From a virus: 64,000 bases of DNA. The notes beneath the pieces were generated by a model, which was not told where the DNA came from, did no database searches, and was given only the letters and a program-made list of their open reading frames with translations. Within the stretch, counting starts at the first letter, position 1. Each line of letters opens with the position of its first letter. Below are positions 1 to 64,000 of this stretch, one piece after another. The position numbers and the translations under genes were made by a program. The stretch spans positions 1 to 64,000 of IMG/VR virus record IMGVR_UViG_3300042560_001826; one strand, given 5' to 3'.

Positions 1-1
1 A

Positions 2-799
2 GTTTCAGCTGCTGCTGCAATTGTTGGTGATAAATTTGCAAAAGAATATAACATTGATTATTTTGAGAATAAAGCAATTCCTCGCTATGCTGTAATTGTT
101 AAGGGTGCAAAGCTTAGTAATCAGTCAAAGCAGGAATTAATTAATTATTTTAGAAAAGAAGTCAAAGGAAGAAATCATGGAACTCTTGTTATTCCTATCC
201 CTGCCTCTATTGGAGCAGATAGTGATATTAGATTTGAGAAGCTTGAAGCCGGTGTTCAGGATGCATCATTTGATAAGTATCGTAAAGCAAACAGGGATGA
301 AATTCTTGTAGCCAATAGAGTACCAGCACCAAAAGTTGGTGTCTATGACAATGCAAACCTTGCAGTGTCTAGAGATTCTGATAAGACATTTAAAATGCAG
401 GTTGTTGGTCCAGATCAATCAGTGATTGAAAAGAGAATTAATCGCGTTCTTGTTGAATTTACAGATTTATTTATTATGAGATTTAAGAAGATTGACTTGA
501 TTGATGAAGATATTCAGTCTAGAATTAATGATAGATATTTGAGGACAGAAGTTATTGCTCCGAATGAAGTTCGGTCATCACTTGGCTTGCCTGAGAGGGC
601 TGATGGTGATGAGGTTCTTCCGTTCCCAACAAAGATTAAAAAAGAGTCTGGTGCGGGAGCCCCAGTTGGTAATTCAAACAATCAGGCTTCCCAGCCAAGA
701 AATGCAAGGTCGGATACGCCAGAAGGCGCATCTGATCCAAGAGTATCTGGCGATCAAGCAGAGCGCGGAGAGAACCAAGATAATTCAGGAGGACAATAA
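2..799 (+). CDS. Phage portal protein, C-terminal part (5' end outside window)
   Basis: The frame is open from the first bases of the window to the TAA at 797-799, giving about 265 residues. The product would be the C-terminal half of the dodecameric portal at the capsid vertex, through which DNA is packaged and ejected. The sequence has the portal wing/clip pattern: a stretch around ASFDKYRKANRDEILVANRV, then the EVRSSLGLPE region typical of the C-terminal part of HK97/PBSX-type portals. A low-complexity hydrophilic tail (GNSNNQASQPRNARSD) follows. It is followed directly by capsid protease and major capsid genes, as expected for a portal. A GTG at 365 lies inside the gene and is not a real start. 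The family call is by pattern and gene order. Confidence 0.85.
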   Translation, partial: VSAAAAIVGDKFAKEYNIDYFENKAIPRYAVIVKGAKLSNQSKQELINYFRKEVKGRNHGTLVIPIPASIGADSDIRFEKLEAGVQDASFDKYRKANRDEILVANRVPAPKVGVYDNANLAVSRDSDKTFKMQVVGPDQSVIEKRINRVLVEFTDLFIMRFKKIDLIDEDIQSRINDRYLRTEVIAPNEVRSSLGLPERADGDEVLPFPTKIKKESGAGAPVGNSNNQASQPRNARSDTPEGASDPRVSGDQAERGENQDNSGGQ

Positions 800-1056
800 T
801 GGGTTACGAAATGGGTATTGTTTATTCTTCTACAGCAGTGACAAGCACTACTGGAGAAGTTAATACAAATCATCACACATCCTGCATTCACTTTTTAAAC
901 ACACATGCTAGCACAAATGCTGTTGTTAAATTAAACGGTGGACCGCATAAAGTGGTTATTCCTGCAGGAAAGAACTATGTTGAAGTTGAAGGAGACTATA
1001 CAAAGTTTGAAGTTGAAACAGCAGGGGTTACCTTGGCAGTATTTGCCATAGGATGA
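799..1056 (+). CDS. Small virion-type protein of unknown function
   Basis: This 85-residue protein starts at an ATG overlapping the portal stop (TAATG) with a good ribosome site, AGGAGGAC, just upstream. Translation is therefore probably coupled to the portal. The sequence is rich in Thr, Val and Asn and reads as a small all-beta fold (HKVVIPAGKNYVEVEGDY, then TKFEVETAGVTLAVF). No signal peptide or membrane segment is visible. Its place between portal and prohead protease suggests a head decoration or connector role, but I do not recognise the family. It resembles in style the ~110-residue beta proteins at 4776, 7117, 11966 and 13761; homology is not demonstrated. Confidence 0.6.
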   Translation: MGYEMGIVYSSTAVTSTTGEVNTNHHTSCIHFLNTHASTNAVVKLNGGPHKVVIPAGKNYVEVEGDYTKFEVETAGVTLAVFAIG

Positions 1057-1057
1057 T

Positions 1058-1098
1058 TTGCTACATAATAAATACATTACTAGTATAGACTAAACACT
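1058..1098 (+). promoter_or_regulatory. Candidate promoter with very short leader before protease gene
   Basis: TTGCTA (1058-1063) is followed after exactly 17 bases by TAGTAT (1081-1086); TATAGA overlaps at 1084-1089. The protease ATG at 1099 lies only 9-12 bases downstream and no Shine-Dalgarno sequence is present in this gap. This fits a promoter giving a near-leaderless mRNA. Confidence 0.4.
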
Positions 1099-2631
1099 AT
1101 GAACGATTTTAACTTAGCTTTTCCTATCACGATGGTGAAGAAAGAACAAAGAATTGTTAGTGGAATTGCAACCGCAGACAATATTGATAAAGTTGGTGAT
1201 GTTGTTGATTTTAATGCCTCAGTAGAGGCATTCAAAAATTGGCAAGGTAATATCAGAGAAATGCATGCACCAATTGCTGTCGGTAAAGCAATTTCTTATA
1301 AGCCAATTAAGTTAAAAGCACCAGATGGTCAAGAATATAACGCCATGGAAGTTGAGGCGTATATTTCTAAAGGTGCAGAAAATACATGGCAAAAAGTTTT
1401 GGATGGAACACTTCGTGCTTTTTCCATTGGCGGAAAAATTCTGAAAAAGGAATTGATGCAGGGTAAGATGTTTAATGGTCGCCAAGTTTCTTTGATTAAA
1501 GAATATGAACTTGGTGAATTGAGCTTAGTGGATAATCCTGCAAATCCAGTAGCTGTTATTGATATTATTAAATTTGATCCATCAACTAATAATCTTGATT
1601 ACATGTTGAAGTGCTGCGATGGAGAAAATATTTGTGCATGCGATAATGTTGAAAAAAAGCAACCTATCAAAGATCCTAAAGGCGGTCTGACAGCCGCCGG
1701 TAGAAGATATTTTAGACAAAAAGAAGGCGCTAACTTAAAACCGGGAGTTAAGGGTGCAGCAAATACTCCTGAGAAGATGAGAAGAAAAGGCTCCTTCCTT
1801 ACAAGATTCTTTACAAATCCTTCTGGTCCAATGAAAAAGCCAAACGGCGAACCGACAAGACTTGCTCTTTCGGCAGCAGCCTGGGGCGAGCCTGTACCTC
1901 AGAATATGCAGGATGCCGCTAGATTGGCAGCAAAGGGTCGAAGGTTATTGGAAAGATATGCAAAAACAAAAGAAAAGAAGAAGTTTATATCATTTGAAAA
2001 TGATGAGGCTCTTCAAAAGTATATTGACAGTTTAGTAGATGAAGATTTTGGCAAAGAAACCGAAAACTCATTGCTAAATGATGTACAATATGATATGGTG
2101 GTTGAACCTATGGATAATTTAAATGTTGATAATGATAATAAGATGTCGTTAATCAAAAAGTTTGTCACTTGGCTAAGTTCGGAGTCAAGTGATAGTGAGC
2201 TTGAAAAGTTCACAAGCGCTGAAGTCTCACAATCAGAGGCCGCAGTTGAAACTGAACAAATGGAGGAACAAGAAATGGATATTGACGTTCTTAAGGATGC
2301 TCTTGGTTCCGTCATTGATCAGAAGCTAAACGACTTTGCCACTTCGCTTAAGGCTGAAGTTGAAGCAAATGTCGCTGCCAAGATTGATGAGGTTTCCAAG
2401 AATTTTGAAGAGCAAAAGTCTGAGCTTAATCAGAAGTTAGAAACGACTGAAAAGGCTTTAGAAGAGCAGACAGCCAAAGTTGAGCAACTCGCCAGCGCAG
2501 GCGCTGTTAAAAAGAGTGTTGATCCAGCAGACGATGAGGAGGAAGTAATTGAAAAGACTGCCCCCAAGTCGCTTTGGAACAACCTTTATCTCCCACAGGC
2601 TCTTATTGAGTCTTTGGGTTACAAGTCGTAA
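1099..2631 (+). CDS. Prohead maturation protease fused to DUF6321-like domain and scaffold
   Basis: This 510-residue product has three parts. Residues ~1-165 look like an HK97-type (U35) prohead protease: SGIATADNIDKVGDVVD, the conserved histidine region EMHAPIAVGKA, then FSIGGK and LGELSLVDNPANP. Residues ~190-280 match the DUF6321 pattern (GGLTAAGRRYFRQKEG, LKPGVKG, RRKGSF, GPMKKPNGEPTRLALSAAAW). Residues ~370-480 are acidic with heptad-like coiled coil (KLNDFATSLKAEVEANVAAK and on), as in scaffolding proteins cleaved during capsid maturation. The protein would template procapsid assembly and then cut itself and the capsid proteins. The major capsid gene follows 20 bases later. A DUF6321 segment inside a protease-scaffold is unusual. 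Protease and scaffold roles are confident; the middle domain's role is unknown. Confidence 0.85.
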   Translation: MNDFNLAFPITMVKKEQRIVSGIATADNIDKVGDVVDFNASVEAFKNWQGNIREMHAPIAVGKAISYKPIKLKAPDGQEYNAMEVEAYISKGAENTWQKVLDGTLRAFSIGGKILKKELMQGKMFNGRQVSLIKEYELGELSLVDNPANPVAVIDIIKFDPSTNNLDYMLKCCDGENICACDNVEKKQPIKDPKGGLTAAGRRYFRQKEGANLKPGVKGAANTPEKMRRKGSFLTRFFTNPSGPMKKPNGEPTRLALSAAAWGEPVPQNMQDAARLAAKGRRLLERYAKTKEKKKFISFENDEALQKYIDSLVDEDFGKETENSLLNDVQYDMVVEPMDNLNVDNDNKMSLIKKFVTWLSSESSDSELEKFTSAEVSQSEAAVETEQMEEQEMDIDVLKDALGSVIDQKLNDFATSLKAEVEANVAAKIDEVSKNFEEQKSELNQKLETTEKALEEQTAKVEQLASAGAVKKSVDPADDEEEVIEKTAPKSLWNNLYLPQALIESLGYKS

Positions 2632-2650
2632 TTAAGGAGGAACAACAATT

Positions 2651-3682
2651 ATGGCAACACAAGAAGAGATTCTTGCAAAGGCTGACGAAGTTACTACGAG
2701 CGTCGTTGGCAATGCAAGCGGTGGTCTGCTCAAGCCTGAGCAGTCAAATCGTTTTATTGATTTCGTGGTAGATCAGTCCAACCTGATGCGTAACTCGCGT
2801 GTCGTTCGCATGCGCACACCGCAGATGGAGATTGACAAGCTGTCCATTGGTACTCGCTTGCTTGCAAAAGCAACTGAGGCAACAGACACTGGCTCAAATG
2901 CCCCTGTTACTTTCACGAAGGTTTCGCTTTCTAGCGTTAAGCTTCGTCTTGACTGGGAGTTGAGCACTGAGTCGCTTGAGGATAACATTGAAGGTGCTTC
3001 GCTGGAAGATCACATCGCACAGGTGATGGCTCGCCAGACAGCAAATGACATGGATGACCTCTTGATCAATGGTAATACATCTTCTAACAACGGTCTGCTG
3101 AAGGCTCTTGACGGTTTCGTTAAGTTGGCTCTTGGCGGCGGTGTGACAGTTGATGAAGGCGGAAATAACGTGTCTCGTGCAACATACGATCGCGTTCTCC
3201 GTAACATGCCAACTAAGTACCTGCAGAAGCGTAATGAATTGCGTTTCTTCACTGGTCCTGGTTTGGTTCAGGATACATCATTCAGCCTGCAGAACCCCAA
3301 CTCGGCAACTGCAGCAACTGCTGGTGCACCTGCTCCTGGTTCGACATTTGGCGAACAGGCATTCATGAACGGTGCTATCCGTGCAAACGGTGGCCCTGGT
3401 GCAACTGGTCTTGCTCCTTATGGTATTCCGCTGGTGGAAATCCCGCTGATGCCAGAGACAGTGACTGGTGACTACTCGGGTGCTGCTGGTAGCCATGGCT
3501 ATGTTGAATTGACATTCCCCAACAACAGAATTGTTGGTATCCACAGAGATATTACTGTGTATCGTCAGTTCCAGCCAAAGACAGACACGATTGAGTACAC
3601 ACAATTTGTCCGACTTGCAAGCAACATTGAGAACGGTGCTTCTTATGTCATTGCAAAGAACGTCAAGTTGCGTTCGCTCTAA
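2651..3682 (+). CDS. Major capsid protein (HK97 fold)
   Basis: This 343-residue protein is preceded by a strong ribosome site (AAGGAGGAACAACAATT then ATG). It has the HK97-type capsid pattern: an N-terminal helix leading into a segment around NRFIDFVVDQSNLMRNSRVV, the E-loop/P-domain stretch TFTKVSLSSVKLRLDWELST, then LEDHIAQVMARQTANDMDDL and the LINGN motif, ending with a C-terminal A-domain strand (IEYTQFVRLASNIENGASYV). There is no separate ~100-residue delta domain, in line with scaffold being supplied by the upstream gene. Codon use is noticeably richer in G+C-ending codons (CTG, GGC, CGT) than neighbouring genes, as expected for the most highly expressed gene. The call rests on sequence style and order after the protease. 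Confidence 0.9.
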   Translation: MATQEEILAKADEVTTSVVGNASGGLLKPEQSNRFIDFVVDQSNLMRNSRVVRMRTPQMEIDKLSIGTRLLAKATEATDTGSNAPVTFTKVSLSSVKLRLDWELSTESLEDNIEGASLEDHIAQVMARQTANDMDDLLINGNTSSNNGLLKALDGFVKLALGGGVTVDEGGNNVSRATYDRVLRNMPTKYLQKRNELRFFTGPGLVQDTSFSLQNPNSATAATAGAPAPGSTFGEQAFMNGAIRANGGPGATGLAPYGIPLVEIPLMPETVTGDYSGAAGSHGYVELTFPNNRIVGIHRDITVYRQFQPKTDTIEYTQFVRLASNIENGASYVIAKNVKLRSL

Positions 3683-3707
3683 TTAATAGTCTGTAATTAG
3701 TTGTTGC

Positions 3708-3733
3708 GGCGGGGTGGATTATTCCGCCCCGCC
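3708..3733 (+). terminator. GC-rich hairpin after capsid gene
   Basis: Bases 3708-3718 (GGCGGGGTGGA) pair with 3723-3733 (TCCGCCCCGCC) across a TTAT loop: an 11-bp stem with one G-T pair. It stands out in AT-rich surroundings directly behind the capsid gene. The following bases are AAAACAATA, so there is no U-tract. It may act as a partial terminator or as a 3' stabiliser of capsid mRNA. Confidence 0.6.
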
Positions 3734-3755
3734 AAAACAATATAAAGGGATGATT

Positions 3756-4037
3756 ATGAGTGATAATGTAATTAAAAGTGAAGATATAGCTCCAAAGAAA
3801 ACAAAGCAGGCTAAACCTAAAAAGGTAGCTCCTGCTGAAGTGCCATCTGGTGATAAGTCAATTGTCTTTTTTGAAAGCGGATATTCTTATTCATTATCAA
3901 ACGGTTTTACTTTTACGCAAGAAAATAGAATGCTTGAACTATCGGCGGAAGAGGCAAATAGATTGTTGGCTTTAGATAATTTTAGATTGCCTACTGACGA
4001 AGAAAAGCAAATGTATTATAATAGTTTGGAGGCATAA
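3756..4037 (+). CDS. Small protein of unknown function after capsid gene
   Basis: A 93-residue protein. I chose the ATG at 3756 because AAAGGG lies 6 bases upstream; a GTG at 3714 would start inside the hairpin. The N-terminal ~35 residues are Lys/Pro rich and probably disordered (APKKTKQAKPKKVAPAEVPS). The rest is a compact domain with strands (SIVFFESGYSYSLSNGFTFT) and helices (ELSAEEANRLLALDNF). The position suggests a virion-associated or head-tail role, but I do not recognise the family. Confidence 0.65.
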   Translation: MSDNVIKSEDIAPKKTKQAKPKKVAPAEVPSGDKSIVFFESGYSYSLSNGFTFTQENRMLELSAEEANRLLALDNFRLPTDEEKQMYYNSLEA

Positions 4038-4040
4038 TTA

Positions 4041-4424
4041 ATGGCTGGCAATCTTTCTAATTACCTTGAGAATAAGCTGATTGATCACTTCTTGGGGACA
4101 ACAACATTTACAAAGCCTTCGGCTGTCTATGTTGCTCTATTTACAGTAGCACCAAATGATGCTGGCGGTGGTACAGAAGTTACCGGCGGCTCCTATGCTC
4201 GCCAAACTGCCGCATTTACTGCCGCAGCAAGCGGTGCAACCTCTAACAGTGGAAATATTGATTTTGTAAATATGCCAGCTGCAACGACAGTTGCAATAGG
4301 CATTTATGACGCTTTGACAAGTGGTAATTTACTTCTTTGGGGAACACTTACAGCGAATAAAACAACAGATGCTGGAGACACACTAAGAATCGCAACTGGC
4401 GATCTTGATATCAGCATTGATTAA
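4041..4424 (+). CDS. Conserved phage tail-fibre-type structural protein
   Basis: This 127-residue protein carries the pattern of a widespread phage structural family: NYLENKLIDHFLGTTTFTKP, then AVYVALFTVAPNDAGGGTEV, SYARQ, and a C-terminal GDTLRIATGDLDISI strand. Members are normally annotated as tail fibre or minor structural proteins and usually sit beside fibre genes, as here. It is all beta with no signal peptide. It starts three bases after the previous stop and opens the long fibre block of this phage. Family membership is reliable; the exact place in the virion is not known from sequence. Confidence 0.75.
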   Translation: MAGNLSNYLENKLIDHFLGTTTFTKPSAVYVALFTVAPNDAGGGTEVTGGSYARQTAAFTAAASGATSNSGNIDFVNMPAATTVAIGIYDALTSGNLLLWGTLTANKTTDAGDTLRIATGDLDISID

Positions 4425-4433
4425 GGAGAGCCC

Positions 4434-4775
4434 ATGTTGAGAAGAGAATTTAGTGGTGGTGTGTTAAGAACAACCCTTGATGCAAATATTAGCAACTCAG
4501 ATACTTCAATCACGGTTGTTGATGCATCTACTTTTCCTTCCGGAACAAATCCTTTTGTAATTGTAATTGATAGAGGAACTTTGTCAGAAGAGAAAATTCT
4601 TATCTCTTCAAAGACATCTAATACATTTACTGTTGCTTCTCGTGGATATGATGGTTCTTCTGCGTCAATACATACCACTGGTGCTTTTGTTGATCATGTT
4701 CTTGATGCAACAGTTATTCAAGACATGAATCAAACAACATATGATAATGAAGTTTTAGTTTGGATGGGGGTCTAA
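4434..4775 (+). CDS. Small tail/fibre protein with RGYDGSSA-H module
   Basis: This 113-residue protein has the ribosome site AAGGAGAG just upstream. Nearly the whole length is one beta module: a ...LDANISNSDTSITVVDAS... strand pair, SEEKILISS, then the signature VASRGYDGSSASIH and ATGAFVDHVL-like ending. The same module is embedded twice in the large baseplate protein at 35053-38985 (RGYAGTTAKSH and ERGQFQTAAASH segments), so it appears to be a stand-alone copy of a reused tail module. The C-terminus ends in a short hydrophobic tail, VLVWMGV, comparable to the tail of the next large fibre gene. It is probably a fibre adaptor; the exact role is unknown. Confidence 0.65.
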   Translation: MLRREFSGGVLRTTLDANISNSDTSITVVDASTFPSGTNPFVIVIDRGTLSEEKILISSKTSNTFTVASRGYDGSSASIHTTGAFVDHVLDATVIQDMNQTTYDNEVLVWMGV

Positions 4776-5114
4776 ATGGCTAATTTAACACCTAAGAGTT
4801 TTTATATTGGATCTAATGTTGGAGCTGGCTCCAATGTTTATACTGTTTCAAATACAGTTGGCAACTATTCAATAATTAAAAACATTAATTTATGCAATAC
4901 AACAGCTTCAAATGCTGTATGTAGCATTCATCTTCTTGTTAATGGAGCATCAGTTGCTGATGCAAATAAAATTGTTAGCAATGTGAATGTTTTGGCAAAT
5001 AATGTTGTTTTCTATAATACATCCATAGTCATGCCTGCTAATAGTCGTATTCATGTTACTCAAGTAACAGCGAATGCTATAACATTTACAATTAGCGGTG
5101 TTGAATATGCCTGA
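4776..5114 (+). CDS. Small beta-rich fibre-associated protein (paralogue family)
   Basis: This 112-residue protein starts one base after the previous stop. It is Asn/Thr/Val rich with alternating strands (SIIKNINLCNTTASNAVCSI, HLLVNGASV, NNVVFYNTSIVMPANSRIHV). It belongs to a set of similar-sized proteins here (7117, 11966, 13761) with the same order of elements: an 'N-term strand, NT..D/S..V.L.., VLAAG/PA.., final GV/GW strand' pattern. They lie next to fibre connectors and Gly-rich adhesins, so a fibre-joining or decoration role is likely. It overlaps the next gene by 8 bases. The specific function is not recognised. Confidence 0.6.
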   Translation: MANLTPKSFYIGSNVGAGSNVYTVSNTVGNYSIIKNINLCNTTASNAVCSIHLLVNGASVADANKIVSNVNVLANNVVFYNTSIVMPANSRIHVTQVTANAITFTISGVEYA

Positions 5115-7080
5115 TCTTAATAGATCACTACTTGTTGAATCAGAAAATGCCGATACGCTCGGCGGATTGACTGATGTTACAATTACTGCCGCTGAAGAGT
5201 TTCAGGGTTTAAGTTATAACGGAACACAATGGGTTAATAGTCATATCCCAGTTGTTTCGTATGTTAGAAATGCTGAAGCAAATACATTAACAGCGGGGAC
5301 TGTTGTTTATCTTTTTGGCGGAACCGGTGATCACGCTACTGTTAAAAGAGCAGATAATTCAAGCGATACAACATCTTCAAAGACATTAGGTATTGTTGCT
5401 AATCCTATCTCAGCTTCACAAAATGGTCCAGTCGTAACTCGTGGCTATGTTGATGGAATGGATTTAAGCGTAGGTTATTCAGTTGGAGATATTCTGTGGT
5501 TAGGCAAGAACGGTGCGTTTACAAAGACAAAACCAACCGCCCCAGACCATCTTGTTTTTATTGGTGTGGTCGTCCGTGCAACCAACAACGGAATCATTTA
5601 CGTTGCAACACAAAATGGTTATGAACTTGAAGAATTGCACGATGTTAAGCTTTCAAATGTTGCATCTGGAGATTTTTTAAAGTATAACGGAACGCTGTGG
5701 ATTAATGGACCAATTACTCTTGGTACAGACACAACTGGGAATTATATGTCCAATGTGTCTGCTGGAAACTTAATATCTATTTCTCATACGCCGGGTGAAG
5801 GATCCACTGCAACTATTAATGTTGCTAATGGAACTGCAGGTCAAATAATTGTTGCAAATGCATCTGGTGCTCCAGTGTGGGTTACTGAATCTGGCGATAT
5901 AACAATTGATTCATCAGGCGTTGCATCAATCACTTCAAATGTTATCGTTAATGCCGATATAAGCACTACGGCTGCTATTTCTCTTTCTAAGCTTGCAAGT
6001 GGAACATCTGGTCAAGTTCCTGTTGCAAATGCAACCGGTGTTCCTACATATGTAACACTTTCTGGCGATATAACCATTGCTGCCAATGGTCAAACAACAA
6101 TTGCTGCTAACTCTGTTGCACTTGGTACTGACACTACAGGAAACTATATTGCTACAATTACTGGTACTGCAAATGAAATAACAGTAACTGGTTCTGGATC
6201 AGAAAGCGCTACTGTTACATTAAGTCTTCCAGCTAATGTTACTATTGCAAACAATCTTACAGTTACTGGAGATTTAACTGTTAATGGAAATACAACAACT
6301 CTTAATACCGCAAATCTTAATGTTGAAGATAACTTTGTTCTTCTTAACTCTGGAGTCACTGGATCTCCCACACTAAATGCGGGAATTGAAATTGAAAGAG
6401 GAACATCTACAAATGTTGCTATTCGCTGGAATGAGACAACAGATAAGTGGGAATTTACTGTTGATGGTACAAATTATACAGAGCTGGGTGCTGGTGGCGC
6501 AACTGTTTCTTCAACAGCGCCTTCTACACCAACAACCGGGTCTCTATGGTTTGACTCAGATGATGGTAAAACATATGTCTATTATGATTCTTCTTGGGTT
6601 GAAATTGGTGGCAATCCTCTTGGTGTTACAATCAGCGACTCTGCGCCATCTAGCCCGATAGCGGGTCAAGTTTGGTTTAATTCTAATAATGCTGGCACAT
6701 ATGTATATTATGACAGTCACTGGATTGAAATCGGCTCCAGCGGCTTGGTATCGGCTGTAAGCGCTACTGCGCCAGCAAGTCCTGTCACTGGTCAAATCTG
6801 GTTTAATTCAGAAGATGCCGGAACATATATTTATTACGATTCGGCTTGGATTGAAATTGGAGCAGCTCCATTCAATACAGTTCTTAATCAAATTGATGCC
6901 AAGGGCGATATTCTAGTCGGTACAGCAGATAATACGCTTTCTAAGATTGCACTTGGTACAAATGGCTATGTTCTTGCAGCAAACTCTGCAACAGCAACTG
7001 GTCTGGAATGGACACAGGTTTCAAGTAATCCCTTAACATCAAATGCTGCCGCCATATTTATTATGGACATCGGGGTATAA
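5107..7080 (+). CDS. Large tail fibre protein with three tandem 39-residue repeats
   Basis: I start this at ATG 5107 (657 residues), overlapping the previous gene by 8 bases; GTG 5098 is possible. It is a long beta-rich fibre with features common in phage fibres. There are repeated LGTDTTGNYM/I segments. A section (LTVTGDLTVNGNTTTLNTAN) is also present in the fibre at 22332-23657. Three consecutive repeats of about 39 residues lie at ~467-585, with the pattern SAPSxPxxGQxWFNSxxAGTYxYYDSxWIEIG. The same 'tick-label' motif occurs singly in the short connectors at 11705, 13505 and 15406. It ends IFIMDIGV. Fibre identity is secure by composition and context; whether it binds receptor is unknown. 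Confidence 0.8.
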   Translation: MPDLNRSLLVESENADTLGGLTDVTITAAEEFQGLSYNGTQWVNSHIPVVSYVRNAEANTLTAGTVVYLFGGTGDHATVKRADNSSDTTSSKTLGIVANPISASQNGPVVTRGYVDGMDLSVGYSVGDILWLGKNGAFTKTKPTAPDHLVFIGVVVRATNNGIIYVATQNGYELEELHDVKLSNVASGDFLKYNGTLWINGPITLGTDTTGNYMSNVSAGNLISISHTPGEGSTATINVANGTAGQIIVANASGAPVWVTESGDITIDSSGVASITSNVIVNADISTTAAISLSKLASGTSGQVPVANATGVPTYVTLSGDITIAANGQTTIAANSVALGTDTTGNYIATITGTANEITVTGSGSESATVTLSLPANVTIANNLTVTGDLTVNGNTTTLNTANLNVEDNFVLLNSGVTGSPTLNAGIEIERGTSTNVAIRWNETTDKWEFTVDGTNYTELGAGGATVSSTAPSTPTTGSLWFDSDDGKTYVYYDSSWVEIGGNPLGVTISDSAPSSPIAGQVWFNSNNAGTYVYYDSHWIEIGSSGLVSAVSATAPASPVTGQIWFNSEDAGTYIYYDSAWIEIGAAPFNTVLNQIDAKGDILVGTADNTLSKIALGTNGYVLAANSATATGLEWTQVSSNPLTSNAAAIFIMDIGV

Positions 7081-7084
7081 AATA

Positions 7085-7093
7085 GGGTATAAT
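7085..7093 (+). promoter_or_regulatory. Candidate promoter, GGGTATAAT
   Basis: GGGTATAAT lies in the gap before the gene at 7117, with a partial second copy GGGGTATAA just upstream inside the end of the fibre gene. TATAAT is at 7088-7093, and the ribosome site AAGGAG follows before the ATG. It resembles the other TGG/GGG-TATNAT boxes of this genome. No clear -35 box is seen. Confidence 0.45.
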
Positions 7094-7116
7094 ATAAGTT
7101 ATTAAGGAGATAAAAA

Positions 7117-7452
7117 ATGGCAGTAGGAGATAGAACAGAAGCTAGGCTTGGCGGTCCAACACAGCTTAATACAAACACAACAACGGTTTGCACAGTTTCA
7201 GCAAGCCGGGTTGAGGTTTTAAAGCAGATCGTTATTACCAATACAGATACCGTTGATAGAACGGTTTCTTTGGCTATTGGAAATGCAGCGGTTGCTGCAA
7301 ATAGATTAATGTCTCAATTACCAATTGGTGCAAACGACATTATGGTTTTTGATACAGCACTTGTCCTCACAGCAGGTGAAACATTACAAGGTTTAGCCGA
7401 TGCAAATAGTGTTGTCAATGTAACAGTCATCGGTTGGGAAAAAGAAGTCTAA
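7117..7452 (+). CDS. Small beta-rich fibre-associated protein (paralogue family)
   Basis: This 111-residue protein has a good ribosome site (AAGGAGAT) and its own candidate promoter. The central pattern LKQIVITNTDTVDRTVSLAI, followed by an 'IGANDIMVFDTALVLTAGETLQG' type stretch and a closing VNVTVIGWE strand, is repeated in the gene at 11966 (NTDTTDRKLTLEF ... TVLGFVNV) and loosely in 13761 and 4776. This is a small beta-sandwich fold often found in virion decoration or fibre-linking proteins. It lies directly before two large Gly-rich adhesin genes and probably works with them. Structural role inferred from context. Confidence 0.65.
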   Translation: MAVGDRTEARLGGPTQLNTNTTTVCTVSASRVEVLKQIVITNTDTVDRTVSLAIGNAAVAANRLMSQLPIGANDIMVFDTALVLTAGETLQGLADANSVVNVTVIGWEKEV

Positions 7453-7458
7453 TTTTAT

Positions 7459-9195
7459 ATGGGTCTTTCTAAGGCTTACGGAGAGAAGTCCTTAACTGGA
7501 TATTCATACGGTGCTGGAACTGGTGGAGACACAACTTCCACTGGTGTCACCATTGGCGGAACGCTTTACAATATCCATACATTTACCAACACAGGTACTT
7601 TCACCGTTACTCGCCCAGGAAAGTTTGATGTGTTTGTCGTCGGTGGAGGAGGCGGCGGTGGTCGCCGCAGTAGCACCAATGTAGGCAGCGGTGGCGGAGG
7701 TGGCGGTGTTGTTATCCAACAAACGATTTACCTTGATACAAATGCAACGGTTACAGTCGGTGCGGGTGGAGGTGTGCAAACAAATACCAATACTGATGGC
7801 AATCGTGGTTCTTTTAGTCGTGTAAATCAAGTTACTGCTGGTGGTGGTGGCGGTGGTGCTGGCGGCGGTAGAGGGGCAGCAAATACCGCTATGGATGCGG
7901 CTGGTAGTGGTGGCGGTTCGTTCGGTTCTACCGCTACGGCTGGTGAAACACCAGGGCAAACGTTAATCACTATCGGCGCAAATAATGGCGGTAATGGCGG
8001 CTACACCACAAACCTTGCAGGCGGTGGAGGTGGAGGTTCGGCACAAGTTGGACAAGGTAATAGTGGTAATGCAGCAGGTAATGGTGGCGCAGGAACAGAT
8101 GTTTCAACTTTTATTGGAGGCTCATCTTTATTTGTAGGCGCTGGTGGCGGTGGTGGGTCAGTATCTGGCACTGGCGGTACAGCAGGTAGTTCAACAGGTG
8201 GCAATGGCGGTTCATCTGGCGCACAAGGTTTAAATGCAACGGCGACAAATTATGGTTGTGGCGGTGGAGGTGGTGCCACAACACAAGGTGGTTCTGGATC
8301 AAATGGAGTTGTCTACATCCGTTACGCAACCAATCAAGGCTTTACAACCAATACGGGAAATACAAAGAATGGTTATGGGACCGCAACTGGCGGCTCGTCA
8401 TCATCAATAACGGCTGATGGTGTAGGTTATACACTTTTAACTTTTACCTCTGCTGGCACATTGACAGTTACACAGGCTGGTTTGTTTGATTTATTAGTTG
8501 TTGGCGGTGGCGGTGGTGCCGGTAGTTCAGAAGTTGGCTCCAGTGGTGCTGGCGGTGGTGGTGCTGTTATTCAACAAACTGTTTATTTAAGTAGCAATCA
8601 ATCAATTACTGTTGGAGCTGGTGCTGCTGCTGGAGTATCTGCTAGAGGTGGTCCCAATGGTGGTGCATCTATTGTTGGTTCAACTGTTGGCGCTGTTGGT
8701 GGCGGTGGTGGAGGGGGTAGTTTTTCTGGACCATTTGTTGGTGGTTCTGGAGGTGGTGGTGCAGGTCAAGTAGGTGGTGGATATGGCAATGGTCAAACAG
8801 GTGCAGCTAGTGCATATGATCCAAGCACATCTTTTGGCAATTCTGGTGGCACATCATCTGGAGCCGCAGGGGATGCAGGCGGTGGCGGAGGTGCAGGTGG
8901 CGCAGGTGCAGCTAGTAATACTGGAGGAACAAACGGTGGTAAAGGCGGAGACGGAAAAGATGTTTCCTCCTTTCTTGGTCAATCTGCAGGGACTACTTAT
9001 CTTGGTGCTGGCGGTGGTGGTGGCGCAGATGCTGGTACTGCTGGAGCAGCGGGTTTAGGTGGAGTTGCTGGTAAAACAAGTGGAACTGGCAACAGCGGTG
9101 CAAACAATTCTGGTGCTGGTGGTGGAGGAACTGTCAATAATGCTACTGCTGGCGCTGGCGGTTCAGGCGTTGTCTATGTGAGGTTTAGAACATGA
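7459..9195 (+). CDS. Glycine-rich adhesin, two tandem domains
   Basis: This 578-residue protein has two similar Gly-rich domains of about 290 residues each. Each begins with a beta segment (LYNIHTFTNTGTFTVTRPGK; later YTLLTFTSAGTLTVTQAG), continues with FDVFVVGGGGGGG-type poly-Gly, then IQQTIYL and TVTVGAGG, long Gly-rich tracts, and closes with GVVYIRYA or GVVYVRFRT. This is the architecture of the Gly-rich fibre-tip proteins common in environmental phages, thought to form poly-glycine-II bundles with exposed loops that bind the host. No clear ribosome site precedes the ATG. It overlaps the next adhesin gene by 4 bases. The name is confident; the receptor is unknown. Confidence 0.8.
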   Translation: MGLSKAYGEKSLTGYSYGAGTGGDTTSTGVTIGGTLYNIHTFTNTGTFTVTRPGKFDVFVVGGGGGGGRRSSTNVGSGGGGGGVVIQQTIYLDTNATVTVGAGGGVQTNTNTDGNRGSFSRVNQVTAGGGGGGAGGGRGAANTAMDAAGSGGGSFGSTATAGETPGQTLITIGANNGGNGGYTTNLAGGGGGGSAQVGQGNSGNAAGNGGAGTDVSTFIGGSSLFVGAGGGGGSVSGTGGTAGSSTGGNGGSSGAQGLNATATNYGCGGGGGATTQGGSGSNGVVYIRYATNQGFTTNTGNTKNGYGTATGGSSSSITADGVGYTLLTFTSAGTLTVTQAGLFDLLVVGGGGGAGSSEVGSSGAGGGGAVIQQTVYLSSNQSITVGAGAAAGVSARGGPNGGASIVGSTVGAVGGGGGGGSFSGPFVGGSGGGGAGQVGGGYGNGQTGAASAYDPSTSFGNSGGTSSGAAGDAGGGGGAGGAGAASNTGGTNGGKGGDGKDVSSFLGQSAGTTYLGAGGGGGADAGTAGAAGLGGVAGKTSGTGNSGANNSGAGGGGTVNNATAGAGGSGVVYVRFRT

Positions 9196-10928
9196 GTATT
9201 TCTGGAGCAAGACAACCAAGATTGGCAACCGAATACGGTATTGCAGCCGGTGGCACAGATGTTACTGTTAATGGCATTGGATATAAGCTACATACATTCA
9301 CTGCAACAGGTACACTAACTGTCACTACTGGTGGTCTTTTTGATATCTTAGCTGTTGGCGGTGGCGGTGCTGGTGGAGGTAACTGGGATGGAACATTTCA
9401 GTCTGGTATGGGCGGTGGTGGTGCCGGAGGATATATTGAAAAAACTATCTACATTGCTAGCGGTACTCATTCAGTTGTAATAGGCGCAGGTGGTGCTGGT
9501 GATTATGCAGCTCCAAGAAATGGAACAAGTAGCGGTGTCTATGCCACATTTACTGGTGGTGGTGGAAGTGCTCCTTCATATGCAATCAATTTTAATAATA
9601 CTTGGTACGGTGCTAAAACTGGTTCTGATGGTGCTTCTGGTGGTGGTGGAACTGGTAGAGCTTCTCAAACTGCAACAAATGCTGGCGGTGCAGGTCAATC
9701 ACCATTAGGAAATAGTGGTGGTTCATCATTTAGTGAAAGCGGAAGCGGAACTTCCGCAGCAGGCGGAGGTGGTGGCGGTGCCGGTGCTGTTGGATCAAAT
9801 GCATCAGCAAATACTGGAGGCGCTGGTGGAGCAGGTGTTACATCAACATTTACCGGATCATCCACAACTCTTGGCGGCGGTGGAGGAGGCGGTGGTGTAA
9901 CCACTGGAGGCGCAGGTGGTGCTGGTGGAGGTGCTGCTGGTAGAACTGGTACTGGCAATGGAAACAATGCAACAGCAAACACCGGTGGCGGTGGTGGTGG
10001 TGCAAGAAGCAATGGAGAAAATCAATATATTGGCGGCAATGGTGGCTCAGGAATCGTCTATATCCGTAGAAGAGTAACAGGATCCATTGCAGCAACTGTT
10101 GCTGGTTATGGTACAGCAACTGGTGGAACAGACTTAGGAACACGGACTGTTAGTGGCATTGATTACAAGATTCTTCAATTCACATCAACGGGAACTTTGA
10201 CAGTGACGAAGGGTGGACTTTTTGACATTATAGCCATATCTGGTGGTGGAGGCGGAAATCAGGGATATACCAACTTCCCATCGCTTGCAAATGGTGGAGC
10301 TGGTGGCGGTGGCATTACCACTGAAACAATTTCCCTCACTACAAATGTGACTATCACGGTTGGTGCTGGTGGCGCTGGTGGTGCAACTGGCACTAATGGC
10401 ACAAGTGGAGCAACTGGATCTCCATCAGGTGTTAGCACGAGACTATTTGCCTTTGGTGGCGGAGGTGCTCAAGATAATATTCCGTCAAATGGTATTTGTG
10501 GCGCTGGTAGCACTCGCCAAACAGCTACAGGCGGATTAGCGATTTTAAATCAAGGAACCGGAGTGGTTCGTGGTTATGATGGCGGCTCAGGTCCAACTGG
10601 AAATACTAATGGCTCTGCTGGCGGTGGCGGTGGAGCTGGCGGTGTTGGTGGTAATGGTGTAGGCACTACTGGCGGTGCTGGCGGTGCTGGTTTTGATGTC
10701 TCAACAATTATTGGTGGCTCAACTTTGCTACTTGGTGGCGGTGGCGGTGGTCCTGGTTCAGTTACAGGTGGAACTGGTAATGGTGGCGGTGGCAATGGTG
10801 GTTCAAATGGTGCAGGAACATCTGGTTCAACAAACACAGGCGGAGGTAGTGGTTCAAGTATCAACAATAATTCTAATACTCTCAATGGTGGATCTGGCAT
10901 TGTTTATGTCAGATTTAGAGTATTGTAA
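9192..10928 (+). CDS. Glycine-rich adhesin, two tandem domains (second copy)
   Basis: Also exactly 578 residues, beginning at an ATGA overlap with the previous adhesin. It has two domains: first YKLHTFTATGTLTVTTGG, FDILAVGGGGAGGG, YIEKTIYI and closing GIVYIRRRV; then YKILQFTSTGTLTVTKGG, FDIIAISGGGGGN and closing GIVYVRFRV. It is clearly a duplicate of the upstream gene that has diverged in the Gly-rich loops while keeping the same framework. It is expected to be an alternative or partner host-recognition protein at the fibre tip. The Pro-rich reading frames on the other strand are mirror images of the Gly codons and are not genes. Confidence 0.8.
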   Translation: MSISGARQPRLATEYGIAAGGTDVTVNGIGYKLHTFTATGTLTVTTGGLFDILAVGGGGAGGGNWDGTFQSGMGGGGAGGYIEKTIYIASGTHSVVIGAGGAGDYAAPRNGTSSGVYATFTGGGGSAPSYAINFNNTWYGAKTGSDGASGGGGTGRASQTATNAGGAGQSPLGNSGGSSFSESGSGTSAAGGGGGGAGAVGSNASANTGGAGGAGVTSTFTGSSTTLGGGGGGGGVTTGGAGGAGGGAAGRTGTGNGNNATANTGGGGGGARSNGENQYIGGNGGSGIVYIRRRVTGSIAATVAGYGTATGGTDLGTRTVSGIDYKILQFTSTGTLTVTKGGLFDIIAISGGGGGNQGYTNFPSLANGGAGGGGITTETISLTTNVTITVGAGGAGGATGTNGTSGATGSPSGVSTRLFAFGGGGAQDNIPSNGICGAGSTRQTATGGLAILNQGTGVVRGYDGGSGPTGNTNGSAGGGGGAGGVGGNGVGTTGGAGGAGFDVSTIIGGSTLLLGGGGGGPGSVTGGTGNGGGGNGGSNGAGTSGSTNTGGGSGSSINNNSNTLNGGSGIVYVRFRVL

Positions 10929-10968
10929 AAAATGGTAAAAGCATGATCGGGCAAAAATATCATAAATA

Positions 10969-10977
10969 TGTTATTAT
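10969..10977 (+). promoter_or_regulatory. Weak candidate promoter before fibre gene at 10995
   Basis: TGTTATTAT fits an extended -10 (TGn-TATTAT, -10 at 10972-10977) in an AT-rich gap of 66 bases. TATGGAGAT (ribosome site) follows, then ATG 10995. No clear -35. Confidence 0.3.
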
Positions 10978-10994
10978 TTATATGGAGATAAATT

Positions 10995-11687
10995 ATGCCG
11001 TTTAGTTCTGTATTGGGTGCATCAACTGTTATAAGACCGGGTGTTTGTACTTCTACAACCCGCCCATCTGCTCCATATACAGGGCAGTTAATCTTTGAAA
11101 CCGATACCAGCCGATTGGCAGTATGGACAGGTTCTGCATGGCAGTACGAAACCGCTGCTGCTGGTCCTCCTGGGTTGGTATATATCACTGGGGCAACCTT
11201 TACAACTGCCACATCATTTAGCTTGCCTAATGATACCTTTAGTAATACTTATCTCAATTACAAAATTATAATCAATCTGACTGCGCTGACAGCCGACGCA
11301 GACTTTACTATGCGTTTTCGCACCGCTGGAACGGATAACAGCAATAACACATATGCATATACTTTTGCTGGAGTGGGGCTTGGCGGCACTGCTACCAACA
11401 GTGCAGCCAACGATGGAACAGCGTTCGTCGTAGGAGAACAAGAGGCTACATCTGGTTCAGAAATGCGTTATGGTCTTACATTTGATATCTTAAGCCCTAA
11501 AGCAACAACGACTACTAAAGTACAAGGTCATTACGTTTACGTCAATAAGGCGGCAACAGACCAAATTTCTCGTTTCGGTTCAGGCGTATTTAGGGCTACT
11601 ACTTCTTTTGACAGTTTAAGCTTCATAAGCTCTGTAGCGTCAAGCATGTCTGGAAACTACCGTGTATACGGATACACGGATAGTTAA
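10995..11687 (+). CDS. Tail fibre / receptor-binding-type protein
   Basis: This 230-residue protein has ribosome site GGAGAT. The N-terminal ~65 residues contain the fibre 'label' motif seen elsewhere here (TTRPSAPYTGQLIFETDTSR then WTGSAWQYE), followed by GPPG. The rest is a beta-sandwich-like domain (FSLPNDTFSNTYLNYKIIIN, FTMRFRTAGTDN, YTFAGVGLGG, and a final SMSGNYRVYGYTDS strand) of the kind that caps phage fibres and may bind carbohydrate. It ends the first part of the fibre block before the repeated cassettes. Function inferred from domain style and neighbours. Confidence 0.65.
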   Translation: MPFSSVLGASTVIRPGVCTSTTRPSAPYTGQLIFETDTSRLAVWTGSAWQYETAAAGPPGLVYITGATFTTATSFSLPNDTFSNTYLNYKIIINLTALTADADFTMRFRTAGTDNSNNTYAYTFAGVGLGGTATNSAANDGTAFVVGEQEATSGSEMRYGLTFDILSPKATTTTKVQGHYVYVNKAATDQISRFGSGVFRATTSFDSLSFISSVASSMSGNYRVYGYTDS

Positions 11688-11704
11688 TATCGGAGGTATA
11701 TAAA

Positions 11705-11956
11705 ATGCCAATTGATTTTCCAAATAGCCCCGCAACAAATGATCAGTTTGTAAGTGGCGGTCGTACATGGATTTGGGATGGTTCCGTATGGAAGGCATAT
11801 ACTCAAGCATTAAATAATTCAACAATTACTTCTAATATGATTGTAGATGGTACAATTGTTAATGCTGATATCTCAAATACAGCTGCAATTAATACAACTA
11901 AAATTACAAATTGGGAAGATGACCAAGTAGTTCTAGCTGTCCAAGCTTTTATTTAA
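11705..11956 (+). CDS. Short fibre connector, DFPN type (cassette 1)
   Basis: This 83-residue protein has ribosome site CGGAGGTAT. It is one of three paralogues (also 13505, 15406) that all begin M-x-DFPN-SP-T-N and carry a GGRTWIWDGSVWK-like motif. The C-terminal half, NADISNTAAINTTKITNWED, is almost identical to that of the copy at 15406, and the protein ends in a hydrophobic tail VVLAVQAFI. It is probably a fibre base or adaptor that anchors the adhesin encoded two genes downstream. It opens the first of three repeated four-gene cassettes. Confidence 0.7.
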   Translation: MPIDFPNSPATNDQFVSGGRTWIWDGSVWKAYTQALNNSTITSNMIVDGTIVNADISNTAAINTTKITNWEDDQVVLAVQAFI

Positions 11957-11965
11957 GGAGGAAAA

Positions 11966-12328
11966 ATGGCAACATTTTCAAAGACAATTTTAAGCGGATC
12001 TACAAATGGTAGACCAGTTCTTGTCAATACAACATCATCTAATACATGTGTTGTTCACACAGGTTCAACAAATACATCTGTCCAACACGAAGTCTGGATT
12101 TATGCAATGAATACAGATACGACAGATCGCAAGCTTACGCTTGAGTTTGGTGGTGTTACAAGCCCCAATGACTTGATCGAGCAAACAATTACCGCTGAAG
12201 GCGGGTTGTTATTGGTCATTCCAGGTTTAATTCTTAGCGGTAATGCTTCTACAGCTCCCAGAATCACAGCATTCGCAAACACAGCCAATGTTGTTACAGT
12301 TCTTGGTTTTGTCAACGTCATTGCATAA
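11966..12328 (+). CDS. Small beta-rich fibre-associated protein (cassette 1)
   Basis: This 120-residue protein has a strong ribosome site (AAGGAGGAAAA). It resembles the gene at 7117: VWIYAMNTDTTDRKLTLEFG matches IVITNTDTVDRTVSLAIG, and the ending VVTVLGFVNVIA matches VVNVTVIGWEKEV. A small beta-sandwich is likely. It sits between a DFPN connector and a Gly-rich adhesin, the same place as 13761 in cassette 2. A joining or decoration role in the fibre is inferred. Confidence 0.65.
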   Translation: MATFSKTILSGSTNGRPVLVNTTSSNTCVVHTGSTNTSVQHEVWIYAMNTDTTDRKLTLEFGGVTSPNDLIEQTITAEGGLLLVIPGLILSGNASTAPRITAFANTANVVTVLGFVNVIA

Positions 12329-12338
12329 GGAGGCTTAA

Positions 12339-13187
12339 ATGCGTTTTGGTGAGCGTACACGCCCCGGCGTATCTATAAGCACATTTGGTAGACGACCTTC
12401 TGCTGGTATTTCCTATGGCGTGGCAACAGGTGGCACCTCTTCATCTATTACCGATAACAGTATTGCTTACACACTGTTGAGTTTTACTTCTGATGGAACT
12501 TTAACTGTAACCAAGGCTGGGCTATTTGATATTTTGTGTGTTGGAGGCGGTGGTGGAGGTGGCGCACAACTGTACGGAGGTGAACCAACTGGAGGCGGCG
12601 GTGGAGGAATGGCTTGCATTTCAACTTTGTTTCTTCCAGTCGCTTCTTATACTGTTGATGTTGGTGTTGGTGGTGCTGGCGGAGATTCCAATACACACGC
12701 TGGTTCTCTTGGGGAAACATCCGTAATTTTTAATGCAAAAGCAACAACTTCTGTCATGCATGCAATAGGTGGACAGGGTGGTGCTGGAGACTGGGGCGGC
12801 GTTAGTCGTTATCCCGGAAATCAAGGTGGTCAAAGTTACCGCAACGGATATAATCAAACTGTTGCAGGTGCAATATCTTTGCATCCACTTGGATACAACG
12901 GTGGAGGTTCGCAGAACTCAACAACTCGTGCTGGCGGTGGTGCTGGTGCAGGAGGAGATGCGAGCGATTCGCCAGCAGGAACTGCTGGTATTGGTCGCAC
13001 ATTGACATTTACTGGAAGCAGTGTAACTTTTGGTCAAGGTGGTGGCGGAGGAACCGCTACTGGTCTTGGCACAAACACACCGTCTACAGTGAACTCTGGG
13101 AATGGTGGCAATGGTCGCCAAAGCGGAGGCTCTGGTAACGGTGGGAATGGTCAAGCAGGTGCAATATATGTGAGGTTCCGCCCGTGA
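12339..13187 (+). CDS. Glycine-rich adhesin (cassette 1)
   Basis: This 282-residue, single-domain adhesin has ribosome site AAGGAGG. A basic N-terminus (MRFGERTRPGVSISTFGRRP) leads into the framework seen in the larger copies: YTLLSFTSDGTLTVTKAGLF, DILCVGGGGGGG, VGVGGAGG, Gly-rich tracts and GAIYVRFRP at the end. It would be a fibre-tip host-recognition protein. It overlaps the cap gene by 4 bases (GTGA). In length it equals half of the 578-residue copies, which supports domain duplication in those. Confidence 0.8.
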   Translation: MRFGERTRPGVSISTFGRRPSAGISYGVATGGTSSSITDNSIAYTLLSFTSDGTLTVTKAGLFDILCVGGGGGGGAQLYGGEPTGGGGGGMACISTLFLPVASYTVDVGVGGAGGDSNTHAGSLGETSVIFNAKATTSVMHAIGGQGGAGDWGGVSRYPGNQGGQSYRNGYNQTVAGAISLHPLGYNGGGSQNSTTRAGGGAGAGGDASDSPAGTAGIGRTLTFTGSSVTFGQGGGGGTATGLGTNTPSTVNSGNGGNGRQSGGSGNGGNGQAGAIYVRFRP

Positions 13188-13411
13188 GTGAACAAACCTA
13201 TTTTGCCAAAGTTGAAGATGGTATTGTTACAGATGTTCGTATTGTAAAATGGGATTTCCTTGTAGCAAACCCAGACCGTTACGGTGATTCCTCTTTTTGG
13301 ATTGAAGTTTTTCCAGATAACTCTGGTCGTGGCTACTGCTCTAAGGGTTGGTCATATGACGCTGAACTTGATAAATTTATAGGTCCGTTTATTAGCAAGG
13401 TAGCAGAATAA
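13184..13411 (+). CDS. MAHFA-type fibre-associated protein (cassette 1)
   Basis: This 75-residue protein starts at a GTG overlapping the adhesin stop. It belongs to a small family common beside fibre genes in environmental phages: an N-terminal FAKVEDGIVTDVRIVKWDF strand pair and a C-terminal GWSYDAELDKFIGP motif. Two longer paralogues follow at 15026 and 16595. This copy lacks the Tyr/Arg-rich insert and the C-terminal W-rich extension. It may be a small cap or chaperone for the adhesin; its function is not established. Confidence 0.65.
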   Translation: MSEQTYFAKVEDGIVTDVRIVKWDFLVANPDRYGDSSFWIEVFPDNSGRGYCSKGWSYDAELDKFIGPFISKVAE

Positions 13412-13504
13412 TGTGTTCGTATATTGGCTATGTATAGTTTAGGATTTAATTAAATATATTTTAATATAAAATAATATATGATATTCTTTATTGAGAGGTA
13501 AAAT
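13412..13504. other. AT-rich non-coding leader before cassette 2
   Basis: A 93-base gap. Bases ~13445-13490 are almost entirely A and T and contain TTAATTAA and a 7-bp inverted repeat (TATTTTA at 13457-13463, TAAAATA at 13467-13473). GAGAGGT just before ATG 13505 is the ribosome site. It could hold a promoter, but no single convincing -35/-10 pair can be chosen. Confidence 0.4.
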
Positions 13505-13759
13505 ATGGCAATTGATTTTCCAAACTCCCCAACAACAAACCAGATTTTTACATCTGGCGGAAAGACATGGGTGTATGATGGAACAGTTTGGACATTAAGA
13601 TCCTCGTTGGCAGGTCCTGGTGGAATTACCTCAACAGAGCTTGCAAACTCATCTGTTACAACTGATAAAATTGCATCAGGTGCAATAGTTTCTAATTTAG
13701 GATTTACACCGGCATCAACCGGTAAAAGTATTGCTATGGCAATAGTATTCGGAGGATAA
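13505..13759 (+). CDS. Short fibre connector, DFPN type (cassette 2)
   Basis: An 84-residue paralogue of 11705 and 15406: MAIDFPNSPTTN and GGKTWVYDGTVW are conserved, followed by a diverged second half (TELANSSVTTDKIASGAIVS) and a hydrophobic end, IAMAIVFGG. The GPGG tract in the middle resembles a short collagen-like or flexible link. It starts cassette 2 and probably anchors the adhesin at 14117. Confidence 0.7.
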   Translation: MAIDFPNSPTTNQIFTSGGKTWVYDGTVWTLRSSLAGPGGITSTELANSSVTTDKIASGAIVSNLGFTPASTGKSIAMAIVFGG

Positions 13760-13760
13760 A

Positions 13761-14114
13761 ATGGCAGCGCCAAATATAGTTAATGTAACAACAATTACGG
13801 GTAAAACAGCAGTTCAAGCGGTGACCACATCTGCTACAGCGATTGTCACAAATTCTGCTGCCAGTAATACAGTCGTTAAAATCAATGCATTATATGTTGC
13901 AAATATTGATGGTACAAACGCTTGCGATCTCACTGTTGATTTGTTTAGAAGTTCAACCGCATATAAAATTACTTCAACCGTATCGGTTCCGGCAGATGCG
14001 GTGCTAGATGTTATTAGTAAATCAATATATCTTGAAGAAGGTGACTCTCTCAGACTCACTGCTGGTGCTAATTCAGACCTTGAGGCGGTTTGTTCTTACG
14101 AAATTATTAGTTAA
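13761..14114 (+). CDS. Small beta-rich fibre-associated protein (cassette 2)
   Basis: This 117-residue protein has ribosome site CGGAGG. Pattern: TSATAIVTNSAASNTVVKIN, ALYVANIDGTNACDLTVDLF, then VPADAVLDVISKSIYLEEGD and a final strand. This type (VSxxAD-VLDVI, IYLEEGDSLRL) is well known among fibre-adjacent phage proteins and is a small beta-sandwich. It occupies the same cassette position as 11966 but is only distantly similar. Structural role inferred. Confidence 0.65.
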   Translation: MAAPNIVNVTTITGKTAVQAVTTSATAIVTNSAASNTVVKINALYVANIDGTNACDLTVDLFRSSTAYKITSTVSVPADAVLDVISKSIYLEEGDSLRLTAGANSDLEAVCSYEIIS

Positions 14115-14116
14115 TT

Positions 14117-14962
14117 ATGCGTAGAAGAGGCGGCGTAATAGGACCAAAGCGAAATGCTAATGGTGGTGGTGGCATATGGTCATTAAATGATCAACAGCAA
14201 GAAAATGGCGCTGGAACTTGGGGTGTAATGTCAACATCCGTAGTTGAATATTTGATAATTGCTGGCGGTGGCGGTGGTGGTCCTAGTGGCGGTGGCGAAA
14301 GAGGCGGCGGTGGTGCTGGAGGTTATAAGACAAACCTATCTGGAGCAACCAATGGTGGCGGTCAAGCACTTGGTACTGTCATGAATGTTACTGGCGGGAG
14401 TCAGTATACGGTAACTGTTGGTGGAGGTGGAAATGGAAGTTCAACCCCAACAGCCGGCAGTAGCTCCGTATTTAATTCAATCACTTCTACTGGTGGCGCT
14501 GTCGGTGGTGGTGGTGGTACTGACCCTGGTGGTGCTGCTGGTTCGTTTGGCTATACTGGCGGTTCGTCAATAAATAACTCTGCTGCTGGCGGAGGTGGTG
14601 GCGCTGGGGCTGCTGGTGGTAATGCCAGCAGCGGCGTTGCAGGAAATGGTGGCGCAGGTTTGGCAAGCACAATTACTGGTTCATCGGTTACTCGTGGCGG
14701 TGGCGGTGGTGGGAGTGCTTCAGGTGGAACTAATGGAACTGGCGGTTCTGGTGGTGGAGGTAATGCAACCCTAGGTGGAACAGCAAATACTGGTGGCGGA
14801 GGTGGTGGCGCTGGTGGTGCTGGCGGTTCTGGCGTTGTTATTATTCGTTACCCATCAACATCATTAGCGGCAACAACGACTGGTGCATCTGTTGTTTATA
14901 ATAACGGTGCTGGCGGTTATCATGTTTACACATTTAATGCTTCTGGTACAATAACATTTTAA
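14117..14962 (+). CDS. Glycine-rich adhesin (cassette 2)
   Basis: This 281-residue protein has a basic N-terminus (MRRRGGVIGPKRNANGGGG). The framework is VEYLIIAGGGGGGPSGGG, GGGGAGGYKTNLSG, YTVTVGGGGNG, long Gly-rich tracts, then GGSGVVIIRYPSTS and a C-terminal strand domain (GGYHVYTFNASGTITF). This is the variant typical of cyanophage-like Gly-rich fibres, whose last ~45 residues form an extra beta cap absent from cassette 1. It is followed by a candidate promoter and the cassette 2 cap gene. Confidence 0.8.
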   Translation: MRRRGGVIGPKRNANGGGGIWSLNDQQQENGAGTWGVMSTSVVEYLIIAGGGGGGPSGGGERGGGGAGGYKTNLSGATNGGGQALGTVMNVTGGSQYTVTVGGGGNGSSTPTAGSSSVFNSITSTGGAVGGGGGTDPGGAAGSFGYTGGSSINNSAAGGGGGAGAAGGNASSGVAGNGGAGLASTITGSSVTRGGGGGGSASGGTNGTGGSGGGGNATLGGTANTGGGGGGAGGAGGSGVVIIRYPSTSLAATTTGASVVYNNGAGGYHVYTFNASGTITF

Positions 14963-14986
14963 CTAATAGATTTTTATTTCTACCTG

Positions 14987-14995
14987 TGGTATTAT
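14987..14995 (+). promoter_or_regulatory. Candidate promoter, TGGTATTAT
   Basis: An extended -10 of TGG-TATTAT (-10 at 14990-14995) lies in the 63-base gap before the gene at 15026, which also has a strong ribosome site (AAAAGGAGGTTTT). It shares the TGGTATNAT form with several other gaps. -35 not clear. Confidence 0.45.
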
Positions 14996-15025
14996 ATACA
15001 AGAAACCAAAAGGAGGTTTTCTAAA

Positions 15026-15391
15026 ATGGCTCATTTTGCCCAAATTAACGAAAGCAATATCGTGACACAGGTTATCGTTGTGTCCAATAACGATTGTGGT
15101 GGTGGAGAATACCCCGGATCGGATTCCATCGGAGCTGCCTTTTGCCATAATCTTTTAGGCGGAACATGGAAACAAACTTCTTATAATAATAATTTCCGTA
15201 AGCGCTACGCCGGAATTGGATATACATTCAATGCTGAGCTTGATGCATTCATTGCCCCTCAGCCGTATCCTTCTTGGACATTGAATACGGAAACAGCAGA
15301 TTGGGAAGCCCCAACACCACGCCCCACAGAAGGCGTATGGACATGGAATGAATCCACTCAGCAATGGGATGAGGTTACATTACCCGCTTAA
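15026..15391 (+). CDS. MAHFA-type fibre-associated protein, long form (cassette 2)
   Basis: This 121-residue protein has a strong ribosome site. The family pattern is complete: MAHFAQINESNIVTQVIVVS, WKQTSYNNNFRKRYAGIGYT, FNAELDAFIAPQPYPSW, followed by the Trp-rich extension DWEAPTPRP, VWTWNESTQQWDEV. This full-length form is common in cyanophage fibre regions. The shorter copies at 13184 and 16595 lack the extension. The partner is presumably the Gly-rich adhesin upstream. Its biochemical role has not been established as far as I know. Confidence 0.75.
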   Translation: MAHFAQINESNIVTQVIVVSNNDCGGGEYPGSDSIGAAFCHNLLGGTWKQTSYNNNFRKRYAGIGYTFNAELDAFIAPQPYPSWTLNTETADWEAPTPRPTEGVWTWNESTQQWDEVTLPA

Positions 15392-15405
15392 TTAAGAGGT
15401 AACTA

Positions 15406-15696
15406 ATGCCATTAGATTTCCCAAATACACCGGCAACAAATGATAAGTATTCTGCTGGTGGAAGAACATGGACATATAACGGAACATCTTGGGTATTAGA
15501 TGTTTATGTCGGAGTTGTACCAGTTGGTGCTGTTGATACAGCGCAGCTGGCAAATTCCGCTGTCACAAGTGCAAAGATTGCAGATGGTACGATTGTTAAT
15601 GCCGATATCTCTACATCAGCAGCAATAACAACAACAAAAATTACAAACTGGGAAGATGATCAAGTCGTTCTATCTTCCCAAATTTTTTCTGCATAG
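15406..15696 (+). CDS. Short fibre connector, DFPN type (cassette 3)
   Basis: This 96-residue protein is the third DFPN paralogue: MPLDFPNTPATN, GGRTWTYNGTSWVLD, then a repeated ...NSAVTSAKIADGTIVNADIS... pattern and the shared block TTKITNWEDDQVVL, ending SSQIFSA. The identity of this block with the copy at 11705 points to recent duplication or recombination between cassettes. The small beta protein present in cassettes 1 and 2 is absent here; the adhesin follows directly. Confidence 0.7.
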   Translation: MPLDFPNTPATNDKYSAGGRTWTYNGTSWVLDVYVGVVPVGAVDTAQLANSAVTSAKIADGTIVNADISTSAAITTTKITNWEDDQVVLSSQIFSA

Positions 15697-15707
15697 ATGG
15701 TGATTTG

Positions 15708-16592
15708 ATGTCTTACGGAAGAAGATTAAGATCGGGCACTTCAGTAAGTAATTGGACTAAGCGTAGTGCCAGCGCTCCTCTAAATATTGCCACTGTTGAA
15801 TATCTTGTCATTGCTGGTGGTGGCGGTTCGCAAACATCGGGCGGCGCTGACCGTGGCGGTGGTGGCGCTGGTGGCTATCGCTGTTCAGTAGTCGGTGAAA
15901 CAACTGGTGGTGGTGGTTCAGCAGAAGTAAGACTGGCTTTCTTCAAGAACACGACCGTGACTGTCACCGTTGGTGCTGGTGGCGGTATCTCTACACAAGG
16001 TAGCAGTAGTTCGTTTGCCGGAATTACATCTACTGGTGGTGGCGGGGCTACTGACGGTACTGGCGGTTCTGGCGGTTCTGGTGCTGGTGGTTCGGGTGGT
16101 TCGGCTGGCGGCGCTCGCACTGCATCACCGGTACAAGGCAACAACGGCGGAAGTGCGGGAACGCAAGGTTCTGGTGGCGGTGGTGGTGCTGGCGGTGCTG
16201 GCACTAATGCCACCACGAATACTGGCGGCAATGGCGGTATCGGTTTGAGTTCGTCTATTGACGGAGCCGCAACTAGTCGTGGCGGCGGTGGTGGCGGTGG
16301 TGGTCTAAGTACTGGCGGTCCTGGCGTTGCTGGCGGTGGGAACGGCGATTCAAACTCTGTTCCTGGTAGTGCTGGCTCAGCAAATACTGGTGGTGGCGGT
16401 GGTGGAACTTACGCAAGTCGTTCAGGGCGTTCTGGCGGCTCGGGAATAGTCATCATGCGTTATCCATCAAGTTTTGGAACGTTGACATCTATCGGCGCAG
16501 GACTCACATCAACGACGGGAACCTACTCATCTGGTGGAGTAACTTATCGTTACTACTCATTCACTGCTGGCACGGACACGATTACTTTCTGA
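15708..16592 (+). CDS. Glycine-rich adhesin (cassette 3)
   Basis: This is about 294 residues from the ATG at 15708; a TTG at 15705 is in the same frame. The basic N-terminus MSYGRRLRSGTSVSNWTKRS is followed by VEYLVIAGGGGSQTSGG, GGGGAGGYRCSV, VTVTVGAGGG, Gly-rich tracts, GGSGIVIMRYPSSF and a C-terminal cap (GGVTYRYYSFTAGTDTITF). It is close to the cassette 2 adhesin in framework, but the Gly-rich loops differ. GC content is higher than in surrounding genes because of the glycine codons. Confidence 0.8.
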   Translation: MSYGRRLRSGTSVSNWTKRSASAPLNIATVEYLVIAGGGGSQTSGGADRGGGGAGGYRCSVVGETTGGGGSAEVRLAFFKNTTVTVTVGAGGGISTQGSSSSFAGITSTGGGGATDGTGGSGGSGAGGSGGSAGGARTASPVQGNNGGSAGTQGSGGGGGAGGAGTNATTNTGGNGGIGLSSSIDGAATSRGGGGGGGGLSTGGPGVAGGGNGDSNSVPGSAGSANTGGGGGGTYASRSGRSGGSGIVIMRYPSSFGTLTSIGAGLTSTTGTYSSGGVTYRYYSFTAGTDTITF

Positions 16593-16594
16593 TT

Positions 16595-16879
16595 ATGGCA
16601 CACTACGCATTTATCAACTCAAACAATGTCGTGACGGAAGTGATTGTAGGTCGTGACGAAGATGATCTAGCAGATGGAGTTTCCTCGTGGGAAGAATATT
16701 ACGCAACAAAACGTGATGGTGTTATTTGCAAACGAACTTCATACAACACTTATCGTGATGAGAACGGCGTTCCGCAACATGCAAACGGTGGCGTACCATT
16801 CCGTGGTCAGTATGCTGGTATCGGTGACAGATACGACGCAGAACTAGATCAATTTATAACACCAAATAATCCTAAATAA
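16595..16879 (+). CDS. MAHFA-type fibre-associated protein (cassette 3)
   Basis: This 94-residue protein starts two bases after the adhesin stop. The pattern is MAHYAFINSNNVVTEVIVGR, CKRTSYNTYRDENGVPQHAN, GGVPFRGQYAGIGDRYDAEL, DQFITP. It is the intermediate-length form, without the Trp-rich tail. This is the last gene of the first fibre block; a clear promoter and the lysis region follow. Confidence 0.75.
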   Translation: MAHYAFINSNNVVTEVIVGRDEDDLADGVSSWEEYYATKRDGVICKRTSYNTYRDENGVPQHANGGVPFRGQYAGIGDRYDAELDQFITPNNPK

Positions 16880-16884
16880 TATCT

Positions 16885-16913
16885 TTGCGATATAACTTAA
16901 AATAAAATATAAT
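16885..16913 (+). promoter_or_regulatory. Promoter for lysis region, leaderless start
   Basis: TTGCGA (16885-16890), 17-base spacer, TATAAT (16908-16913). The lipoprotein ATG at 16920 lies 6 bases after the -10, so transcription should start at or next to the ATG. No Shine-Dalgarno precedes it. This is the best -35/-10 pair in the window. Confidence 0.6.
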
Positions 16914-16919
16914 TATTGT

Positions 16920-17126
16920 ATGAAAACAATATTTGAGATACTATTTGTATCCTTAATTCTTTCCTCATGTGGTTATGAAGGTCGTTATCGTTATGAATGT
17001 CAAGACCCCACAAATTGGGAAAGTAGCGAATGCAACCCGCCCGAATGCAAGGTGACGGGTACATGCACAACGGACATTATCGGATTTGATCCAAATGAAC
17101 AATCCGAAGGAGAGACTAATGAATAA
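16920..17126 (+). CDS. Small lipoprotein in lysis region
   Basis: This 68-residue protein has a lipoprotein signal peptide: MKTIFEILFVSLILSSC, where LSSC is the lipobox and Cys17 the likely lipidated residue. The mature part is short and Cys-rich (GYEGRYRYECQDPTNWESSE, CNPPECKVTGTC, then DIIGFDPNE). The GYEGRYRYxCQDPxNW pattern recurs in small proteins of environmental phages, next to lysis or tail genes. It overlaps the holin-like gene by 8 bases, so it is probably part of the lysis cassette, comparable in place to an Rz1-type lipoprotein. In a host without a classical outer membrane its task would differ. The export signal is certain; the role is not. Confidence 0.7.
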   Translation: MKTIFEILFVSLILSSCGYEGRYRYECQDPTNWESSECNPPECKVTGTCTTDIIGFDPNEQSEGETNE

Positions 17127-17400
17127 TAAATATACCCCAGAAGACCTTGATGCAAGGTTAAGATTTGTTATTGGCTGTGTCTTGGGTGCAGTGCTCTTTA
17201 CAACGACATTAGCCATTCTATATGCTCTCGTTTTTGTTTCTCAACCAATTGGTGCACAAGCAGAAAATGACAAAATGTTCTTTAGCGTTCTTTCAAGCAT
17301 TGCCACATTTATTACCGGCACATTGGCTGGTTTGATGATTTCCAATGTGAAAGGAAAGCAGGCACAGGAAGAAGAGGCTGATATTCCAGTAGAGGAATAA
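17119..17400 (+). CDS. Holin-like membrane protein, two transmembrane helices
   Basis: I start at ATG 17119 (93 residues), preceded by GAAGGAGAG and overlapping the lipoprotein stop. There are two hydrophobic segments: ~16-40 (LRFVIGCVLGAVLFTTTLAI and on) and ~52-73 (FFSVLSSIATFITGTLAGLM). They are followed by a short charged tail (KGKQAQEEEADIPVEE). This layout, with a small size and position in front of an endolysin region, fits a holin or antiholin. The TAATG junction joins it to the next large gene. Other holin-like genes lie at 20367 and 20601, so which one is the true holin is open. Confidence 0.55.
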   Translation: MNNKYTPEDLDARLRFVIGCVLGAVLFTTTLAILYALVFVSQPIGAQAENDKMFFSVLSSIATFITGTLAGLMISNVKGKQAQEEEADIPVEE

Positions 17401-20300
17401 TGAAAATTAGCTTTAGAAAAGGCTGGTGGACAGCTCTGCCCTTGGCGGTTATTGCTTTAATAACAATTCCAACCGTTGATGCTTCTTCTACACAAGAACC
17501 CATAGCAAATGCTGGCTTTGAAGATAATTCATTTACTGGCTGGTCTAGGGGGACTCAAACAGGCAATTTGGGATCTGCAATAAATGGCAATGGTACTGGC
17601 GTAACTATTTTTAGCGGTCCAAAAACCTTTAGTCATCCATCACATCCAGCAGTAGGTAGTGCTACAAGAAATGGCGCTCCCAACCCATATTATGCCCCAG
17701 CGGTATCGGCAGGAAGCTGGACATTCTCCCCAAGCAATGCCTCATACGCTGCTTTGCTGCAACCAAGGAATGAGCAAAATTTTTCTCAAGCAATGACAGC
17801 CCTTGGCTTATCTGGATCCCCACAAACAGCAATACAAGCACAATTAACAGCAGATGCGCAAGCTGCCGCAAATGGAGGGCAGTCCAATCCAACTGATGCT
17901 GCATGGATTACTCGTGAAGTTCAATTGACTTCTGGAATTACTTATACGATGTCTTGGAACTATTTGGGTACTGATTATGTTCCATTTAATGATGGTTCAT
18001 TAACTTCGCTTGTTGCTGTCTCTACACCATCAACTCCGACAATAACAGTTAATAATTTTAATCGCTCATATGCACTTCTTGGATTTACAAATCCGGGAAC
18101 TGGAGATTATTCTGTAAACTCATATGGCTCTACTGGTTGGCAAACATCAACTTATAAAGTTTCAGTAAGTGGTACATATAAACTTGGCTTTGCTGTTTTT
18201 AATCTTGGAGATACAGCTCTATCTCCAGTATTAATGATTGACAATGCAATAGGTGACACTCAGCGATGTGCTCCTGCAGGTAGTAATTGTACGACTTTTG
18301 GTGGCGTTGCCCCGAATAATGAAACGGCTCCAACTGTAGCACCTACAACAACTACCACTTCTACTACAACTACGACTACTACAACGACTACAACAACTAC
18401 TACAACTACTACCACGACAACTACTACGACTACAACATTACCACCTACAACAACTACAACGCAGCCTGCAAACAATACACAGTCAGGATTAAATGCCGTT
18501 GGTTATTTAATAAATCAAATTCCTCCTATTAAATCTGATACGCAATACACATCATGTGGTTCTGAAATTGAGAATAATATAAATCGTAATTTTGATGGAG
18601 AGCCGTTCCAGCAATGCGGCTCGGATAATTTTATGATCCACTACACTGGATTTATTACCATTCCTGAAAATAATACAATCCAATTTATGGTTGCTGCAGA
18701 TGATGGCGGAACTATAAAAATTGACGATACAGAATTTGGTGATTGGAATGTCAAAGGATGTTCTTGGTCGCAGGCTACAACAAATTCTTTTGCTGCAGGA
18801 ACATACGCATTAGATGGTTGGTTTTATGAGCACGGCGGTGCATCTTGTTATATGCTGGCATGGAAAATTAATGGTGGTGATTGGGAGATAGTTCCGGATT
18901 CTGCATTTACTATTGACGGATCAAGCACTCCTACAACAACTACAACTGTTGCTCCTCAAACAACCTCAACGATTTCTTCAACGACTTCCACAACGACAGT
19001 CCCTGAAACAACATCTTCAACCAGTACCACAACAACATCGCCTCCCCAGACTACTACTACAACCGTTTATGTGCCAACAGTCACGACAACAACTGAACCT
19101 GAGCCTGAAGAAGAACCAGAAACTACTACAACGACTGAGCCAGAAGTTACTACGACAACTGAGCCTGAGTTTATTCAACCGGAGGATGAAGAGGAGGCTC
19201 AGCCTGTTGAGCCTGAAACGACCCTTCCTGATTATCCAGAAGAAGAACAAGAAGGAGAACAGCAGCCAGAACCGATATCCCCAGAAGAAACGACAGAGCA
19301 AGATACAGAATCACAAGAGACTATAGTAACACAAGAAGAGTTTGAAAGTATTATTGAAGATATATCTTCTGAAGAAATTCAGGCAGAAGATGTAATAGAG
19401 GTAATTGATAATCTCAATTCAGAACAACTTACAGAAGTTTTAGAATCTATAGGTATAGAGCAATTAACAGAAGTAATTGATGAATTATCAGAAGAGCAAA
19501 CTCTTGATCTTGTTGAAAATATTGAATCCGTAGAAGCTTTAGATAATGTTATTAATGCAATTGCTGATTCGGAAGAACCAATTGAGGCATCTGTTGCAGT
19601 AGCAATTATTTTAAATGATAACTTTACAGAGATATCTACTGAGGCAGCCCAAGAGGTTTTTGCAAATGTTGATGCTGATTCTTTTACTGATGAACAAAAA
19701 GAGGAACTCTCTGAGGCTCTTACGGAAGCCCCTGATGAAATCAAAGAGGCTTTTGAAGAGGAAATTGATGTTTATGGCGGAGGTTTTGATACTTATGTTC
19801 CAACAGGATCAAGCATTGATGTTGGCGCAAGAAAAACAGTTATCGCTGCAGTTGCAACATTAACAGCAACGGTTGCCGTTACTGGCGCTGCCGGAGCGTC
19901 ACCAACAGCACCAGCAGGAGGCTCAGGAGGCGGTTCTGGAGGCTCAGGAGGCTCTTCTAATCCAAGTTCTGGCTCAGAAGGTCGTTCACGAAAAGAAGAA
20001 GAGGGAAGCGAGCCAGCAGGTGAAATTGTTGATGCTGAAGGTGAGGATGATGAGCATTATGCTAAAAATAGCATTTACGAGTATTATATAAAGGAGGGAA
20101 TTGAAATGAAGAAATTTAACTGGTCTGGTTTTATAAACAAACTTTGGAATATAACTGCCGGGTTAGCATTTACTCTTGCAGGTAGCTATGTTGTTTATAT
20201 TACCCTCTCTGGCGCAACGCAAAGAGCAGCGGGTGTTGCTACCTTAATTGCAATATTTATCCACTATACTCACAATATCTTTAAAAACGATATTAACTGA
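17400..20300 (+). CDS. Secreted PA14-domain protein with poly-Thr linkers and C-terminal membrane segments
   Basis: This 966-residue protein has a signal peptide (KGWWTALPLAVIALITIPTV, cut near DASS). Residues ~30-310 form a beta-rich carbohydrate-binding-like module (NAGFEDNSFTGWSRG). A poly-Thr linker follows (~312-355). Residues ~361-507 form a PA14-type domain (MVAADDGGTIKIDD ... YALDGWFYEHGGASCYMLAW). A second Thr/Glu-rich linker and a strongly acidic helical region (~575-790, EQLTEVIDELSEEQTLDLVE) come next, then a hydrophobic stretch (~815-838), a Gly/Ser linker, and two membrane helices at the end that coincide with a possible nested gene. It is probably exposed on the cell envelope, or is a virion-borne envelope binder. 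It lies between holin-like genes. Linkers of this kind are typical of Acidimicrobiia surface proteins, so host origin is plausible. Confidence 0.6.
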   Translation: MKISFRKGWWTALPLAVIALITIPTVDASSTQEPIANAGFEDNSFTGWSRGTQTGNLGSAINGNGTGVTIFSGPKTFSHPSHPAVGSATRNGAPNPYYAPAVSAGSWTFSPSNASYAALLQPRNEQNFSQAMTALGLSGSPQTAIQAQLTADAQAAANGGQSNPTDAAWITREVQLTSGITYTMSWNYLGTDYVPFNDGSLTSLVAVSTPSTPTITVNNFNRSYALLGFTNPGTGDYSVNSYGSTGWQTSTYKVSVSGTYKLGFAVFNLGDTALSPVLMIDNAIGDTQRCAPAGSNCTTFGGVAPNNETAPTVAPTTTTTSTTTTTTTTTTTTTTTTTTTTTTTTTLPPTTTTTQPANNTQSGLNAVGYLINQIPPIKSDTQYTSCGSEIENNINRNFDGEPFQQCGSDNFMIHYTGFITIPENNTIQFMVAADDGGTIKIDDTEFGDWNVKGCSWSQATTNSFAAGTYALDGWFYEHGGASCYMLAWKINGGDWEIVPDSAFTIDGSSTPTTTTTVAPQTTSTISSTTSTTTVPETTSSTSTTTTSPPQTTTTTVYVPTVTTTTEPEPEEEPETTTTTEPEVTTTTEPEFIQPEDEEEAQPVEPETTLPDYPEEEQEGEQQPEPISPEETTEQDTESQETIVTQEEFESIIEDISSEEIQAEDVIEVIDNLNSEQLTEVLESIGIEQLTEVIDELSEEQTLDLVENIESVEALDNVINAIADSEEPIEASVAVAIILNDNFTEISTEAAQEVFANVDADSFTDEQKEELSEALTEAPDEIKEAFEEEIDVYGGGFDTYVPTGSSIDVGARKTVIAAVATLTATVAVTGAAGASPTAPAGGSGGGSGGSGGSSNPSSGSEGRSRKEEEGSEPAGEIVDAEGEDDEHYAKNSIYEYYIKEGIEMKKFNWSGFINKLWNITAGLAFTLAGSYVVYITLSGATQRAAGVATLIAIFIHYTHNIFKNDIN
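18340..18470 (+). repeat. ACN codon repeat encoding poly-threonine linker
   Basis: About 40 nearly consecutive Thr codons (ACA, ACT, ACC, ACG mixed) form a degenerate trinucleotide repeat inside the 966-residue protein. The third bases vary, so this is selected at protein level rather than being a recent microsatellite. A second, less regular Thr-rich stretch lies at about 18930-19150. Confidence 0.85.
20106..20300 (+). CDS. Possible nested in-frame holin-like protein at the 3' end of the PA14 gene
   Basis: Within the last part of the 966-residue frame, AAGGAGG (20091-20097) stands 8 bases before an in-frame ATG at 20106. That is an ideal start signal in the middle of a gene. Translation from it gives 64 residues, starting MKKFNWSGFINKLWN, with two membrane segments (~14-34, around NITAGLAFTLAGSYVVYITL; and ~42-57, AAGVATLIAIFIHY) and a charged end. 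This is the form of a small holin and it lies just before further holin-like genes and the endolysin. It may be produced separately, together with the full-length fusion. Two products from one frame is an inference from the ribosome site. Confidence 0.5.
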   Translation: MKKFNWSGFINKLWNITAGLAFTLAGSYVVYITLSGATQRAAGVATLIAIFIHYTHNIFKNDIN

Positions 20301-20320
20301 TCCAGTTTCCTTATCACAAA

Positions 20321-20350
20321 CAATGGGGTATAATAGAATTATACCCATTG
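20321..20350 (+). promoter_or_regulatory. TATAAT promoter inside a 30-base palindrome
   Basis: CAATGGGGTATAAT (20321-20334) and ATTATACCCATTG (20338-20350) form a palindrome with one bulged G and loop AGA. TATAAT (20329-20334) sits in the left arm. It could be a promoter with overlapping operator, or an mRNA hairpin. Downstream GGGAGGTGATC is a long match to the 16S rRNA 3' end and sets ATG 20367 as the start. Confidence 0.55.
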
Positions 20351-20366
20351 GGGTAGGGAGGTGATC

Positions 20367-20597
20367 ATGTCTACTAAGTCACAAAACTTAGATCAAGCAC
20401 TTAAGGGAGGCGCACTCGGCGTTTGGGTCTGGCTGGCTACTGTTCAGCTAAATCTTGACGGTGAAGTAGTTGCCGTATTAACACCGGCAATTGCCTACGG
20501 ACTTGCATGGTTATCAACAAGAGTTGGCGATCCAACAGTTGCTTCTTTCTTAGCAAAGAAGCCTGCGGAAAAGCCCGCTGTTAAAAAGAAGGCATAA
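20367..20597 (+). CDS. Small membrane protein, holin-like
   Basis: This is 76 residues from ATG 20367, set by the very strong ribosome site GGGAGGTGATC; an in-frame GTG at 20361 lies inside that site. A hydrophobic core (~12-55: GGALGVWVWLATVQLNLDGE, then VVAVLTPAIAYGLAWLSTRV) gives two short membrane segments with a Lys-rich C-terminus (KKPAEKPAVKKKA). This topology and the location directly before another membrane protein and the endolysin suggest a holin or holin partner. It is followed after 3 bases by the gene at 20601. Confidence 0.6.
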   Translation: MSTKSQNLDQALKGGALGVWVWLATVQLNLDGEVVAVLTPAIAYGLAWLSTRVGDPTVASFLAKKPAEKPAVKKKA

Positions 20598-20600
20598 GCG

Positions 20601-20858
20601 ATGGAACAGGTCAAAAATATTTGCCTTCGTATATTGGCGACCTTTTCTGCCTCGGGACTTGGAGTTATCGGGGCGGGTACAATTGCTGGCGTTCCTGTTT
20701 GGAAGGCGGTTTTTATGGCAGGGATTGCTGGCGTTGCTACCGTTGTTGAAGGTTTATCACGTGAGTTCTTAGATGATGGTAAACTAGATATGGATGAAAT
20801 CAATGAAGTCTTCAGTAAAGTCGATAAGAAAGCAGTTAAGAAAGAGGAGGAGTTCTAA
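20601..20858 (+). CDS. Holin-type membrane protein
   Basis: This 85-residue protein has hydrophobic segments at ~9-28 (RILATFSASGLGVIGAGTIA) and ~32-49 (VWKAVFMAGIAGVATVVE), followed by a hydrophilic charged tail (LDDGKLDMDEINEVFSKVDK). The Gly/Ala-rich double helix with a short turn resembles actinophage holins in the r1t-like style. It ends one base before the endolysin ATG, so the two are probably translated together. This is the best holin candidate by position. Confidence 0.65.
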   Translation: MEQVKNICLRILATFSASGLGVIGAGTIAGVPVWKAVFMAGIAGVATVVEGLSREFLDDGKLDMDEINEVFSKVDKKAVKKEEEF

Positions 20859-20859
20859 A

Positions 20860-21669
20860 ATGAGCGTTAAATGGAATATTATTGTACCGGTAAAACAGCC
20901 AGCAGATTTAAAGGGAGTTGCACCCGGAAAACTTCCAGACAGTCTTCTTAAGCCAGTTAAGGGCGGTGGAAAGTTACACTGGAGAGCTGCAGATGCTTGG
21001 GATGCAATGGTTGAAGCTGCAAAGATTGATGGTATTGAATTAAAGCCAGTTTCTGCCGGAGATACATATCGTTCATTTGAATCTCAATTGGCAGCATTTA
21101 GGCAGAGATATCAGAAAGAGCCAATTGCTGGAGCTCAGACAAGAACTTTTGAAGGGGTTAAGTGGTACAAGAAAGATCCTAAATTAGCCAGTCTTGCCGC
21201 ACCTGGTACATCGCAGCATAATAGCGGATTGGCAGTCGATGTTCATACTGCTGCTGAACCAAAGCGCTTAAATTGGCTTATTGATAATGTTCGTAAATTT
21301 GGATTTAGTTGGGAAGTTGTGCCAGAAGAGCCATGGCACTTACGCTATACAGAAGGCGACAATCCCCCTGCTGCTGTGATTGAATTTATTACAAAGAGAG
21401 ATGGGCAAGCACCTGCTAGTGCTCCAGCTAAAGCTCAAAATGAAGAGGCAAAGGTTGATCCAGCTGCTCTTCCAGTACTAGTTAGAGATTATAAAGGGGC
21501 GGCTGTTCGGAGAGCTCAAGGTCTTTTAAACAAGCATGGAATTGCTTGCAAAGAAGATTCTAGCTTTGGTCCAAAAACTCAAGAAGCTGTTAAGCAATTC
21601 CAAAAGAAAGTTGGCCTACCAACAACTGGAGATGTTGATGCAGCAACTTGGAAAGCCTTGCTCTCATAA
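20860..21669 (+). CDS. Endolysin: VanY-type L,D/D,D-peptidase with peptidoglycan-binding domain
   Basis: 269 residues from ATG 20860, chosen because AGAGGAGGAG lies just upstream. Residues ~20-185 are a peptidase M15 (VanY/D-Ala-D-Ala carboxypeptidase) domain: the metal-binding motif SQHNSGLAVDVH (H-x6-D), and EEPWHLRY supplying the catalytic Glu and second His. Residues ~205-269 are a PG_binding_1 domain (VRRAQGLLNKHGIACKEDSS, FGPKTQEAVKQFQKKVGLPT). It would cut peptide stems of host peptidoglycan after holin release. No signal peptide is present, consistent with holin-dependent export. Confidence 0.9.
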   Translation: MSVKWNIIVPVKQPADLKGVAPGKLPDSLLKPVKGGGKLHWRAADAWDAMVEAAKIDGIELKPVSAGDTYRSFESQLAAFRQRYQKEPIAGAQTRTFEGVKWYKKDPKLASLAAPGTSQHNSGLAVDVHTAAEPKRLNWLIDNVRKFGFSWEVVPEEPWHLRYTEGDNPPAAVIEFITKRDGQAPASAPAKAQNEEAKVDPAALPVLVRDYKGAAVRRAQGLLNKHGIACKEDSSFGPKTQEAVKQFQKKVGLPTTGDVDAATWKALLS

Positions 21670-21700
21670 CTAAATATTGATATATTTTTAATGAGGTTTT

Positions 21701-22033
21701 ATGGCAGCTACAAGAAATATTACAATCTATCAAGGCGATACTTATATTCATGAGTTAAGAATTAAAAATAACTCTAATGTTGCTATTAATATCTCTACAA
21801 GAACATATAATGGTGCAATTAGAAAGAAAAGGAATTCAGATACTGTTGCTGCAAATTTCTCTTCTGAAATTACAGATGGGGCAAATGGCGTTGTAGTCAT
21901 GTCTCTTACTGCAAGCAATACAGCAAATATTGCTGCCGGAACATATGTTTATGATTTTCAAGAAACAAATGGGCAAACCATTACAACACTTCTCACAGGT
22001 AATGTAACAGTAACCGGGGAGGTGTATAAGTAG
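21701..22033 (+). CDS. Beta-sandwich virion protein, fibre region
   Basis: This 110-residue protein has ribosome site TGAGGT. The pattern ITIYQGDTYIHELRIKNNSN, then an Ig-like strand series (AGTYVYDFQETNGQTITTLL, GNVTVTGEVYK), matches small Ig/beta-sandwich proteins common near phage fibres and baseplates. It overlaps the next gene at TAGTG (shared G). It opens the second fibre block after the lysis genes. Confidence 0.6.
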   Translation: MAATRNITIYQGDTYIHELRIKNNSNVAINISTRTYNGAIRKKRNSDTVAANFSSEITDGANGVVVMSLTASNTANIAAGTYVYDFQETNGQTITTLLTGNVTVTGEVYK

Positions 22034-22332
22034 TGCCTGCTGATGTGACATCAGTAAGAGTTGCAACTGGAGATATTACATCACTAGCAATCAATACAGA
22101 TTCTTCAAATCTGACAATTGCTTCTGATGTTACAGCTGTAACAGTTCAAACAGCAGATACAACAGTTATAACAGCTGCGCCAGCAACAATTAATCTTGCA
22201 TCCTTATCTTTTGCGGTAACAAATCCAGAAGATGTTGGAAGAACAGCAAGTGTTGGCGTAAGCAATTTGGCAGCTCGAGCTGACCATAGACATAGTGCAG
22301 CAAGTCTGCTGCTTGATGGAGGAAATTATTAA
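22033..22332 (+). CDS. Small fibre protein with AARADHRH motif
   Basis: This 99-residue protein starts at GTG 22033; GGGGAGGTG upstream supports it. Repeats of Thr/Val/Asp-rich strands precede the C-terminal motif VGVSNLAARADHRHSAASLL, which is widespread at the ends or junctions of phage tail fibres. It overlaps the following fibre gene by one base (TAATG). It is probably one piece of a multi-gene fibre. Function beyond that unknown. Confidence 0.65.
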   Translation: MPADVTSVRVATGDITSLAINTDSSNLTIASDVTAVTVQTADTTVITAAPATINLASLSFAVTNPEDVGRTASVGVSNLAARADHRHSAASLLLDGGNY

Positions 22333-23657
22333 TGGCTAATAAAATAAGAATTAAGCGCAGGGCTACCGGCAGTGCTGGAGCACCAACAAGCTTAGAGAAT
22401 GCAGAATTAGCATTTAACGAAGTAGATGATGTTCTTTACTATGGTGAAGGAACTGGCGGTATTGATGGCACAGCCACAACAGTTATTGCCATCGGCGGTT
22501 CAGGTGCGTTCTTAACTCTTAGTGGTGATCAAACTATTACTGGTAATAAAACAGTTAATGGAAATACGACATTTAATGGGATTACAATTGTACCTACCCC
22601 AACTGCAAACAATCATGCAGCGACTAAGTTATATGTTGATGGCGCAATAGCCAATGTAGCTTCCTCGTTTACAGTTACTGGTGATGGTGGTACTCCACAA
22701 ACAATTACAACTGGCAGTGACACTCTTACGATTTCTGGCGGAACAGGTCTTTCGTCTGTTGCTGGCGCTACAGATACAGTCACTATTAATCTTGATAATA
22801 CAGCTGTTACAGCGGGCTCTTATGGATCTGCAAATACTGTTGCTACTTTTACGGTTGATGCGCAAGGTCGTTTGACAGCTGCTGGTAATTCTACAATCTC
22901 AATTAATGCTGGTCAAATCACCGGATTTACAGAAGACGCTCAGGATGCTGCGGCTGCATTGTTTACCAATGGAACACATAGTGGCATTGCTGCAGCATAT
23001 GATGATGCAAATTCAAAACTTAATCTTGATGTTGCAGATTTCACGATTACTCTTGGTGGAGATTTAACTGGTAGTGCTACGATTACAAATCTAGCTAATG
23101 CAACACTTAATGCAACAATTGCTGCAAACTCAGTAGCGCTTGGAACTGATACAACTGGAGATTATGTAGGATCGGTTGCCGCGGGAACAGGTATTGCAGT
23201 TTCTAATACTGGGGTTGAGGGCGGAACATTTACAATAACAAATAACGGTGTAACTTCTCTTACTGGAACAACAAATGAAATTGCAGTAAGCGCTTCGACC
23301 GGTTCTGTTACACTCAGCCTCCCAGCTAATGTCACAATTCCTAATAATCTTGTAGTCACCGGGGATCTCACAGTTCAGGGTAATACGACTACACTTAACA
23401 CAGCAACACTTGTTGTTGAAGATAAGAATGTTGTTCTTGCGAATGTTGCAACTCCAACAGATACAACGGCAGATGGTGCTGGTATTTCTGTTCTTGGAAC
23501 TACAGCAAAAACATTTAACTGGGTTGATTCAACTGATTCGTGGACATCTTCTGAGCATATTGATCTTGCCTCCACAAAGGTTTTCAAGATTGCTGGAGTC
23601 ACCGTATTAAGTGGAACAAATCTTGACAATGTTACTGTTGATGGTGGTACTTTCTAA
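22332..23657 (+). CDS. Tail fibre protein
   Basis: This 441-residue protein has the N-terminus MANKIRIKRRATGSAGAPTS, a common fibre start (N-terminal attachment segment, seen again at 23668). The middle contains ATKLYVDGAIANVASSF and many TLSGDQTITGNKTV-type beta repeats. Residues ~330-400 share the block LTVTGDLTVQGNTTTLNT with the fibre at 5107-7080. It ends in FKIAGVTVLSGTNLDNVTVD. It is a trimeric beta-helical fibre by style. The shared block shows module exchange between the two fibre regions of this genome. Confidence 0.75.
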   Translation: MANKIRIKRRATGSAGAPTSLENAELAFNEVDDVLYYGEGTGGIDGTATTVIAIGGSGAFLTLSGDQTITGNKTVNGNTTFNGITIVPTPTANNHAATKLYVDGAIANVASSFTVTGDGGTPQTITTGSDTLTISGGTGLSSVAGATDTVTINLDNTAVTAGSYGSANTVATFTVDAQGRLTAAGNSTISINAGQITGFTEDAQDAAAALFTNGTHSGIAAAYDDANSKLNLDVADFTITLGGDLTGSATITNLANATLNATIAANSVALGTDTTGDYVGSVAAGTGIAVSNTGVEGGTFTITNNGVTSLTGTTNEIAVSASTGSVTLSLPANVTIPNNLVVTGDLTVQGNTTTLNTATLVVEDKNVVLANVATPTDTTADGAGISVLGTTAKTFNWVDSTDSWTSSEHIDLASTKVFKIAGVTVLSGTNLDNVTVDGGTF

Positions 23658-23667
23658 GGAGCCCTAA

Positions 23668-23889
23668 ATGGCTAATGTTGTAAAAATAAAAAGATCTGGA
23701 ACTCCGACAGCGGCTCCGACGAGTTTAGAATATGGCGAACTGGCTATTAACTATGCAGACGGTTTAATCTTTTATAAAGATTCAAGTAATACGATTGTCT
23801 CATTTGATGTCTCTAGTTCTTTTGCTATTACAACATTACAAAGTGATGTAAGTGATCTTGAGGTTTCTGTAGCAATGCAGGCGTTCTAA
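23668..23889 (+). CDS. Short fibre attachment-type protein
   Basis: This 73-residue protein has ribosome site AAGGAGCC. MANVVKIKRSGTPTAAPTSL, EYGELAINYADGLIFYKDSS repeats the N-terminal attachment domain of the fibre at 22332 on its own, followed by a short helical end with a hydrophobic tail (VSVAMQAF) like those of the DFPN connectors. Its stop codon lies inside an 8-bp hairpin. It is probably a truncated fibre or connector. Confidence 0.65.
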   Translation: MANVVKIKRSGTPTAAPTSLEYGELAINYADGLIFYKDSSNTIVSFDVSSSFAITTLQSDVSDLEVSVAMQAF

Positions 23890-23916
23890 CTCTTAGAACG
23901 GTAATTCTGGTACAAT
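23882..23916 (+). promoter_or_regulatory. Hairpin plus extended -10 promoter before connector genes
   Basis: CGTTCTAA (23882-23889) pairs perfectly with TTAGAACG (23893-23900), loop CTC, and covers the stop codon of the fibre gene. Just downstream, TGGTACAAT (23908-23916) is an extended -10. The ATG of the next gene is at 23925, 8 bases after the box, with no ribosome site. This looks like a boundary element: end of the fibre unit and start of a leaderless connector transcript. Confidence 0.5.
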
Positions 23917-23924
23917 TGAATATT

Positions 23925-24851
23925 ATGGATGATGTCAAAATTAACACAAGCAAAACACTTACGCTGACACTTCCGAGCGACCCTGCAAGCAATGTTGTTT
24001 CTGTAAGCCTATATCATGAATTTGGTTCATTAGTTTCTGGTCCAACAAATGCAACAAGAACAGGTACCGGAGTTTATACGATCACATATGGTCAGCAAGC
24101 ATCTGGTATTTATATCTTAAATAGCGCTGGTCGTCACAGGGCTGATTTTACATACACAATTTCTGGAACGAGCTATACGCAATCTCAGTATATTAATGTT
24201 TATACGCCGTATGCAAATATTGATATATTCTTTGAGGATCACCCAGAATTAGAAGATGATTACTATGATCAGTTCAATAATATGGAAAAGAAAGTCCGTA
24301 ATATAATTAATACTTTCTGTGGTCAATCATTTGATTACTATCCAAATAAATTTCTTATTCTTCCGGGCACTGACAAAAAGACAATGCATCTGCCATTTCC
24401 AATTACAACATTAAGAAAAGTAACTGTTAATCTTGGAGATGAGGATGAGGAAGTTTTGCATGATTCAACAGATGCAACTCTTAATAACATTGAGAAAACA
24501 AGAGAGCCTCACAAATTCCAAAGCTCATACTACATCCAGTTTAGGAAGTCTTATTTAGATAAGACACAAACTAAGATTTATGAATCTAAATTTAGCGAAG
24601 AAGATGATTTTAAAATTGAAGGAGATTTTGGTTGGCAATTTGTTCCAAACAATATTGAGCAAGCCGCAGATCTGCTTTTGGTAGATATGATGACCGATGA
24701 CTCAGAATTGCGCAGGCACGGTGTTGTTTCGGTTGATATGGATACAATCAGCTACACAACTAAGTCCTCCTTTTATGAATCTACAGGCAATATTGATGCA
24801 GATGTTCTGCTTATGGACTACACACTATTTGTAATGGATTATGTGGTTTAA
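23925..24851 (+). CDS. Head-tail connector (adaptor) protein with N-terminal Ig-like domain
   Basis: This is 308 residues from ATG 23925; the upstream TTG 23916 overlaps the -10 box. Residues ~1-100 are an Ig-like beta domain (KTLTLTLPSDPASNVVSVSL). Residues ~105-300 look like the adaptor that binds below the portal: a helical beginning (DDYYDQFNNMEKKVRNIINT), LPFPITTLRKVTVNLG, and the motif GDFGWQFVPNNIEQAADLLL, VDMMTDD. This GxFGW..VP..I.QA.LLL pattern is characteristic of gp6/gp15-type connectors. It is followed by the stopper and terminator genes. Assignment by motif and order. Confidence 0.75.
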   Translation: MDDVKINTSKTLTLTLPSDPASNVVSVSLYHEFGSLVSGPTNATRTGTGVYTITYGQQASGIYILNSAGRHRADFTYTISGTSYTQSQYINVYTPYANIDIFFEDHPELEDDYYDQFNNMEKKVRNIINTFCGQSFDYYPNKFLILPGTDKKTMHLPFPITTLRKVTVNLGDEDEEVLHDSTDATLNNIEKTREPHKFQSSYYIQFRKSYLDKTQTKIYESKFSEEDDFKIEGDFGWQFVPNNIEQAADLLLVDMMTDDSELRRHGVVSVDMDTISYTTKSSFYESTGNIDADVLLMDYTLFVMDYVV

Positions 24852-25226
24852 ATGTCTAATGGAATTTTTCTTAAACTTCCTCACAAGATGGATATTTATA
24901 CCAAAACAATTACAACCAGTGTTGCTGGTCAGAGGACAGTTACCTATACAAAGTCGGCAACTGTAAAAACATTCTTTCAGCCTATTTCATCTGAAAGAAG
25001 GGTTAGTCCCTATACAGATAATATTGATGAATATCAATTTTATGTTTCTTACCGCGATGCTCAAAATATTACATATGATAATAGAATTCAAAACATTGTA
25101 GATCGATATGGCAATGTTGTATACAGCGGTCCAATTGAAATTGTAAATATTGTTAAACAGCCAGGTTTTAATGGTAAAATTAGACATATACAATTAGTCG
25201 GTAGAGTGGTGGTAGAAAATGCTTAG
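24852..25226 (+). CDS. Head closure (stopper) protein
   Basis: This 124-residue protein starts directly after the connector stop. HKMDIYTKTITTSVAGQRTV, TYTKSATVKTFFQPISSERR and the closing RHIQLVGRVV strand fit the small beta-barrel head-tail joining/stopper family (SPP1 gp16-like). It plugs the portal until the tail attaches. Its order, after the connector and before the gp10-like and terminator proteins, agrees. It overlaps the next gene by 8 bases. Confidence 0.7.
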   Translation: MSNGIFLKLPHKMDIYTKTITTSVAGQRTVTYTKSATVKTFFQPISSERRVSPYTDNIDEYQFYVSYRDAQNITYDNRIQNIVDRYGNVVYSGPIEIVNIVKQPGFNGKIRHIQLVGRVVVENA

Positions 25227-25770
25227 TATGAGAATTAATAAAAGCGCAGCCTTAGAATTAGATATCGCTGCTGTCTATGCAGAAACTCTTCCAAATAGAA
25301 TTGCTGCTGCTCGCTCTGCCGCTATGCAAAAAGCAAAACAGGAAGCTAAGATAAGATTACCTCAACTTGGTAGACCTGCAAAATATATTGTTGTTTCGGT
25401 TGAAGGCTTCGGTCCAATTGGTGCAACGATTAAGGCATCACCACAAAAATCTTATAGAACCGGTAAACATGGATATGATAGAGGAATGGGTGCGTCTATA
25501 TTCTTAACAGGAAGAAGGGCTGGTAAAATTATTTTTTCTCAATCAAAGTCATTCATGAAGATAAGACCAGAAAGCGTTAATAAAGGATACCCGCCATATT
25601 TGGTAAAAGTTCGCATGGGTGCAGTTAGATCTCATAAAGACGAGGTTAAGAGGATGCTCAAAGAAATTACTTTGAGAAATCTTAGAAGGGGTCTTAACCT
25701 CCAAGGTTTTGGTCCAAGAGGTGGAGTCGCAAGACCTACCCTTGATGCTCCAGCGCAGATTGTAGGATAA
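25219..25770 (+). CDS. Neck / tail-completion protein (HK97 gp10-like)
   Basis: A 183-residue basic protein. An N-terminal helix (AAARSAAMQKAKQEAKIRLP) and the region KSYRTGKHGYDRGMGASIFL, with a helical end (VKRMLKEITLRNLRRGL), fit the HK97-gp10-like family. Those proteins sit between the stopper and terminator genes and complete the neck. A second in-frame ATG lies at 25228. Call rests mainly on gene order and basic helical ends. Confidence 0.55.
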   Translation: MLSMRINKSAALELDIAAVYAETLPNRIAAARSAAMQKAKQEAKIRLPQLGRPAKYIVVSVEGFGPIGATIKASPQKSYRTGKHGYDRGMGASIFLTGRRAGKIIFSQSKSFMKIRPESVNKGYPPYLVKVRMGAVRSHKDEVKRMLKEITLRNLRRGLNLQGFGPRGGVARPTLDAPAQIVG

Positions 25771-25773
25771 TTT

Positions 25774-26187
25774 ATGCCAATTAGCGTATACGACATTAAT
25801 CAGTATTTAAAAAACGATACAAGCCTTGCTAACATCGCTGGCAAGACAATGAGTTTCTTCCCAGCTCATGGTTATGGAAATGAAGCGGCCCCATTTGTTG
25901 TCTATTTTTATTACCCCTTCATTCCATCCGTAGAGGCTTATTGGAACAGGTATGATGCTGTTAAATATTCTATTTATGATAGTGATGTTGATAGGCTTTT
26001 TCAAATCGGGGAGAGAATTATTGAGCTTCTAGGCATAGCTGATCAGATTCAAGGCAATGTCCCAAGTTCTAATGTGAGGGTTCTATCAACTTATTTGGCA
26101 TCTTCTAACTTTATAGAGCCTCTTGAAAAAGAAGGTTGGTACCAAATGGACCTTGATTTTTCCATATATTCCGTAAGCGCTTCCTAA
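25774..26187 (+). CDS. Tail terminator protein
   Basis: This 137-residue protein has the pattern of a tail terminator (SPP1 gp17 / lambda gpU type): an N-terminal helix (VYDINQYLKNDTSLANIAGK), AAPFVVYFYYPFIPSVEAYW, DAVKYSIYDSDVDRLFQIGE, then RIIELLG, and a closing strand (GWYQMDLDFSIYSV). It would cap the tail tube and set the junction to the neck. It lies directly before a short gap with a promoter and the tail-tube gene. Confidence 0.7.
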   Translation: MPISVYDINQYLKNDTSLANIAGKTMSFFPAHGYGNEAAPFVVYFYYPFIPSVEAYWNRYDAVKYSIYDSDVDRLFQIGERIIELLGIADQIQGNVPSSNVRVLSTYLASSNFIEPLEKEGWYQMDLDFSIYSVSAS

Positions 26188-26191
26188 AGTG

Positions 26192-26200
26192 TGGTATCAT
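26192..26200 (+). promoter_or_regulatory. Extended -10 promoter TGGTATCAT
   Basis: TGG-TATCAT (-10 at 26195-26200) lies 8 bases before ATG 26209, with no ribosome site in between. It fits a leaderless transcript feeding the tail-tube region. Confidence 0.5.
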
Positions 26201-26208
26201 AAAAGTAT

Positions 26209-26403
26209 ATGGAGTATACTGTTATTACCTATATAGGAAAGACTTCAGGATATGTTGTCAATATAGGCAAAAAGATTTATGAATTTGAGTGGCAAAAAGG
26301 TCGAGGAATCGGTCGTCGCTCTGATGAAGTAAACCCTGAACATGCAAAAACAATTTCAAAATGGCGTGACAGGAAGGGCAAAAAAATATTTGTCCTAGAA
26401 TAA
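26209..26403 (+). CDS. Small protein of unknown function
   Basis: This 64-residue basic protein reads MEYTVITYIGKTSGYVVNIG, KKIYEFEWQKGRGIGRRSDE, then HAKTISKWRDRKGKKIFVLE. Two N-terminal strands and a basic C-terminus resemble small beta-barrel head-tail or tail-tube-associated proteins. I do not recognise the family. Its start is fixed by the nearby -10 box and by the absence of any other ATG. It precedes the tail-tube gene by 20 bases. Confidence 0.6.
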   Translation: MEYTVITYIGKTSGYVVNIGKKIYEFEWQKGRGIGRRSDEVNPEHAKTISKWRDRKGKKIFVLE

Positions 26404-26423
26404 AAATATAGGAGGAAATACTT

Positions 26424-27002
26424 ATGGCAGTTTCAGTTTCTAACATTGTCGTGGGTGAGGCAACAGTCAAGACTGGCGTTTCTAACACAGCAATGACAAA
26501 CGCTGACTTTGACAGCCTCACAGATGTGGGTGCAACAAATGGCGGTGTTGAGATTTCGTGGGAGCCTGACATGGTTGACATTGAGATCGACCAGTACGGC
26601 GATGCAGCTAAGGTTATTCAGTCCAAAGTTAAAGTGATGGTTAAGACCACGCTTGCTGAGGCAACATTGAACAACCTTGCTACAGCATGGAGTTACGACA
26701 ACGTTACAGGTGGCGCAGATGTTAAGAGCAACAATGATGGTGCAAACACCAAGACATTGCTGTTCGGTACACAGTCGGTTTATCCGTTTGAGTACGCTTT
26801 GCAAATCACCGGTAATGCCCCCGGTTCAACAGCATCGGTAACAAAGACACGCAAGTTTAATACAAAGCGAGCAGTGTCGTTCACATCTTCAATGCTTTCA
26901 ATGAAGCGCGCTGAAGCCTCAATGTTTGAAGTTTCGTTCCGCATTCTTCCAGTTACGGAAGATGCTGGTTACGAGTACGGCAAGATCATTGACCAAGTGT
27001 GA
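26424..27002 (+). CDS. Major tail protein (tail tube)
   Basis: This 192-residue protein has a strong ribosome site (AGGAGGAAATACTT). The pattern includes NIVVGEATVKTGVSNTAMTN, GGVEISWEPDMVDIEIDQYG, DAAKVIQSKVKVMVKTTLAE and a final strand region with MFEVSFRILPV; the ...G.. .GGVE......I.VDQ.G pattern is typical of tube proteins of siphoviruses. Like the capsid gene it uses more GC-ending codons, consistent with high expression. It is followed by a strong terminator and then the tail chaperone genes, the usual arrangement for limiting chaperone levels. Confidence 0.85.
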   Translation: MAVSVSNIVVGEATVKTGVSNTAMTNADFDSLTDVGATNGGVEISWEPDMVDIEIDQYGDAAKVIQSKVKVMVKTTLAEATLNNLATAWSYDNVTGGADVKSNNDGANTKTLLFGTQSVYPFEYALQITGNAPGSTASVTKTRKFNTKRAVSFTSSMLSMKRAEASMFEVSFRILPVTEDAGYEYGKIIDQV

Positions 27003-27003
27003 T

Positions 27004-27023
27004 TTAAAGATAAAAATCTTTAA
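27004..27023 (+). terminator. Small AT-rich hairpin after tail-tube gene
   Basis: TTAAAGAT (27004-27011) pairs perfectly with ATCTTTAA (27016-27023), loop AAAA. It lies directly behind the tail-tube stop and before the stronger GC terminator. It may help protect the mRNA 3' end. Confidence 0.4.
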
Positions 27024-27028
27024 TTGAT

Positions 27029-27075
27029 AAATCCCGGCGGGATCAGTATGGTATACTGAAAACGCCGGGATTTTT
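27029..27075 (+). terminator. Rho-independent terminator after tail-tube gene
   Basis: AAATCCCGGCG (27029-27039) pairs perfectly with CGCCGGGATTT (27063-27073), ending in TTTTT (27071-27075). The loop contains its own 7-bp hairpin, TCAGTAT (27043-27049) and ATACTGA (27053-27059). This is a strong terminator for the tail-tube transcript. Confidence 0.85.
27049..27057 (+). promoter_or_regulatory. Extended -10 box inside the terminator loop
   Basis: TGG-TATACT (-10 at 27052-27057) is in the loop of the terminator. A transcript starting ~7 bases downstream would lack the left arm and could not form the terminator. It would run into the chaperone gene at 27110 (ribosome site AGGAGAT). Confidence 0.45.
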
Positions 27076-27109
27076 CATCCCCAATAACACATAGGAGATA
27101 AATTAAAAT

Positions 27110-27424
27110 ATGGCAACAAATGACGATCTGTTCAATGGTAAGGAAATCCTTTTTGCTGATGGCAAGAAGCGAGTAGTTAAGCCGTTAACAATCAAGAACC
27201 TTCGTGAGTTTATGAAGGTTGCAAATGGAATGAAACAGAATGCTGAAGAGGGTGGAATGACGGATGAGGATATTGATAAGATGGTCACTGCAGCCTCTAT
27301 TGCCCTTAAGAAGGCAGATCCCGAGTTGGCAGCAAATAGAGATGCTCTTGAAGAAGTTCTTGACCTCGCAACTTTTGCGCAAGTCATGGCTGCTGCGATG
27401 GGGAATAACGACCCAAACTTGTAA
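27110..27424 (+). CDS. Tail assembly chaperone, short form (gpG-like)
   Basis: This 104-residue helical protein has ribosome site TAGGAGATAAATT. KKRVVKPLTIKNLREFMKVA is the usual start of siphovirus tail chaperones; ALEEVLDLATFAQVMAAAMG follows. It stops at TAA 27422-27424, four codons after the slippery heptamer begins. It works with the frameshifted long form to load the tape measure for tail-tube assembly. Position between tube and tape measure is diagnostic. Confidence 0.85.
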   Translation: MATNDDLFNGKEILFADGKKRVVKPLTIKNLREFMKVANGMKQNAEEGGMTDEDIDKMVTAASIALKKADPELAANRDALEEVLDLATFAQVMAAAMGNNDPNL

Positions 27425-27780
27425 ATGGGGAAGGTGATGAGCTAGGTGAAGATCTAGCTTGGGAAGAATTACCTCTCCTCAAATATGAATCAGAAGTCTT
27501 TGTTCGGGTTGGCGCTTGGATAAGCCTAGAGCAATTAGAAGAATCTCTTATACTACGTGAATTGTTTATATTGCATCGTGCATGTAGTCATGAATTTATG
27601 CAAAACCTCAAGGCGTTAGCCTATTCGCAGGGTGCAGAAGATGTTGACTTTGAGGAAGATTGGTATGATGCACCAGTTACAACAAAAGATGAGAGAGTTA
27701 TGCGAATGCATGATCTTCCTAGCTTTGCAGCAAGTGGTCTATCCTTAGGATACGAGTCAGCATCTCAACAAAATCAATGA
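27110..27780 (+). CDS. Tail assembly chaperone, long form by -1 frameshift (gpGT-like)
   Basis: The heptamer C-CCA-AAC (27412-27418) is in the zero frame, directly before the gpG stop, and the -1 frame is open from 27409 to the TGA at 27778-27780. A shift there continues as LVNGEGDELGEDLAWEELPL and gives about 223 residues. The extension has the usual features of gpT domains: RELFILHRACSHEFMQNLKA, EEDWYDAP, and an acidic start. A small stem (AGCTAG 27440-27445 with CTAGCT 27454-27459) lies 21 bases after the slip site and could stimulate the shift. The -1 product has no good start of its own. Confidence 0.85.
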
Positions 27781-27828
27781 TTTTATTGCTTTTTTTGATA
27801 TCAAGTGTAATAATTATGTTGGTGAATT

Positions 27829-30800
27829 ATGTCTGATGTCGATATTATAATACAAGTACACACACAGGGTGTGCAGCAGATCGGCAATCTAAGCGCCTCT
27901 CTTAGAAATCTTACAGCTACATTACGCGGCATTAATGTGCCGATGTCTAAACTTGATGCTCAGACAAGGGCTGTCCATAAGGCTCTTGGTATTACATCTC
28001 GTGGTGTAGATCAACATGCTAAATCAATTAAGGGGTTAATACAAAATCAAAAAGTTCTTGGAATTGAGCAAAAAAGAATTGTAACTGATTTAAATGCATT
28101 AAGAACTGCATATGTATTAGCCGGTAAAGAAACAACAGAATTAGGGCGTTCAATTGGAGTTACTACAAGAGAATTGCAGGCATTCTCTAAAACATTTAGA
28201 GGCATGCGATTAAGGGCAATTGGATCAGATTTTGCAAATATTTCTTTAAGAATGTCCAAGCTTGGTAAGGATGCTCAATTCGTTGGTAGAAGCTTACTTA
28301 TTAACCTGACATTACCATTGGCGGCGTTTGCTAGAACTGGGTTGCAAACATTCAAAGAAGTTGATACTCAGTTAACAAGATTAACAAAGGTTATGGAAGA
28401 TGTCGCCCCAACCTTAGATATTGCAGCTCAAAAAATTACAGGTCTCAAAGATGCAAAATTTGGAGACTTAATAAAACCACAAGATATTCAGAATGCCAGA
28501 TTGTTTGTTAAAAACTTTAATGATTTAAATACAGCATTAACGCAAATGTCATTGCAGTTTGGTGTTGCTAAGCAAATGGTTGTATCTATTGGTGCAGATT
28601 TTGCGGAATTAGGTGTTACATCTCAAGATAATATTGAAAATCTTACCAAGATGACACTGCAGTTAGAAAAACTTGGCACAATGGATATTAAAGGTGCTCA
28701 AGATCTTACTCAGGCTTTATATTTCCAATCAAAGAGAGCTCTTGAGGCAAATGGAGCTTTTGATTCACTAACAACAGCAAGAGAAAGAGAATCTAGAGCT
28801 CTTGAAGCAGCAAGAGCGCAAATGCTTTTATTCAATGCAATTGAAAATGCAACCGCATTGACATTAAGAGACCTTGGCGATGCATTGCCGGAAGTCGGTT
28901 CAATGGCAACCAGCTTTGGTATATCAATGACAGAAGCAGCAGCATTGCTTGCTCCGATGAAAGCCGCCGGTCTTGATATTGGCGCATCTTCAAACTCAAT
29001 TAAGGTTTCGCTTCAAAGATTATTAGCTCCAACTAAACAAAATTCTGACATGATTAATAAACTTGCCAAAGAGTACGGAGTTCTTGGTGATGCTCAAAAT
29101 GACTTTACTCTTTCTACGAAAACTGGTCTTATTGGTTTAGATGCTACAGTTAAAATGTTTAGAGCAATTTTGAAATCAAAAGCTGGACCAGAAGGTGCTC
29201 TTAGATTGATGTCTGATTTGTTTGAAAAGCGTCAAGGTCCAAGAATGTATCTAGCAATTGAACAGCTTGATTTATTCAATAGAGAGCTTGAAAAAACTGC
29301 GAGCTTCCTGGGCAAAGTTCCGCCAGCTGGAGCCTCAGCAGAAATTCAATTAGCACAAGTGGCAGACAACGCGGCAAAAAGTTTTGTTAATTTTAATTCA
29401 ACAATCGTTCCAAAAACAATAAGATCATTTAAAGATATTGGAAATGTTGCAAGAATAGCAACAGCAACTGCTGGTCAAAAAATTGAAATTGAACCCGGTA
29501 AAGAGCTAATTATTCAGCCTCAAGATATTAAGAATGCTCAAGCTATGAGAAAAGCAGTTGGAGATTTTGTCGTTAAGAAAAAACAGGCTGAGGGCATAGA
29601 TATTATTTCAGAAGTTAAAACAGAGACCGGCAGAGCATTAATGATTCAACTTGCTGGTGGTGCAAATGCTGCAGTATTAGCCCAGGCTGAATTGGATAGA
29701 TCTCTTTTAACAACATCAGCAAGTATTGAAAAAATTAAAAATGCATTTAAATTGTTTGCAGCGGATCTAATTTCTCGCCTTGCTCCAGCAATTGAGGCTA
29801 TTTCTGAAAAAGTTGTTAAAATGTATGAAACGTGGATGTCTCCACAATTTGAAGAAACAAGAAAAAAAATTCTTGATTTAATAATTGCAGTCGGTAGCTT
29901 TTTAGGTAGCTTAGGTCCAGTAATTCTTGCAATGGGTACATTCCAAGCAGTTGTTGGCAAGGTTGGTCTTGGATTAGCAAGATTCTTTCCAAAATTAAAA
30001 AATCTTGATGGTGGTTTTGTTGGGCTAGGAAGAAGTGCTGAGCTTGCTACAACATCTATAAACAATTTTTACGAAAAATATATTAAAGGGGTTAAAGCTG
30101 CTACTAATCAAGCGAATATAGCAGCCCCATCAATATCAGCACTTGTTTCTGGTCAAATTTCTAAAGGGAAACAATTAATATCTACAGAAACTGCTCTTGG
30201 AACAATTAAAGCAAGAAGCTCTGCAATACAGGCGGCAAGAAACTTTGGTATTACTGATATTGCAAGTGGACCAAGTGCAATTCAGCAAAAAAATGTTATA
30301 TCAAAATATTTACAATCCAGACCAACAGCGACAAGATTGCCTAAATTAGCTACTCAGGCAGCATTTTATGGAATACCAGCATCATTTTATGATGGCGGTA
30401 TTTTAAGACCAGAAATTGAAAGTGCTTTTAGTACATATCAAGGGTTATCTCCATCTCAAAGATCAAGTATAATAAGCACTAGTAAAGCAAAAAATTTAGC
30501 AAAGAAACAAATTCAAGCAGTGCAGGCTTTTCAAACAGTCCAGCCAATTTTTGCGGCAAAAGGTGTTGGTATTTCTCAGCAAATATCTGATACTGGTCAA
30601 GTTGGAGCAATGCGTTATGCATTCCGAGATAGAGAAATTACTACAAAACAAGCAAGAGGGATTGCTCGTGGCGGTATGCGTGGAGTTGTTTCTCGTATTG
30701 GAATTGGTGCAGATGTCGCTAGAGCAGGAATTGGGGATGGGGTAGCAAGGGCAAGAGGTGTAATGGCAACAGTAAGAACTGCTGCCGCCGCTGCTCCATC

Positions 30801-33564
30801 AACTGGCGCTGGTGTCGTTTCTGGAATGAAGGCTGGGACTGTAGCAATTCTTGCTCAAACAAGAGCTTGGCAGGCAGCAACTGGTGCAACTAGGGCGTAT
30901 GTTGCACAAACAATGGCTTTAGGCGGAACTCCCACATTGATGGGCAGGATATCTGCAGCAATTGCTGGATTGACAAAGAGTACAAGGATTGCAACAATTG
31001 CAGCAAAGATATTTAAAACAACACTTCTATTTACTGGAGTTGGGGCAATTATTGCTGGTATTGCTGCTGTTGTATTCCTTGTCATTAAGAATATGGATAA
31101 GATTAGAGGCGCTACAAAAGCTTGGGATGCGCTAAAGAGAGCGTTTGGTCTTATTAAAGATGCTGCTATGGAAGTCATTAGGCCAATTCAAGATCTCTTT
31201 GCTGAATTTGGTAGTGGCAAAGATGGTGCTGAAGCCGCTGGTGCTGGCATCGCAAATGTATTTACTGGGATAGCAAAAGCAGTTGAGTTTGTTGCCGGCA
31301 TGATTAAGATCTTTGTTCAGAAAGTTATCCAACCGTATTTGTATGGCATTATAAATATTGTAATGGCTGTTGTAAGCATATTCAAGGGTAATTGGGGCGA
31401 TGCATTTAAATTCTTAATTGCCGGGGTTGCCTCAGTTGCTAAAGGTGTTATTAATCTATTCGTTGAAATGGGTGTGGGGATTGTTAAGGTTATTGTTGCT
31501 GCCATTAGCAAGGTACTTGATGCTTTTGGTGAAATTCCAATTGTTGGAAAAGTATTTAATATGGCAAAAGGTGGTTTGCAAGCAATAAGTAATCTCGCAA
31601 CTAGCGCAATGAAAGGCGTTGCTGGGAAGATCACTGGAGCTCTTGATAAGGCGGCATCGCTTGGTATTAAGAAATCCACTAATGCAATTAAGCTTGGTGG
31701 TACTGCATTAGCACAAACAGCCACTGATGTTGGAGAAGCAGGTAATGAAGCTATCACTAGCGCTCTTGGCAATACTGATGGCGTTGAAGACGCAATGGAT
31801 AGAATTAAAAATAAGATTAAAGAGGGTTTAAGTGATGCTGCACAGAAACTATATGATTTCTTGGTTGATAGATTATCTGATTCTATAAAGAAATTTGTTT
31901 CTGAATCAACAAAAGCTCTTAATAAACAAAAAGAATCTGCATTGAAAGTGTTTGATGTTCAAATTAGAACATTGATGAAACTTGAACAGGCTGAAGAATC
32001 TCTTACCAGAACAAAAGAATACGAAACAAATCGCAGAAAGCTAATTGATGATGCAAGTCTAAGACAAGAACAGTATAGAAGAAATAGAGCTCTTGCTATA
32101 TATGAAGGCCGAATTGATGATGCTAGACTTATGGATCTTGAAGAAATTAATGCTTCAAGAGACTCTAGTAGAGAACTTGCATCCCTTGATGAATCAAGAA
32201 GAAAGGAATTAGCAAAAGAAAATCTTGATGCATTGAGAGCAGCAATTGAGGAAGCTAAAGAGCTTGCCGGAAGATTTTTTGATGAATCGCTTGAAAAATT
32301 CCAAAACGCTGCAGAGTATATCACTCGCATTGCACCAGTTACAATGGAGCAGTATTCTGCTCAACTGGAGCAGTTAAGAGCTCTTACGACACAATATTCT
32401 GATACAAATAATCTTGAGTTTGGCAAAATGTTTGAAAAGTTCAGTACAACGATTACTGATCGTATGCCAAATACTATTGATGATTTTGGCAATGCAATTG
32501 GTGGATTCAGCGAACCCCTTGATAAATTAGTTAATCTTGCTCAGCAAAAATATGGTCTGGGTTCGGATGCAGAAAATACATTCCTTGGCGTTACTAAAAA
32601 ACTTTCTGATTCAGTTATCGGGGTTACTCTTGGAATGCTTGTTGACATGGGTGGCAAGTTTGAAACTGAAGCTCCAGGCGTTGTTGAAAAATATGGTGAA
32701 ATAACTGGTGGTATTAAAGGTGGAACAGATACATTTAAGACAGAAGTTCTAAGCGTATTCGCAGCTCTATTGTCTGAAGTTAAAACAACGTTTATTACAC
32801 CTTTTAAAGCTGCTTTTGATGCTTCCGATCCAACAAGTGTATATAACCAAGCAATTGCTGATGGCAATGAGACAATCAAGAGGGAGTTTGAGAAAACACT
32901 TAAGTATAATAAAAGTTTGGCAAAAAAGATGGAAGATGCTCTTGATCCTGCAGTTAAGAAATGGATTGAATTGAAAGCTGCTATTGATGACGCTGCGGAA
33001 TCAGCAAAGAATGCAGGCGGTGGTGGTGGAATGGGAGATATTCCAAAGACTGGCGGATATGTCGTTACTCCATATGGTGCAATGCCAACAAGTACGCCTG
33101 GGATTAGAACAATTCTTGAGACTTCAAGGTTAGCAACAAGAGGTGGTGTTGGTGTAAAAATCACCAGTAGAAAAGCCGGTGGAACAATTCCAGGCTCAAT
33201 CAATACGGCTGTTCCAGCAATTCTACACGGTGGCGAATTTGTTCTTAATGCAGCAGCGGTCAAGAGAATTGGTGTTGCAACATTAATGAAATTAAATAAT
33301 TATCAAATTCCACAGTATAAGATGGGAGGTTATGTTCCGTCAAGATTTAGCACTCCTCGCTCCTCCACTCCATCGGTCGGAGGTGTAGCAGTTAATAGCG
33401 TTAGTACGGTCAATATTCAAGTTGAAAACTTTATTGGCCAAGAAGAATGGTTTAAGTCAATGATGAAAGAATACAATATTAATGTTGTTCCGAGAAATCA
33501 AAAAGCCGCCGGTCTTGAATCCAGAACATTCACAAGCTATAGCGGTATTAATCAGGGATTATAA
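27829..33564 (+). CDS. Tape measure protein
   Basis: This 1911-residue protein is the largest in the window and sets tail length. At about 0.15 nm per residue it predicts a tail near 285 nm. The N-terminal ~150 residues are helical with a pattern around MSKLGKDAQFVGRSLLINLT, then the TP901-type tape measure core (TASFGISMTEAAALLAPMKA, GLDIGASSNSIKVSLQRLLA). A membrane-type segment lies at ~1063-1090 (LLFTGVGAIIAGIAAVVFLV), with other hydrophobic stretches to ~1270. Long coiled coil follows at ~1370-1520. The end has FHGGEFVLN-like and KMGGYVPS motifs (ILHGGEFVLNAAAV) common at tape measure C-termini. No lysozyme or peptidase domain is obvious. It overlaps the next gene by one base. Confidence 0.9.
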   Translation: MSDVDIIIQVHTQGVQQIGNLSASLRNLTATLRGINVPMSKLDAQTRAVHKALGITSRGVDQHAKSIKGLIQNQKVLGIEQKRIVTDLNALRTAYVLAGKETTELGRSIGVTTRELQAFSKTFRGMRLRAIGSDFANISLRMSKLGKDAQFVGRSLLINLTLPLAAFARTGLQTFKEVDTQLTRLTKVMEDVAPTLDIAAQKITGLKDAKFGDLIKPQDIQNARLFVKNFNDLNTALTQMSLQFGVAKQMVVSIGADFAELGVTSQDNIENLTKMTLQLEKLGTMDIKGAQDLTQALYFQSKRALEANGAFDSLTTARERESRALEAARAQMLLFNAIENATALTLRDLGDALPEVGSMATSFGISMTEAAALLAPMKAAGLDIGASSNSIKVSLQRLLAPTKQNSDMINKLAKEYGVLGDAQNDFTLSTKTGLIGLDATVKMFRAILKSKAGPEGALRLMSDLFEKRQGPRMYLAIEQLDLFNRELEKTASFLGKVPPAGASAEIQLAQVADNAAKSFVNFNSTIVPKTIRSFKDIGNVARIATATAGQKIEIEPGKELIIQPQDIKNAQAMRKAVGDFVVKKKQAEGIDIISEVKTETGRALMIQLAGGANAAVLAQAELDRSLLTTSASIEKIKNAFKLFAADLISRLAPAIEAISEKVVKMYETWMSPQFEETRKKILDLIIAVGSFLGSLGPVILAMGTFQAVVGKVGLGLARFFPKLKNLDGGFVGLGRSAELATTSINNFYEKYIKGVKAATNQANIAAPSISALVSGQISKGKQLISTETALGTIKARSSAIQAARNFGITDIASGPSAIQQKNVISKYLQSRPTATRLPKLATQAAFYGIPASFYDGGILRPEIESAFSTYQGLSPSQRSSIISTSKAKNLAKKQIQAVQAFQTVQPIFAAKGVGISQQISDTGQVGAMRYAFRDREITTKQARGIARGGMRGVVSRIGIGADVARAGIGDGVARARGVMATVRTAAAAAPSTGAGVVSGMKAGTVAILAQTRAWQAATGATRAYVAQTMALGGTPTLMGRISAAIAGLTKSTRIATIAAKIFKTTLLFTGVGAIIAGIAAVVFLVIKNMDKIRGATKAWDALKRAFGLIKDAAMEVIRPIQDLFAEFGSGKDGAEAAGAGIANVFTGIAKAVEFVAGMIKIFVQKVIQPYLYGIINIVMAVVSIFKGNWGDAFKFLIAGVASVAKGVINLFVEMGVGIVKVIVAAISKVLDAFGEIPIVGKVFNMAKGGLQAISNLATSAMKGVAGKITGALDKAASLGIKKSTNAIKLGGTALAQTATDVGEAGNEAITSALGNTDGVEDAMDRIKNKIKEGLSDAAQKLYDFLVDRLSDSIKKFVSESTKALNKQKESALKVFDVQIRTLMKLEQAEESLTRTKEYETNRRKLIDDASLRQEQYRRNRALAIYEGRIDDARLMDLEEINASRDSSRELASLDESRRKELAKENLDALRAAIEEAKELAGRFFDESLEKFQNAAEYITRIAPVTMEQYSAQLEQLRALTTQYSDTNNLEFGKMFEKFSTTITDRMPNTIDDFGNAIGGFSEPLDKLVNLAQQKYGLGSDAENTFLGVTKKLSDSVIGVTLGMLVDMGGKFETEAPGVVEKYGEITGGIKGGTDTFKTEVLSVFAALLSEVKTTFITPFKAAFDASDPTSVYNQAIADGNETIKREFEKTLKYNKSLAKKMEDALDPAVKKWIELKAAIDDAAESAKNAGGGGGMGDIPKTGGYVVTPYGAMPTSTPGIRTILETSRLATRGGVGVKITSRKAGGTIPGSINTAVPAILHGGEFVLNAAAVKRIGVATLMKLNNYQIPQYKMGGYVPSRFSTPRSSTPSVGGVAVNSVSTVNIQVENFIGQEEWFKSMMKEYNINVVPRNQKAAGLESRTFTSYSGINQGL

Positions 33565-33980
33565 TGGCTATACAGAATCAGCAAACGGGAATTACACATT
33601 TAGTCGTTTTAAATGGCGAAGAGATTACTGAGCATAATCGTATTTTTGATGGCGGATTTAAAATCAATTCAGAATCTGTTGAACTAGCAAATGGTAACAA
33701 AAGAAGATTTATTAAAAATAATAAAAACTCATATAGTTTATCTTTTCAATATCTTCCAAACTCTCATACGGAAACAATTGATGGAAGAAAAGCAAGAGAT
33801 TATTTACTGCAGCTGGCAAGAACTCCATCCAGCTTATCTTTATCAATAAAACTTGATCCGTCTGAACCGTTTTATAATACGACAGTATATGTTGATTCTT
33901 ATACCGAAACACTTATTCGCCGGGATATCCCGAATCAATGTGCGTATTATAATGTCAATATGAATTTAATTGAGGCATAA
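33564..33980 (+). CDS. Distal tail / minor tail protein, single domain
   Basis: A 138-residue beta-rich protein (HNRIFDGGFKINSESVELAN, YSLSFQYLPNSHTETIDGRK, NTTVYVDSYTETLIRRDIPN). Its fold pattern is repeated in the C-terminal ~140 residues of the next gene (FNLQWRFIPNYENKTVDLKA, VFITNYSENLIRRDLIDD). Directly behind the tape measure, it takes the position of a distal tail protein that joins tube and baseplate. Two such proteins with a shared domain suggest a paired ring at the tail tip. Name by position and pattern. Confidence 0.65.
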   Translation: MAIQNQQTGITHLVVLNGEEITEHNRIFDGGFKINSESVELANGNKRRFIKNNKNSYSLSFQYLPNSHTETIDGRKARDYLLQLARTPSSLSLSIKLDPSEPFYNTTVYVDSYTETLIRRDIPNQCAYYNVNMNLIEA

Positions 33981-33982
33981 AT

Positions 33983-35053
33983 ATGTCATCTAATAGCATC
34001 TTTAGTTTCTCAGATCCATTTTCTAGCGGCATAGATTTCTTTACCCCAGATGATTATCGCACAATAGCTACATCAATTCAAATTGAATCTAATCTTGTTG
34101 TGCAATTCCAAAAAACTGCGTTTAGTTCAGTGCAAATTGATGCAAATTCCAATGCTTCTATAACAATAACAAAAATTGCTTTTGCCTCAGCAAATATAAT
34201 TTGCGATGGGGCTACATTAACATTAGGAACAAGAATTAAGCTTGCAGAGTGTTCAATATCAGCAACATCAAATCTAACAGTGTCTGCTGTAAAGACTGCA
34301 CTATCGCAAGTCGCAATTCAAGCAAATTCAAATCTCACGACATCACTACTTAAGACAGCTTTGGGATCTGTATTAATAACAGCAGAATCTAATGCAACTG
34401 TAGTAGCAACCAAGATTGCTTCTGGTGCTTCTGTAATATCAGCAACATCAAATCTTACAGCGCTTGCAAGACTAATTAGGTTTGCAAGCTCTTCAATAAG
34501 TGGCAATGTAAATCTTACAGTTGCTGGAGATATTATTCTTGTCACTGCAAGGATTGAAATATTTAATAATACAAATATTACTGCTCAAGCAATAAGATTT
34601 AGTAATTCTATAACTGCTGACTTTAGCCTTATTAGAACACTTCTAATGCTTGATGGTGTACCGCTTACAAACCAAAATAGACAACTTGATGTTGCAGTTG
34701 CTCCCGTTTATATAGAAAATAATAATTGGCAGGGCGATACATCAAGATATTATAAAAATACTAGCGCACTCGCTGGCGGGAAGAGAACATTCAATCTTCA
34801 GTGGAGATTTATACCAAATTATGAAAATAAAACCGTTGATTTAAAAGCTTCTCGTAACTATATTAAGAAAAAGTCAAAAGACGGTGATGTTCATACATTA
34901 ACTATAGTGAAGCAAGACGAGAGTGGAACAACTCCATATACAGAAGAGGCTATAGATGTATTTATAACTAATTATTCAGAGAATCTTATAAGAAGAGACT
35001 TGATTGATGATGTATACTATTTTGATTGCTCACTTTCACTTGAGGAGGTCTGA
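33983..35053 (+). CDS. Tail-tip protein with about nine 20-residue repeats and a distal-tail domain
   Basis: 356 residues. Residues ~30-215 consist of about nine repeats of ~20 residues with the pattern (I-x-A-x-SNLTV-x-x-x-K-x-A-x-x-x-V), for example ISATSNLTVSAVKTALSQVA and IQANSNLTTSLLKTALGSVL. They probably fold as a beta-solenoid or stalk. The rest (LLMLDGVPLTNQNRQLDVAV to the end) is a paralogue of the whole 138-residue protein encoded upstream. So this is the same tail-tip domain with a repeat-built extension. It overlaps the baseplate gene by one base. Confidence 0.7.
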   Translation: MSSNSIFSFSDPFSSGIDFFTPDDYRTIATSIQIESNLVVQFQKTAFSSVQIDANSNASITITKIAFASANIICDGATLTLGTRIKLAECSISATSNLTVSAVKTALSQVAIQANSNLTTSLLKTALGSVLITAESNATVVATKIASGASVISATSNLTALARLIRFASSSISGNVNLTVAGDIILVTARIEIFNNTNITAQAIRFSNSITADFSLIRTLLMLDGVPLTNQNRQLDVAVAPVYIENNNWQGDTSRYYKNTSALAGGKRTFNLQWRFIPNYENKTVDLKASRNYIKKKSKDGDVHTLTIVKQDESGTTPYTEEAIDVFITNYSENLIRRDLIDDVYYFDCSLSLEEV

Positions 35054-38000
35054 TGATTACAATTGATCAATATAGTAAAGACCTGTCCTCAGACTTTAAT
35101 ACAGCTATTGCCGCCAAAGCGCAAAAAATTAAGCCAAAAGTAGTGGTGACTTGGCTGGATAGTCGCCATCTGGATAACCTTGTCGTTACTACAAACAGTT
35201 CTCATGCAAATACATCGTACCCAGAAACCGGCTTCTATTTTTCAGCTTCAGAGGCTTTTAACGGGATTGAAAGGCAATCGTTTACATGGGGTGTAGCAGG
35301 CGCTAAGGACAGGGATGGCGATGTTATAAAGGCAGATGGCACTTGGCACACAATGCCATCTTTAATAACAACAGATCTCGCAAATACGCAGGTTGGCGGC
35401 AATTTAGAGTTCGGGTGGTGGTCGGCCAGTCAAAGCAATGCTTCTGTGCATGGCACATATTCTGGCTATGGATTTGTTACTGATCCATATATTGAGGCTA
35501 CTTTTACATCAAGAAAAGTTAATAAGATTAGAATTATTACATCTGAATACTATGGTCGGATAGCCAACTATACTATCTATGTTTATGATTCATCTAATAA
35601 TCTCGTCGTTTCATTTAGTGATTTAATACCAGCCAGTACATATTACAAGGATCATATTTTATCAGCAGCACTCTCTACACAGAATATAGCAAAAATAAGA
35701 GTCACTGTTCATAGTACTCGTAATCCATCTGATAATGCAAGAATTCAAGAAGTTATTCCACTTTATGAAGAGGATATGAGTGATTATGTAATTTCAATGT
35801 CTTTAAACAGAACTAGAGATATTCACGAGACAAGTTTACCTATTGGCGGGAGTGAAATGGGAACAGCGTCTGTTGAATTTGATAACACAACAAAAAAGTT
35901 TAATATCTTTGATAATAGCTCTCAATATGGTAAGTATTTAAAAAAGGAATTAAAAGTTGATATTTATTCTGGTTGGAGAATTAAAAAGCCATCTGATGAC
36001 TACATAGATAATATTTATCTTGATACATTTTTAACCGCTAATGCAAATTCAACAACAACAAGTTTAAGTGTAAATGATACATCAATATTTCCATCTGGTG
36101 GAGCTGGGAATCATTTTGTTGTAATTTTAGACAAAGATACACAATCTGAAGAATTGATTCTCTGCTCAGGCGTAACTTTGCCAAGCACCCTAAATGTCGT
36201 TCAGAGAGGGTATGCTGGCACAACTGCAAAATCCCATACTACTCAATCTTCTGTAAAATTTGAAGTTTATGAATATGTAAAAAATGGTACTTATTATATT
36301 GATGAATGGAATACAACATCTTCCTCAATGACAGTTGGTGCATCAATGCAAGACTGGACAAAGTATCTTGTTGAGAAGACAATTAAATACGGCTTCCTTT
36401 TACAAAATGCATATGTTGGAGATGCTGTTAAGAATTTATTGATGCGCTCCAATTTTCCACGAGCTGATATTGAAAAACTAAGTAAATATTCACAGGGTGC
36501 TATTGAAAGAGGTGCTATTGCTAGTTATTCATTTAAAGAAGAAACAATTGATAGAAGTGGAAATAATATTATTCCTTCAAATGGTCTTCGTGCAAGATTT
36601 TGGGGCATGCCATCAAATAAAAAAGACATATCTGTAAAAGATATTTTAGCTGATGCTCTTGATAGACAGCTAACTAAAATGGATCTAGCTCTTGGAGAAA
36701 CAAGATTTGTTAGCCCCTCATATGTTGCTCTATCTAAAAGTATATCTTCAAACTCATCTAACGCTATTCAATTGGTTGATTACTCATTCACTGGTGCCAA
36801 CGGCACCTCGTATTCAGATTATTATAATGGCGTTATTGATGGATATTATATTCCTTTAGCAAGCGGTAATCAAAATCTTGTTATATATATTACAGGCGGA
36901 GGTGTAAGATTATATCTTGATGATGCTTTGATTATAAATAAGTGGAATACTTATGAATCAAATACAAGATTGCAAAGTACAACAGTAAATCTTACCGCTG
37001 GAGTTCCAAGAAAAATAAGGCTAGAGTTTTATCACCCTTATAATAATGGCCCGACATCTAATTTTAGATTGGCTCTTTATAAAGTTGTTGGTGCTGGCGT
37101 TGATACACTTGTAACGGCAAATGAATGCACTACAATAGCAGCTTTTGATTCTATTGGTACAAAAAATGCTTCAAGCAACTTAACTGTTGCAGATGCATAT
37201 AATATGAGAAATAATGGCATTTATATAAATAATCCCAAGTTAAGTCAGCCAACTGGTTTAATATCTGAAACTCAAGATGGAGCCGTTTTATTAGAATCTA
37301 ATGCATATATTAGAATACCAATGCATGACAGTATTAATATTTCAAATGCAAATTCATCACTATATACTGGTAAATGGACAATTGAATTTTATGGGAAATT
37401 CAATACCGGTTCGTTTAGCTCAAATGGTGAATATATTAGCACTTGGGCTAATGGCACTCCAACAAGCGGATTTGAATTTTTTAACAATAGTTCGTCAAAC
37501 GGATTTAAAATAAGGACATTATCTAATTCTGTAGTAATTACAGAGACGGTTTCTTCAAATACTGCTCTTTCAAGTAACTCTTTTAATCACATAGTCGCAA
37601 CCTTTGATGGAACAAAGCTTTACTACTATGTAAATGGAGATCTCAAATCAAATACAACAATTGTTGGATCACAAATTGCTTTTGCTTCTGATATAACAAT
37701 CGGAGGTAGAGGAGCTTCATTTACTGCAAATGTTGGTGAAGTCGCACCATCAACCATAAGAACTTTCACCATTGACGAATTCCAAATTTATAATCAGACT
37801 CTCACACCTACTCAAATCAAAGATAGATATTCAGAATCTCAAATTCAGCCATTAACTAATTTTGCATTTTTGTATGGGAACAACTCTAGTTTAAAGCAAA
37901 TAATTGACGACATTACATTTGCAGATATCGGAAGGCTATATATTGATGAACTTGGAAAAGCAAAATATGAACATTTCTATAGATTCTTTGAAACATCAAT

Positions 38001-38985
38001 TGATCAGCATGCCAATGTTCAATCAACAATTAGTGATTCAACATATCTTATTGATGGCAGTTATACGGTGCAATTGCAATGTAATAAGGTAGATGTTCCT
38101 CTTTCTGGTCTGCAAAAAGCAATAGATGCAAAACAGGCTTTGTGGAATATTGATAATGATACAACAATTACAGCAGTTACATTATCTTCTAATATGACAG
38201 CCAATTCCAATGTTGCATATTATTCTTCAAATTCTGATATCCCATTCCCTAATGCTGGGTATATAAAAATTGGTAGCGAAATAATTAAATATAATTCAAA
38301 GACTGGTAATTCATTTAACAATCTTGAAAGAGGTCAGTTTCAAACAGCCGCAGCATCCCATATTATTAATGATGGCAACGGTTCAAAGATTAGAGAAGTT
38401 AAATACTTCAATGTCTCCTTCCAGAAAGCACCGGCTTTTAATGTTCAGACTCCATTTATAACTGCAATTAGAATAGATGAGCCAGATCTTCTTGAAATCC
38501 ATAAATATATCCCATACGCCTATGGTGCAGAACTAATAATTGCTGCGGCAAATACAGCTCCAGTAGAAAAGATAATAATGCTTGCTGGTGAAGATCGTGA
38601 AACGCGGTATCCATACGCAACATCAATTGCTGGCATCCCTGTTGAGATTTCTGAACAGAATTCTGATATTAAATCACAAACAGCATCTGTTGCTGAAAGC
38701 ATTAAAAAGTATGGAATTAAAGATGTTACAATTCAAAGTAATTTTATTAATGACGCAATTCATGCGCAAAGAATTGCTGATTTTATTATTTCCAAAACGC
38801 AAATACCAGTGGCTATTTTAAATGTTACGACAGTAATAATGCCAAAAGTACAACTAGGCGATAGAATAAGGATATCTAATTTTACAGCTCTCGGAATTAC
38901 AAATACCGATTATTGGGTGATATCATATAGTAGAACAATCGGTAGTAATTTTACTCAGCAGATGACTCTTAGGCAGGTTTCATAA
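35053..38985 (+). CDS. Large baseplate/tail protein with PA14 and LamG domains
   Basis: This 1310-residue multi-domain tail protein has ribosome site TGAGGAGGT. Residues ~30-240 include a discoidin-like beta domain (DPYIEATFTSRKVNKIRIIT). Residues ~325-410 hold the RGYAGTTAKSH module also found in the small protein at 4434. Residues ~572-680 are PA14-like (GVIDGYYIPLASGNQNLVIY, LYLDDALIINKWN). Residues ~769-925 are a LamG/ConA-like lectin domain (WTIEFYGKFNTGSF, FNHIVATFDGTKLYYYVNGD, FTIDEFQIYNQTLTPTQI). A second RGY-type module lies at ~1035-1130. PA14 and LamG suggest glycan binding. By position it is the tail-tip hub with receptor-binding modules inserted. Confidence 0.75.
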   Translation: MITIDQYSKDLSSDFNTAIAAKAQKIKPKVVVTWLDSRHLDNLVVTTNSSHANTSYPETGFYFSASEAFNGIERQSFTWGVAGAKDRDGDVIKADGTWHTMPSLITTDLANTQVGGNLEFGWWSASQSNASVHGTYSGYGFVTDPYIEATFTSRKVNKIRIITSEYYGRIANYTIYVYDSSNNLVVSFSDLIPASTYYKDHILSAALSTQNIAKIRVTVHSTRNPSDNARIQEVIPLYEEDMSDYVISMSLNRTRDIHETSLPIGGSEMGTASVEFDNTTKKFNIFDNSSQYGKYLKKELKVDIYSGWRIKKPSDDYIDNIYLDTFLTANANSTTTSLSVNDTSIFPSGGAGNHFVVILDKDTQSEELILCSGVTLPSTLNVVQRGYAGTTAKSHTTQSSVKFEVYEYVKNGTYYIDEWNTTSSSMTVGASMQDWTKYLVEKTIKYGFLLQNAYVGDAVKNLLMRSNFPRADIEKLSKYSQGAIERGAIASYSFKEETIDRSGNNIIPSNGLRARFWGMPSNKKDISVKDILADALDRQLTKMDLALGETRFVSPSYVALSKSISSNSSNAIQLVDYSFTGANGTSYSDYYNGVIDGYYIPLASGNQNLVIYITGGGVRLYLDDALIINKWNTYESNTRLQSTTVNLTAGVPRKIRLEFYHPYNNGPTSNFRLALYKVVGAGVDTLVTANECTTIAAFDSIGTKNASSNLTVADAYNMRNNGIYINNPKLSQPTGLISETQDGAVLLESNAYIRIPMHDSINISNANSSLYTGKWTIEFYGKFNTGSFSSNGEYISTWANGTPTSGFEFFNNSSSNGFKIRTLSNSVVITETVSSNTALSSNSFNHIVATFDGTKLYYYVNGDLKSNTTIVGSQIAFASDITIGGRGASFTANVGEVAPSTIRTFTIDEFQIYNQTLTPTQIKDRYSESQIQPLTNFAFLYGNNSSLKQIIDDITFADIGRLYIDELGKAKYEHFYRFFETSIDQHANVQSTISDSTYLIDGSYTVQLQCNKVDVPLSGLQKAIDAKQALWNIDNDTTITAVTLSSNMTANSNVAYYSSNSDIPFPNAGYIKIGSEIIKYNSKTGNSFNNLERGQFQTAAASHIINDGNGSKIREVKYFNVSFQKAPAFNVQTPFITAIRIDEPDLLEIHKYIPYAYGAELIIAAANTAPVEKIIMLAGEDRETRYPYATSIAGIPVEISEQNSDIKSQTASVAESIKKYGIKDVTIQSNFINDAIHAQRIADFIISKTQIPVAILNVTTVIMPKVQLGDRIRISNFTALGITNTDYWVISYSRTIGSNFTQQMTLRQVS

Positions 38986-40469
38986 TGATGAACGAATCAT
39001 CAATATATTTCTTTCCCGGTGGTGGACATAATCATGATGGTAATAACTCGTCATTAATTAACACATCCGCATATTCAATATTTGATTTTGATTTTGGAAA
39101 TATTGGTGGTCCCAACAGGGTTTATCGTCAAGAATTAAATCAAAATGGTTTTAAACAATTTATTATTGCAACTGTTAACTCTTCAATTCTTGAACCATCA
39201 GGTCTCGTTCTACAACCTGGCGTTGTAAATGGCAATGCTCATATTATTGCAGGCAGTGTAACTGGAAATGAAATATCGGCAAATACGATCACCGCAAATA
39301 ATATTGTTGCTGGAACAATTACAGCAAATCTTCTTTCAGCAAATATTGTTCTAGTTGATAATGTTATTAGAAGTAATAATTTTGATGGCACAATTGCTTC
39401 AAATGGAATTATTACATCTTCGGGGAATACTGGGTGGGCAATAACATGGGCCGGCGATGCGGTATTTGATAGCTCTGTAATTAGAGGATCAATTGTCGCA
39501 GCCTCGGTATCAACCCCTGGTGTTGATATATTTTCAAATGGTACATTGTCAGCAAACGCATTTACATTATATGGCAATGGTGCAATTGTAACATCATCTG
39601 GTAATTTCTCTGTAGATGCTAGCGGTAATCTTTCCGCAAATAATGCTGATATAACTGGAGAAATTAATGCAAACACTGGTGAGATTGGAAATTGGTCAAT
39701 AGGAGCGACATCACTTTCTTCTGCAGATGGCACTATATTCCTTTATAGTGATGGAACAGGTTCATCAATAGTTGTTGGTACTGGAGTATCTGATCAAATT
39801 GTTCTTAGTTCAGACGGAGATTTGTACTCTGTTCGCAATAATGTGCAGACAACAATAAATGGTGTTGCTGATGCTTATTACAGTATTCGGGTCATTGATA
39901 GTTCAACTCCATACACTACAAAAATCTCTCCGCAGTTAATTTCTTCCGTCTATGGAGGCTCTTTTTCTTTTCTTGCATATAACGAAATTTATTCAACTGG
40001 TGAAATCGGAATGGGAACTGGGAATGTAAATGGTATCGGAATAGCATATCCTGGATGTACAACTGGTCCCGGAACTGCAAATTACATGGGGCTCGTATGG
40101 GACAACCCAGATATTCGCGGCACAGTTGATAATGTTGTTTCTGCTGTTCTTGGAACTGTATCCGATATAAGGTTTAAAACAGACATATCAGATATTGGAG
40201 ATGAATATATTGATAAAATACTTAATGATATTAATATTATTCAATACACTCCTATTGATAAATTAAATAATGATAGATTAGGAGATACCCGTAGAGCTGG
40301 TATTATTGCTCAAGAAATAATTGACATATTTCCAGACCTTATTGATGGAGATTATAATAATCCAGATGCGTATTTATCTGTCAATTATGCTGGCTTTGTT
40401 CCATATCTGATAAAAACAATTCAATATCTTAATGATAAAATTAAAAAACTTGAGGAGAGTCAGAAATGA
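38985..40469 (+). CDS. Tail spike/fibre with C-terminal S74 intramolecular chaperone
   Basis: This 494-residue protein starts at a TAATG overlap; a second ATG follows at once. The middle consists of beta repeats such as NTITANNIVAGTITANLLSA, typical of tail fibres. The last ~100 residues form a peptidase S74 chaperone: the Ser-Lys region VSDIRFKTDISDIGDEYIDK, then TRRAGIIAQEI, and a C-terminal coiled coil (FVPYLIKTIQYLNDKIKKLE). This domain trimerises the fibre and then cuts itself off before the conserved Ser. It ends in an ATGA overlap with the next gene. Confidence 0.85.
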   Translation: MMNESSIYFFPGGGHNHDGNNSSLINTSAYSIFDFDFGNIGGPNRVYRQELNQNGFKQFIIATVNSSILEPSGLVLQPGVVNGNAHIIAGSVTGNEISANTITANNIVAGTITANLLSANIVLVDNVIRSNNFDGTIASNGIITSSGNTGWAITWAGDAVFDSSVIRGSIVAASVSTPGVDIFSNGTLSANAFTLYGNGAIVTSSGNFSVDASGNLSANNADITGEINANTGEIGNWSIGATSLSSADGTIFLYSDGTGSSIVVGTGVSDQIVLSSDGDLYSVRNNVQTTINGVADAYYSIRVIDSSTPYTTKISPQLISSVYGGSFSFLAYNEIYSTGEIGMGTGNVNGIGIAYPGCTTGPGTANYMGLVWDNPDIRGTVDNVVSAVLGTVSDIRFKTDISDIGDEYIDKILNDINIIQYTPIDKLNNDRLGDTRRAGIIAQEIIDIFPDLIDGDYNNPDAYLSVNYAGFVPYLIKTIQYLNDKIKKLEESQK

Positions 40470-40654
40470 CAAAGAGTGATTTAGACAGTTATGTATTAAG
40501 TAATATGTCAAAATACACAACACTAAATGAGAGCAGGGCAAATCGTATATCTGGCATTATTTGGAGAGTTTATGAATTTGATTTAGTAGCAAAATCTGAC
40601 GCTGAGTGTCACATTTTGATTGATGAAATAATGAATAATATCTTTGATAATTGA
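40466..40654 (+). CDS. Small protein of unknown function
   Basis: This 62-residue protein is translationally coupled to the spike gene (ATGA overlap; ribosome site GAGGAG). MTKSDLDSYVLSNMSKYTTL, NESRANRISGIIWRVYEFDL, then ECHILIDEIMNNIFDN: mostly helical, no membrane segment. A fibre-assembly or small structural role is possible from context. Family not recognised. Confidence 0.6.
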   Translation: MTKSDLDSYVLSNMSKYTTLNESRANRISGIIWRVYEFDLVAKSDAECHILIDEIMNNIFDN

Positions 40655-40659
40655 AAATG

Positions 40660-40668
40660 AGGTATAAT
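40660..40668 (+). promoter_or_regulatory. Promoter AGGTATAAT with leaderless start
   Basis: TATAAT (40663-40668) is followed by 6 bases and then ATG 40675. No separate ribosome site is present. The arrangement matches that at 16908/16920. -35 not clear; TTGATA at 40644 is too close. Confidence 0.5.
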
Positions 40669-40674
40669 AGATAA

Positions 40675-41352
40675 ATGGCATACGAAAACTATTCAATCGT
40701 CTCATGGACAGACGGAACTCCAATAACTGGTGAGCGACTTCAGCAAATGTCCACTAATATTCAGCAAGTCAAAGAGGCTACTGACGATCGACCGCAGGGT
40801 ATTAAAAAATACAAGTCTGTCACCTCTGGTAGTGGTAACTTTACAAACTTTGCTACAACAAATGAAATTATTGCTCTTAAAGATGAAACTGGAACCGGCG
40901 GTGCCGACAGAAGAGTTACGATTGAAGGGAATAGATATTATCGCGTTGTTTTAAATTTCACAGGGTTTGTTGTTGATGCAAAAGGGGCAGAGGATGCTTA
41001 TTATGTAGTCTCTCTACATCACGGCACCCATGGAGGGGTTAATACAATGATTTATTCTGCAGAATTTACACCTCCTATATTTGCGTACATCAATGTCGCA
41101 ACGGCTGGTGCAGGAGCAACGATTAGCAATATTGCTCTCAGAAGTGATTCATATGACAGCAGATTTGGTGCTGGAACTCATTCTGTTGTGATTGCAAGCG
41201 ACGGTGCTGGTTTTACAAATAGATCATTCTTTGCTGCCGTAAATAGATTCCAAGGATTAAGTTCAGCAAATGCTCCAGCATATAGTGTTCCGGCATCTTC
41301 TGGAACTAGAGAGTTGCAATTATATGTTGAGGATATTGGAGGCGTTGTCTGA
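40675..41352 (+). CDS. Tail fibre / receptor-binding protein
   Basis: This 225-residue protein has the N-terminus SWTDGTPITGERLQQMSTNI, QQVKEATDDRPQG, a known phage fibre attachment pattern. The C-terminal ~150 residues are a beta-sandwich-like domain (YYRVVLNFTGFVVDAKGAED, YYVVSLHHGTHG, then ...RELQLYVEDIGGV) similar in style to the fibre cap at 10995. It has its own promoter and is the last virion gene before the HNH gene. Receptor role inferred. Confidence 0.65.
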   Translation: MAYENYSIVSWTDGTPITGERLQQMSTNIQQVKEATDDRPQGIKKYKSVTSGSGNFTNFATTNEIIALKDETGTGGADRRVTIEGNRYYRVVLNFTGFVVDAKGAEDAYYVVSLHHGTHGGVNTMIYSAEFTPPIFAYINVATAGAGATISNIALRSDSYDSRFGAGTHSVVIASDGAGFTNRSFFAAVNRFQGLSSANAPAYSVPASSGTRELQLYVEDIGGVV

Positions 41353-41408
41353 GAAGATCAACATTAGCATCTCAGAGAGAAGATGTTAAATGGAATGATC
41401 GCGCTCCA

Positions 41409-41774
41409 ATGGGTGAAGGTAGTCCAAATTATCGTGGTGGAAAATATATTGATGATAAAGGCTATGTTCGGGTATTAAAACCAGATCACCCAAAAAATAT
41501 CCGGGGATACACTTATGAGCATCGGCTTGTAATGGAAAAATATCTTGGAAGATTTTTACAAGCTTGGGAGACTGTACATCACATCAATGAGGTCAAAATA
41601 GATAATCGACTGGATAATCTCTTTTTGTGCTCTCATAAAGAACACAGTGCAATACATCGTGAAGGAACTAAATTATCTGACGATCACCGCAATAAGTTGC
41701 GCCAGATGGCATATAATAATAAGCCTCATACTAGAAAAAGAAATTTTGCAAAAAATATTCCAAGAAAAAAGTGA
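41409..41774 (+). CDS. HNH homing-type endonuclease
   Basis: This 121-residue protein has a clear HNH pattern: EHRLVMEKYLGRFLQAWETV, HHINEVKIDNRLDNL, then CSHKEHSAIHR. The N-terminal PMGEGSPNYRGGKYIDDKGY segment is the typical DNA-contacting start of this family. Such free-standing nucleases cut phage genomes lacking the insert and spread by recombination. No ribosome site precedes ATG 41409, and the frame is open upstream to 41331 without a start codon. The first residues may belong to a longer version, or translation may be weak. Confidence 0.85.
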   Translation: MGEGSPNYRGGKYIDDKGYVRVLKPDHPKNIRGYTYEHRLVMEKYLGRFLQAWETVHHINEVKIDNRLDNLFLCSHKEHSAIHREGTKLSDDHRNKLRQMAYNNKPHTRKRNFAKNIPRKK

Positions 41775-41791
41775 AAGTCTGACCGATTTTG

Positions 41792-41816
41792 CGGAAGTCA
41801 TATGGTATGATTTCCG
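41792..41816 (+). promoter_or_regulatory. Palindromic promoter TGGTATGAT
   Basis: Arms 41792-41802 (CGGAAGTCATA) and 41806-41816 (TATGATTTCCG) pair over 11 bp with one G-T pair and loop TGG. The right arm supplies TATGAT (41806-41811), giving extended -10 TGG-TATGAT. Ribosome site AGGAG is at 41818-41822, before ATG 41836. This is likely the start of the replication/early region transcript, with a possible overlapping operator. Confidence 0.5.
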
Positions 41817-41835
41817 TAGGAGTTGATAAATCCTT

Positions 41836-43005
41836 ATGAAAATATGCGAAGCAGAAGGCTGCAATCAGCAGTTTGAACCAAAAGCCGCCAATCACAAATA
41901 CGCCGACAAAGACTGTCGGAAGTCAATTGATATTGGTGGTCTATGTAAATTTAGAAGAGAGAAAGGACTATTTGAAGTGCCAGTAAATCCAGTAACAGGT
42001 GAAGTCCCAAAGACTGATGCCGAACTAAAAGTTGCTTATTCCAAGCTATTAAGTGAATATAAAAAAGTAAAGGAGAAGAGCGACGATTTTGTAGATGCAA
42101 TATTCAGAGCAGTAAAGGAAGATATTAAATCTTCTAAGAGTGTTAAAATTCCAAAACCAAAAATTGCAAAGGGTAAAGGAACGCCTGAAGTTGCTGTTGC
42201 AATCCTTTCGGATTGGCAATTATCTAAAATTACACCAGATTACAATTCGCAAGTATGTGAAGAAAGAATCTACAAGTTTGCAGAAAAAGTTGTTCATCTG
42301 ACCAATATTCAGCGTAAAGATCATCCAGTCAATGAATTAAGAATATGGGCGCTTGGAGATATTATTGAGGGAGAGCTTATATTCCCTGGGCAATCCTTCC
42401 TTGTTGATGGCGGTCTATATCGCCAAATCACCGTTGATGGTCCTAGGATCATGAAGAATTTTATCAACATTATGTTGGAAAATTTTGAGAAAGTAACATT
42501 TGTCGGTGTTATTGGTAATCATGGTTCAATCGGTGGAAGAGCCAGAAGAGACCATGACCCAGAGACTAACGGTGATAGAATGCTATACCGCATTACGCAG
42601 TTGATGTTTGAAAAAGAACCAAGAGTGAAGTTTATCATTCCAGATGGAAGAGGTGAGCGTCACTGGTATGCCGTTGATAAGATTGGCAAATATAGGGCTT
42701 TGCTATGTCACGGCGATCAATTTGGAAGTCTTTCATCTTTCTATGCCTTCCAAAAGAAAGCTTATGGTTGGAAAATTGGTGCGGTTGATGAAGATTTTGA
42801 TGATATCTATATCGGTCATTTTCACACCCCAACCAAGATGACATTCAACACTGTTCAGTTAAGAATTTCTGGAAGTCCAGAGTCTGTTAATACCTATGCT
42901 GCAGAAACTCTTGCTGCTGTTGGAAGACCATCACAAACTTTAGTCTTTGTCCATCCAGAAAAAGGATTGGTAACAGCGGAGTATAACTGCTGGCTTGATC
43001 AATGA
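41836..43005 (+). CDS. Calcineurin-like metallophosphoesterase with N-terminal zinc-finger
   Basis: 389 residues. The start (MKICEAEGCNQQFEPKAANH, then KDCRKS) is a small Cys/His cluster. Residues ~115-380 carry metallophosphoesterase motifs: ILSDWQLS, ALGDIIEGE (GD), GVIGNHGS (GNH), LLCHGDQF and IYIGHFHTP (GHxH). Phages carry this type as a putative nuclease or phosphatase, sometimes compared with Mre11. It overlaps the next gene by 4 bases (ATGA). The enzyme class is secure; the substrate is unknown. Location at the start of the replication region suggests DNA metabolism. Confidence 0.8.
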   Translation: MKICEAEGCNQQFEPKAANHKYADKDCRKSIDIGGLCKFRREKGLFEVPVNPVTGEVPKTDAELKVAYSKLLSEYKKVKEKSDDFVDAIFRAVKEDIKSSKSVKIPKPKIAKGKGTPEVAVAILSDWQLSKITPDYNSQVCEERIYKFAEKVVHLTNIQRKDHPVNELRIWALGDIIEGELIFPGQSFLVDGGLYRQITVDGPRIMKNFINIMLENFEKVTFVGVIGNHGSIGGRARRDHDPETNGDRMLYRITQLMFEKEPRVKFIIPDGRGERHWYAVDKIGKYRALLCHGDQFGSLSSFYAFQKKAYGWKIGAVDEDFDDIYIGHFHTPTKMTFNTVQLRISGSPESVNTYAAETLAAVGRPSQTLVFVHPEKGLVTAEYNCWLDQ

Positions 43006-43241
43006 AAAAGATTAATATTCCGGAGTTAAAAGCGTATTATCTTCAACACGATATTCGTTGCTCGCATTGCAATAATAAAATGTTGGCAGGTGTTCAATAT
43101 TATGCCCTTAAAACAATGTGGGTTGAATTCTCATGCGTTGGTTGTGCAAGAGGTGGAGATATTGAATTAAAGAAACTTAACGGTATCCTTAGAGAGTTTA
43201 ACTTTCTACCTGTTAGGGAACGCTATGTTGTTTCAGAATAA
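43002..43241 (+). CDS. Small zinc-ribbon protein
   Basis: This 79-residue protein contains CSHCNNKM and CVGCARGG, two CxxC pairs about 20 residues apart, forming a zinc ribbon. The rest is basic and helical. Such proteins often bind nucleic acid or act as small regulators. It is coupled to neighbours on both sides by overlaps. Specific role unknown. Confidence 0.65.
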   Translation: MKKINIPELKAYYLQHDIRCSHCNNKMLAGVQYYALKTMWVEFSCVGCARGGDIELKKLNGILREFNFLPVRERYVVSE

Positions 43242-43662
43242 AGTTATCACCAATAAATTTTATATCTATGCCAATCATTTTGTTAAGGTAAAGAGAATCA
43301 ATAAAAGCACAGCAAAGATTACACTTGTCAATCTTCTTGACAACTCAATCATTGATATTCCATCAGAATCTTCAGATTTGTTGCTTAGAAGGATCTATAC
43401 CGTAGGAGAAGTTGCTAAGATAGTTGGCAGACAACCAAATACGCTTCGTAAATACGAGCGAAAAAATCTTATTACCTCACCAAAAAAATTTGGTGAAGCA
43501 TATAAGGGCTATAAAAACTGGAGATATTATCAGGAATCTGATGTCTATGATATTGTTGAGTTTTTTAACAATAGAGTGCAAGGCAGACCTGTTAATAAAT
43601 CGCGTGGCTTTGTAGCAACAACTATAAAAACATTAAACCAAAAAGTCAAACTACACAAATAG
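43225..43662 (+). CDS. MerR-like HTH DNA-binding protein
   Basis: 145 residues. The C-terminal part has the winged-helix pattern of MerR/excisionase proteins: YTVGEVAKIVGRQPNTLRKY, ERKNLI, then YKNWRYYQESDVYDIVEFFN. The first ~60 residues are a beta-rich extension not usual in MerR regulators (FVKVKRINKSTAKITLVNLL). No dimerisation coiled coil or ligand domain follows. It probably acts as a transcription regulator or DNA-architecture protein; without an integrase, excision is unlikely. Confidence 0.7.
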   Translation: MLFQNKVITNKFYIYANHFVKVKRINKSTAKITLVNLLDNSIIDIPSESSDLLLRRIYTVGEVAKIVGRQPNTLRKYERKNLITSPKKFGEAYKGYKNWRYYQESDVYDIVEFFNNRVQGRPVNKSRGFVATTIKTLNQKVKLHK

Positions 43663-43670
43663 GAGACAAC

Positions 43671-43877
43671 ATGAAAGAAAATAACGGCACAGAAATCTGG
43701 GCATCAATTGGCATTACCAAGAATCTTGGTAACTATGAATCTCTCCGCCTTGATGCCGGTGCAAGAACATCAGCAAAATCTCTTGATGATGCAGAAGCTT
43801 GGTCAAAGCTCTGGGAGTCTATTGATTCTCAGATTGAAGCTAAACTGCAAGAACTTGATAATGAAAAACAGTCATAA
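43671..43877 (+). CDS. Small protein of unknown function upstream of whiB
   Basis: This 68-residue protein has ribosome site AGGAGACAAC. EIWASIGITKNLGNYESLRL, DAGARTSAKSLDDAEAWSKL and a charged helix at the end. The pattern (a short beta start followed by helices) resembles small phage proteins found near early regulators, but I do not recognise a function. Its 3' end overlaps the WhiB gene by 17 bases. Confidence 0.6.
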   Translation: MKENNGTEIWASIGITKNLGNYESLRLDAGARTSAKSLDDAEAWSKLWESIDSQIEAKLQELDNEKQS

Positions 43878-44166
43878 TCAAATATGGCAAAGATCTGCTG
43901 TTTGTCTCAGAGATAAAAATTCTTCGTATTGGTTATCATACAACATTGAGCATATAAAATATGCAAAAGAGGGTTGCAAGTCGTGTAGTGTAAAAACGGC
44001 ATGTCTTGCGAACGCTCTTAGTCAAGAGTTTTTTATTGGAGTAAACGCTGGCATCTCGGAATGGGATTATTTAAATAAAACATGGAAAGAGGTGAAAAGT
44101 GTCAGAAAAACCAACTGGTCAAGAAGTGATGCAACACTTCGTAAGCTGTTGCAAGAAGCGAAGTAA
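43861..44166 (+). CDS. whiB: WhiB-family Fe-S transcription regulator
   Basis: 101 residues from ATG 43861. The four cysteines follow the WhiB arrangement: an N-terminal Cys (SAVCLRD), then GCKSCSVKTACLANAL, i.e. C-x2-C-x5-C, followed by FIGVNAGISEWDY in place of the usual G-V/I-W-G-G turn. A basic C-terminal stretch (VRKTNWSRSDATLRKLLQEA) could bind DNA. WhiB proteins carry a [4Fe-4S] cluster and are found only in actinobacteria and their phages, so this gene is the best host marker in the window. The turn motif is degenerate (VNAG), so contacts with the host sigma factor may differ. Confidence 0.85.
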   Translation: MKNSHNQIWQRSAVCLRDKNSSYWLSYNIEHIKYAKEGCKSCSVKTACLANALSQEFFIGVNAGISEWDYLNKTWKEVKSVRKTNWSRSDATLRKLLQEAK

Positions 44167-44410
44167 GTTATTCGTTCCAGATAGTCCTCGTCAAGAGCAG
44201 GTGTGTGATGCACTTGCTGGCTTCTATAATAGAGAAATATTGTTTGATGCAATTGATGAGTTTACAAAGGTAAATCCGGGACCGTTTATTATCTTTGATT
44301 TTGCAGTTCAATCAAAAAAATATATTGACCATGTTACATTAGAAAAGAAATCTAGGAATAACTTCCTTAATATCGTACAAGAAACCAAAAAGAGAATGGA
44401 GCAGGAGTGA
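44099..44410 (+). CDS. Unknown protein upstream of helicase, possible loader
   Basis: 103 residues, GTG start at 44099 with GAGGTGA upstream; overlaps whiB by 68 bases in another frame and the helicase by 4. A helical protein with FVSCCKKRSKLFVPDSPRQE and IIFDFAVQSKKYIDHVTLEK. Small proteins in front of DnaB in phages are often helicase loaders or replication accessories, but no loader motif is visible. Unknown by sequence alone. Confidence 0.6.
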   Translation: MSEKPTGQEVMQHFVSCCKKRSKLFVPDSPRQEQVCDALAGFYNREILFDAIDEFTKVNPGPFIIFDFAVQSKKYIDHVTLEKKSRNNFLNIVQETKKRMEQE

Positions 44411-45624
44411 ACTACGAAGTTAGGTTACTTAATGCAATTGTTGATAGCGGAAACTACATTGAGGCGATAAGTGAAGGCGCTGAAAATGTATTTCTAGAAT
44501 ACAGAGACATTTGGAGCTTTGTTGTAAAGCATCATGATGAGCATGGTAAAACCCCGTCAAAAGATACTATAAAGCACCACTTCCCAGAATTTGATTTTGT
44601 TTCAACTCCGGAGCCTTTAAAGTACTATCTTGATGAAGCAAAGCGTGAATCTCTTGCATATCAAACAAGAGTAATTGTTTCTAAGTCCAATAACATTTTA
44701 AATGAACTTGGTGCAAAAGATGCGCTGTCTTTCTTGATGGAGCAAACATCAAAGCTCTATAAGTTCTCTAGCAGTCTTAAAGATAGCGATTTGGCTGGTG
44801 AGTGGCAAGATCGTGTAAAAGACTTGCGTGAGCGTTCTGAACGCGATCAAAGTGATTTTATTGGCATCCCAAGTGGTATCAGTGTAATTGATAAAACATT
44901 TGGAGGTTGGCAACCGGGTGACTTTATCGTGTTGCTTGGATGGACAGGGGTTGGTAAATCATTTATTGCAAGATTATTTGCAGTGAATGCATGGAGGGCC
45001 GGATATAGACCTTTGATTATCTCTCTTGAGATGAATAAACAACAAGAAGGTCAACGACTTGATACATTGCTAACTAATGGAGATACCTCATTTAACAATA
45101 CCGACTTGGTTCGTGCAAATCCAGCAATTGTTGAAGCCTACGAAGAATGGGCTCAAAAAACATTTGAGGGCAAGCACCCAATTCATCTTGTTACATCAGA
45201 GGGGCTTGAGGCAGCAGATCAAATGATGGTGCAAGCCAAGATTGATCAATATCATCCTGATATTGTTATTCTTGACTATCATGGTTTGTTTGATGATGCA
45301 TCAGGTGCCAAGACGGAAACTGAGAAAGCAAAGAATCTTTCTAAGGCATTTAAACGATTGGCTGTAAAAAATGCAGTGCCAATCATTGATGTTGCTGCAG
45401 TAACAATGTCTGAAGGTCACTCAGAAAGACCGCCAGAGCTTGAAGAGGTCGCTTGGAGTAAACAGTTGGCTTATGATGCTGACTTGGTGTTGGCTATCCA
45501 TAGAGAGCCATCATCTGATTTATTTCAAGTGGTATCAAGAAAAGTAAGAAGAGCAACGCATTTTGCATTCTATCTTAGATGGAATCTAGAGACCGGTAAA
45601 TGGTCAGAGGAGTGGGATTTCTAA
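44407..45624 (+). CDS. dnaB: Replicative DNA helicase (DnaB type)
   Basis: 405 residues. N-terminal helical domain ~1-130, then the RecA-like core: SGISVIDKTFGGWQPGDFIV, Walker A GWTGVGKS (~180), PLIISLEMNKQQEGQRLDTL, Walker B IVILDYHGLF, and the end region VARKVRR-like (SRKVRRATHFAFYLRWNLET). It would unwind DNA at the fork as a hexamer and pair with the primase encoded just downstream. The length is close to typical DnaB (~450). Overlaps on both sides suggest coupled translation. Confidence 0.9.
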   Translation: MNYEVRLLNAIVDSGNYIEAISEGAENVFLEYRDIWSFVVKHHDEHGKTPSKDTIKHHFPEFDFVSTPEPLKYYLDEAKRESLAYQTRVIVSKSNNILNELGAKDALSFLMEQTSKLYKFSSSLKDSDLAGEWQDRVKDLRERSERDQSDFIGIPSGISVIDKTFGGWQPGDFIVLLGWTGVGKSFIARLFAVNAWRAGYRPLIISLEMNKQQEGQRLDTLLTNGDTSFNNTDLVRANPAIVEAYEEWAQKTFEGKHPIHLVTSEGLEAADQMMVQAKIDQYHPDIVILDYHGLFDDASGAKTETEKAKNLSKAFKRLAVKNAVPIIDVAAVTMSEGHSERPPELEEVAWSKQLAYDADLVLAIHREPSSDLFQVVSRKVRRATHFAFYLRWNLETGKWSEEWDF

Positions 45625-45809
45625 TGGATAATATCGTTACAGGAGTAGCAGTTGATATTGAAACAATAGCAAGGTTAAGACCTTGGCTAGAAGATGAAGC
45701 AAAAAGAAAAAACGGATTCAAAGGGCCGACAAAACTATTTACAGATTATGATAAAGACAAGAACCTATTCAAATTTAAAATCGTATTCGCAGATGAATCT
45801 AAGGGATGA
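45624..45809 (+). CDS. Small protein between helicase and primase
   Basis: 61 residues from ATG 45624, which overlaps the helicase stop (TAATG). MDNIVTGVAVDIETIARLRP, WLEDEAKRKNGFKGPTKLFT, then a basic end. It ends inside the primase gene (17-base overlap). Possibly an accessory to the primase-helicase pair; family not recognised. Confidence 0.6.
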   Translation: MDNIVTGVAVDIETIARLRPWLEDEAKRKNGFKGPTKLFTDYDKDKNLFKFKIVFADESKG

Positions 45810-46689
45810 TATTGAGAGCTTTCTTGAGGAATATCATTTAGATATTCATTCCTCAAGCGGTTCTGAATATGTGATCTTTTGTCCATTCCATAAGAATGTA
45901 AATACGCCATCATTCTATATCAATTCAGGCACAGGATTGTGGCAATGCTTTAATCCATCGTGTGGTAAAAAAGGCAACTTTAGACAGCTGTATCGCCATG
46001 TTACAGGTCGCTCTTTTGAATCTAAAGTCAAGCTTGATCCAGTAGAATTACAGAGTGTTATTGATGCCGGATTTATTGTTCAAAAGGAAAAAGATATTGA
46101 TATCTCTGCAATAGGGGTTGACTATAATAGTTTAGATGGCATTAAGAAAGTTCAACAGTTTATTGATAGAGGACTTAGCCCTAAGACCCTTCAGTATTTT
46201 GAGATTGGCTTTTCTGAAATCAAAAATAGAATTGTAATTCCTGTAAGAAATCATCAGTATAAGATTGTTGGCCTTATTGGTCGGGCTATATCTAAAGAGC
46301 AGGAGCCTCGCTATCTCTATAACAAAGGTTTTAAAAGAGCAGATGTATTGTTTAATATTCAAAATGCAAAACATTACACAGATGTAATTGTTGTTGAAGG
46401 CAGTGTTGATGCAATGAAGGTTTATGAGGCTGGATTCCCAAATGTTGTTGCTACACTTGGTGCTCAAGTTTCAAACTATCAAGGCTCTCTGCTACGAAAA
46501 TATTTTGACAGCATCACTATTTTTTCTGACGCAGATGACGCTGGCAACGCTATGCGAGATGCTATAATGGGTTTGTGCAGGGGGAAAAAAATCTACTCTG
46601 CACAAATATCAGCAGGATGTAAAGATCCTGGTGATATGAATATAACAGAAATAACAAACAGTATAAACAGCAAAAATAACATCATATAG
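45793..46689 (+). CDS. DNA primase (DnaG type)
   Basis: 298 residues from ATG 45793, which fits the conserved N-terminus. A CHC2-type zinc finger lies at ~25-60 (IFCPFHKNVNTPSFYIN, LWQCFNPSCGKKGN). The TOPRIM catalytic domain lies at ~190-270: VIVVEGSVDAMKVYEAGF and IFSDADDAGNAM supply the metal-binding acidic residues. It makes RNA primers for lagging-strand synthesis. At ~300 residues it is much shorter than cellular DnaG (~580), lacking the C-terminal helicase-binding domain, as in many phages. Confidence 0.85.
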   Translation: MNLRDDIESFLEEYHLDIHSSSGSEYVIFCPFHKNVNTPSFYINSGTGLWQCFNPSCGKKGNFRQLYRHVTGRSFESKVKLDPVELQSVIDAGFIVQKEKDIDISAIGVDYNSLDGIKKVQQFIDRGLSPKTLQYFEIGFSEIKNRIVIPVRNHQYKIVGLIGRAISKEQEPRYLYNKGFKRADVLFNIQNAKHYTDVIVVEGSVDAMKVYEAGFPNVVATLGAQVSNYQGSLLRKYFDSITIFSDADDAGNAMRDAIMGLCRGKKIYSAQISAGCKDPGDMNITEITNSINSKNNII

Positions 46690-46697
46690 GAGAAAAC

Positions 46698-47342
46698 ATG
46701 ACATTCACATCAGTTAAAACACTAAAAGACTTGGAGAAGCAAGTCGCCCCTACACAGGGTAAAAGCGGAGCGAAGAAGTTCTTTTCTCTGCAATCAGGAG
46801 ATTCCTTCAAGATTAGATTCTTGCAGGAGCTTACTGAAGATAGCACAAACTACAACGATAAGGCTGGAACTGGAATTACGGTCCCGGTTATTGTTTCGCC
46901 AGTAAACTGGAAATGGAAGGTTGCTTCCACATCCTCTCTGGAGAAGTTCAATTATCGTTGCTGGGGTAGCGAGCAAGCTGTCCATGATAAAGCTTGGAGA
47001 GCAAAGCCGCACTTGCTTATCAATGTTGCCGTTGAGGTTGAGCCAAACAAATGGGAAGCCAGAGTTTTGGATACGACATTCAATCAGCGCCACATTGGTT
47101 TGACTCTTTTGGAATACGCAAAGGAGTTCGGAACAATCACCGACCGTTACTATAAGTATTCCAGAACAGGTTCTGGTGCTTCAGACACTAATTACAGTCT
47201 TATTCCGCTGGCAGTTGGTGAACCTAACGATCAAATCAAGGAATTGACCTTGCATGATCTTGGCAATGTTTATATGACACTGCCTTACGAAAAGCAACAG
47301 GTGTACCTGACAACTGGTGAATTGGCTAAGGATAGCTGGTAA
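46698..47342 (+). CDS. Likely single-stranded DNA-binding protein
   Basis: 214 residues; ribosome site TAGGAGAAAAC. A beta-rich, aromatic protein: KKFFSLQSGDSFKIRFLQEL, VPVIVSPVNWKWKVASTSSL, NYRCWGSEQAVHDKAWRAKP, HLLINVAVEVEPNKWEARVL. This fits the OB-fold-like SSB proteins of actinophages (LQSGDSFKIRFL start, Trp/Tyr-rich core). Placed between primase and polymerase genes and highly codon-biased toward GC-ending codons, as expected for an abundant protein. It lacks an acidic C-terminal tip, ending LAKDSW. Call is by pattern and place. Confidence 0.6.
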   Translation: MTFTSVKTLKDLEKQVAPTQGKSGAKKFFSLQSGDSFKIRFLQELTEDSTNYNDKAGTGITVPVIVSPVNWKWKVASTSSLEKFNYRCWGSEQAVHDKAWRAKPHLLINVAVEVEPNKWEARVLDTTFNQRHIGLTLLEYAKEFGTITDRYYKYSRTGSGASDTNYSLIPLAVGEPNDQIKELTLHDLGNVYMTLPYEKQQVYLTTGELAKDSW

Positions 47343-47349
47343 TAGAGCA

Positions 47350-47423
47350 GGGGGCATAGCTCAATTGGCTAGAGCATCTGCTTTGCAAGCAGAAGGTTAA
47401 GGGTTCAATTCCCTTTGCCTCCA
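47350..47423 (+). tRNA. tRNA-Ala (anticodon TGC)
   Basis: A full cloverleaf: acceptor GGGGGCA/TGCCTCC (one G-T pair), D-arm GCTC...GAGC, anticodon arm TCTGC-TTTGCAA-GCAGA with TGC at 47384-47386, T-arm AAGGG-TTCAATT-CCCTT, and discriminator A at 47423. CCA is not encoded. It lies between the SSB-like gene and the HAD gene and is the only tRNA I could find. Confidence 0.95.
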
Positions 47424-47436
47424 CGAAAGGAATAAA

Positions 47437-47979
47437 ATGCAACTTGTAAATAAGGCGATTGCGCTTGATCTTGATGGCGTGATTGCTGATATCGCTACGA
47501 CCATGCTATCTGTTATGGATAGCCGTGGTATGCCAGCAGAGGAAATAGATCTTGAATCTTGGCTCATCTCAGATACAAAAGATGAAGAGATTCTCAAGAT
47601 ATTTAATGAACCACTATTTTGGAAAAATATGAAGCCGTACCAAGATGCATGGCATCAAGTTAATTATTGGTTTGCACTTGGTTACGATATTCATATTGTT
47701 ACAGCAAGAAGGCAACCTAATGCCGTATTGCAAACAGAGCCTTGGCTAAACGATTGGAATATAAACACGAGAGCACCGATTTTTTCCAAAATGGGTGATA
47801 AGATTTCTCATATTAAAAAAATAGATCCGCTTTTCGTGGTGGAAGATAACCCCAAGGAAATTAGAATTTTACAAGAAGCGGGGGTGAAATGTTATTTAAG
47901 AGCGCAAAGCTATAACCAGAAATACTGGAATGAATTTGACACTATTGAATCACTATACGACATTGATTTGGAGAAATAA
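47437..47979 (+). CDS. HAD-like phosphatase, 5'(3')-deoxyribonucleotidase type
   Basis: 180 residues; ribosome site AAAGGAAT. Motif I IALDLDGVIADI supplies the nucleophile DxD; motif II HIVTARRQ (T); motif III K (SKMGDKISHIKKID) and motif IV VVEDNPKEI (D). The length and DGVxAD signature match small deoxyribonucleotidases and phage nucleotide phosphatases. Likely helps control nucleotide pools during replication. It overlaps the polymerase gene by one base. Confidence 0.8.
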   Translation: MQLVNKAIALDLDGVIADIATTMLSVMDSRGMPAEEIDLESWLISDTKDEEILKIFNEPLFWKNMKPYQDAWHQVNYWFALGYDIHIVTARRQPNAVLQTEPWLNDWNINTRAPIFSKMGDKISHIKKIDPLFVVEDNPKEIRILQEAGVKCYLRAQSYNQKYWNEFDTIESLYDIDLEK

Positions 47980-50900
47980 TGAGCAACTTTGTTCACCTGC
48001 ATTGCCATTCTGAATACTCACTGCTTGATGGGATGTCAACGCCAGAAGAGATTGCTAAAATTACAAGCATTAATGGTCAATATGCTGCCGCAATTACAGA
48101 CCATGGTTCAATGGCTGGCGTACTTCGTTTTCAAGAGGCATGTGTTTCTAATAATGTAAAACCTCTCTTTGGTGTTGAAGCATATTTTGTTCCTTCAATT
48201 AGTCGTGATGATGATGGCAAACATGAAAGACATCACCTAATTTTGCTTGCTAAGACAAATACCGGTCTTGAAAAACTTTTTAAGATGTCTAAGATTGGTT
48301 GGACAGACAATTTTTATTATAAGCCAAGAATTGATTTTGCTCTCTTGGAAGATTTGGTTGATGATGACATTATTGCATTATCTGGGTGCATGGCTAGTTC
48401 CATATGTAGAGCTATTGAGGCAGATAACTTCTCTAGGGCAGAAGAATTGTCGGAACGGTTCATAAAGATTTTTAAAGATGACTTCTACTATGAAGTCCAA
48501 GCTTGGAACAGTAAGAAGATTAACGATGGCATCATGCAATTGGCAAGCACCTATAATAAAAAACTGGTTGCAACTGCTGACTGCCACTTCCCCAGCGCAC
48601 ACGATAAAGGTTGTGAAGAAGTCCTGCTGTGCGTATCCCAATATCCTGGGTTCTCTCCAGCGGTATTAAGACATGCTGAGCAAGAGGCTGCAAAGTTTGA
48701 TAAAGCCGAAACGGATATCGTAAAGAAGATTAATAAGATGTACCCAGATCGCCAATTACGATTTGATGAGATTAATCCTTATGTTGCCAAAGCAGAAGAG
48801 ATTGCAGGATGGTTTAAGGATGCCGGGTATGACCGTTCAGATATCTTAGACAATACTCTTGAGGTGGCCGAGAAATGTACTGCAAGCGTACAAAAGCGTC
48901 GTAACCTTTTGCCAAAGTATATGAAGTCGTTGAACTCTGATGACTATCTCAAGGAGATGGCTGAATTCCGACTCAAGGAGCTGGGTCTGGGGGATGAGTA
49001 TAAGACTCGACTCTATGAAGAACTGGGGATTATCAAACAGCTTGGCTTTGCTGATTACTTCTTGATCGTCTGGGACTTGGTGAAATGGGCAGACAATAAC
49101 GGTATCGGTAGGGGTACAGGCAGAGGTTCGGTTGGCGGTAGTGTGCTGGCGTATTTGCTGGAGATTACCAAGGTTGATCCTGTGAAATACAATCTGCTGT
49201 TTGCACGATTTATCAATGCAGAGCGCAACGACTATCCCGATATTGACTTGGACTTTGAAGATAAGAGGCGAACAGAGGTGCGGTCTTATCTTGTTGAGCG
49301 CTGGGGTAAAGATAATGTTGCGGCAATCACCACCTACGGCACATATAAGCCCAAGAGTGCGGTCAAAGATGTCGCTCGCGTTCTACAAGTTCCGTACAAG
49401 GAAACCAATAACATCACGCCGTATTTTGAGACCATTGAAGAATTGCAGACCACGCAAAAGGGCAAATTGTTTTGTTCAAAGTATCCCGATGTGCCAAAGT
49501 TTGCCAAACGGCTGGAAGGGCGTATCCGTAACGCAGGCGTACACGCTGCCGGTATGGTCGTATCGTCAATTCCACTTACACAAGTCTGCCCAATTGAGAC
49601 ACGCAAGGATACCGATGGTGAGGGCAGGGCGGTTGTCACAGCTTTTGACATGACCGATGCAGAAGCAGTCGGGCTTATTAAAATAGATATCTTGGGTCTT
49701 CGCACCGTATCTGTCATTAAAGACGCTCTAGCGATGATTAGGAAGCGCTATGGCACTGATGTAGAAGCACTTTCGTTGGGGTTAGATGATCCCGAAGTAT
49801 ACCGAAACTTTAATGATGGCAATACCGTTGGCGTATTCCAGACCGATGCTGCTGCCTATCGTAATCTTATTGAGCGTATGGGTATTGACAACTTCAACGA
49901 CCTTGTAGTGTCAAACGCTCTAGTTAGACCCGGCGCTTTGCTCTCACAGGGTGAGCGCTATATTAACTGCAAGAGGGGAGTCGATCCTGCCTATTATCCA
50001 GATGAGTCAGTTAGGGCAATTCTGGAAGAGACATACGGTACGGTTATTTTCCAAGAGCAGTTGATGCAAATGTGTGTGAAGCTGTCTGGTTTTTCATGGT
50101 CGGATGCTGATAAATTGCGTAAGATTATCGGTAAGAAGCGTGATGCCGCTGAGTTTGAGCAATACAAGGATAAGTTTATTAACAACTCAATCTTGCCTAA
50201 ATCAGAGGCAAAGCAGATGTGGTCAGAGTTTGAGCTTTCTGCTTTGTATATGTTCAATAAATCTCACGCTGTTGCTTATTCAATGTTGTCTTATCAAACG
50301 ATGTGGCTAAAGGTCAACTATCCGTCTGAATATCTTTGGGCTTTATTGTTCAATGAAGATGTCGGTGAAAAGATCACTGCCTATCTCATGGAAGCACAGC
50401 GTTTGAATATCCCAATTTTGCCACCGGATGTTAATCTATCTGATGAATTCTTCTCAATTGATTACACAGGAGAAAAGCCAGCCATTCGTTTTGGTCTATC
50501 CAATGTGTTGTCATGCGGTCGGGCAGCAATTGCAGAAATCCTTGCTAAGCGACCATTTAATTGTTATGAGGAGTTTGATGCAAAATGCTCAAAGAGTGCG
50601 GTTAAAAAGCCGTTGAGGGAAAACTTTGACAAGGTTGGGGCTTTCGCTTCCCTTGGATATGTCTCTCAGTTTGACCATAAACGATATTATTTGCCGATAC
50701 TTGGTTTCTCAATTGAAGACACTGAGAAGAATGAGATTGACAATGTTGTTGATAAACTAGTTGACTTCCATGAGACAAACTCGCCACTGATGCTAGTGAA
50801 GGCAATTGTTAGATCGACTAAAAAGACACCGCAATATCTCCGTGTTGAGTTGGAAGATTTGTCCGGCTCGGCAACAATATTTGCTGAACGCAATACTGAG

Positions 50901-51401
50901 CTCTCAACAAGAGATCATATCTATGCATTAATTGGGGATAGAACATTGCATCACTTCTGCGATGCATACAATTATATTGATACACCACTGTATGAATTTA
51001 TTAAACTTAAAATGCAAGGTATTAATCATAAATATGCATGGCTGTATAATCATGGTCTCGGAGATGTAGACAACGATAAAACTTTGCTCTATATCTTTAA
51101 TCTCAGACTGTTCAAAACAGCACGAGGTTTTGACATGGGCAATATTTATTGCTGGGACGGTAAGAGAATGTTCAAGATTGTAGTGTTTGCATCAGTGCTC
51201 AAGAAGGTAAAGGGGATTCTTAAGCAGAACGAATGGTATGCTGCAAAGATTGATAAAATTGATGAGAAAAACCCACTTGTGCAGATAGATTCGTATAAAC
51301 TATCATCAGGTGATGCATTGATCACGGTAAAAGATTTTATTAAAAGAAAAAACTTGCAGGAGCTACAAAATGAAGTTAACTATATACATTCCGACATATA
51401 G
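47979..51401 (+). CDS. dnaE: DNA polymerase III alpha subunit (DnaE-type, family C)
   Basis: 1140 residues, close to bacterial DnaE length. Residues ~1-210 are the PHP domain (FVHLHCHSEYSLLDGMSTPE). The polymerase core has GRGTGRGSVGGSVLAYLLEI, catalytic PDIDLDFEDKRR, and the RIRNAGVHAAGMVVS region; YMFNKSHAVAYSMLSYQTMW follows. The C-terminus (~930-1050) contains an OB-like region (LRVELEDLSGSATIFAER). It would be the phage replicative polymerase; family C enzymes are less common in phages than family A or B. Its 3' end overlaps the next gene by 32 bases. Confidence 0.92.
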   Translation: MSNFVHLHCHSEYSLLDGMSTPEEIAKITSINGQYAAAITDHGSMAGVLRFQEACVSNNVKPLFGVEAYFVPSISRDDDGKHERHHLILLAKTNTGLEKLFKMSKIGWTDNFYYKPRIDFALLEDLVDDDIIALSGCMASSICRAIEADNFSRAEELSERFIKIFKDDFYYEVQAWNSKKINDGIMQLASTYNKKLVATADCHFPSAHDKGCEEVLLCVSQYPGFSPAVLRHAEQEAAKFDKAETDIVKKINKMYPDRQLRFDEINPYVAKAEEIAGWFKDAGYDRSDILDNTLEVAEKCTASVQKRRNLLPKYMKSLNSDDYLKEMAEFRLKELGLGDEYKTRLYEELGIIKQLGFADYFLIVWDLVKWADNNGIGRGTGRGSVGGSVLAYLLEITKVDPVKYNLLFARFINAERNDYPDIDLDFEDKRRTEVRSYLVERWGKDNVAAITTYGTYKPKSAVKDVARVLQVPYKETNNITPYFETIEELQTTQKGKLFCSKYPDVPKFAKRLEGRIRNAGVHAAGMVVSSIPLTQVCPIETRKDTDGEGRAVVTAFDMTDAEAVGLIKIDILGLRTVSVIKDALAMIRKRYGTDVEALSLGLDDPEVYRNFNDGNTVGVFQTDAAAYRNLIERMGIDNFNDLVVSNALVRPGALLSQGERYINCKRGVDPAYYPDESVRAILEETYGTVIFQEQLMQMCVKLSGFSWSDADKLRKIIGKKRDAAEFEQYKDKFINNSILPKSEAKQMWSEFELSALYMFNKSHAVAYSMLSYQTMWLKVNYPSEYLWALLFNEDVGEKITAYLMEAQRLNIPILPPDVNLSDEFFSIDYTGEKPAIRFGLSNVLSCGRAAIAEILAKRPFNCYEEFDAKCSKSAVKKPLRENFDKVGAFASLGYVSQFDHKRYYLPILGFSIEDTEKNEIDNVVDKLVDFHETNSPLMLVKAIVRSTKKTPQYLRVELEDLSGSATIFAERNTELSTRDHIYALIGDRTLHHFCDAYNYIDTPLYEFIKLKMQGINHKYAWLYNHGLGDVDNDKTLLYIFNLRLFKTARGFDMGNIYCWDGKRMFKIVVFASVLKKVKGILKQNEWYAAKIDKIDEKNPLVQIDSYKLSSGDALITVKDFIKRKNLQELQNEVNYIHSDI

Positions 51402-52092
51402 AAGAGAATCACTTGATGCTTGCTTAAACAGCATTACATCACAATATAATGACCATGTTGAGATTATTGTTTCTGACAATGATCAAGACGGATTTGCAAA
51501 AAATATAGTTTATAAATATAAAAAATATATATCTGAATATTCAATTAGAAAGCAAAATATTGGCTGCGATGGGAATTGTTTATATGGAATCACAGCCGGT
51601 GATGGAGAATATGTATGGGTTATTGGAGATGATGATGTTATCCTACCTGGGGCTTTGGATACTATTTTATCAATGCTTGATGGAACAGATCGTATAATGC
51701 AATTTGCACCATATTCTGGTGAAGTAATACCTGCATTTTCTGGCGCAATGTCTGAGTTAATAACTAAACTTAATGACAAATCATTTTTAATTGCTGCAAC
51801 ATTAGCAAGTATGAATGTGTGGAGAAGGGATGTTATGGACTTTAGAACAGGAGTAAAACACTTGGATTCTAGGAATGTGTTAGCTTGGGCTGGTCTTAAT
51901 TGCAAGACAGTTAGTATTCCAATTTCCCCAACAGTTTTAGTCAATGACACTAATTTGTTTGAATTTAAGGATTTTGATGGGGTTATGTTTGAATATTCAG
52001 ATGCATTAGCTGATGCTAACGGTGTTGAGAGATTTACTTTTTACAACGCTAATAAATGGAATTTTGTTAGCGCCTCGTTGGAGGCAAAATGA
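51370..52092 (+). CDS. Glycosyltransferase family 2
   Basis: 240 residues starting inside the polymerase gene. GT-A pattern: LTIYIPTYRRESLDACLNSI, EIIVSDNDQDGF, RKQNIGCDGNCLYGI, then the DxD-type metal site VWVIGDDDVILPGALDTI. It would transfer a sugar from a nucleotide sugar. Together with the two further glycosyltransferases at 53865 and 59918 and a cytidylyltransferase directly downstream, it suggests sugar modification of virion proteins, DNA or host surface glycans. The acceptor is unknown. Confidence 0.85.
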   Translation: MKLTIYIPTYRRESLDACLNSITSQYNDHVEIIVSDNDQDGFAKNIVYKYKKYISEYSIRKQNIGCDGNCLYGITAGDGEYVWVIGDDDVILPGALDTILSMLDGTDRIMQFAPYSGEVIPAFSGAMSELITKLNDKSFLIAATLASMNVWRRDVMDFRTGVKHLDSRNVLAWAGLNCKTVSIPISPTVLVNDTNLFEFKDFDGVMFEYSDALADANGVERFTFYNANKWNFVSASLEAK

Positions 52093-52601
52093 TTGTCTCT
52101 ACAGGTGGCACATTTGATCTATTTCATTCCGGTCATTTCACTGGAGATAAGTTCACTGGAGATAAGATGGTTGTGTATACAGGTGGTACATTTGATTTAT
52201 TTCATTTTGGTCATTCAAGATTGTTGGAGAGATGCAAAAAAGCAGTTGGCGATAATGGCTATTTAGTCGTTTCGGTTAATACAGATGAATTCTGCTCTCA
52301 ATACAAAGAACCTCCAATTTGCAGTCTAGCTGAAAGAATGGAAGTTGTTTCTTCTTGTAAATGGGTGGATAAAGTAATTGTAAATTCGGGCGGTGCTGAT
52401 TCTCGACCTGCTATTATAGAGGCGAAAGCTAATCTTATAATTGTTGGTTCCGACTGGCAAACTAAAGATTATTACAAACAAATGGGATTCACTCAAGAAT
52501 GGCTTGACGAGCATAATATTGGTGTGATGTTTATCCCGTATACAGATGCTATCTCAACAACAATTATTAAATCAAGAATACTAAACAGATCATTACAATA
52601 A
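52089..52601 (+). CDS. Cytidylyltransferase-like nucleotidyltransferase with duplicated N-terminus
   Basis: 170 residues. The catalytic HxGH motif of the glycerol-3-phosphate cytidylyltransferase/tagD family is present twice: TGGTFDLFHSGH (from 52089) and TGGTFDLFHFGH (from 52167), after which the normal fold continues (LLERCKKAVGDNGYLVVSVN, ... LIIVGSDWQTKDYYKQ, STTIIKSRI). The first 26 codons look like an in-frame duplication of the true 5' end, so the functional start is probably ATG 52167 (144 residues), which has GGAG 5 bases upstream. The enzyme would activate a sugar or polyol with CTP. Confidence 0.75.
   Translation: MIVSTGGTFDLFHSGHFTGDKFTGDKMVVYTGGTFDLFHFGHSRLLERCKKAVGDNGYLVVSVNTDEFCSQYKEPPICSLAERMEVVSSCKWVDKVIVNSGGADSRPAIIEAKANLIIVGSDWQTKDYYKQMGFTQEWLDEHNIGVMFIPYTDAISTTIIKSRILNRSLQ
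52137..52166 (+). repeat. 15-base perfect tandem repeat within a 78-base duplicated gene start
   Basis: TTCACTGGAGATAAG occurs twice, at 52137-52151 and 52152-52166. Bases 52089-52136 and 52167-52214 match at 41 of 48 positions. The unit is a multiple of three, so the frame is kept. Confidence 0.9.
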
Positions 52602-52610
52602 AGGAGAAAT

Positions 52611-53531
52611 ATGTTAATAGTAGATAAAAGAAAAGGAGATCTGATGCCGGTGCATCAGATTATTCCAACACCTAGCATTGGATTAAACCGGGCGCTTGGT
52701 GGGGGATTAAATACAGGAGCAACACATCTATTCTGGGGAACTCCGTCTGTCGGTAAAACGACGATGTGCTTTAGAATTATTGCAGAAGCTCAAAAGATGG
52801 GTTATCGGCCGGTAATCGTTGATTCTGAATCATCTTATAATGACGAGTATGCAAAGAAGTGCGGTATTGACATTGATGATATCGTAGTCATTCAGTCTAC
52901 TGTCGTGGAAGATATTTTGAAGAATATCCATCAATATTTAACTCATGAAGAAGAGAAGCACATCTTCCTCTTTGACAGTATTTCCAACATCATCAAAGAA
53001 GAGTTTTATGACAAGCCGGAGGGTGGCAAGGCAATGGGTTTGCAGTCACGCTCACAGGGCTTCTTCTTGCAAAAACTGGTAAATTATTTGCATAAGGAGA
53101 AAAATATTATGCTCTTTATTGCTCATCAAACAGTCGATCTCAGTGGAATGTTTGCTGTGACGAAGGGCAAGATGGGCAATACTGTCCACCACAATATGCA
53201 TAATATTGTTAAGCTTTTCTTGTCTATGTCAAAGAGTGAGATGGAGAGGGATGAGAGCAATCTCATCACCAGTCAGAAAGCGACATGGACTATTGAGAAG
53301 TCAAAGCAGACTCCTAGTATCGGTACAAATGGATACTACTATGTTCTTCCTCAAGAAGGCAAGATTGATATTAACCGGGAACTTATTGACATTGCAGTTG
53401 AGATGAATGTGATTGAAAGAAAAGGTGCATGGTATACTTATGAAGATAGTAAATGGAATGGTCTTGGTTCAATTGACTTGACTGATAAGCAAAGAAAGGG
53501 AATTGAGAAGGTGATTCTAAATGGAGAATGA
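52611..53531 (+). CDS. RecA-like recombinase
   Basis: 306 residues. Walker A WGTPSVGKTT (~45), IVDSESSYNDEYAKKCGIDI, Walker B HIFLFDSIS, and IMLFIAHQTVDLSG fit the RecA/UvsX/RadA core; the C-terminal ~60 residues are helical. It would promote strand exchange in phage recombination and repair. Two candidate starts both have ribosome sites: ATG 52611 (AAAGGAG) and ATG 52644 (AAAGGAG). The protein is shorter than bacterial RecA (~350). Confidence 0.8.
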   Translation: MLIVDKRKGDLMPVHQIIPTPSIGLNRALGGGLNTGATHLFWGTPSVGKTTMCFRIIAEAQKMGYRPVIVDSESSYNDEYAKKCGIDIDDIVVIQSTVVEDILKNIHQYLTHEEEKHIFLFDSISNIIKEEFYDKPEGGKAMGLQSRSQGFFLQKLVNYLHKEKNIMLFIAHQTVDLSGMFAVTKGKMGNTVHHNMHNIVKLFLSMSKSEMERDESNLITSQKATWTIEKSKQTPSIGTNGYYYVLPQEGKIDINRELIDIAVEMNVIERKGAWYTYEDSKWNGLGSIDLTDKQRKGIEKVILNGE

Positions 53532-53865
53532 AATGGATTTTTCTAATTATCAATTTAGGGCGTGTAAAACTGCAAAGTATCCTCAGAACCCCACCACTGG
53601 GGTTATTTATACTGCTCTTGGATTGGCTTCAGAAGCTGGAGAAGTTGCTGGCAAAATCAAGAAGATGATCCGTGATGATAATATGGAATTAACATTTGAT
53701 AGAAAGCAGCAGGTGGTAGATGAGATTGGTGATGTCTTATGGTATTGCGCCATGCTCGCTACCGAACTAAACATTTCATTTAATGAAGTTGCAATCAGAA
53801 ATCTTCAGAAACTTGAAGATCGCAATAATAGAAATGCAATTCATGGAGATGGCGATAATCGTTAA
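53521..53865 (+). CDS. mazG: MazG-like nucleotide pyrophosphohydrolase
   Basis: 114 residues; starts inside the recombinase gene (11-base overlap). All-alpha MazG fold with the metal-binding acidic residues in GLASEAGEVAGKIKKMIRD (ExxE) and VVDEIGDVLWYCAMLA (ExxD). It hydrolyses non-canonical or excess NTPs/dNTPs. Some phage copies are thought to act on host stress nucleotides; that is not shown here. It ends at TAATG shared with the next gene. Confidence 0.85.
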   Translation: MENEMDFSNYQFRACKTAKYPQNPTTGVIYTALGLASEAGEVAGKIKKMIRDDNMELTFDRKQQVVDEIGDVLWYCAMLATELNISFNEVAIRNLQKLEDRNNRNAIHGDGDNR

Positions 53866-55112
53866 TGCTGTTTTCAATTCATACTGATCAGCACATTATT
53901 GATGCCAACGGTATATTTGGGTATTCATATGGATACCATAAAACGATTGAAAACTTTAATAAGTTTAAGTATCGCAACGAAAAAATGAATGTCGTTAAAA
54001 ACGACAAGGCTTCTCCAATTCAAATGTTCTACATGGAGCCTGAGTGGTATAACTTGAAAACGATGACAAGTTTTCGTTCCCCTGAATTCCAAAAGTTCCA
54101 TGATCACCAGTATAAAATCTATGGAACATACCTTGAGACAACCCGCGTTTGGTCTCATTGGATTGAGGCGATGAAGCAAGTTGATGAAATTTGGGTCGGT
54201 AATAAATTTTCTGTAGATGCAATTAAGAATTCCGGCATTGAAACACCTGTGTATATTTTTGAATTGGGTTTAGATAAGATTTGGCAACCATACAAAAGAA
54301 AAGATACAGGCGTTGTCAGATTTCTTCATGTTGATTCAGGCAGTCCAAGAAAACGAGCTGACCTTGTAGAAAAAGCTTTTACTACTATTTTTGGAGACAG
54401 AAATGATGTTCAATTAACATTAAAATATCATTCTCATGAAGGCGATTCTGGTTACAGTGTGATGAATCTATTTTCTGGAAAATCTAACGTTGTAAAACTG
54501 TATAAAACATTAAGCACTGAGGAGATGGTAAAACTTTATCAAGATCACGATGTTCTTTTGTACCCAAGTGAGGGCGAAGGATTTGGTCTAATACCACTTC
54601 AGGCAATGGCTACAGGTATGCCTGTAATATCAACAGGAGTTTGGTGTGATTATGAAAGATTTTTTAACTCAAATATTATTGATTCAACCATGGGTAAAAC
54701 TCAACATACCGGGTATTTTGAAGGCGAAGTTGTGCTCCCAGACTTTGATTCGCTTGTTTCGCTTATTAAAAAAGTATACGACGATATTGATGCGCAAAAA
54801 AAGTTTTTTTATGATCAAGCTCCTCTTGTCATTGAAGAGTATGATTGGAAAAATAAAACAGATAAGGTTCTTAATGCTCTCATAAAAAGAGTCGGCATAA
54901 AAAAATTTAATCCCATCAAGGAGTATGTTGTTGTAAAAGACTTCATCTACTTTAAAGGCAACAACCGCTACATAGCCCCAGATGGATCTATGTTTGATTC
55001 AGAAAATAGAATTAGAGAAGTTGATAAGAAAGTCGCTGACAGCTTGGTATATAATAAGTCTTTTAGAAAAGCAACAGACGATGAGATAAGGGCGTTTAAT
55101 GAAAAGAACTGA
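53865..55112 (+). CDS. Glycosyltransferase family 4-like (GT-B)
   Basis: 415 residues. The C-terminal half has the GT4 pattern: RFLHVDSGSPRKRADLVEKA, LSTEEMVKLYQDHDVLLYPS, EGEGFGLIPLQAMATGMPVI (E-x7-E region). The N-terminal domain contains EIWVGNKFSVDAIKNSGIET. After residue ~340 there is an added ~75-residue segment (VVKDFIYFKGNNRYIAPDGS) not usual for GT4. The gene at 59918 is a paralogue with the same order of motifs. Probably adds sugar to an unknown acceptor. Confidence 0.8.
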   Translation: MLFSIHTDQHIIDANGIFGYSYGYHKTIENFNKFKYRNEKMNVVKNDKASPIQMFYMEPEWYNLKTMTSFRSPEFQKFHDHQYKIYGTYLETTRVWSHWIEAMKQVDEIWVGNKFSVDAIKNSGIETPVYIFELGLDKIWQPYKRKDTGVVRFLHVDSGSPRKRADLVEKAFTTIFGDRNDVQLTLKYHSHEGDSGYSVMNLFSGKSNVVKLYKTLSTEEMVKLYQDHDVLLYPSEGEGFGLIPLQAMATGMPVISTGVWCDYERFFNSNIIDSTMGKTQHTGYFEGEVVLPDFDSLVSLIKKVYDDIDAQKKFFYDQAPLVIEEYDWKNKTDKVLNALIKRVGIKKFNPIKEYVVVKDFIYFKGNNRYIAPDGSMFDSENRIREVDKKVADSLVYNKSFRKATDDEIRAFNEKN

Positions 55113-55398
55113 GAAGGAAGAGATTAAAAAAGACAAGGCTAAGGGTGTTAAAAATTCTGGGCGTGGCGTGAAGAAGGGAGATGCAACTCTTAATAAATTT
55201 CTTGTTGATTACAAGCACAATGGCAAGTCATTTACTCTTACGCATGAAAACTGGCTTGAGCACCGGAAAAATTCTTGGAAATCAAATTACCGTTATCCTT
55301 GTATTTCTGTCGTATTTGGGGAAGATTCCGAAACAAAGGTTGCTATAGTGGAGTGGGAAGTGTTCAAAGAACTCATAGAAGGCTCAGAATATGAATAA
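55099..55398 (+). CDS. Small PD-(D/E)XK-type nuclease / resolvase-like protein
   Basis: 99 residues, overlapping the previous gene by 14 bases. The pattern NSGRGVKKGDATLNKFLVDY, KHNGKSFTLTHENWLEHRKN matches a phage family in which GSG..KKGD and IE/DxK form a PD-(D/E)XK catalytic site (here D29-region GD and VDYK). The C-terminus has the closing strand KVAIVEWEVFKELI. Likely a small endonuclease, possibly a Holliday-junction resolvase. Second acidic residue is Asp instead of the more common Glu. Confidence 0.55.
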   Translation: MKRTEKEEIKKDKAKGVKNSGRGVKKGDATLNKFLVDYKHNGKSFTLTHENWLEHRKNSWKSNYRYPCISVVFGEDSETKVAIVEWEVFKELIEGSEYE

Positions 55399-56761
55399 AA
55401 AAACTTTTGGATCGCTATTTGCAGGTGTTGGCGGGTTTGACATTGGCATGGAAAATGCTGGCTGGGATTGTAGCTGGCAAGTTGAATGGGATAAACATTG
55501 TCAGTCAGTACTGCAAAAGCATTGGCCTAATGTGCCAAAGTATTGGGATATTCAAGATGTAAATGGTGCAGAATTAACGCCAGTAGATTGCATCGTTTTT
55601 GGTTCTCCTTGCCAAGACCTATCGGTTGCTGGCAAGGGTGGAGGGCTTGAGGGATCACGCTCAGGCTTATTTTATGAAGCAATTAGAGTTATAAAGGAGA
55701 TGAGAAATGCAACTGGAAATCAATTTCCAAAATGGTCAATCTGGGAGAATGTCCCAGGAGCCCTCACAAGCAATAAAGGAAACGACTTCGCAAAGGTCCT
55801 TGACGAAATGGCAAACATCGGGGCATTGGTCCTTGAATGGCACATCTTGGATGCACAATGGTTCGGAGTCGCCCAGCGCAGAAGAAGAGTCTTCTTGCTT
55901 GCTTGTTACGATTCTGGAACCGCTTCAAGATGTTCCGAAAAAATATTACCTGTCCCCCAAGACAGCGAGGGGAATATTAAAAAGGGCAGAAAAGAAAGGA
56001 AACATTCTGCCAGAGCCTCTAAGACAAACGCTGATCAACCTATCCTCTATGGACAGTCAGGATTTGCAAAGTGGACAGAAGGCGGAGTAACGCTGGCAGC
56101 AACTGATTACAAACGACCAGAAAGAAATGTTGTTTGTGAGCCTATATCGTTTCATTTAAAGCAAGATCCAGTGCATTCATATAATGTTTCGCAATGTTTA
56201 TATGGGCAAAATGGTGTTGGCGTAGCAATTGAAAGACCTTTTATTCTTGATGGTACAAGAGTTGGTGATGCGAGAATATATGAAGATCAAATTGTTCCAA
56301 CGCTAAAGCACAGGATGGGAACAGGTGGCGGTCAAGTTCCACTTGTTGGCGTAGATGCAGATGTTCTTGCTTATGATGGCTATAATAACGCTGTTAGCGA
56401 GAATATTTATCGCACATTAAGAATTGGAATTGATTCTGCTGACCATATTGCAATCCCAATTCAAGGCACAATTATTGGTCGTTCAGACAAGGCCGGACCG
56501 CAAGGGAAAGGCTTTGGTGACGAAAATGATCCATCGTATACTCTTGATACAATTTCACAGCATGGAGTTATGACACCTGATCTTCTACTTAGAAGATTGA
56601 CTCCTCTTGAATGTGAAAGGCTTATGGGGTTCCCTGATGAACATACGAAATATTATCACGATGGGAAGATTGTTGCAGATACCAACAGGTACAAGATGTG
56701 CGGTAATGCTGTGGCAAGTCCAGTTGCCGAATGGATTGGGAGGAAAATCTATGAAATTTAG
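55391..56761 (+). CDS. DNA (cytosine-5) methyltransferase
   Basis: 456 residues. C5-methyltransferase motifs in order: I SLFAGVGGFDIGMENAGW, IV VFGSPCQDLSVAGK (catalytic Cys), VI IWENVPGALTS, VIII DAQWFGVAQRRRRVFLLACY, then a ~300-residue target-recognition region, and IX/X (LLLRRLTPLECERLMGFPDE, RYKMCGNAVASPVAEWI). No partner restriction enzyme is nearby, so it is probably a protective orphan methylase. The recognition region includes FGDENDPSYTLDTISQHG, common in phage Dcm-like enzymes. The target site cannot be read from the sequence. Confidence 0.92.
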   Translation: MNKKTFGSLFAGVGGFDIGMENAGWDCSWQVEWDKHCQSVLQKHWPNVPKYWDIQDVNGAELTPVDCIVFGSPCQDLSVAGKGGGLEGSRSGLFYEAIRVIKEMRNATGNQFPKWSIWENVPGALTSNKGNDFAKVLDEMANIGALVLEWHILDAQWFGVAQRRRRVFLLACYDSGTASRCSEKILPVPQDSEGNIKKGRKERKHSARASKTNADQPILYGQSGFAKWTEGGVTLAATDYKRPERNVVCEPISFHLKQDPVHSYNVSQCLYGQNGVGVAIERPFILDGTRVGDARIYEDQIVPTLKHRMGTGGGQVPLVGVDADVLAYDGYNNAVSENIYRTLRIGIDSADHIAIPIQGTIIGRSDKAGPQGKGFGDENDPSYTLDTISQHGVMTPDLLLRRLTPLECERLMGFPDEHTKYYHDGKIVADTNRYKMCGNAVASPVAEWIGRKIYEI

Positions 56762-56966
56762 ATTTTTTTGTGATAGATTAATGGGCTGGATGGCATTTGG
56801 CATCACAATTAACTGGGATGATGGTGTATACTTTGGAGTGTACATTGCGAAATGGCTCATCGGGTTACAGTCTTATAAAGAAAAGAAAGCAGTAGTAATG
56901 GCGGAAGATCTTATTAAATATAACTACGGTAGAAAGGGATCAAATGCCAGACATTCTGATCAATAA
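56751..56966 (+). CDS. Small protein of unknown function
   Basis: 71 residues from ATG 56751, with GGGAGG upstream and an 11-base overlap with the methylase. MKFRFFCDRLMGWMAFGITI, NWDDGVYFGVYIAKWLIGLQ, then a charged end. Two aromatic-rich stretches could be weak membrane contacts or a beta fold. Not recognised. Confidence 0.6.
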   Translation: MKFRFFCDRLMGWMAFGITINWDDGVYFGVYIAKWLIGLQSYKEKKAVVMAEDLIKYNYGRKGSNARHSDQ

Positions 56967-57267
56967 AGAAATTCTTGCATCCCATATGGGAGACAAGGCA
57001 GATGAATTTATTGAGTGCCTTCGGATAGTAGAGGATATTATTTCTAATCCGGACCATTATGTTGGTCTGCAAGCTATTAAATATGCAAATATTTTGGCGG
57101 CTTATCGCACAGTAATGATTGTTAAATCTCAGATGTTTAAGAGAAAATCAACAATGATGTCTGAACAAGATAAGTTTGTTAACGATATATGGAAAACCAT
57201 GTATGAAGCCCTGTCTGAAAATATTAATGCCCTCAAATTAGCTGCTAAAGGAGGCTATAACCAATGA
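56944..57267 (+). CDS. Helical protein of unknown function before Cas4-like nuclease
   Basis: 107 residues, overlapping both neighbours (23 and 4 bases). Entirely helical: LASHMGDKADEFIECLRIVE, IKYANILAAYRTVMIVKSQM, WKTMYEALSENINALKLAAK. No zinc or nuclease motif. Because it is coupled to the Cas4-like gene it may be a partner of that nuclease. Family not recognised. Confidence 0.6.
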   Translation: MPDILINKEILASHMGDKADEFIECLRIVEDIISNPDHYVGLQAIKYANILAAYRTVMIVKSQMFKRKSTMMSEQDKFVNDIWKTMYEALSENINALKLAAKGGYNQ

Positions 57268-58007
57268 AATCATTAAAGAAATTAAAGGAAAAGAAAGAAC
57301 CATTGGCAAAAGATGTCAAGGTTGAAATAAGAAAAACTATTACTGAGGGGATTGATGAGTTCCTTTCTAAAAGGAATACCCCTGTTTATAAACAAGTAAG
57401 TGGTTTTCACCCAAGTTATACAAACCAATGTGCAAGATATTGGTATTATCTGTTTAATGGAGTTGAAGTAACATCATCCTTTAACCCTCAGACATACAGA
57501 ATTTTTGATAATGGACATGCAGTTCACAATAGATTGTACAGTTATTTTAGAGATATGGGGATCTTGGTTGAGGAAGAAATTCCAGTAACCCATGATTCTC
57601 CGCCAATTGAAGGCACTGCAGATGGTATCATTGATTGGTATGGACATAAGCTTATTGAATTAAAATCAATTAGTTCAGAAGGCTTCCATTACAGAAAACT
57701 TTATAACAAACCAAAAGACGAGCACTACAGGCAAGCGCAGATCTATATGCGCTGCTTAAATCTTGATTCTGGATATGTTATTTACGAAAACAAAAACAAT
57801 CAAGAGATACTACCAATTTATATTGAAAAAGACGATAAATTCATAAACAAACTATTTGACAAGTATACTAAGATTTATAATAATTATCTGAATAATCAGA
57901 TACCCGAGCGACCTTATAAGAGAACTTCAGAGCATTGCAGTTCTTGTGATTTGGCTGCTTTATGTTGGTCGGAGAATGTACGAGAAGGAAAAGAAGAAAT
58001 GTTCTAA
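57264..58007 (+). CDS. Cas4/RecB-type PD-(D/E)XK exonuclease
   Basis: 247 residues. FHPSYTNQCARYWYYLF gives the first Cys, GHAVHNRLYSYFRD the His, PPIEGTADGIIDW the Asp, KLIELKSIS the ExK, and QAQIYMRCL the QxxxY; the C-terminal HCSSCDLAALC gives the other three cysteines. This is the complete Cas4-type iron-sulphur nuclease layout. Phage copies without CRISPR genes are usually recombination or DNA-end-processing exonucleases. No CRISPR array is present in the window. Confidence 0.85.
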   Translation: MKSLKKLKEKKEPLAKDVKVEIRKTITEGIDEFLSKRNTPVYKQVSGFHPSYTNQCARYWYYLFNGVEVTSSFNPQTYRIFDNGHAVHNRLYSYFRDMGILVEEEIPVTHDSPPIEGTADGIIDWYGHKLIELKSISSEGFHYRKLYNKPKDEHYRQAQIYMRCLNLDSGYVIYENKNNQEILPIYIEKDDKFINKLFDKYTKIYNNYLNNQIPERPYKRTSEHCSSCDLAALCWSENVREGKEEMF

Positions 58008-58287
58008 CCCTGAATGTAGTAAGGTATTTTTAGCTAAAGTCTATAATGCTATCTATTGCTCAGCAGAGTGCAGAAGAATAGTCACAAATAAAAATTTACT
58101 TGCGAATTATTACGAGAAAAAAAGTAATAAAAATAAAAAGAGGATTTGTAAAACTGAGGGGTGCGCAACAGTCTTATCTAAATATAACAAGGAAAAGATT
58201 TGTGAAAGTTGTAAACGCGAAAGATTTGTTAAGCGTCTCATGTCTTGGGGCTGGTCTGAAAAACAAGCCAGAGGAGACATGTGGTGA
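57976..58287 (+). CDS. Small protein with two zinc-binding clusters
   Basis: 103 residues from ATG 57976, overlapping the Cas4-like gene by 32 bases; GGAG just upstream. CSNPECSKVFLAKVYNAIYC, SAECRR is one cluster; CKTEGCATVLSKYNKEKICE, SCKRER the second. Very Lys-rich (YEKKSNKNKKR). The pattern resembles small HNH-less zinc finger proteins that bind DNA. It is similar in its first cluster to the N-terminal cluster of the phosphoesterase at 41836. Role unknown. Confidence 0.6.
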   Translation: MYEKEKKKCSNPECSKVFLAKVYNAIYCSAECRRIVTNKNLLANYYEKKSNKNKKRICKTEGCATVLSKYNKEKICESCKRERFVKRLMSWGWSEKQARGDMW

Positions 58288-58889
58288 CAATATCAAAACT
58301 GATATCGTCAGTTAAGAATACTAGAGTGATTGCAATAGATCCGGCATCTCATTCTCTTGCTTGGGTCATTTATGATATTGAATCATCAAAAATTAAAATT
58401 AGTGCATGCGGTAAAATAAACTATAAAGAACACAAAGGGGCATCAGCAAAATTTTCTGTTATTGATATTGAGTTGAAAAAAGTCTACAAAGAATACAACC
58501 CAAAACTGGCTATAATTGAACAATCAATCTATATTCAAAATTTTGAAACAAGTAGAATAATTTCTTACATTATAGGATATTCTTGGGGCGTACTAAACAA
58601 CTTCGGTTGCTCCGTTTCAGATGTAAATCCTCTTGTTTGGAAATCCGGGATTGGGTATAAAAATCTAAATAAAAAAGAACAACAAATTATTGCAGAAAAT
58701 GGAGAAAAGGGTTCTCTCGCTGTTAAGCTAAAGAAAGAGAGGAAGCGCCGCGTTCAAGAAATTGTTGCAAAATACTTCAAGGAGCTACCAGAATATTTAA
58801 ACGATGATGATATTATAGATGCAGCGGGTATTGGTTTATGGTATTGTAATCAAATAGTAGAGGGTTCAAATGGCAAACGAAATATATAA
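58281..58889 (+). CDS. RuvC-like Holliday-junction resolvase / RNase H-fold nuclease
   Basis: 202 residues, GTG start at 58281 (or 58284) after GAGGAGAC. RNase H-fold catalytic acids: D in VIAIDPASHSLAWVIYD, E in LAIIEQSIYIQNFETSR, and the DD pair in YLNDDDIIDAAGIGLWY. The order and spacing fit RuvC-type resolvases of phages (length ~180-200). It would cut branched DNA before packaging. The first ~10 residues are an extra N-terminal extension. Confidence 0.75.
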   Translation: MVTISKLISSVKNTRVIAIDPASHSLAWVIYDIESSKIKISACGKINYKEHKGASAKFSVIDIELKKVYKEYNPKLAIIEQSIYIQNFETSRIISYIIGYSWGVLNNFGCSVSDVNPLVWKSGIGYKNLNKKEQQIIAENGEKGSLAVKLKKERKRRVQEIVAKYFKELPEYLNDDDIIDAAGIGLWYCNQIVEGSNGKRNI

Positions 58890-59169
58890 AGACAAAGCTT
58901 TTTTGTACGATATGTATGTTAAACGCAGGATGAATCTTACTGATATTTGTAAGCATCTTGAGCAGGCTTACAACATTAAAGTCACCCCACAGGCCGTTTA
59001 TAACTGGGTTAAAAAATACGATCTTCTTAAGTTTAGAGGCAAGGGAAGAAGGCTCGCCAACACAAGTATGCGCAGACCAAAATCCCCAGCTCAGGAAGAG
59101 GCTAACAGGCGTAAAAGAGAATTGCAAAAAAGAACAAAACAAAAAAGAAAGGATATTAGAGGAAGATGA
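58870..59169 (+). CDS. Helix-turn-helix DNA-binding protein
   Basis: 99 residues, overlapping the RuvC-like gene by 20 bases. An N-terminal HTH of the homeodomain-like type: LYDMYVKRRMNLTDICKHLE, VTPQAVYNWVKKYDLLKFRG, followed by a strongly basic tail (RRKRELQKRTKQKRKDIRGR). Could be a small regulator or part of a terminase-type recognition protein. Its place, several genes before the terminase, allows either. Confidence 0.65.
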   Translation: MANEIYKDKAFLYDMYVKRRMNLTDICKHLEQAYNIKVTPQAVYNWVKKYDLLKFRGKGRRLANTSMRRPKSPAQEEANRRKRELQKRTKQKRKDIRGR

Positions 59170-59921
59170 GAAGAAGTGTAAGTGTAAAGGACATATCAAG
59201 CTTTGCAAAGCTTAATATGATTTACAATCAAGTAAGAGTTATTGAGGCAAAGCAGAATGCTACTCAGTACAAGTGTTTAGGTTCTGGCAACTGCTGCAGA
59301 ATAGGATTGAATATTCATATGGCGGAATGTGCAAGTATTGCATTCAATATCCGTCAGCAATATTATCTATATTTAGAAGATAAGGGTTTAGAGTATGCTG
59401 ACAATTGGGTTGATGGAATTGTAAAAGATCTAAAAGAAGCAATGTTTGACGAGGATTGGCAAATTGGTGGAGAGACAAAACGGCACTGCGCCTTCTACAA
59501 GGGTGGCTGTAGCATCTATGGTTACAGACCGATGGTGTGTAGAACATTTGGCACAGTGACATATGTTGATGATTATTGTCCAAGAATTAGAAATGCTACC
59601 GGCAACATTGACTACTTTAGTGGTGATGGTGTGAGAAAAGTAATCATGGCATTTCAAGATTTCTTAAAGGAATATACAAGTGATAAAGAAGAGGGCTACG
59701 ATATGGTTGTGTATATGCCTCTCGGTGTCCTCAGCTTCTTGCTTACAACTGATGAATTGATTGAGCTTGAAAAGGCAACCGATAAGAAGTTCTGGAAGGC
59801 TGTTCAGGGCTGGTTCAATTACAGAGTCGGATATACAAAGCTTCACGGCTATGATTACGACAAGTTGAATTCGGAAGCAAAAGCTGTTGGAGTTGAATTG
59901 AGATTTCCCAAAGAGCAATGA
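59166..59921 (+). CDS. YkgJ-type cysteine-cluster protein
   Basis: 251 residues. CLGSGNCCRIGLNIHMAECA, then HCAFYKGGCSIYGYRPMVCR and TFGTVTYVDDYC reproduce the YkgJ/UPF0153 layout (C-x5-CC ... C-x5-C..Y..RP..CR), thought to bind zinc or iron. The rest is helical. The family is of unknown function but is found in actinophages. Overlaps the next glycosyltransferase by 4 bases. Confidence 0.75.
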   Translation: MRRSVSVKDISSFAKLNMIYNQVRVIEAKQNATQYKCLGSGNCCRIGLNIHMAECASIAFNIRQQYYLYLEDKGLEYADNWVDGIVKDLKEAMFDEDWQIGGETKRHCAFYKGGCSIYGYRPMVCRTFGTVTYVDDYCPRIRNATGNIDYFSGDGVRKVIMAFQDFLKEYTSDKEEGYDMVVYMPLGVLSFLLTTDELIELEKATDKKFWKAVQGWFNYRVGYTKLHGYDYDKLNSEAKAVGVELRFPKEQ

Positions 59922-60976
59922 TTTTTTGGAATGAAAATCCAGTTTCTTCTTACGCAGAAGGCTATAGCTACGCAGCAAAATCAATAGTTAATAGCTTAAC
60001 CAAGCACGGCGTTGATGTCCACAGATCAAAATCTTCTGGTAATGCAGATGTTAATGGTTTAGTCAATCTTGGTATTTCCTACATAGATAAAAGCGATTCT
60101 GGCGAGGCAATTAAAATAACTCATGCTCTGCCAGAACTATACTCAAGAGGCGCAAAGCATTCAATAGGGTTTTCCTACTGGGAGACTAATAAACTTCCGG
60201 GATCTTGGATTCCCGAAATGAATCAAATGGATGAAATATGGACAGCATCCGAATGGGCTAGAAATGTTTTTATTGAATCAGGAGTCAAGATACCTGTGCA
60301 CGGTTTCAAGCTTGGCATAGATGATTCATTGTATTTCCCGCCGGACAAACCAAGAAAAGTGCAGGGGAATAAATTTAAATTTCTTAGCATAGGCTCCCCA
60401 TCGACTCGTAAGAACTCTCAGATGGCTGTAGATGCATTTTTAAAGCTGTTTAGCAACAATGACGAGCATGTGCTCATATTTAAATCAATGGGGCCTCCAG
60501 ACGCGAGGATATCCAGAGGCACTGGTCATCAGAAATCTCTCTATGATACTAAGAATATTAATGTTATAGATTATGAATTAAGCCATCAAGATTTAGCAAA
60601 CTTGTACGATAGCGTTGATTGCGTTTTGTACCCAACAAGCGGAGAAGGGTGGGGGATTTTGCCAATGAAAGGAATTGCAAAAGGGATCCCAACAATCTGC
60701 ACTAATGCAACAGCTTGTACAGAGTATGCCGAGTTATCAATACCATTAGACTATCAATGGGGGACAGATAATATGGGTGGCATATATAGTGGTTGCGGGA
60801 CATGGGCAATACCAAATCTTGATGATTTATGTGATAAAATGTTATATGTCGTTAATCACTATGATAAGGCTTCCGAGAAGACTTTTTCAGGTGCTCAATG
60901 GGTAAATGAAAATCTTACTTGGGATAAAGTAACGAAACCAATGGCGGATAGATTATGTCAGATATTGAACCAGTAG
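59918..60976 (+). CDS. Glycosyltransferase family 4-like, second copy
   Basis: 352 residues; paralogue of 53865. FSYWETNKLPGSWIPEMNQM, DEIWTASEWARNVFIESGVK, FLSIGSPSTRKNSQMAVDAF, LSHQDLANLYDSVDCVLYPT, SGEGWGILPMKGIAKGIPTI: the GT-B donor-site E-x-x-G-W/F-G region is clear. The motif order is the same as in the other copy, without the extra C-terminal segment. Overlaps the small terminase candidate by 22 bases. Confidence 0.8.
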   Translation: MIFWNENPVSSYAEGYSYAAKSIVNSLTKHGVDVHRSKSSGNADVNGLVNLGISYIDKSDSGEAIKITHALPELYSRGAKHSIGFSYWETNKLPGSWIPEMNQMDEIWTASEWARNVFIESGVKIPVHGFKLGIDDSLYFPPDKPRKVQGNKFKFLSIGSPSTRKNSQMAVDAFLKLFSNNDEHVLIFKSMGPPDARISRGTGHQKSLYDTKNINVIDYELSHQDLANLYDSVDCVLYPTSGEGWGILPMKGIAKGIPTICTNATACTEYAELSIPLDYQWGTDNMGGIYSGCGTWAIPNLDDLCDKMLYVVNHYDKASEKTFSGAQWVNENLTWDKVTKPMADRLCQILNQ

Positions 60977-61527
60977 TAGGAACCGAAATTGAGCCAGCAT
61001 CCAGAACAATTTTGGATGATCTAGCAGACATAGAGCAGGCCGGTCTCCTGCATGTAAAGGGGTATTCTAATCACGAAATTAGCTCCTTGATGAGTGTCTC
61101 TGCGGATAAAGCAAAAGGCATGATTACTGAATACAAGAAGATACTTAATCGTCAAGCTGAATCGGATCCGTATTTCTTAGAGAAAATCCAATTTAATACA
61201 ATCAAGGCTCTGCAAGAATTTGATCAATTGAGCAAAGAAGCTTGGGAGACTATTAATATTGCTACAGATCACGGCATGGTCCCGGCAAGAATTCAAGCTA
61301 TTAAATTAGCGGCAGAAGTTGCTACTAAGAAAGCGCAATTGCATAAGCTTATGGGTGGCAATCAAACAGACGGGCAATATATTGCTAGAATGCAGAAAGC
61401 AGAGAATGTTAATCAAATTCTTTCTAAAGTTTTAAGGGATGTTATTTCCAAGCATCCTCAGATTGCCGAAGAGGTCAGGAGAGAATTGGAAATTGCATTT
61501 GAAATCATGAATGATGGTGTTGAATAA
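60955..61527 (+). CDS. Putative terminase small subunit
   Basis: 190 residues, mostly helical. An HTH-like start (GLLHVKGYSNHEISSLMSVS, ADKAKGMITEYKKILN) is followed by a long coiled-coil-like centre and a helical end (LRDVISKHPQIAEEVRREL). Sits two features before the large terminase, separated by a structured non-coding segment that could be its binding site. Small terminases recognise the packaging site and stimulate the large subunit. Assignment is from HTH plus location; sequence families of TerS are very diverse. Confidence 0.65.
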   Translation: MSDIEPVVGTEIEPASRTILDDLADIEQAGLLHVKGYSNHEISSLMSVSADKAKGMITEYKKILNRQAESDPYFLEKIQFNTIKALQEFDQLSKEAWETINIATDHGMVPARIQAIKLAAEVATKKAQLHKLMGGNQTDGQYIARMQKAENVNQILSKVLRDVISKHPQIAEEVRRELEIAFEIMNDGVE

Positions 61528-61596
61528 AGAGACGGAAAAATTATCACATAAAGGTTTATGTAAAGAGACGGAAAAACTCTCACATAAAGGTGTAAA
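61525..61596. repeat. Tandem 36-base repeat, two copies, upstream of terL
   Basis: Copy 1 61525-61560 and copy 2 61561-61596 match at 31 of 36 positions; both start TAAAGAGACGGAAAAA and share CACATAAAGGT. The first copy contains the stop of the small terminase gene. Confidence 0.85.
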
Positions 61597-61730
61597 CTCA
61601 CTTGTCTATGAGGTGATCCTGCTCTAAGCTTACAGCGGTGTAAGAATCCATATGTGTAAGATTACTCATTCGTAATCTTGTCGCCGCGTAAGTTTTCATA
61701 TTTCATAGTGTATACTATTAAGGGTGGCAA
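61528..61730. other. Structured non-coding segment, candidate packaging (pac/cos) site
   Basis: This 203-base gap is the longest without a gene. It holds the 36-base tandem repeat (61525-61596), a perfect 6-bp hairpin (CTTACA 61629-61634 with TGTAAG 61639-61644), a perfect 8-bp hairpin (AAGATTAC 61658-61665 with GTAATCTT 61672-61679), and a promoter-like box before terL. The combination next to both terminase genes fits a TerS binding region. A regulatory RNA is the alternative. Confidence 0.5.
61705..61718 (+). promoter_or_regulatory. Promoter-like palindrome before terL
   Basis: ATAGT-GTAT-ACTAT (61705-61718) contains TATACT (61711-61716). AGGGTGG (61721-61727) is the ribosome site for ATG 61731. 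The -10 within a small palindrome resembles other gaps of this genome. Confidence 0.4.
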
Positions 61731-63461
61731 ATGTCTGACTTTATTGGACTAAATTTAGAATTTAATGACTTTGATCGCTTGCTTAGGCAAGACGATTTGG
61801 TTGAAACTCCTGTTCCGATTCAAGTGTTCGTTCAGGATAAGAAATACTTAGGCTTACCGCCATTGTCTCCAATTCAAGAAGAGATAGTCAAGCACAGTAC
61901 ACAAATTCTTAAAGAACGCACTTTGATATCTTTACATGGTGAAGAAGCAGGGCGTGAATATTATAAGAAATATACTGACAATGAGGTTATATGCATGTTG
62001 GGCAAAGGATCTGGTAAAGATCATTGTTCAAGAATCTCAATCGCTTATACAGCATACTTACTACATTGTTTGAGGGATCCGCTTAGTTATTTCGGTAAAG
62101 CTCACGGTGTGTATATTGACTTGCTTAATCTTGCTGTTAACGCACAACAAGCCCAAAGAGTTTTCTTTGAGCCATTAAAAAACCTATTGTTAAGCTCACC
62201 GTACTTTAATGAAGTTGGATTTGAGCCTAGGGTTTCAGAAATATTTTTCTTTTCAAGACCGGTAAGATGTTTCTCGGGTCACTCTGAAAGTGAAGGTTGG
62301 GAAGGTTATGAAGTTTTGACTGTGGTTTTGGATGAAATTGCAGCTTTTAAAACTGATGCAGAATTGAAAGGCGAAACAAGATCTAAAGGATCGGCATCTG
62401 CAATTTATAACATGAGTAAGCTATCTGTTATGTCGCGCTTCCCAGAAGTTGGTAAAGTTATTCTTCTCTCATTCCCCCGGTATAAGGGAGACTTTATTGA
62501 ACAAAGATTTTATGGGGCTAAAGAAAAGAAAGAGCCTAAGACTTGGTTCATAAAAGCTGCTACTTGGGAAGTAAATCCTACGATTAAGAGAGAGCAATTG
62601 GAATCTGAATACATTAGAAATCCTATTGAGGCAGCTGCAAGATTTGAGTGCAATCCTCCAAATATGGAAGATGCTTATTTTAGAGATCCTGATCTTGTTA
62701 GGAAAGCTTTTACATATGGCGAAGATCCAATCAATGAAGATGGCACATTTAAAAAATGGTTTAATAATACAGATCAGCATGTTCGTTTTATCCATGTTGA
62801 CTTAGCGCTTAAAAGAGACAGGGCAGCGTTAAGCTTAGTGCATTCTCCTGGATTAAGAGAAGTGAAAACGCTAAACGGTATTGAAAAGCTTCCGGTAATC
62901 AATGTTGATCTTGTTTATTCTTGGGAGGCCGGTATCAATGAAGAAATTAATTTCTCAAGCATTAGGCAAATGATAATTGATCTATGCAGAAAGTTTGATG
63001 TAGCCAAGGTTACATTTGACAGATGGCAATCAATTGAAATGATTCAAAGCTTAAGATCGTTAACAATTAATGCAGATTTTCACAGCGTAAAGAAAACAGA
63101 CTATGATACATTAACATCTGCAATATATGATGGCCGTTTGCGTGGATATTGGAATGAATTATTAGTTGAAGAAGAACTTCTCAAATTACGTTTGTTTTCA
63201 AATAATAAAATTGATCACCCATCATCTGGATCAAAAGATTTGGCAGATGCTATTGCCGGGGCTGTATTTAACTGTATAGAAAATATTTCAGTAAGCAGTG
63301 AGATCGAGATTGAGTTATTGCAGCCGGATAAATGGCATGAAATAAACGAAGAAATGCCTGATTTTGGTACTGTATCTGTGTATAATGGTGGAAGTGGAAG
63401 GTTTGAACAAGGCTTTTCTCAACAGAAATCAGAGGCAAATAAATGGTTGGAAACGCTATAA
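61731..63461 (+). CDS. terL: Terminase large subunit
   Basis: 576 residues. ATPase: Walker A-like MLGKGSGKDHCSRI (~90-103), Walker B VLTVVLDEIAAF, followed by VMSRFPEVGKVILLSFPRYK. Nuclease domain: IHVDLALKRD (first Asp), VAKVTFDRWQSIEMI (second), and KDLADAIAGAV (third Asp). It pumps DNA into the procapsid through the portal and cuts it. The Walker A lacks the usual A/G-x4-GKS/T last residue, ending GKD, an unusual variant also seen in some environmental phages. Ends 19 bases after the start of the next small gene. Confidence 0.9.
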   Translation: MSDFIGLNLEFNDFDRLLRQDDLVETPVPIQVFVQDKKYLGLPPLSPIQEEIVKHSTQILKERTLISLHGEEAGREYYKKYTDNEVICMLGKGSGKDHCSRISIAYTAYLLHCLRDPLSYFGKAHGVYIDLLNLAVNAQQAQRVFFEPLKNLLLSSPYFNEVGFEPRVSEIFFFSRPVRCFSGHSESEGWEGYEVLTVVLDEIAAFKTDAELKGETRSKGSASAIYNMSKLSVMSRFPEVGKVILLSFPRYKGDFIEQRFYGAKEKKEPKTWFIKAATWEVNPTIKREQLESEYIRNPIEAAARFECNPPNMEDAYFRDPDLVRKAFTYGEDPINEDGTFKKWFNNTDQHVRFIHVDLALKRDRAALSLVHSPGLREVKTLNGIEKLPVINVDLVYSWEAGINEEINFSSIRQMIIDLCRKFDVAKVTFDRWQSIEMIQSLRSLTINADFHSVKKTDYDTLTSAIYDGRLRGYWNELLVEEELLKLRLFSNNKIDHPSSGSKDLADAIAGAVFNCIENISVSSEIEIELLQPDKWHEINEEMPDFGTVSVYNGGSGRFEQGFSQQKSEANKWLETL

Positions 63462-63610
63462 ATGATGTCGTAGTTACGAGCGAAGAAATCGCATCGTCAT
63501 TGTCTTCGGAATTGCAGAGGATGATTCTTCAAGTCGTTACGCTAAGAATTGAGAACGCTAAGTTGAGGGAAAAGCTGAACAGCCTTGTAAAGCAATCTAG
63601 CGACAATTAG
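63443..63610 (+). CDS. Small helical protein overlapping terL
   Basis: 55 residues from ATG 63443, overlapping the terL end by 19 bases in another frame. MVGNAINDVVVTSEEIASSL, SSELQRMILQVVTLRIENAK, LREKLNSLVKQSSDN: a single coiled coil. The frame is clean, codon use is similar to neighbours, and it has no weak starts. May be an accessory of terminase or portal. Too short to name. Confidence 0.6.
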   Translation: MVGNAINDVVVTSEEIASSLSSELQRMILQVVTLRIENAKLREKLNSLVKQSSDN

Positions 63611-63782
63611 ATTAATTTTTAAATTCTTAGCAAAAAAAAATAGTTTCTCGCACATAGCCTATTTCTCTGTGCTAGTGTTCCTTCTGCTGGCGATTCCTTA
63701 TGTAATTCGCATAGAGAATCGCCAGCACCAAGTAAAAACCTACAAAGAATACGGAGAAAAATATGACACTCAAAATGAATAA
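63606..63782 (+). CDS. Possible small membrane protein with non-ATG start
   Basis: The frame is open from 63591 to TAA 63780-63782 and encodes a plausible membrane protein: RLIFKFLAKKNSFSHIAYFS, VLVFLLLAIPYVIRIENRQH, QVKTYKEYGEKYDTQNE. There is one clear transmembrane helix and a basic-to-charged flank. No ATG exists; candidates are ATT 63606 or GTG 63669 (37 residues). It overlaps the next gene by 20 bases. Coding is suggested by the hydrophobic pattern, but the frame also contains a strong hairpin, so this is uncertain. Confidence 0.35.
   Translation: MRLIFKFLAKKNSFSHIAYFSVLVFLLLAIPYVIRIENRQHQVKTYKEYGEKYDTQNE
63686..63726. other. Strong hairpin after terL
   Basis: GCTGGCGATTC (63686-63696) pairs perfectly with GAATCGCCAGC (63716-63726), with an inner TATG/CATA stem. 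There is no U-tract on either side. It may be a transcript-stability or partial terminator structure between terL and the next gene, or an accident of the reading frame there. Confidence 0.55.
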
Positions 63783-64000
63783 AGTAGATAATTTCCCAGA
63801 AATCACTAGGGCTGGCAGACAGTCTGAAGATTTGCAGGCGATTATTAATGCTCTTCACGAATCGGTTAATACTGGACAAAAGTTTAGCCTTTTTGTTGAG
63901 CCTGGTAATCCATATAACTCAATGCAACAGCGTATTCGTGCGCAGGCAAAGAAGTTTGGATATAAGATTATCATTCGTTATGACTCAGCCAAGAAGGAAC
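63763..64000 (+). CDS. Protein of unknown function, truncated by window end
   Basis: Starts at ATG 63763 (ribosome site CGGAGAAAAAT) and runs off the end after 79 residues: MTLKMNKVDNFPEITRAGRQ, SEDLQAIINALHESVNTGQK, FSLFVEPGNPYNSMQQRIRA, QAKKFGYKIIIRYDSAKKE. An alpha/beta pattern with a basic C-terminus. It would lie directly before the portal gene if the genome closes on itself. Family not recognised. Confidence 0.65.
   Translation, partial: MTLKMNKVDNFPEITRAGRQSEDLQAIINALHESVNTGQKFSLFVEPGNPYNSMQQRIRAQAKKFGYKIIIRYDSAKKE

Follow-up and report, generated by a model that had tools for sequence, protein, structure and literature searches.

The tail-fibre tip adhesin of T2/S16-like phages, gp38, is a Gly-rich receptor-binding tip encoded by a separate gene, and we know of no typed adaptor in the gp38 system. 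Anchor-branched receptor-binding protein systems, in which one phage has several receptor-binding proteins with short conserved docking peptides and exchangeable binding parts, have been described for Klebsiella phages KP32/KP34 and for K1-5 and G7C, where an N-terminal peptide docks either onto a T4gp10-like domain or onto an adapter protein (Latka et al., 2019; PMC6872550). In the myocyanophage Pam3 (gp24/gp25), a helical attachment part, a TNF-like part and a glycine-rich receptor-binding part are united in a single protein and accompanied by a small companion gene for a Tfa-type chaperone, gp25, a protein with a beta-sandwich domain that is missing from virions (PMC9608196). On the surface of Bacillus spores, the trimeric TNF/C1q-like jelly-roll protein ExsF captures the terminal peptide of a fibre protein (ExsF/BclA, ExsF/F-Anchor), the leader peptide being bound in the intersubunit cleft (PMC11952670).

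The locus compared here with these systems lies in a window of 64,000 nucleotides (positions 1 to 64,000 of IMG/VR record IMGVR_UViG_3300042560_001826) from an aquatic tailed phage whose host is probably an actinobacterium. As with gp38, its Gly-rich adhesins have genes of their own, but no sequence match between the array proteins and solved structures in the PDB was detected. The parts that Pam3 holds in a single protein are here separate genes, and, unlike in the anchor-branched systems, a separate gene for a small predicted jelly-roll protein is type-matched to both the C-terminal tail of a connector and the N-terminus of an adhesin. No Pfam match to the T4gp10-like branching domain was found in the array proteins, although such domains usually come to light in remote-homology searches. 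ExsF is not a phage protein, and its link to this locus is the fold similarity of one predicted model.

The genes of the array are listed in Table 1. An earlier sequence-only reading had described three consecutive units of connector, small beta protein, Gly-rich adhesin and cap, and the coordinates and gene order of all three (window positions 11705-16879) were confirmed. The array starts further upstream with five more genes (from 5098, 7117, 7459, 9192 and 10995), which include a third type of beta protein directly after a connector whose tail matches the T3 profile, and a fibre protein (10995..11687) that has 49% identity over 230 aa to L024/L334. Besides unit 3, the window thus holds a single set each of T1, T2 and T3.

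Table 1. Genes of the fibre array and the basis of their assignment
Feature	Position	Strand	Basis
Long fibre connector, tail type 3 (..TSNAAAIFIMDIGV)	5098..7080	+	ORF; PHROG tail-fibre matches
Small beta adaptor type 3	7117..7452	+	99% identity to L006
Gly-rich adhesin, two Gly-rich domains, T3-type N-terminus	7459..9195	+	PF21722; PHROG 2295; N-terminus groups with T3
Second Gly-rich double-domain adhesin	9192..10928	+	PF21722
Fibre protein, N-terminus common after T3 adaptors (..RPGVCTSTTRPSAPYTGQ..)	10995..11687	+	Weak PHROG matches
Unit 1 connector, DFPN N-terminus, tail type 1 (NWEDDQVVLAVQAFI)	11705..11956	+	Similarity scores; tail profile
Unit 1 small beta adaptor type 1	11966..12328	+	PHROG 30535; AlphaFold; Foldseek
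Unit 1 Gly-rich adhesin, T1-type N-terminus (MRFGERTRPGV..)	12339..13187	+	PF21722; N-terminus comparison
Unit 1 cap, short distant form	13184..13411	+	PHROG 14370; 69% identity to other phages' caps
Unit 2 connector, DFPN N-terminus, tail type 2 (ASTGKSIAMAIVFGG)	13505..13759	+	Similarity scores; tail profile
Unit 2 small beta adaptor type 2	13761..14114	+	85% identity to L243/L244
Unit 2 Gly-rich adhesin, T2-type N-terminus (MRRRGGVIGPK..)	14117..14962	+	PF21722; N-terminus comparison
Unit 2 cap, MAHFA type	15026..15391	+	PHROG 7759, E 4e-45
Unit 3 connector, DFPN N-terminus, tail type 1, no adaptor gene after it	15406..15696	+	Similarity scores
Unit 3 Gly-rich adhesin, T1-looking N-terminus (MSYGRRLRSGTSVSNWTKR)	15705..16592	+	PF21722; N-terminus by eye against T1 adhesins
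Unit 3 cap, MAHFA type	16595..16879	+	PHROG 7759

The new finding is a rule of matching. The C-terminal ~12 residues of a connector, the small beta protein that comes next and the N-terminal ~35 residues of the following adhesin occur together as matched sets of three types, T1, T2 and T3. When the ORF upstream of the beta protein was scored with leave-one-out tail profiles (149 unique tails), the type of the beta protein was assigned rightly in 131 cases and wrongly in 2, with 16 unassigned (34% under permuted labels). For 208 of 213 adhesin N-termini, the nearest neighbour from another locus was of the right type (permuted 33%, maximum 46%). In a beta-blind test, for which loci were fetched by tail profiles alone (n = 57), the matching beta gene directly followed the tail in 55 (T2 24/25, T3 10/10, T1 21/22), and the matching type stood further on in the other two. 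Likewise, 48 of the 49 tails in 34 loci with at least two types matched, one being unassigned and none mismatched. The rule also holds for T2 in two isolates, the Pelagibacter phage HTVC033P, whose gp66-gp63 are tail, adaptor, adhesin and cap, and the Synechococcus phage Bellamy, whose gp39-gp41 are tail, adaptor and adhesin; both share the tail-adaptor-adhesin order of the array but differ from it in their hosts, in having one or few cassettes and in that their proteins are mostly annotated as hypothetical. At the limit applied, no T1 or T3 adaptor was found among the isolates in the phage collection. In L088, L019 and L089 connector and Gly-rich domain form one ORF, with no adaptor, an observation in favor of the model proposed below. 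Two others count against it: these arrays also contain 75 adhesins with none of the three codes, and within types, adaptor distances correlate weakly with those of tails or adhesin N-termini (T1 rho 0.11-0.15; T2/T3 0.29-0.43), and adhesin bodies also show correlation in T2/T3.

The simplest explanation of the matched types is an adaptor that links its own type of connector tail with its own type of adhesin N-terminus. We therefore favor, with a probability of roughly 0.7, a model in which exchangeable adhesins would be plugged via typed adaptors onto typed connectors; it draws on homologies, the matching rule, mosaic replacement and the predicted jelly-roll of T1. A cassette would comprise a connector whose N-terminus attaches to the tail, a small adaptor of jelly-roll fold, at least one Gly-rich adhesin and a small companion protein, the cap, which may serve as folding chaperone or tip. 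The adaptor, possibly trimeric, would physically join the connector tail to an adhesin N-terminus of the same type, and recombination would swap adhesin bodies between phages while the matched interface is retained. Several such fibres may be carried on one virion. A wider proposal, that aquatic phages of unrelated hosts share mutually exclusive plug-and-socket joints, so that one virion would bear several adhesins at addressed positions with bodies freely exchanged between phages, stands at about even odds.

The adaptor part of the T1 model was predicted by AlphaFold with a pLDDT of about 90, and this single-chain model points to a jelly-roll resembling TNF/C1q-like trimers; many TNF/C1q-like proteins, including ExsF, were matched by Foldseek, with TM-scores that are low, partly owing to disorder in the connector half of the model. 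For the T3 adaptor the prediction is a beta-sandwich, with a pLDDT of about 75 over its stretch. Donation of a strand by the connector tail to the adaptor is unsupported: when connector 1 and adaptor 1 were modelled as one read-through chain, the tail came out as a helix of low confidence (pLDDT about 61) and showed no docking. No natural connector-adaptor or adaptor-adhesin fusion occurs among 316 beta matches. Unit 3 departs from the usual order. Only 8 nt separate its connector from the TTG start of its adhesin (11 nt from the ATG at 15708), so that the beta gene is truly absent, as the sequence-only reading had it; with its T1 connector and T1-looking adhesin, this unit would probably use the T1 adaptor of unit 1.

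The sequence-only reading took the units for a single cassette that had been duplicated in tandem and had then diverged. Their common gene order agrees with this, and connectors, adhesins and caps are related between units when real pairs are compared with shuffled sequences. Connectors 1 and 3, the sole close-looking paralogues in the array, reach z = 40 (54/82 identical; 57% identity by BLAST), and both are related to connector 2 (z = 23 and 22, respectively). The block described as near-identical in connectors 1 and 3 is indeed shared; the DNA for these last 37 residues is about 80% identical, and its many synonymous changes indicate a conserved protein rather than a recent copy. All five adhesins score over the Pfam cut-off of Gly_rich_2 (PF21722, 24.3 bits), the predicted model of the domain's fold being unreliable; adhesins 2 and 3 are similar (z = 21; 1/2, z = 10; 1/3, z = 7), whereas adhesin 1 is nearer to the upstream double-domain adhesins (z 17-20). 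Caps 2 and 3 (z = 17) are of the MAHFA type, as had been proposed for all three, but cap 1 begins with MSEQTYFAKVEDG, matches only the short-cap PHROG 14370 and resembles the others only locally (z = 6). Small beta proteins are present in units 1 and 2, as claimed, but belong to different families: they are barely similar (z = 4.3), beta 1 matching PHROG 30535 over its full length (E 7e-33) and beta 2 matching PHROG 1276 weakly and, by profile comparison, not PHROG 30535. Nearly every part has a closer relative in another phage, beta 2, cap 2, cap 3 and the adhesins each having tens to >100 relatives elsewhere that are closer than any paralogue here; homologues of cap 2 occur in cyanophages and pelagiphages. 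A near relative, L086, has 85-87% DNA identity to the window at 11689-12397, 13453-13674 and 14960-15539, with the contents between replaced, the exchange seams lying inside connectors and adhesin starts; unit contents are replaced in L165 as well. Two tandem duplications of a single cassette followed by divergence are thus mostly refuted and very improbable. A bank of alternative receptor-binding modules, also proposed at the outset, is the best reading, and units vary in number and content among relatives (L165, L086, L089, L087, L019/L090); such a bank may, as was suggested too, broaden the host range. No reverse transcriptase (PF00078) or serine recombinase (PF00239) was matched in the 105-kb record, which is possibly incomplete, and inverted repeats are weak and chance-like, so that there is no obvious sign of the genes being alternatives controlled by an inversion switch or a diversity-generating element.

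The adjoining position of the genes and the location of the seams would also be expected if tail, beta gene and adhesin start moved as one recombining block, the beta protein touching neither neighbour, and transfer as one DNA block could account for part of the association. As the whole explanation it is quite unlikely, because the tail/beta match survives an intervening gene (L188, L234, L235, L260, L318), 42 of 45 coded Gly-rich ORFs away from a beta gene have the matching beta in their locus (expected 17), no mismatch occurred among the 57 beta-blind cases, and connector N-termini vary freely beside one beta type. That the small beta protein, one per cassette, is instead a fibre-folding chaperone outside the virion, as is Pam3 gp25 (PMC9608196), is somewhat less improbable but still unlikely; its type tracks connector tail and adhesin N-terminus, as a joint would, and a better chaperone candidate may be the cap, which lies directly downstream of the adhesin. 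Of 120 caps with a long ORF upstream, 109 come after a Gly-rich one (Gly-rich ORFs are 14% of long ORFs). Neither beta protein nor cap has a Pfam or PDB match to Tfa chaperones, and two adhesin endings showed no clear pairing with long and short caps. Klebsiella phages are known to have branched receptor-binding complexes whose docking peptides are conserved (PMC6872550), which lends some weight to the three units forming one long branched fibre. We consider this doubtful, although the least so of these alternatives; the DFPN N-terminus shared by all three connectors suggests the same attachment point for each.

Little is known about how environmental phages gain new binding parts while fibre assembly stays intact. 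The matched sets, found nearly always across the related phages examined, suggest at the sequence level a plug-and-socket display of several adhesins per virus. With a type code that can be read off the sequence, one could predict which adhesin pairs with which connector in metagenomic phages, annotate hypothetical proteins, among them gp63-gp65 of HTVC033P and gp39-gp41 of Bellamy, and probe specific docking by means of short peptides and small proteins in soluble form.

The three units lie on the plus strand between 11705 and 16879, as the sequence-only reading had placed them; the array itself begins upstream of the start given there, with five further genes before the units. Each unit comprises a connector, a small beta protein (the adaptor), a Gly-rich adhesin and a cap, except that the beta protein is indeed missing from unit 3, where the gap is too small for such a gene. 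That reading also described the units as tandem copies of one duplicated and diverged cassette. Corresponding connectors, adhesins and caps are alike well beyond what shuffled sequences give, and the likeness is clearest for the connectors; beta 1 and beta 2 are hardly similar (z 4.3) and have matches in different profile families. Tandem duplication is contradicted by these beta families, by the grouping of the adhesins, in which the upstream adhesins are nearer to adhesin 1 than adhesins 2 and 3 are, and by closer relatives elsewhere: for beta 2, cap 2, cap 3 and every adhesin, the fetched loci of other phages contain many relatives closer than any paralogue in the window. The only close paralogue pair in the window is connectors 1 and 3, and these still have a closer counterpart in the phage loci L086 or L085 than in each other.

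Genes of the array upstream of the three units, and blocks of the window matched by DNA of L086
Feature	Position in window
Connector, 660 residues	from 5098
Small beta protein, third kind	from 7117
Adhesin, two Gly-rich domains	from 7459
Adhesin, two Gly-rich domains	from 9192
Further fibre protein	from 10995
L086 block: connector 1, beta 1, adhesin 1 start	11689-12397
L086 block: connector 2 start	13453-13674
L086 block: cap 2, connector 3 start	14960-15539

The DNA of L086 is 85-87% identical to the window in the three blocks tabulated; in L086, other sequence takes the place of the body of adhesin 1 and of the end of connector 2, beta 2 and adhesin 2. In L165, the body of unit 2 is missing and the last unit has a T1 adaptor, and unit number and content differ among the other arrays compared. 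Before the unit 1 connector, L086 (1925-2155) and L165 (3837-4040) carry an ORF of 67-76 residues ending ..LAALGLTEDEVNA.IGG, which is absent from the window. A small ORF of 74-75 residues (..IDY.SLLT.EQK..) lies between connector and adaptor in both L234 (3128-3352) and L235 (574-801); the cassette is T1 in one of these phages and T3 in the other. Shortly past the array of the window (17400-20300) is a protein of 966 residues that has long runs rich in Thr, a PA14 match below threshold and a hydrophobic C-terminus.

Scans with the three small beta proteins as queries yielded 316 places, at which the upstream ORF has a C-terminal tail specific to the beta type, around DDDQVVLSAQVFS for T1 (unit 1), STGKAIAMAIVFGG for T2 (unit 2) and AAIIxMDIGA for T3 (the upstream beta protein). 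Leave-one-out classification of unique tails assigned 131 of 149 to the right beta type and two to a wrong one, and for 208 of 213 N-termini of the ORF after the beta protein the nearest neighbour was of the right type, compared with approximately one-third for permuted labels in each test. The 34 loci in which more than a single type occurs contain 48 matching tails, one unassigned tail and no mismatch. Because these loci had been picked via the beta protein, the reverse test was made blind, with tail profiles alone: the matching beta protein is directly next in 55 of 57 cases and farther along in the other two, although these loci partially overlap those fetched previously and the profiles derive from tails that were already known to stand before a beta protein. 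An earlier reverse scan, over the loci already fetched, found 185 matching tails, one borderline cross case and 16 tails without a directly adjacent beta protein, several of which are false tails and several of which have the matching beta protein beyond an inserted gene. These counts are not probabilities, because the locus sets overlap, the profiles are beta-derived and related phages are non-independent; the most telling part of this sequence-based evidence is the zero mismatches within multi-type loci.

The matching of tail, beta protein and adhesin probably reflects more than linkage. The tail-beta match is kept despite genes inserted between the two (L188, L234, L235, L260 and L318), and Gly-rich ORFs with a coded N-terminus that do not adjoin a beta gene have the matching beta protein in their locus in 42 of 45 cases (17 expected). 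Several arrays have one adaptor followed by two or three same-coded adhesins, the N-terminal parts of connectors preceding a given beta type are unrelated to one another, and connector and Gly-rich domain are fused in a single ORF in L088, L019 and L089. Within a type there is little fine-scale covariation, least of all in T1, which counts against more than linkage. In unit 3, the connector tail is T1 by profile score and the adhesin start looks T1 by eye, with 8 nt between them. The only other real T1 tail found to lack an adjoining adaptor, with no unrelated inserted gene to explain it, is in L088, where another T1 connector and then a T1 adaptor come after. The simplest reading is that unit 3 would use the adaptor of unit 1.

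Connector 1 and adaptor 1 are in frame, and a read-through of the two was modelled with 35 relatives. The model predicts a beta-sandwich for adaptor 1 with confidence (pLDDT about 90); the connector tail is a low-confidence helix without visible docking to the adaptor. Foldseek matches include TNF/C1q-like jelly-rolls, among them ExsF and BclA of Bacillus and the domain of the short tail fibre from cyanophage A-1(L); because the TM-scores are low, partly owing to the disordered connector half, this likeness is a resemblance rather than proof. The T3 adaptor is also modelled as a beta-sandwich, with moderate confidence, in a model whose Gly-rich part is of no use. ExsF trimers hold the F-Anchor leader peptide in a cleft between subunits (PMC11952670), which is a precedent for the proposed docking to the adaptor.

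Of the 120 caps that have a long ORF upstream, 109 follow a Gly-rich one; 14% of long ORFs are Gly-rich. Many fibre chaperones are encoded at a similar position, and in Pam3 a Gly-rich fibre is paired with a chaperone of such a kind (PMC9608196). Searches matched the cap to no Tfa protein and to no Pfam, NCBIfam or PDB entry, and we can only guess that it is a chaperone or a tip. The virus record containing the window has 105,121 bases; its host is likely to be an actinobacterium, because the major capsid protein shares 49-50% identity with that of Streptomyces phages, for example Jay2Jay and Evy.

Phages with several receptor-binding proteins that dock through short peptides have already been described (PMC6872550), and the recognition genes of marine phages are hypervariable (PMC3909814). 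The literature searched, a collection with few subscription journals, yielded no account of a typed set of connector tail, adaptor and adhesin start. At the limit used, phage records gave no match to T1 or T3 adaptors; the T2 set is present in the isolates HTVC033P and Bellamy and, with variations, in DSL-LC04 and S-SKS1. Genes annotated as 2OG-Fe(II) oxygenases lie within or beside the adhesin arrays of HTVC033P (gp61/gp60), DSL-LC04 and Bellamy (gp46), and unannotated ORFs resembling them lie inside arrays of metagenomic relatives, possibly at 10599-13653 in L089 and 1855-2487 in L088. Bellamy also shows the same triple order of short protein, small protein and Gly-rich protein, with other tails, at 2789-5612 (gp36-38) and 8551-10483 (gp42-44), which suggests that there are more types than the three defined here.
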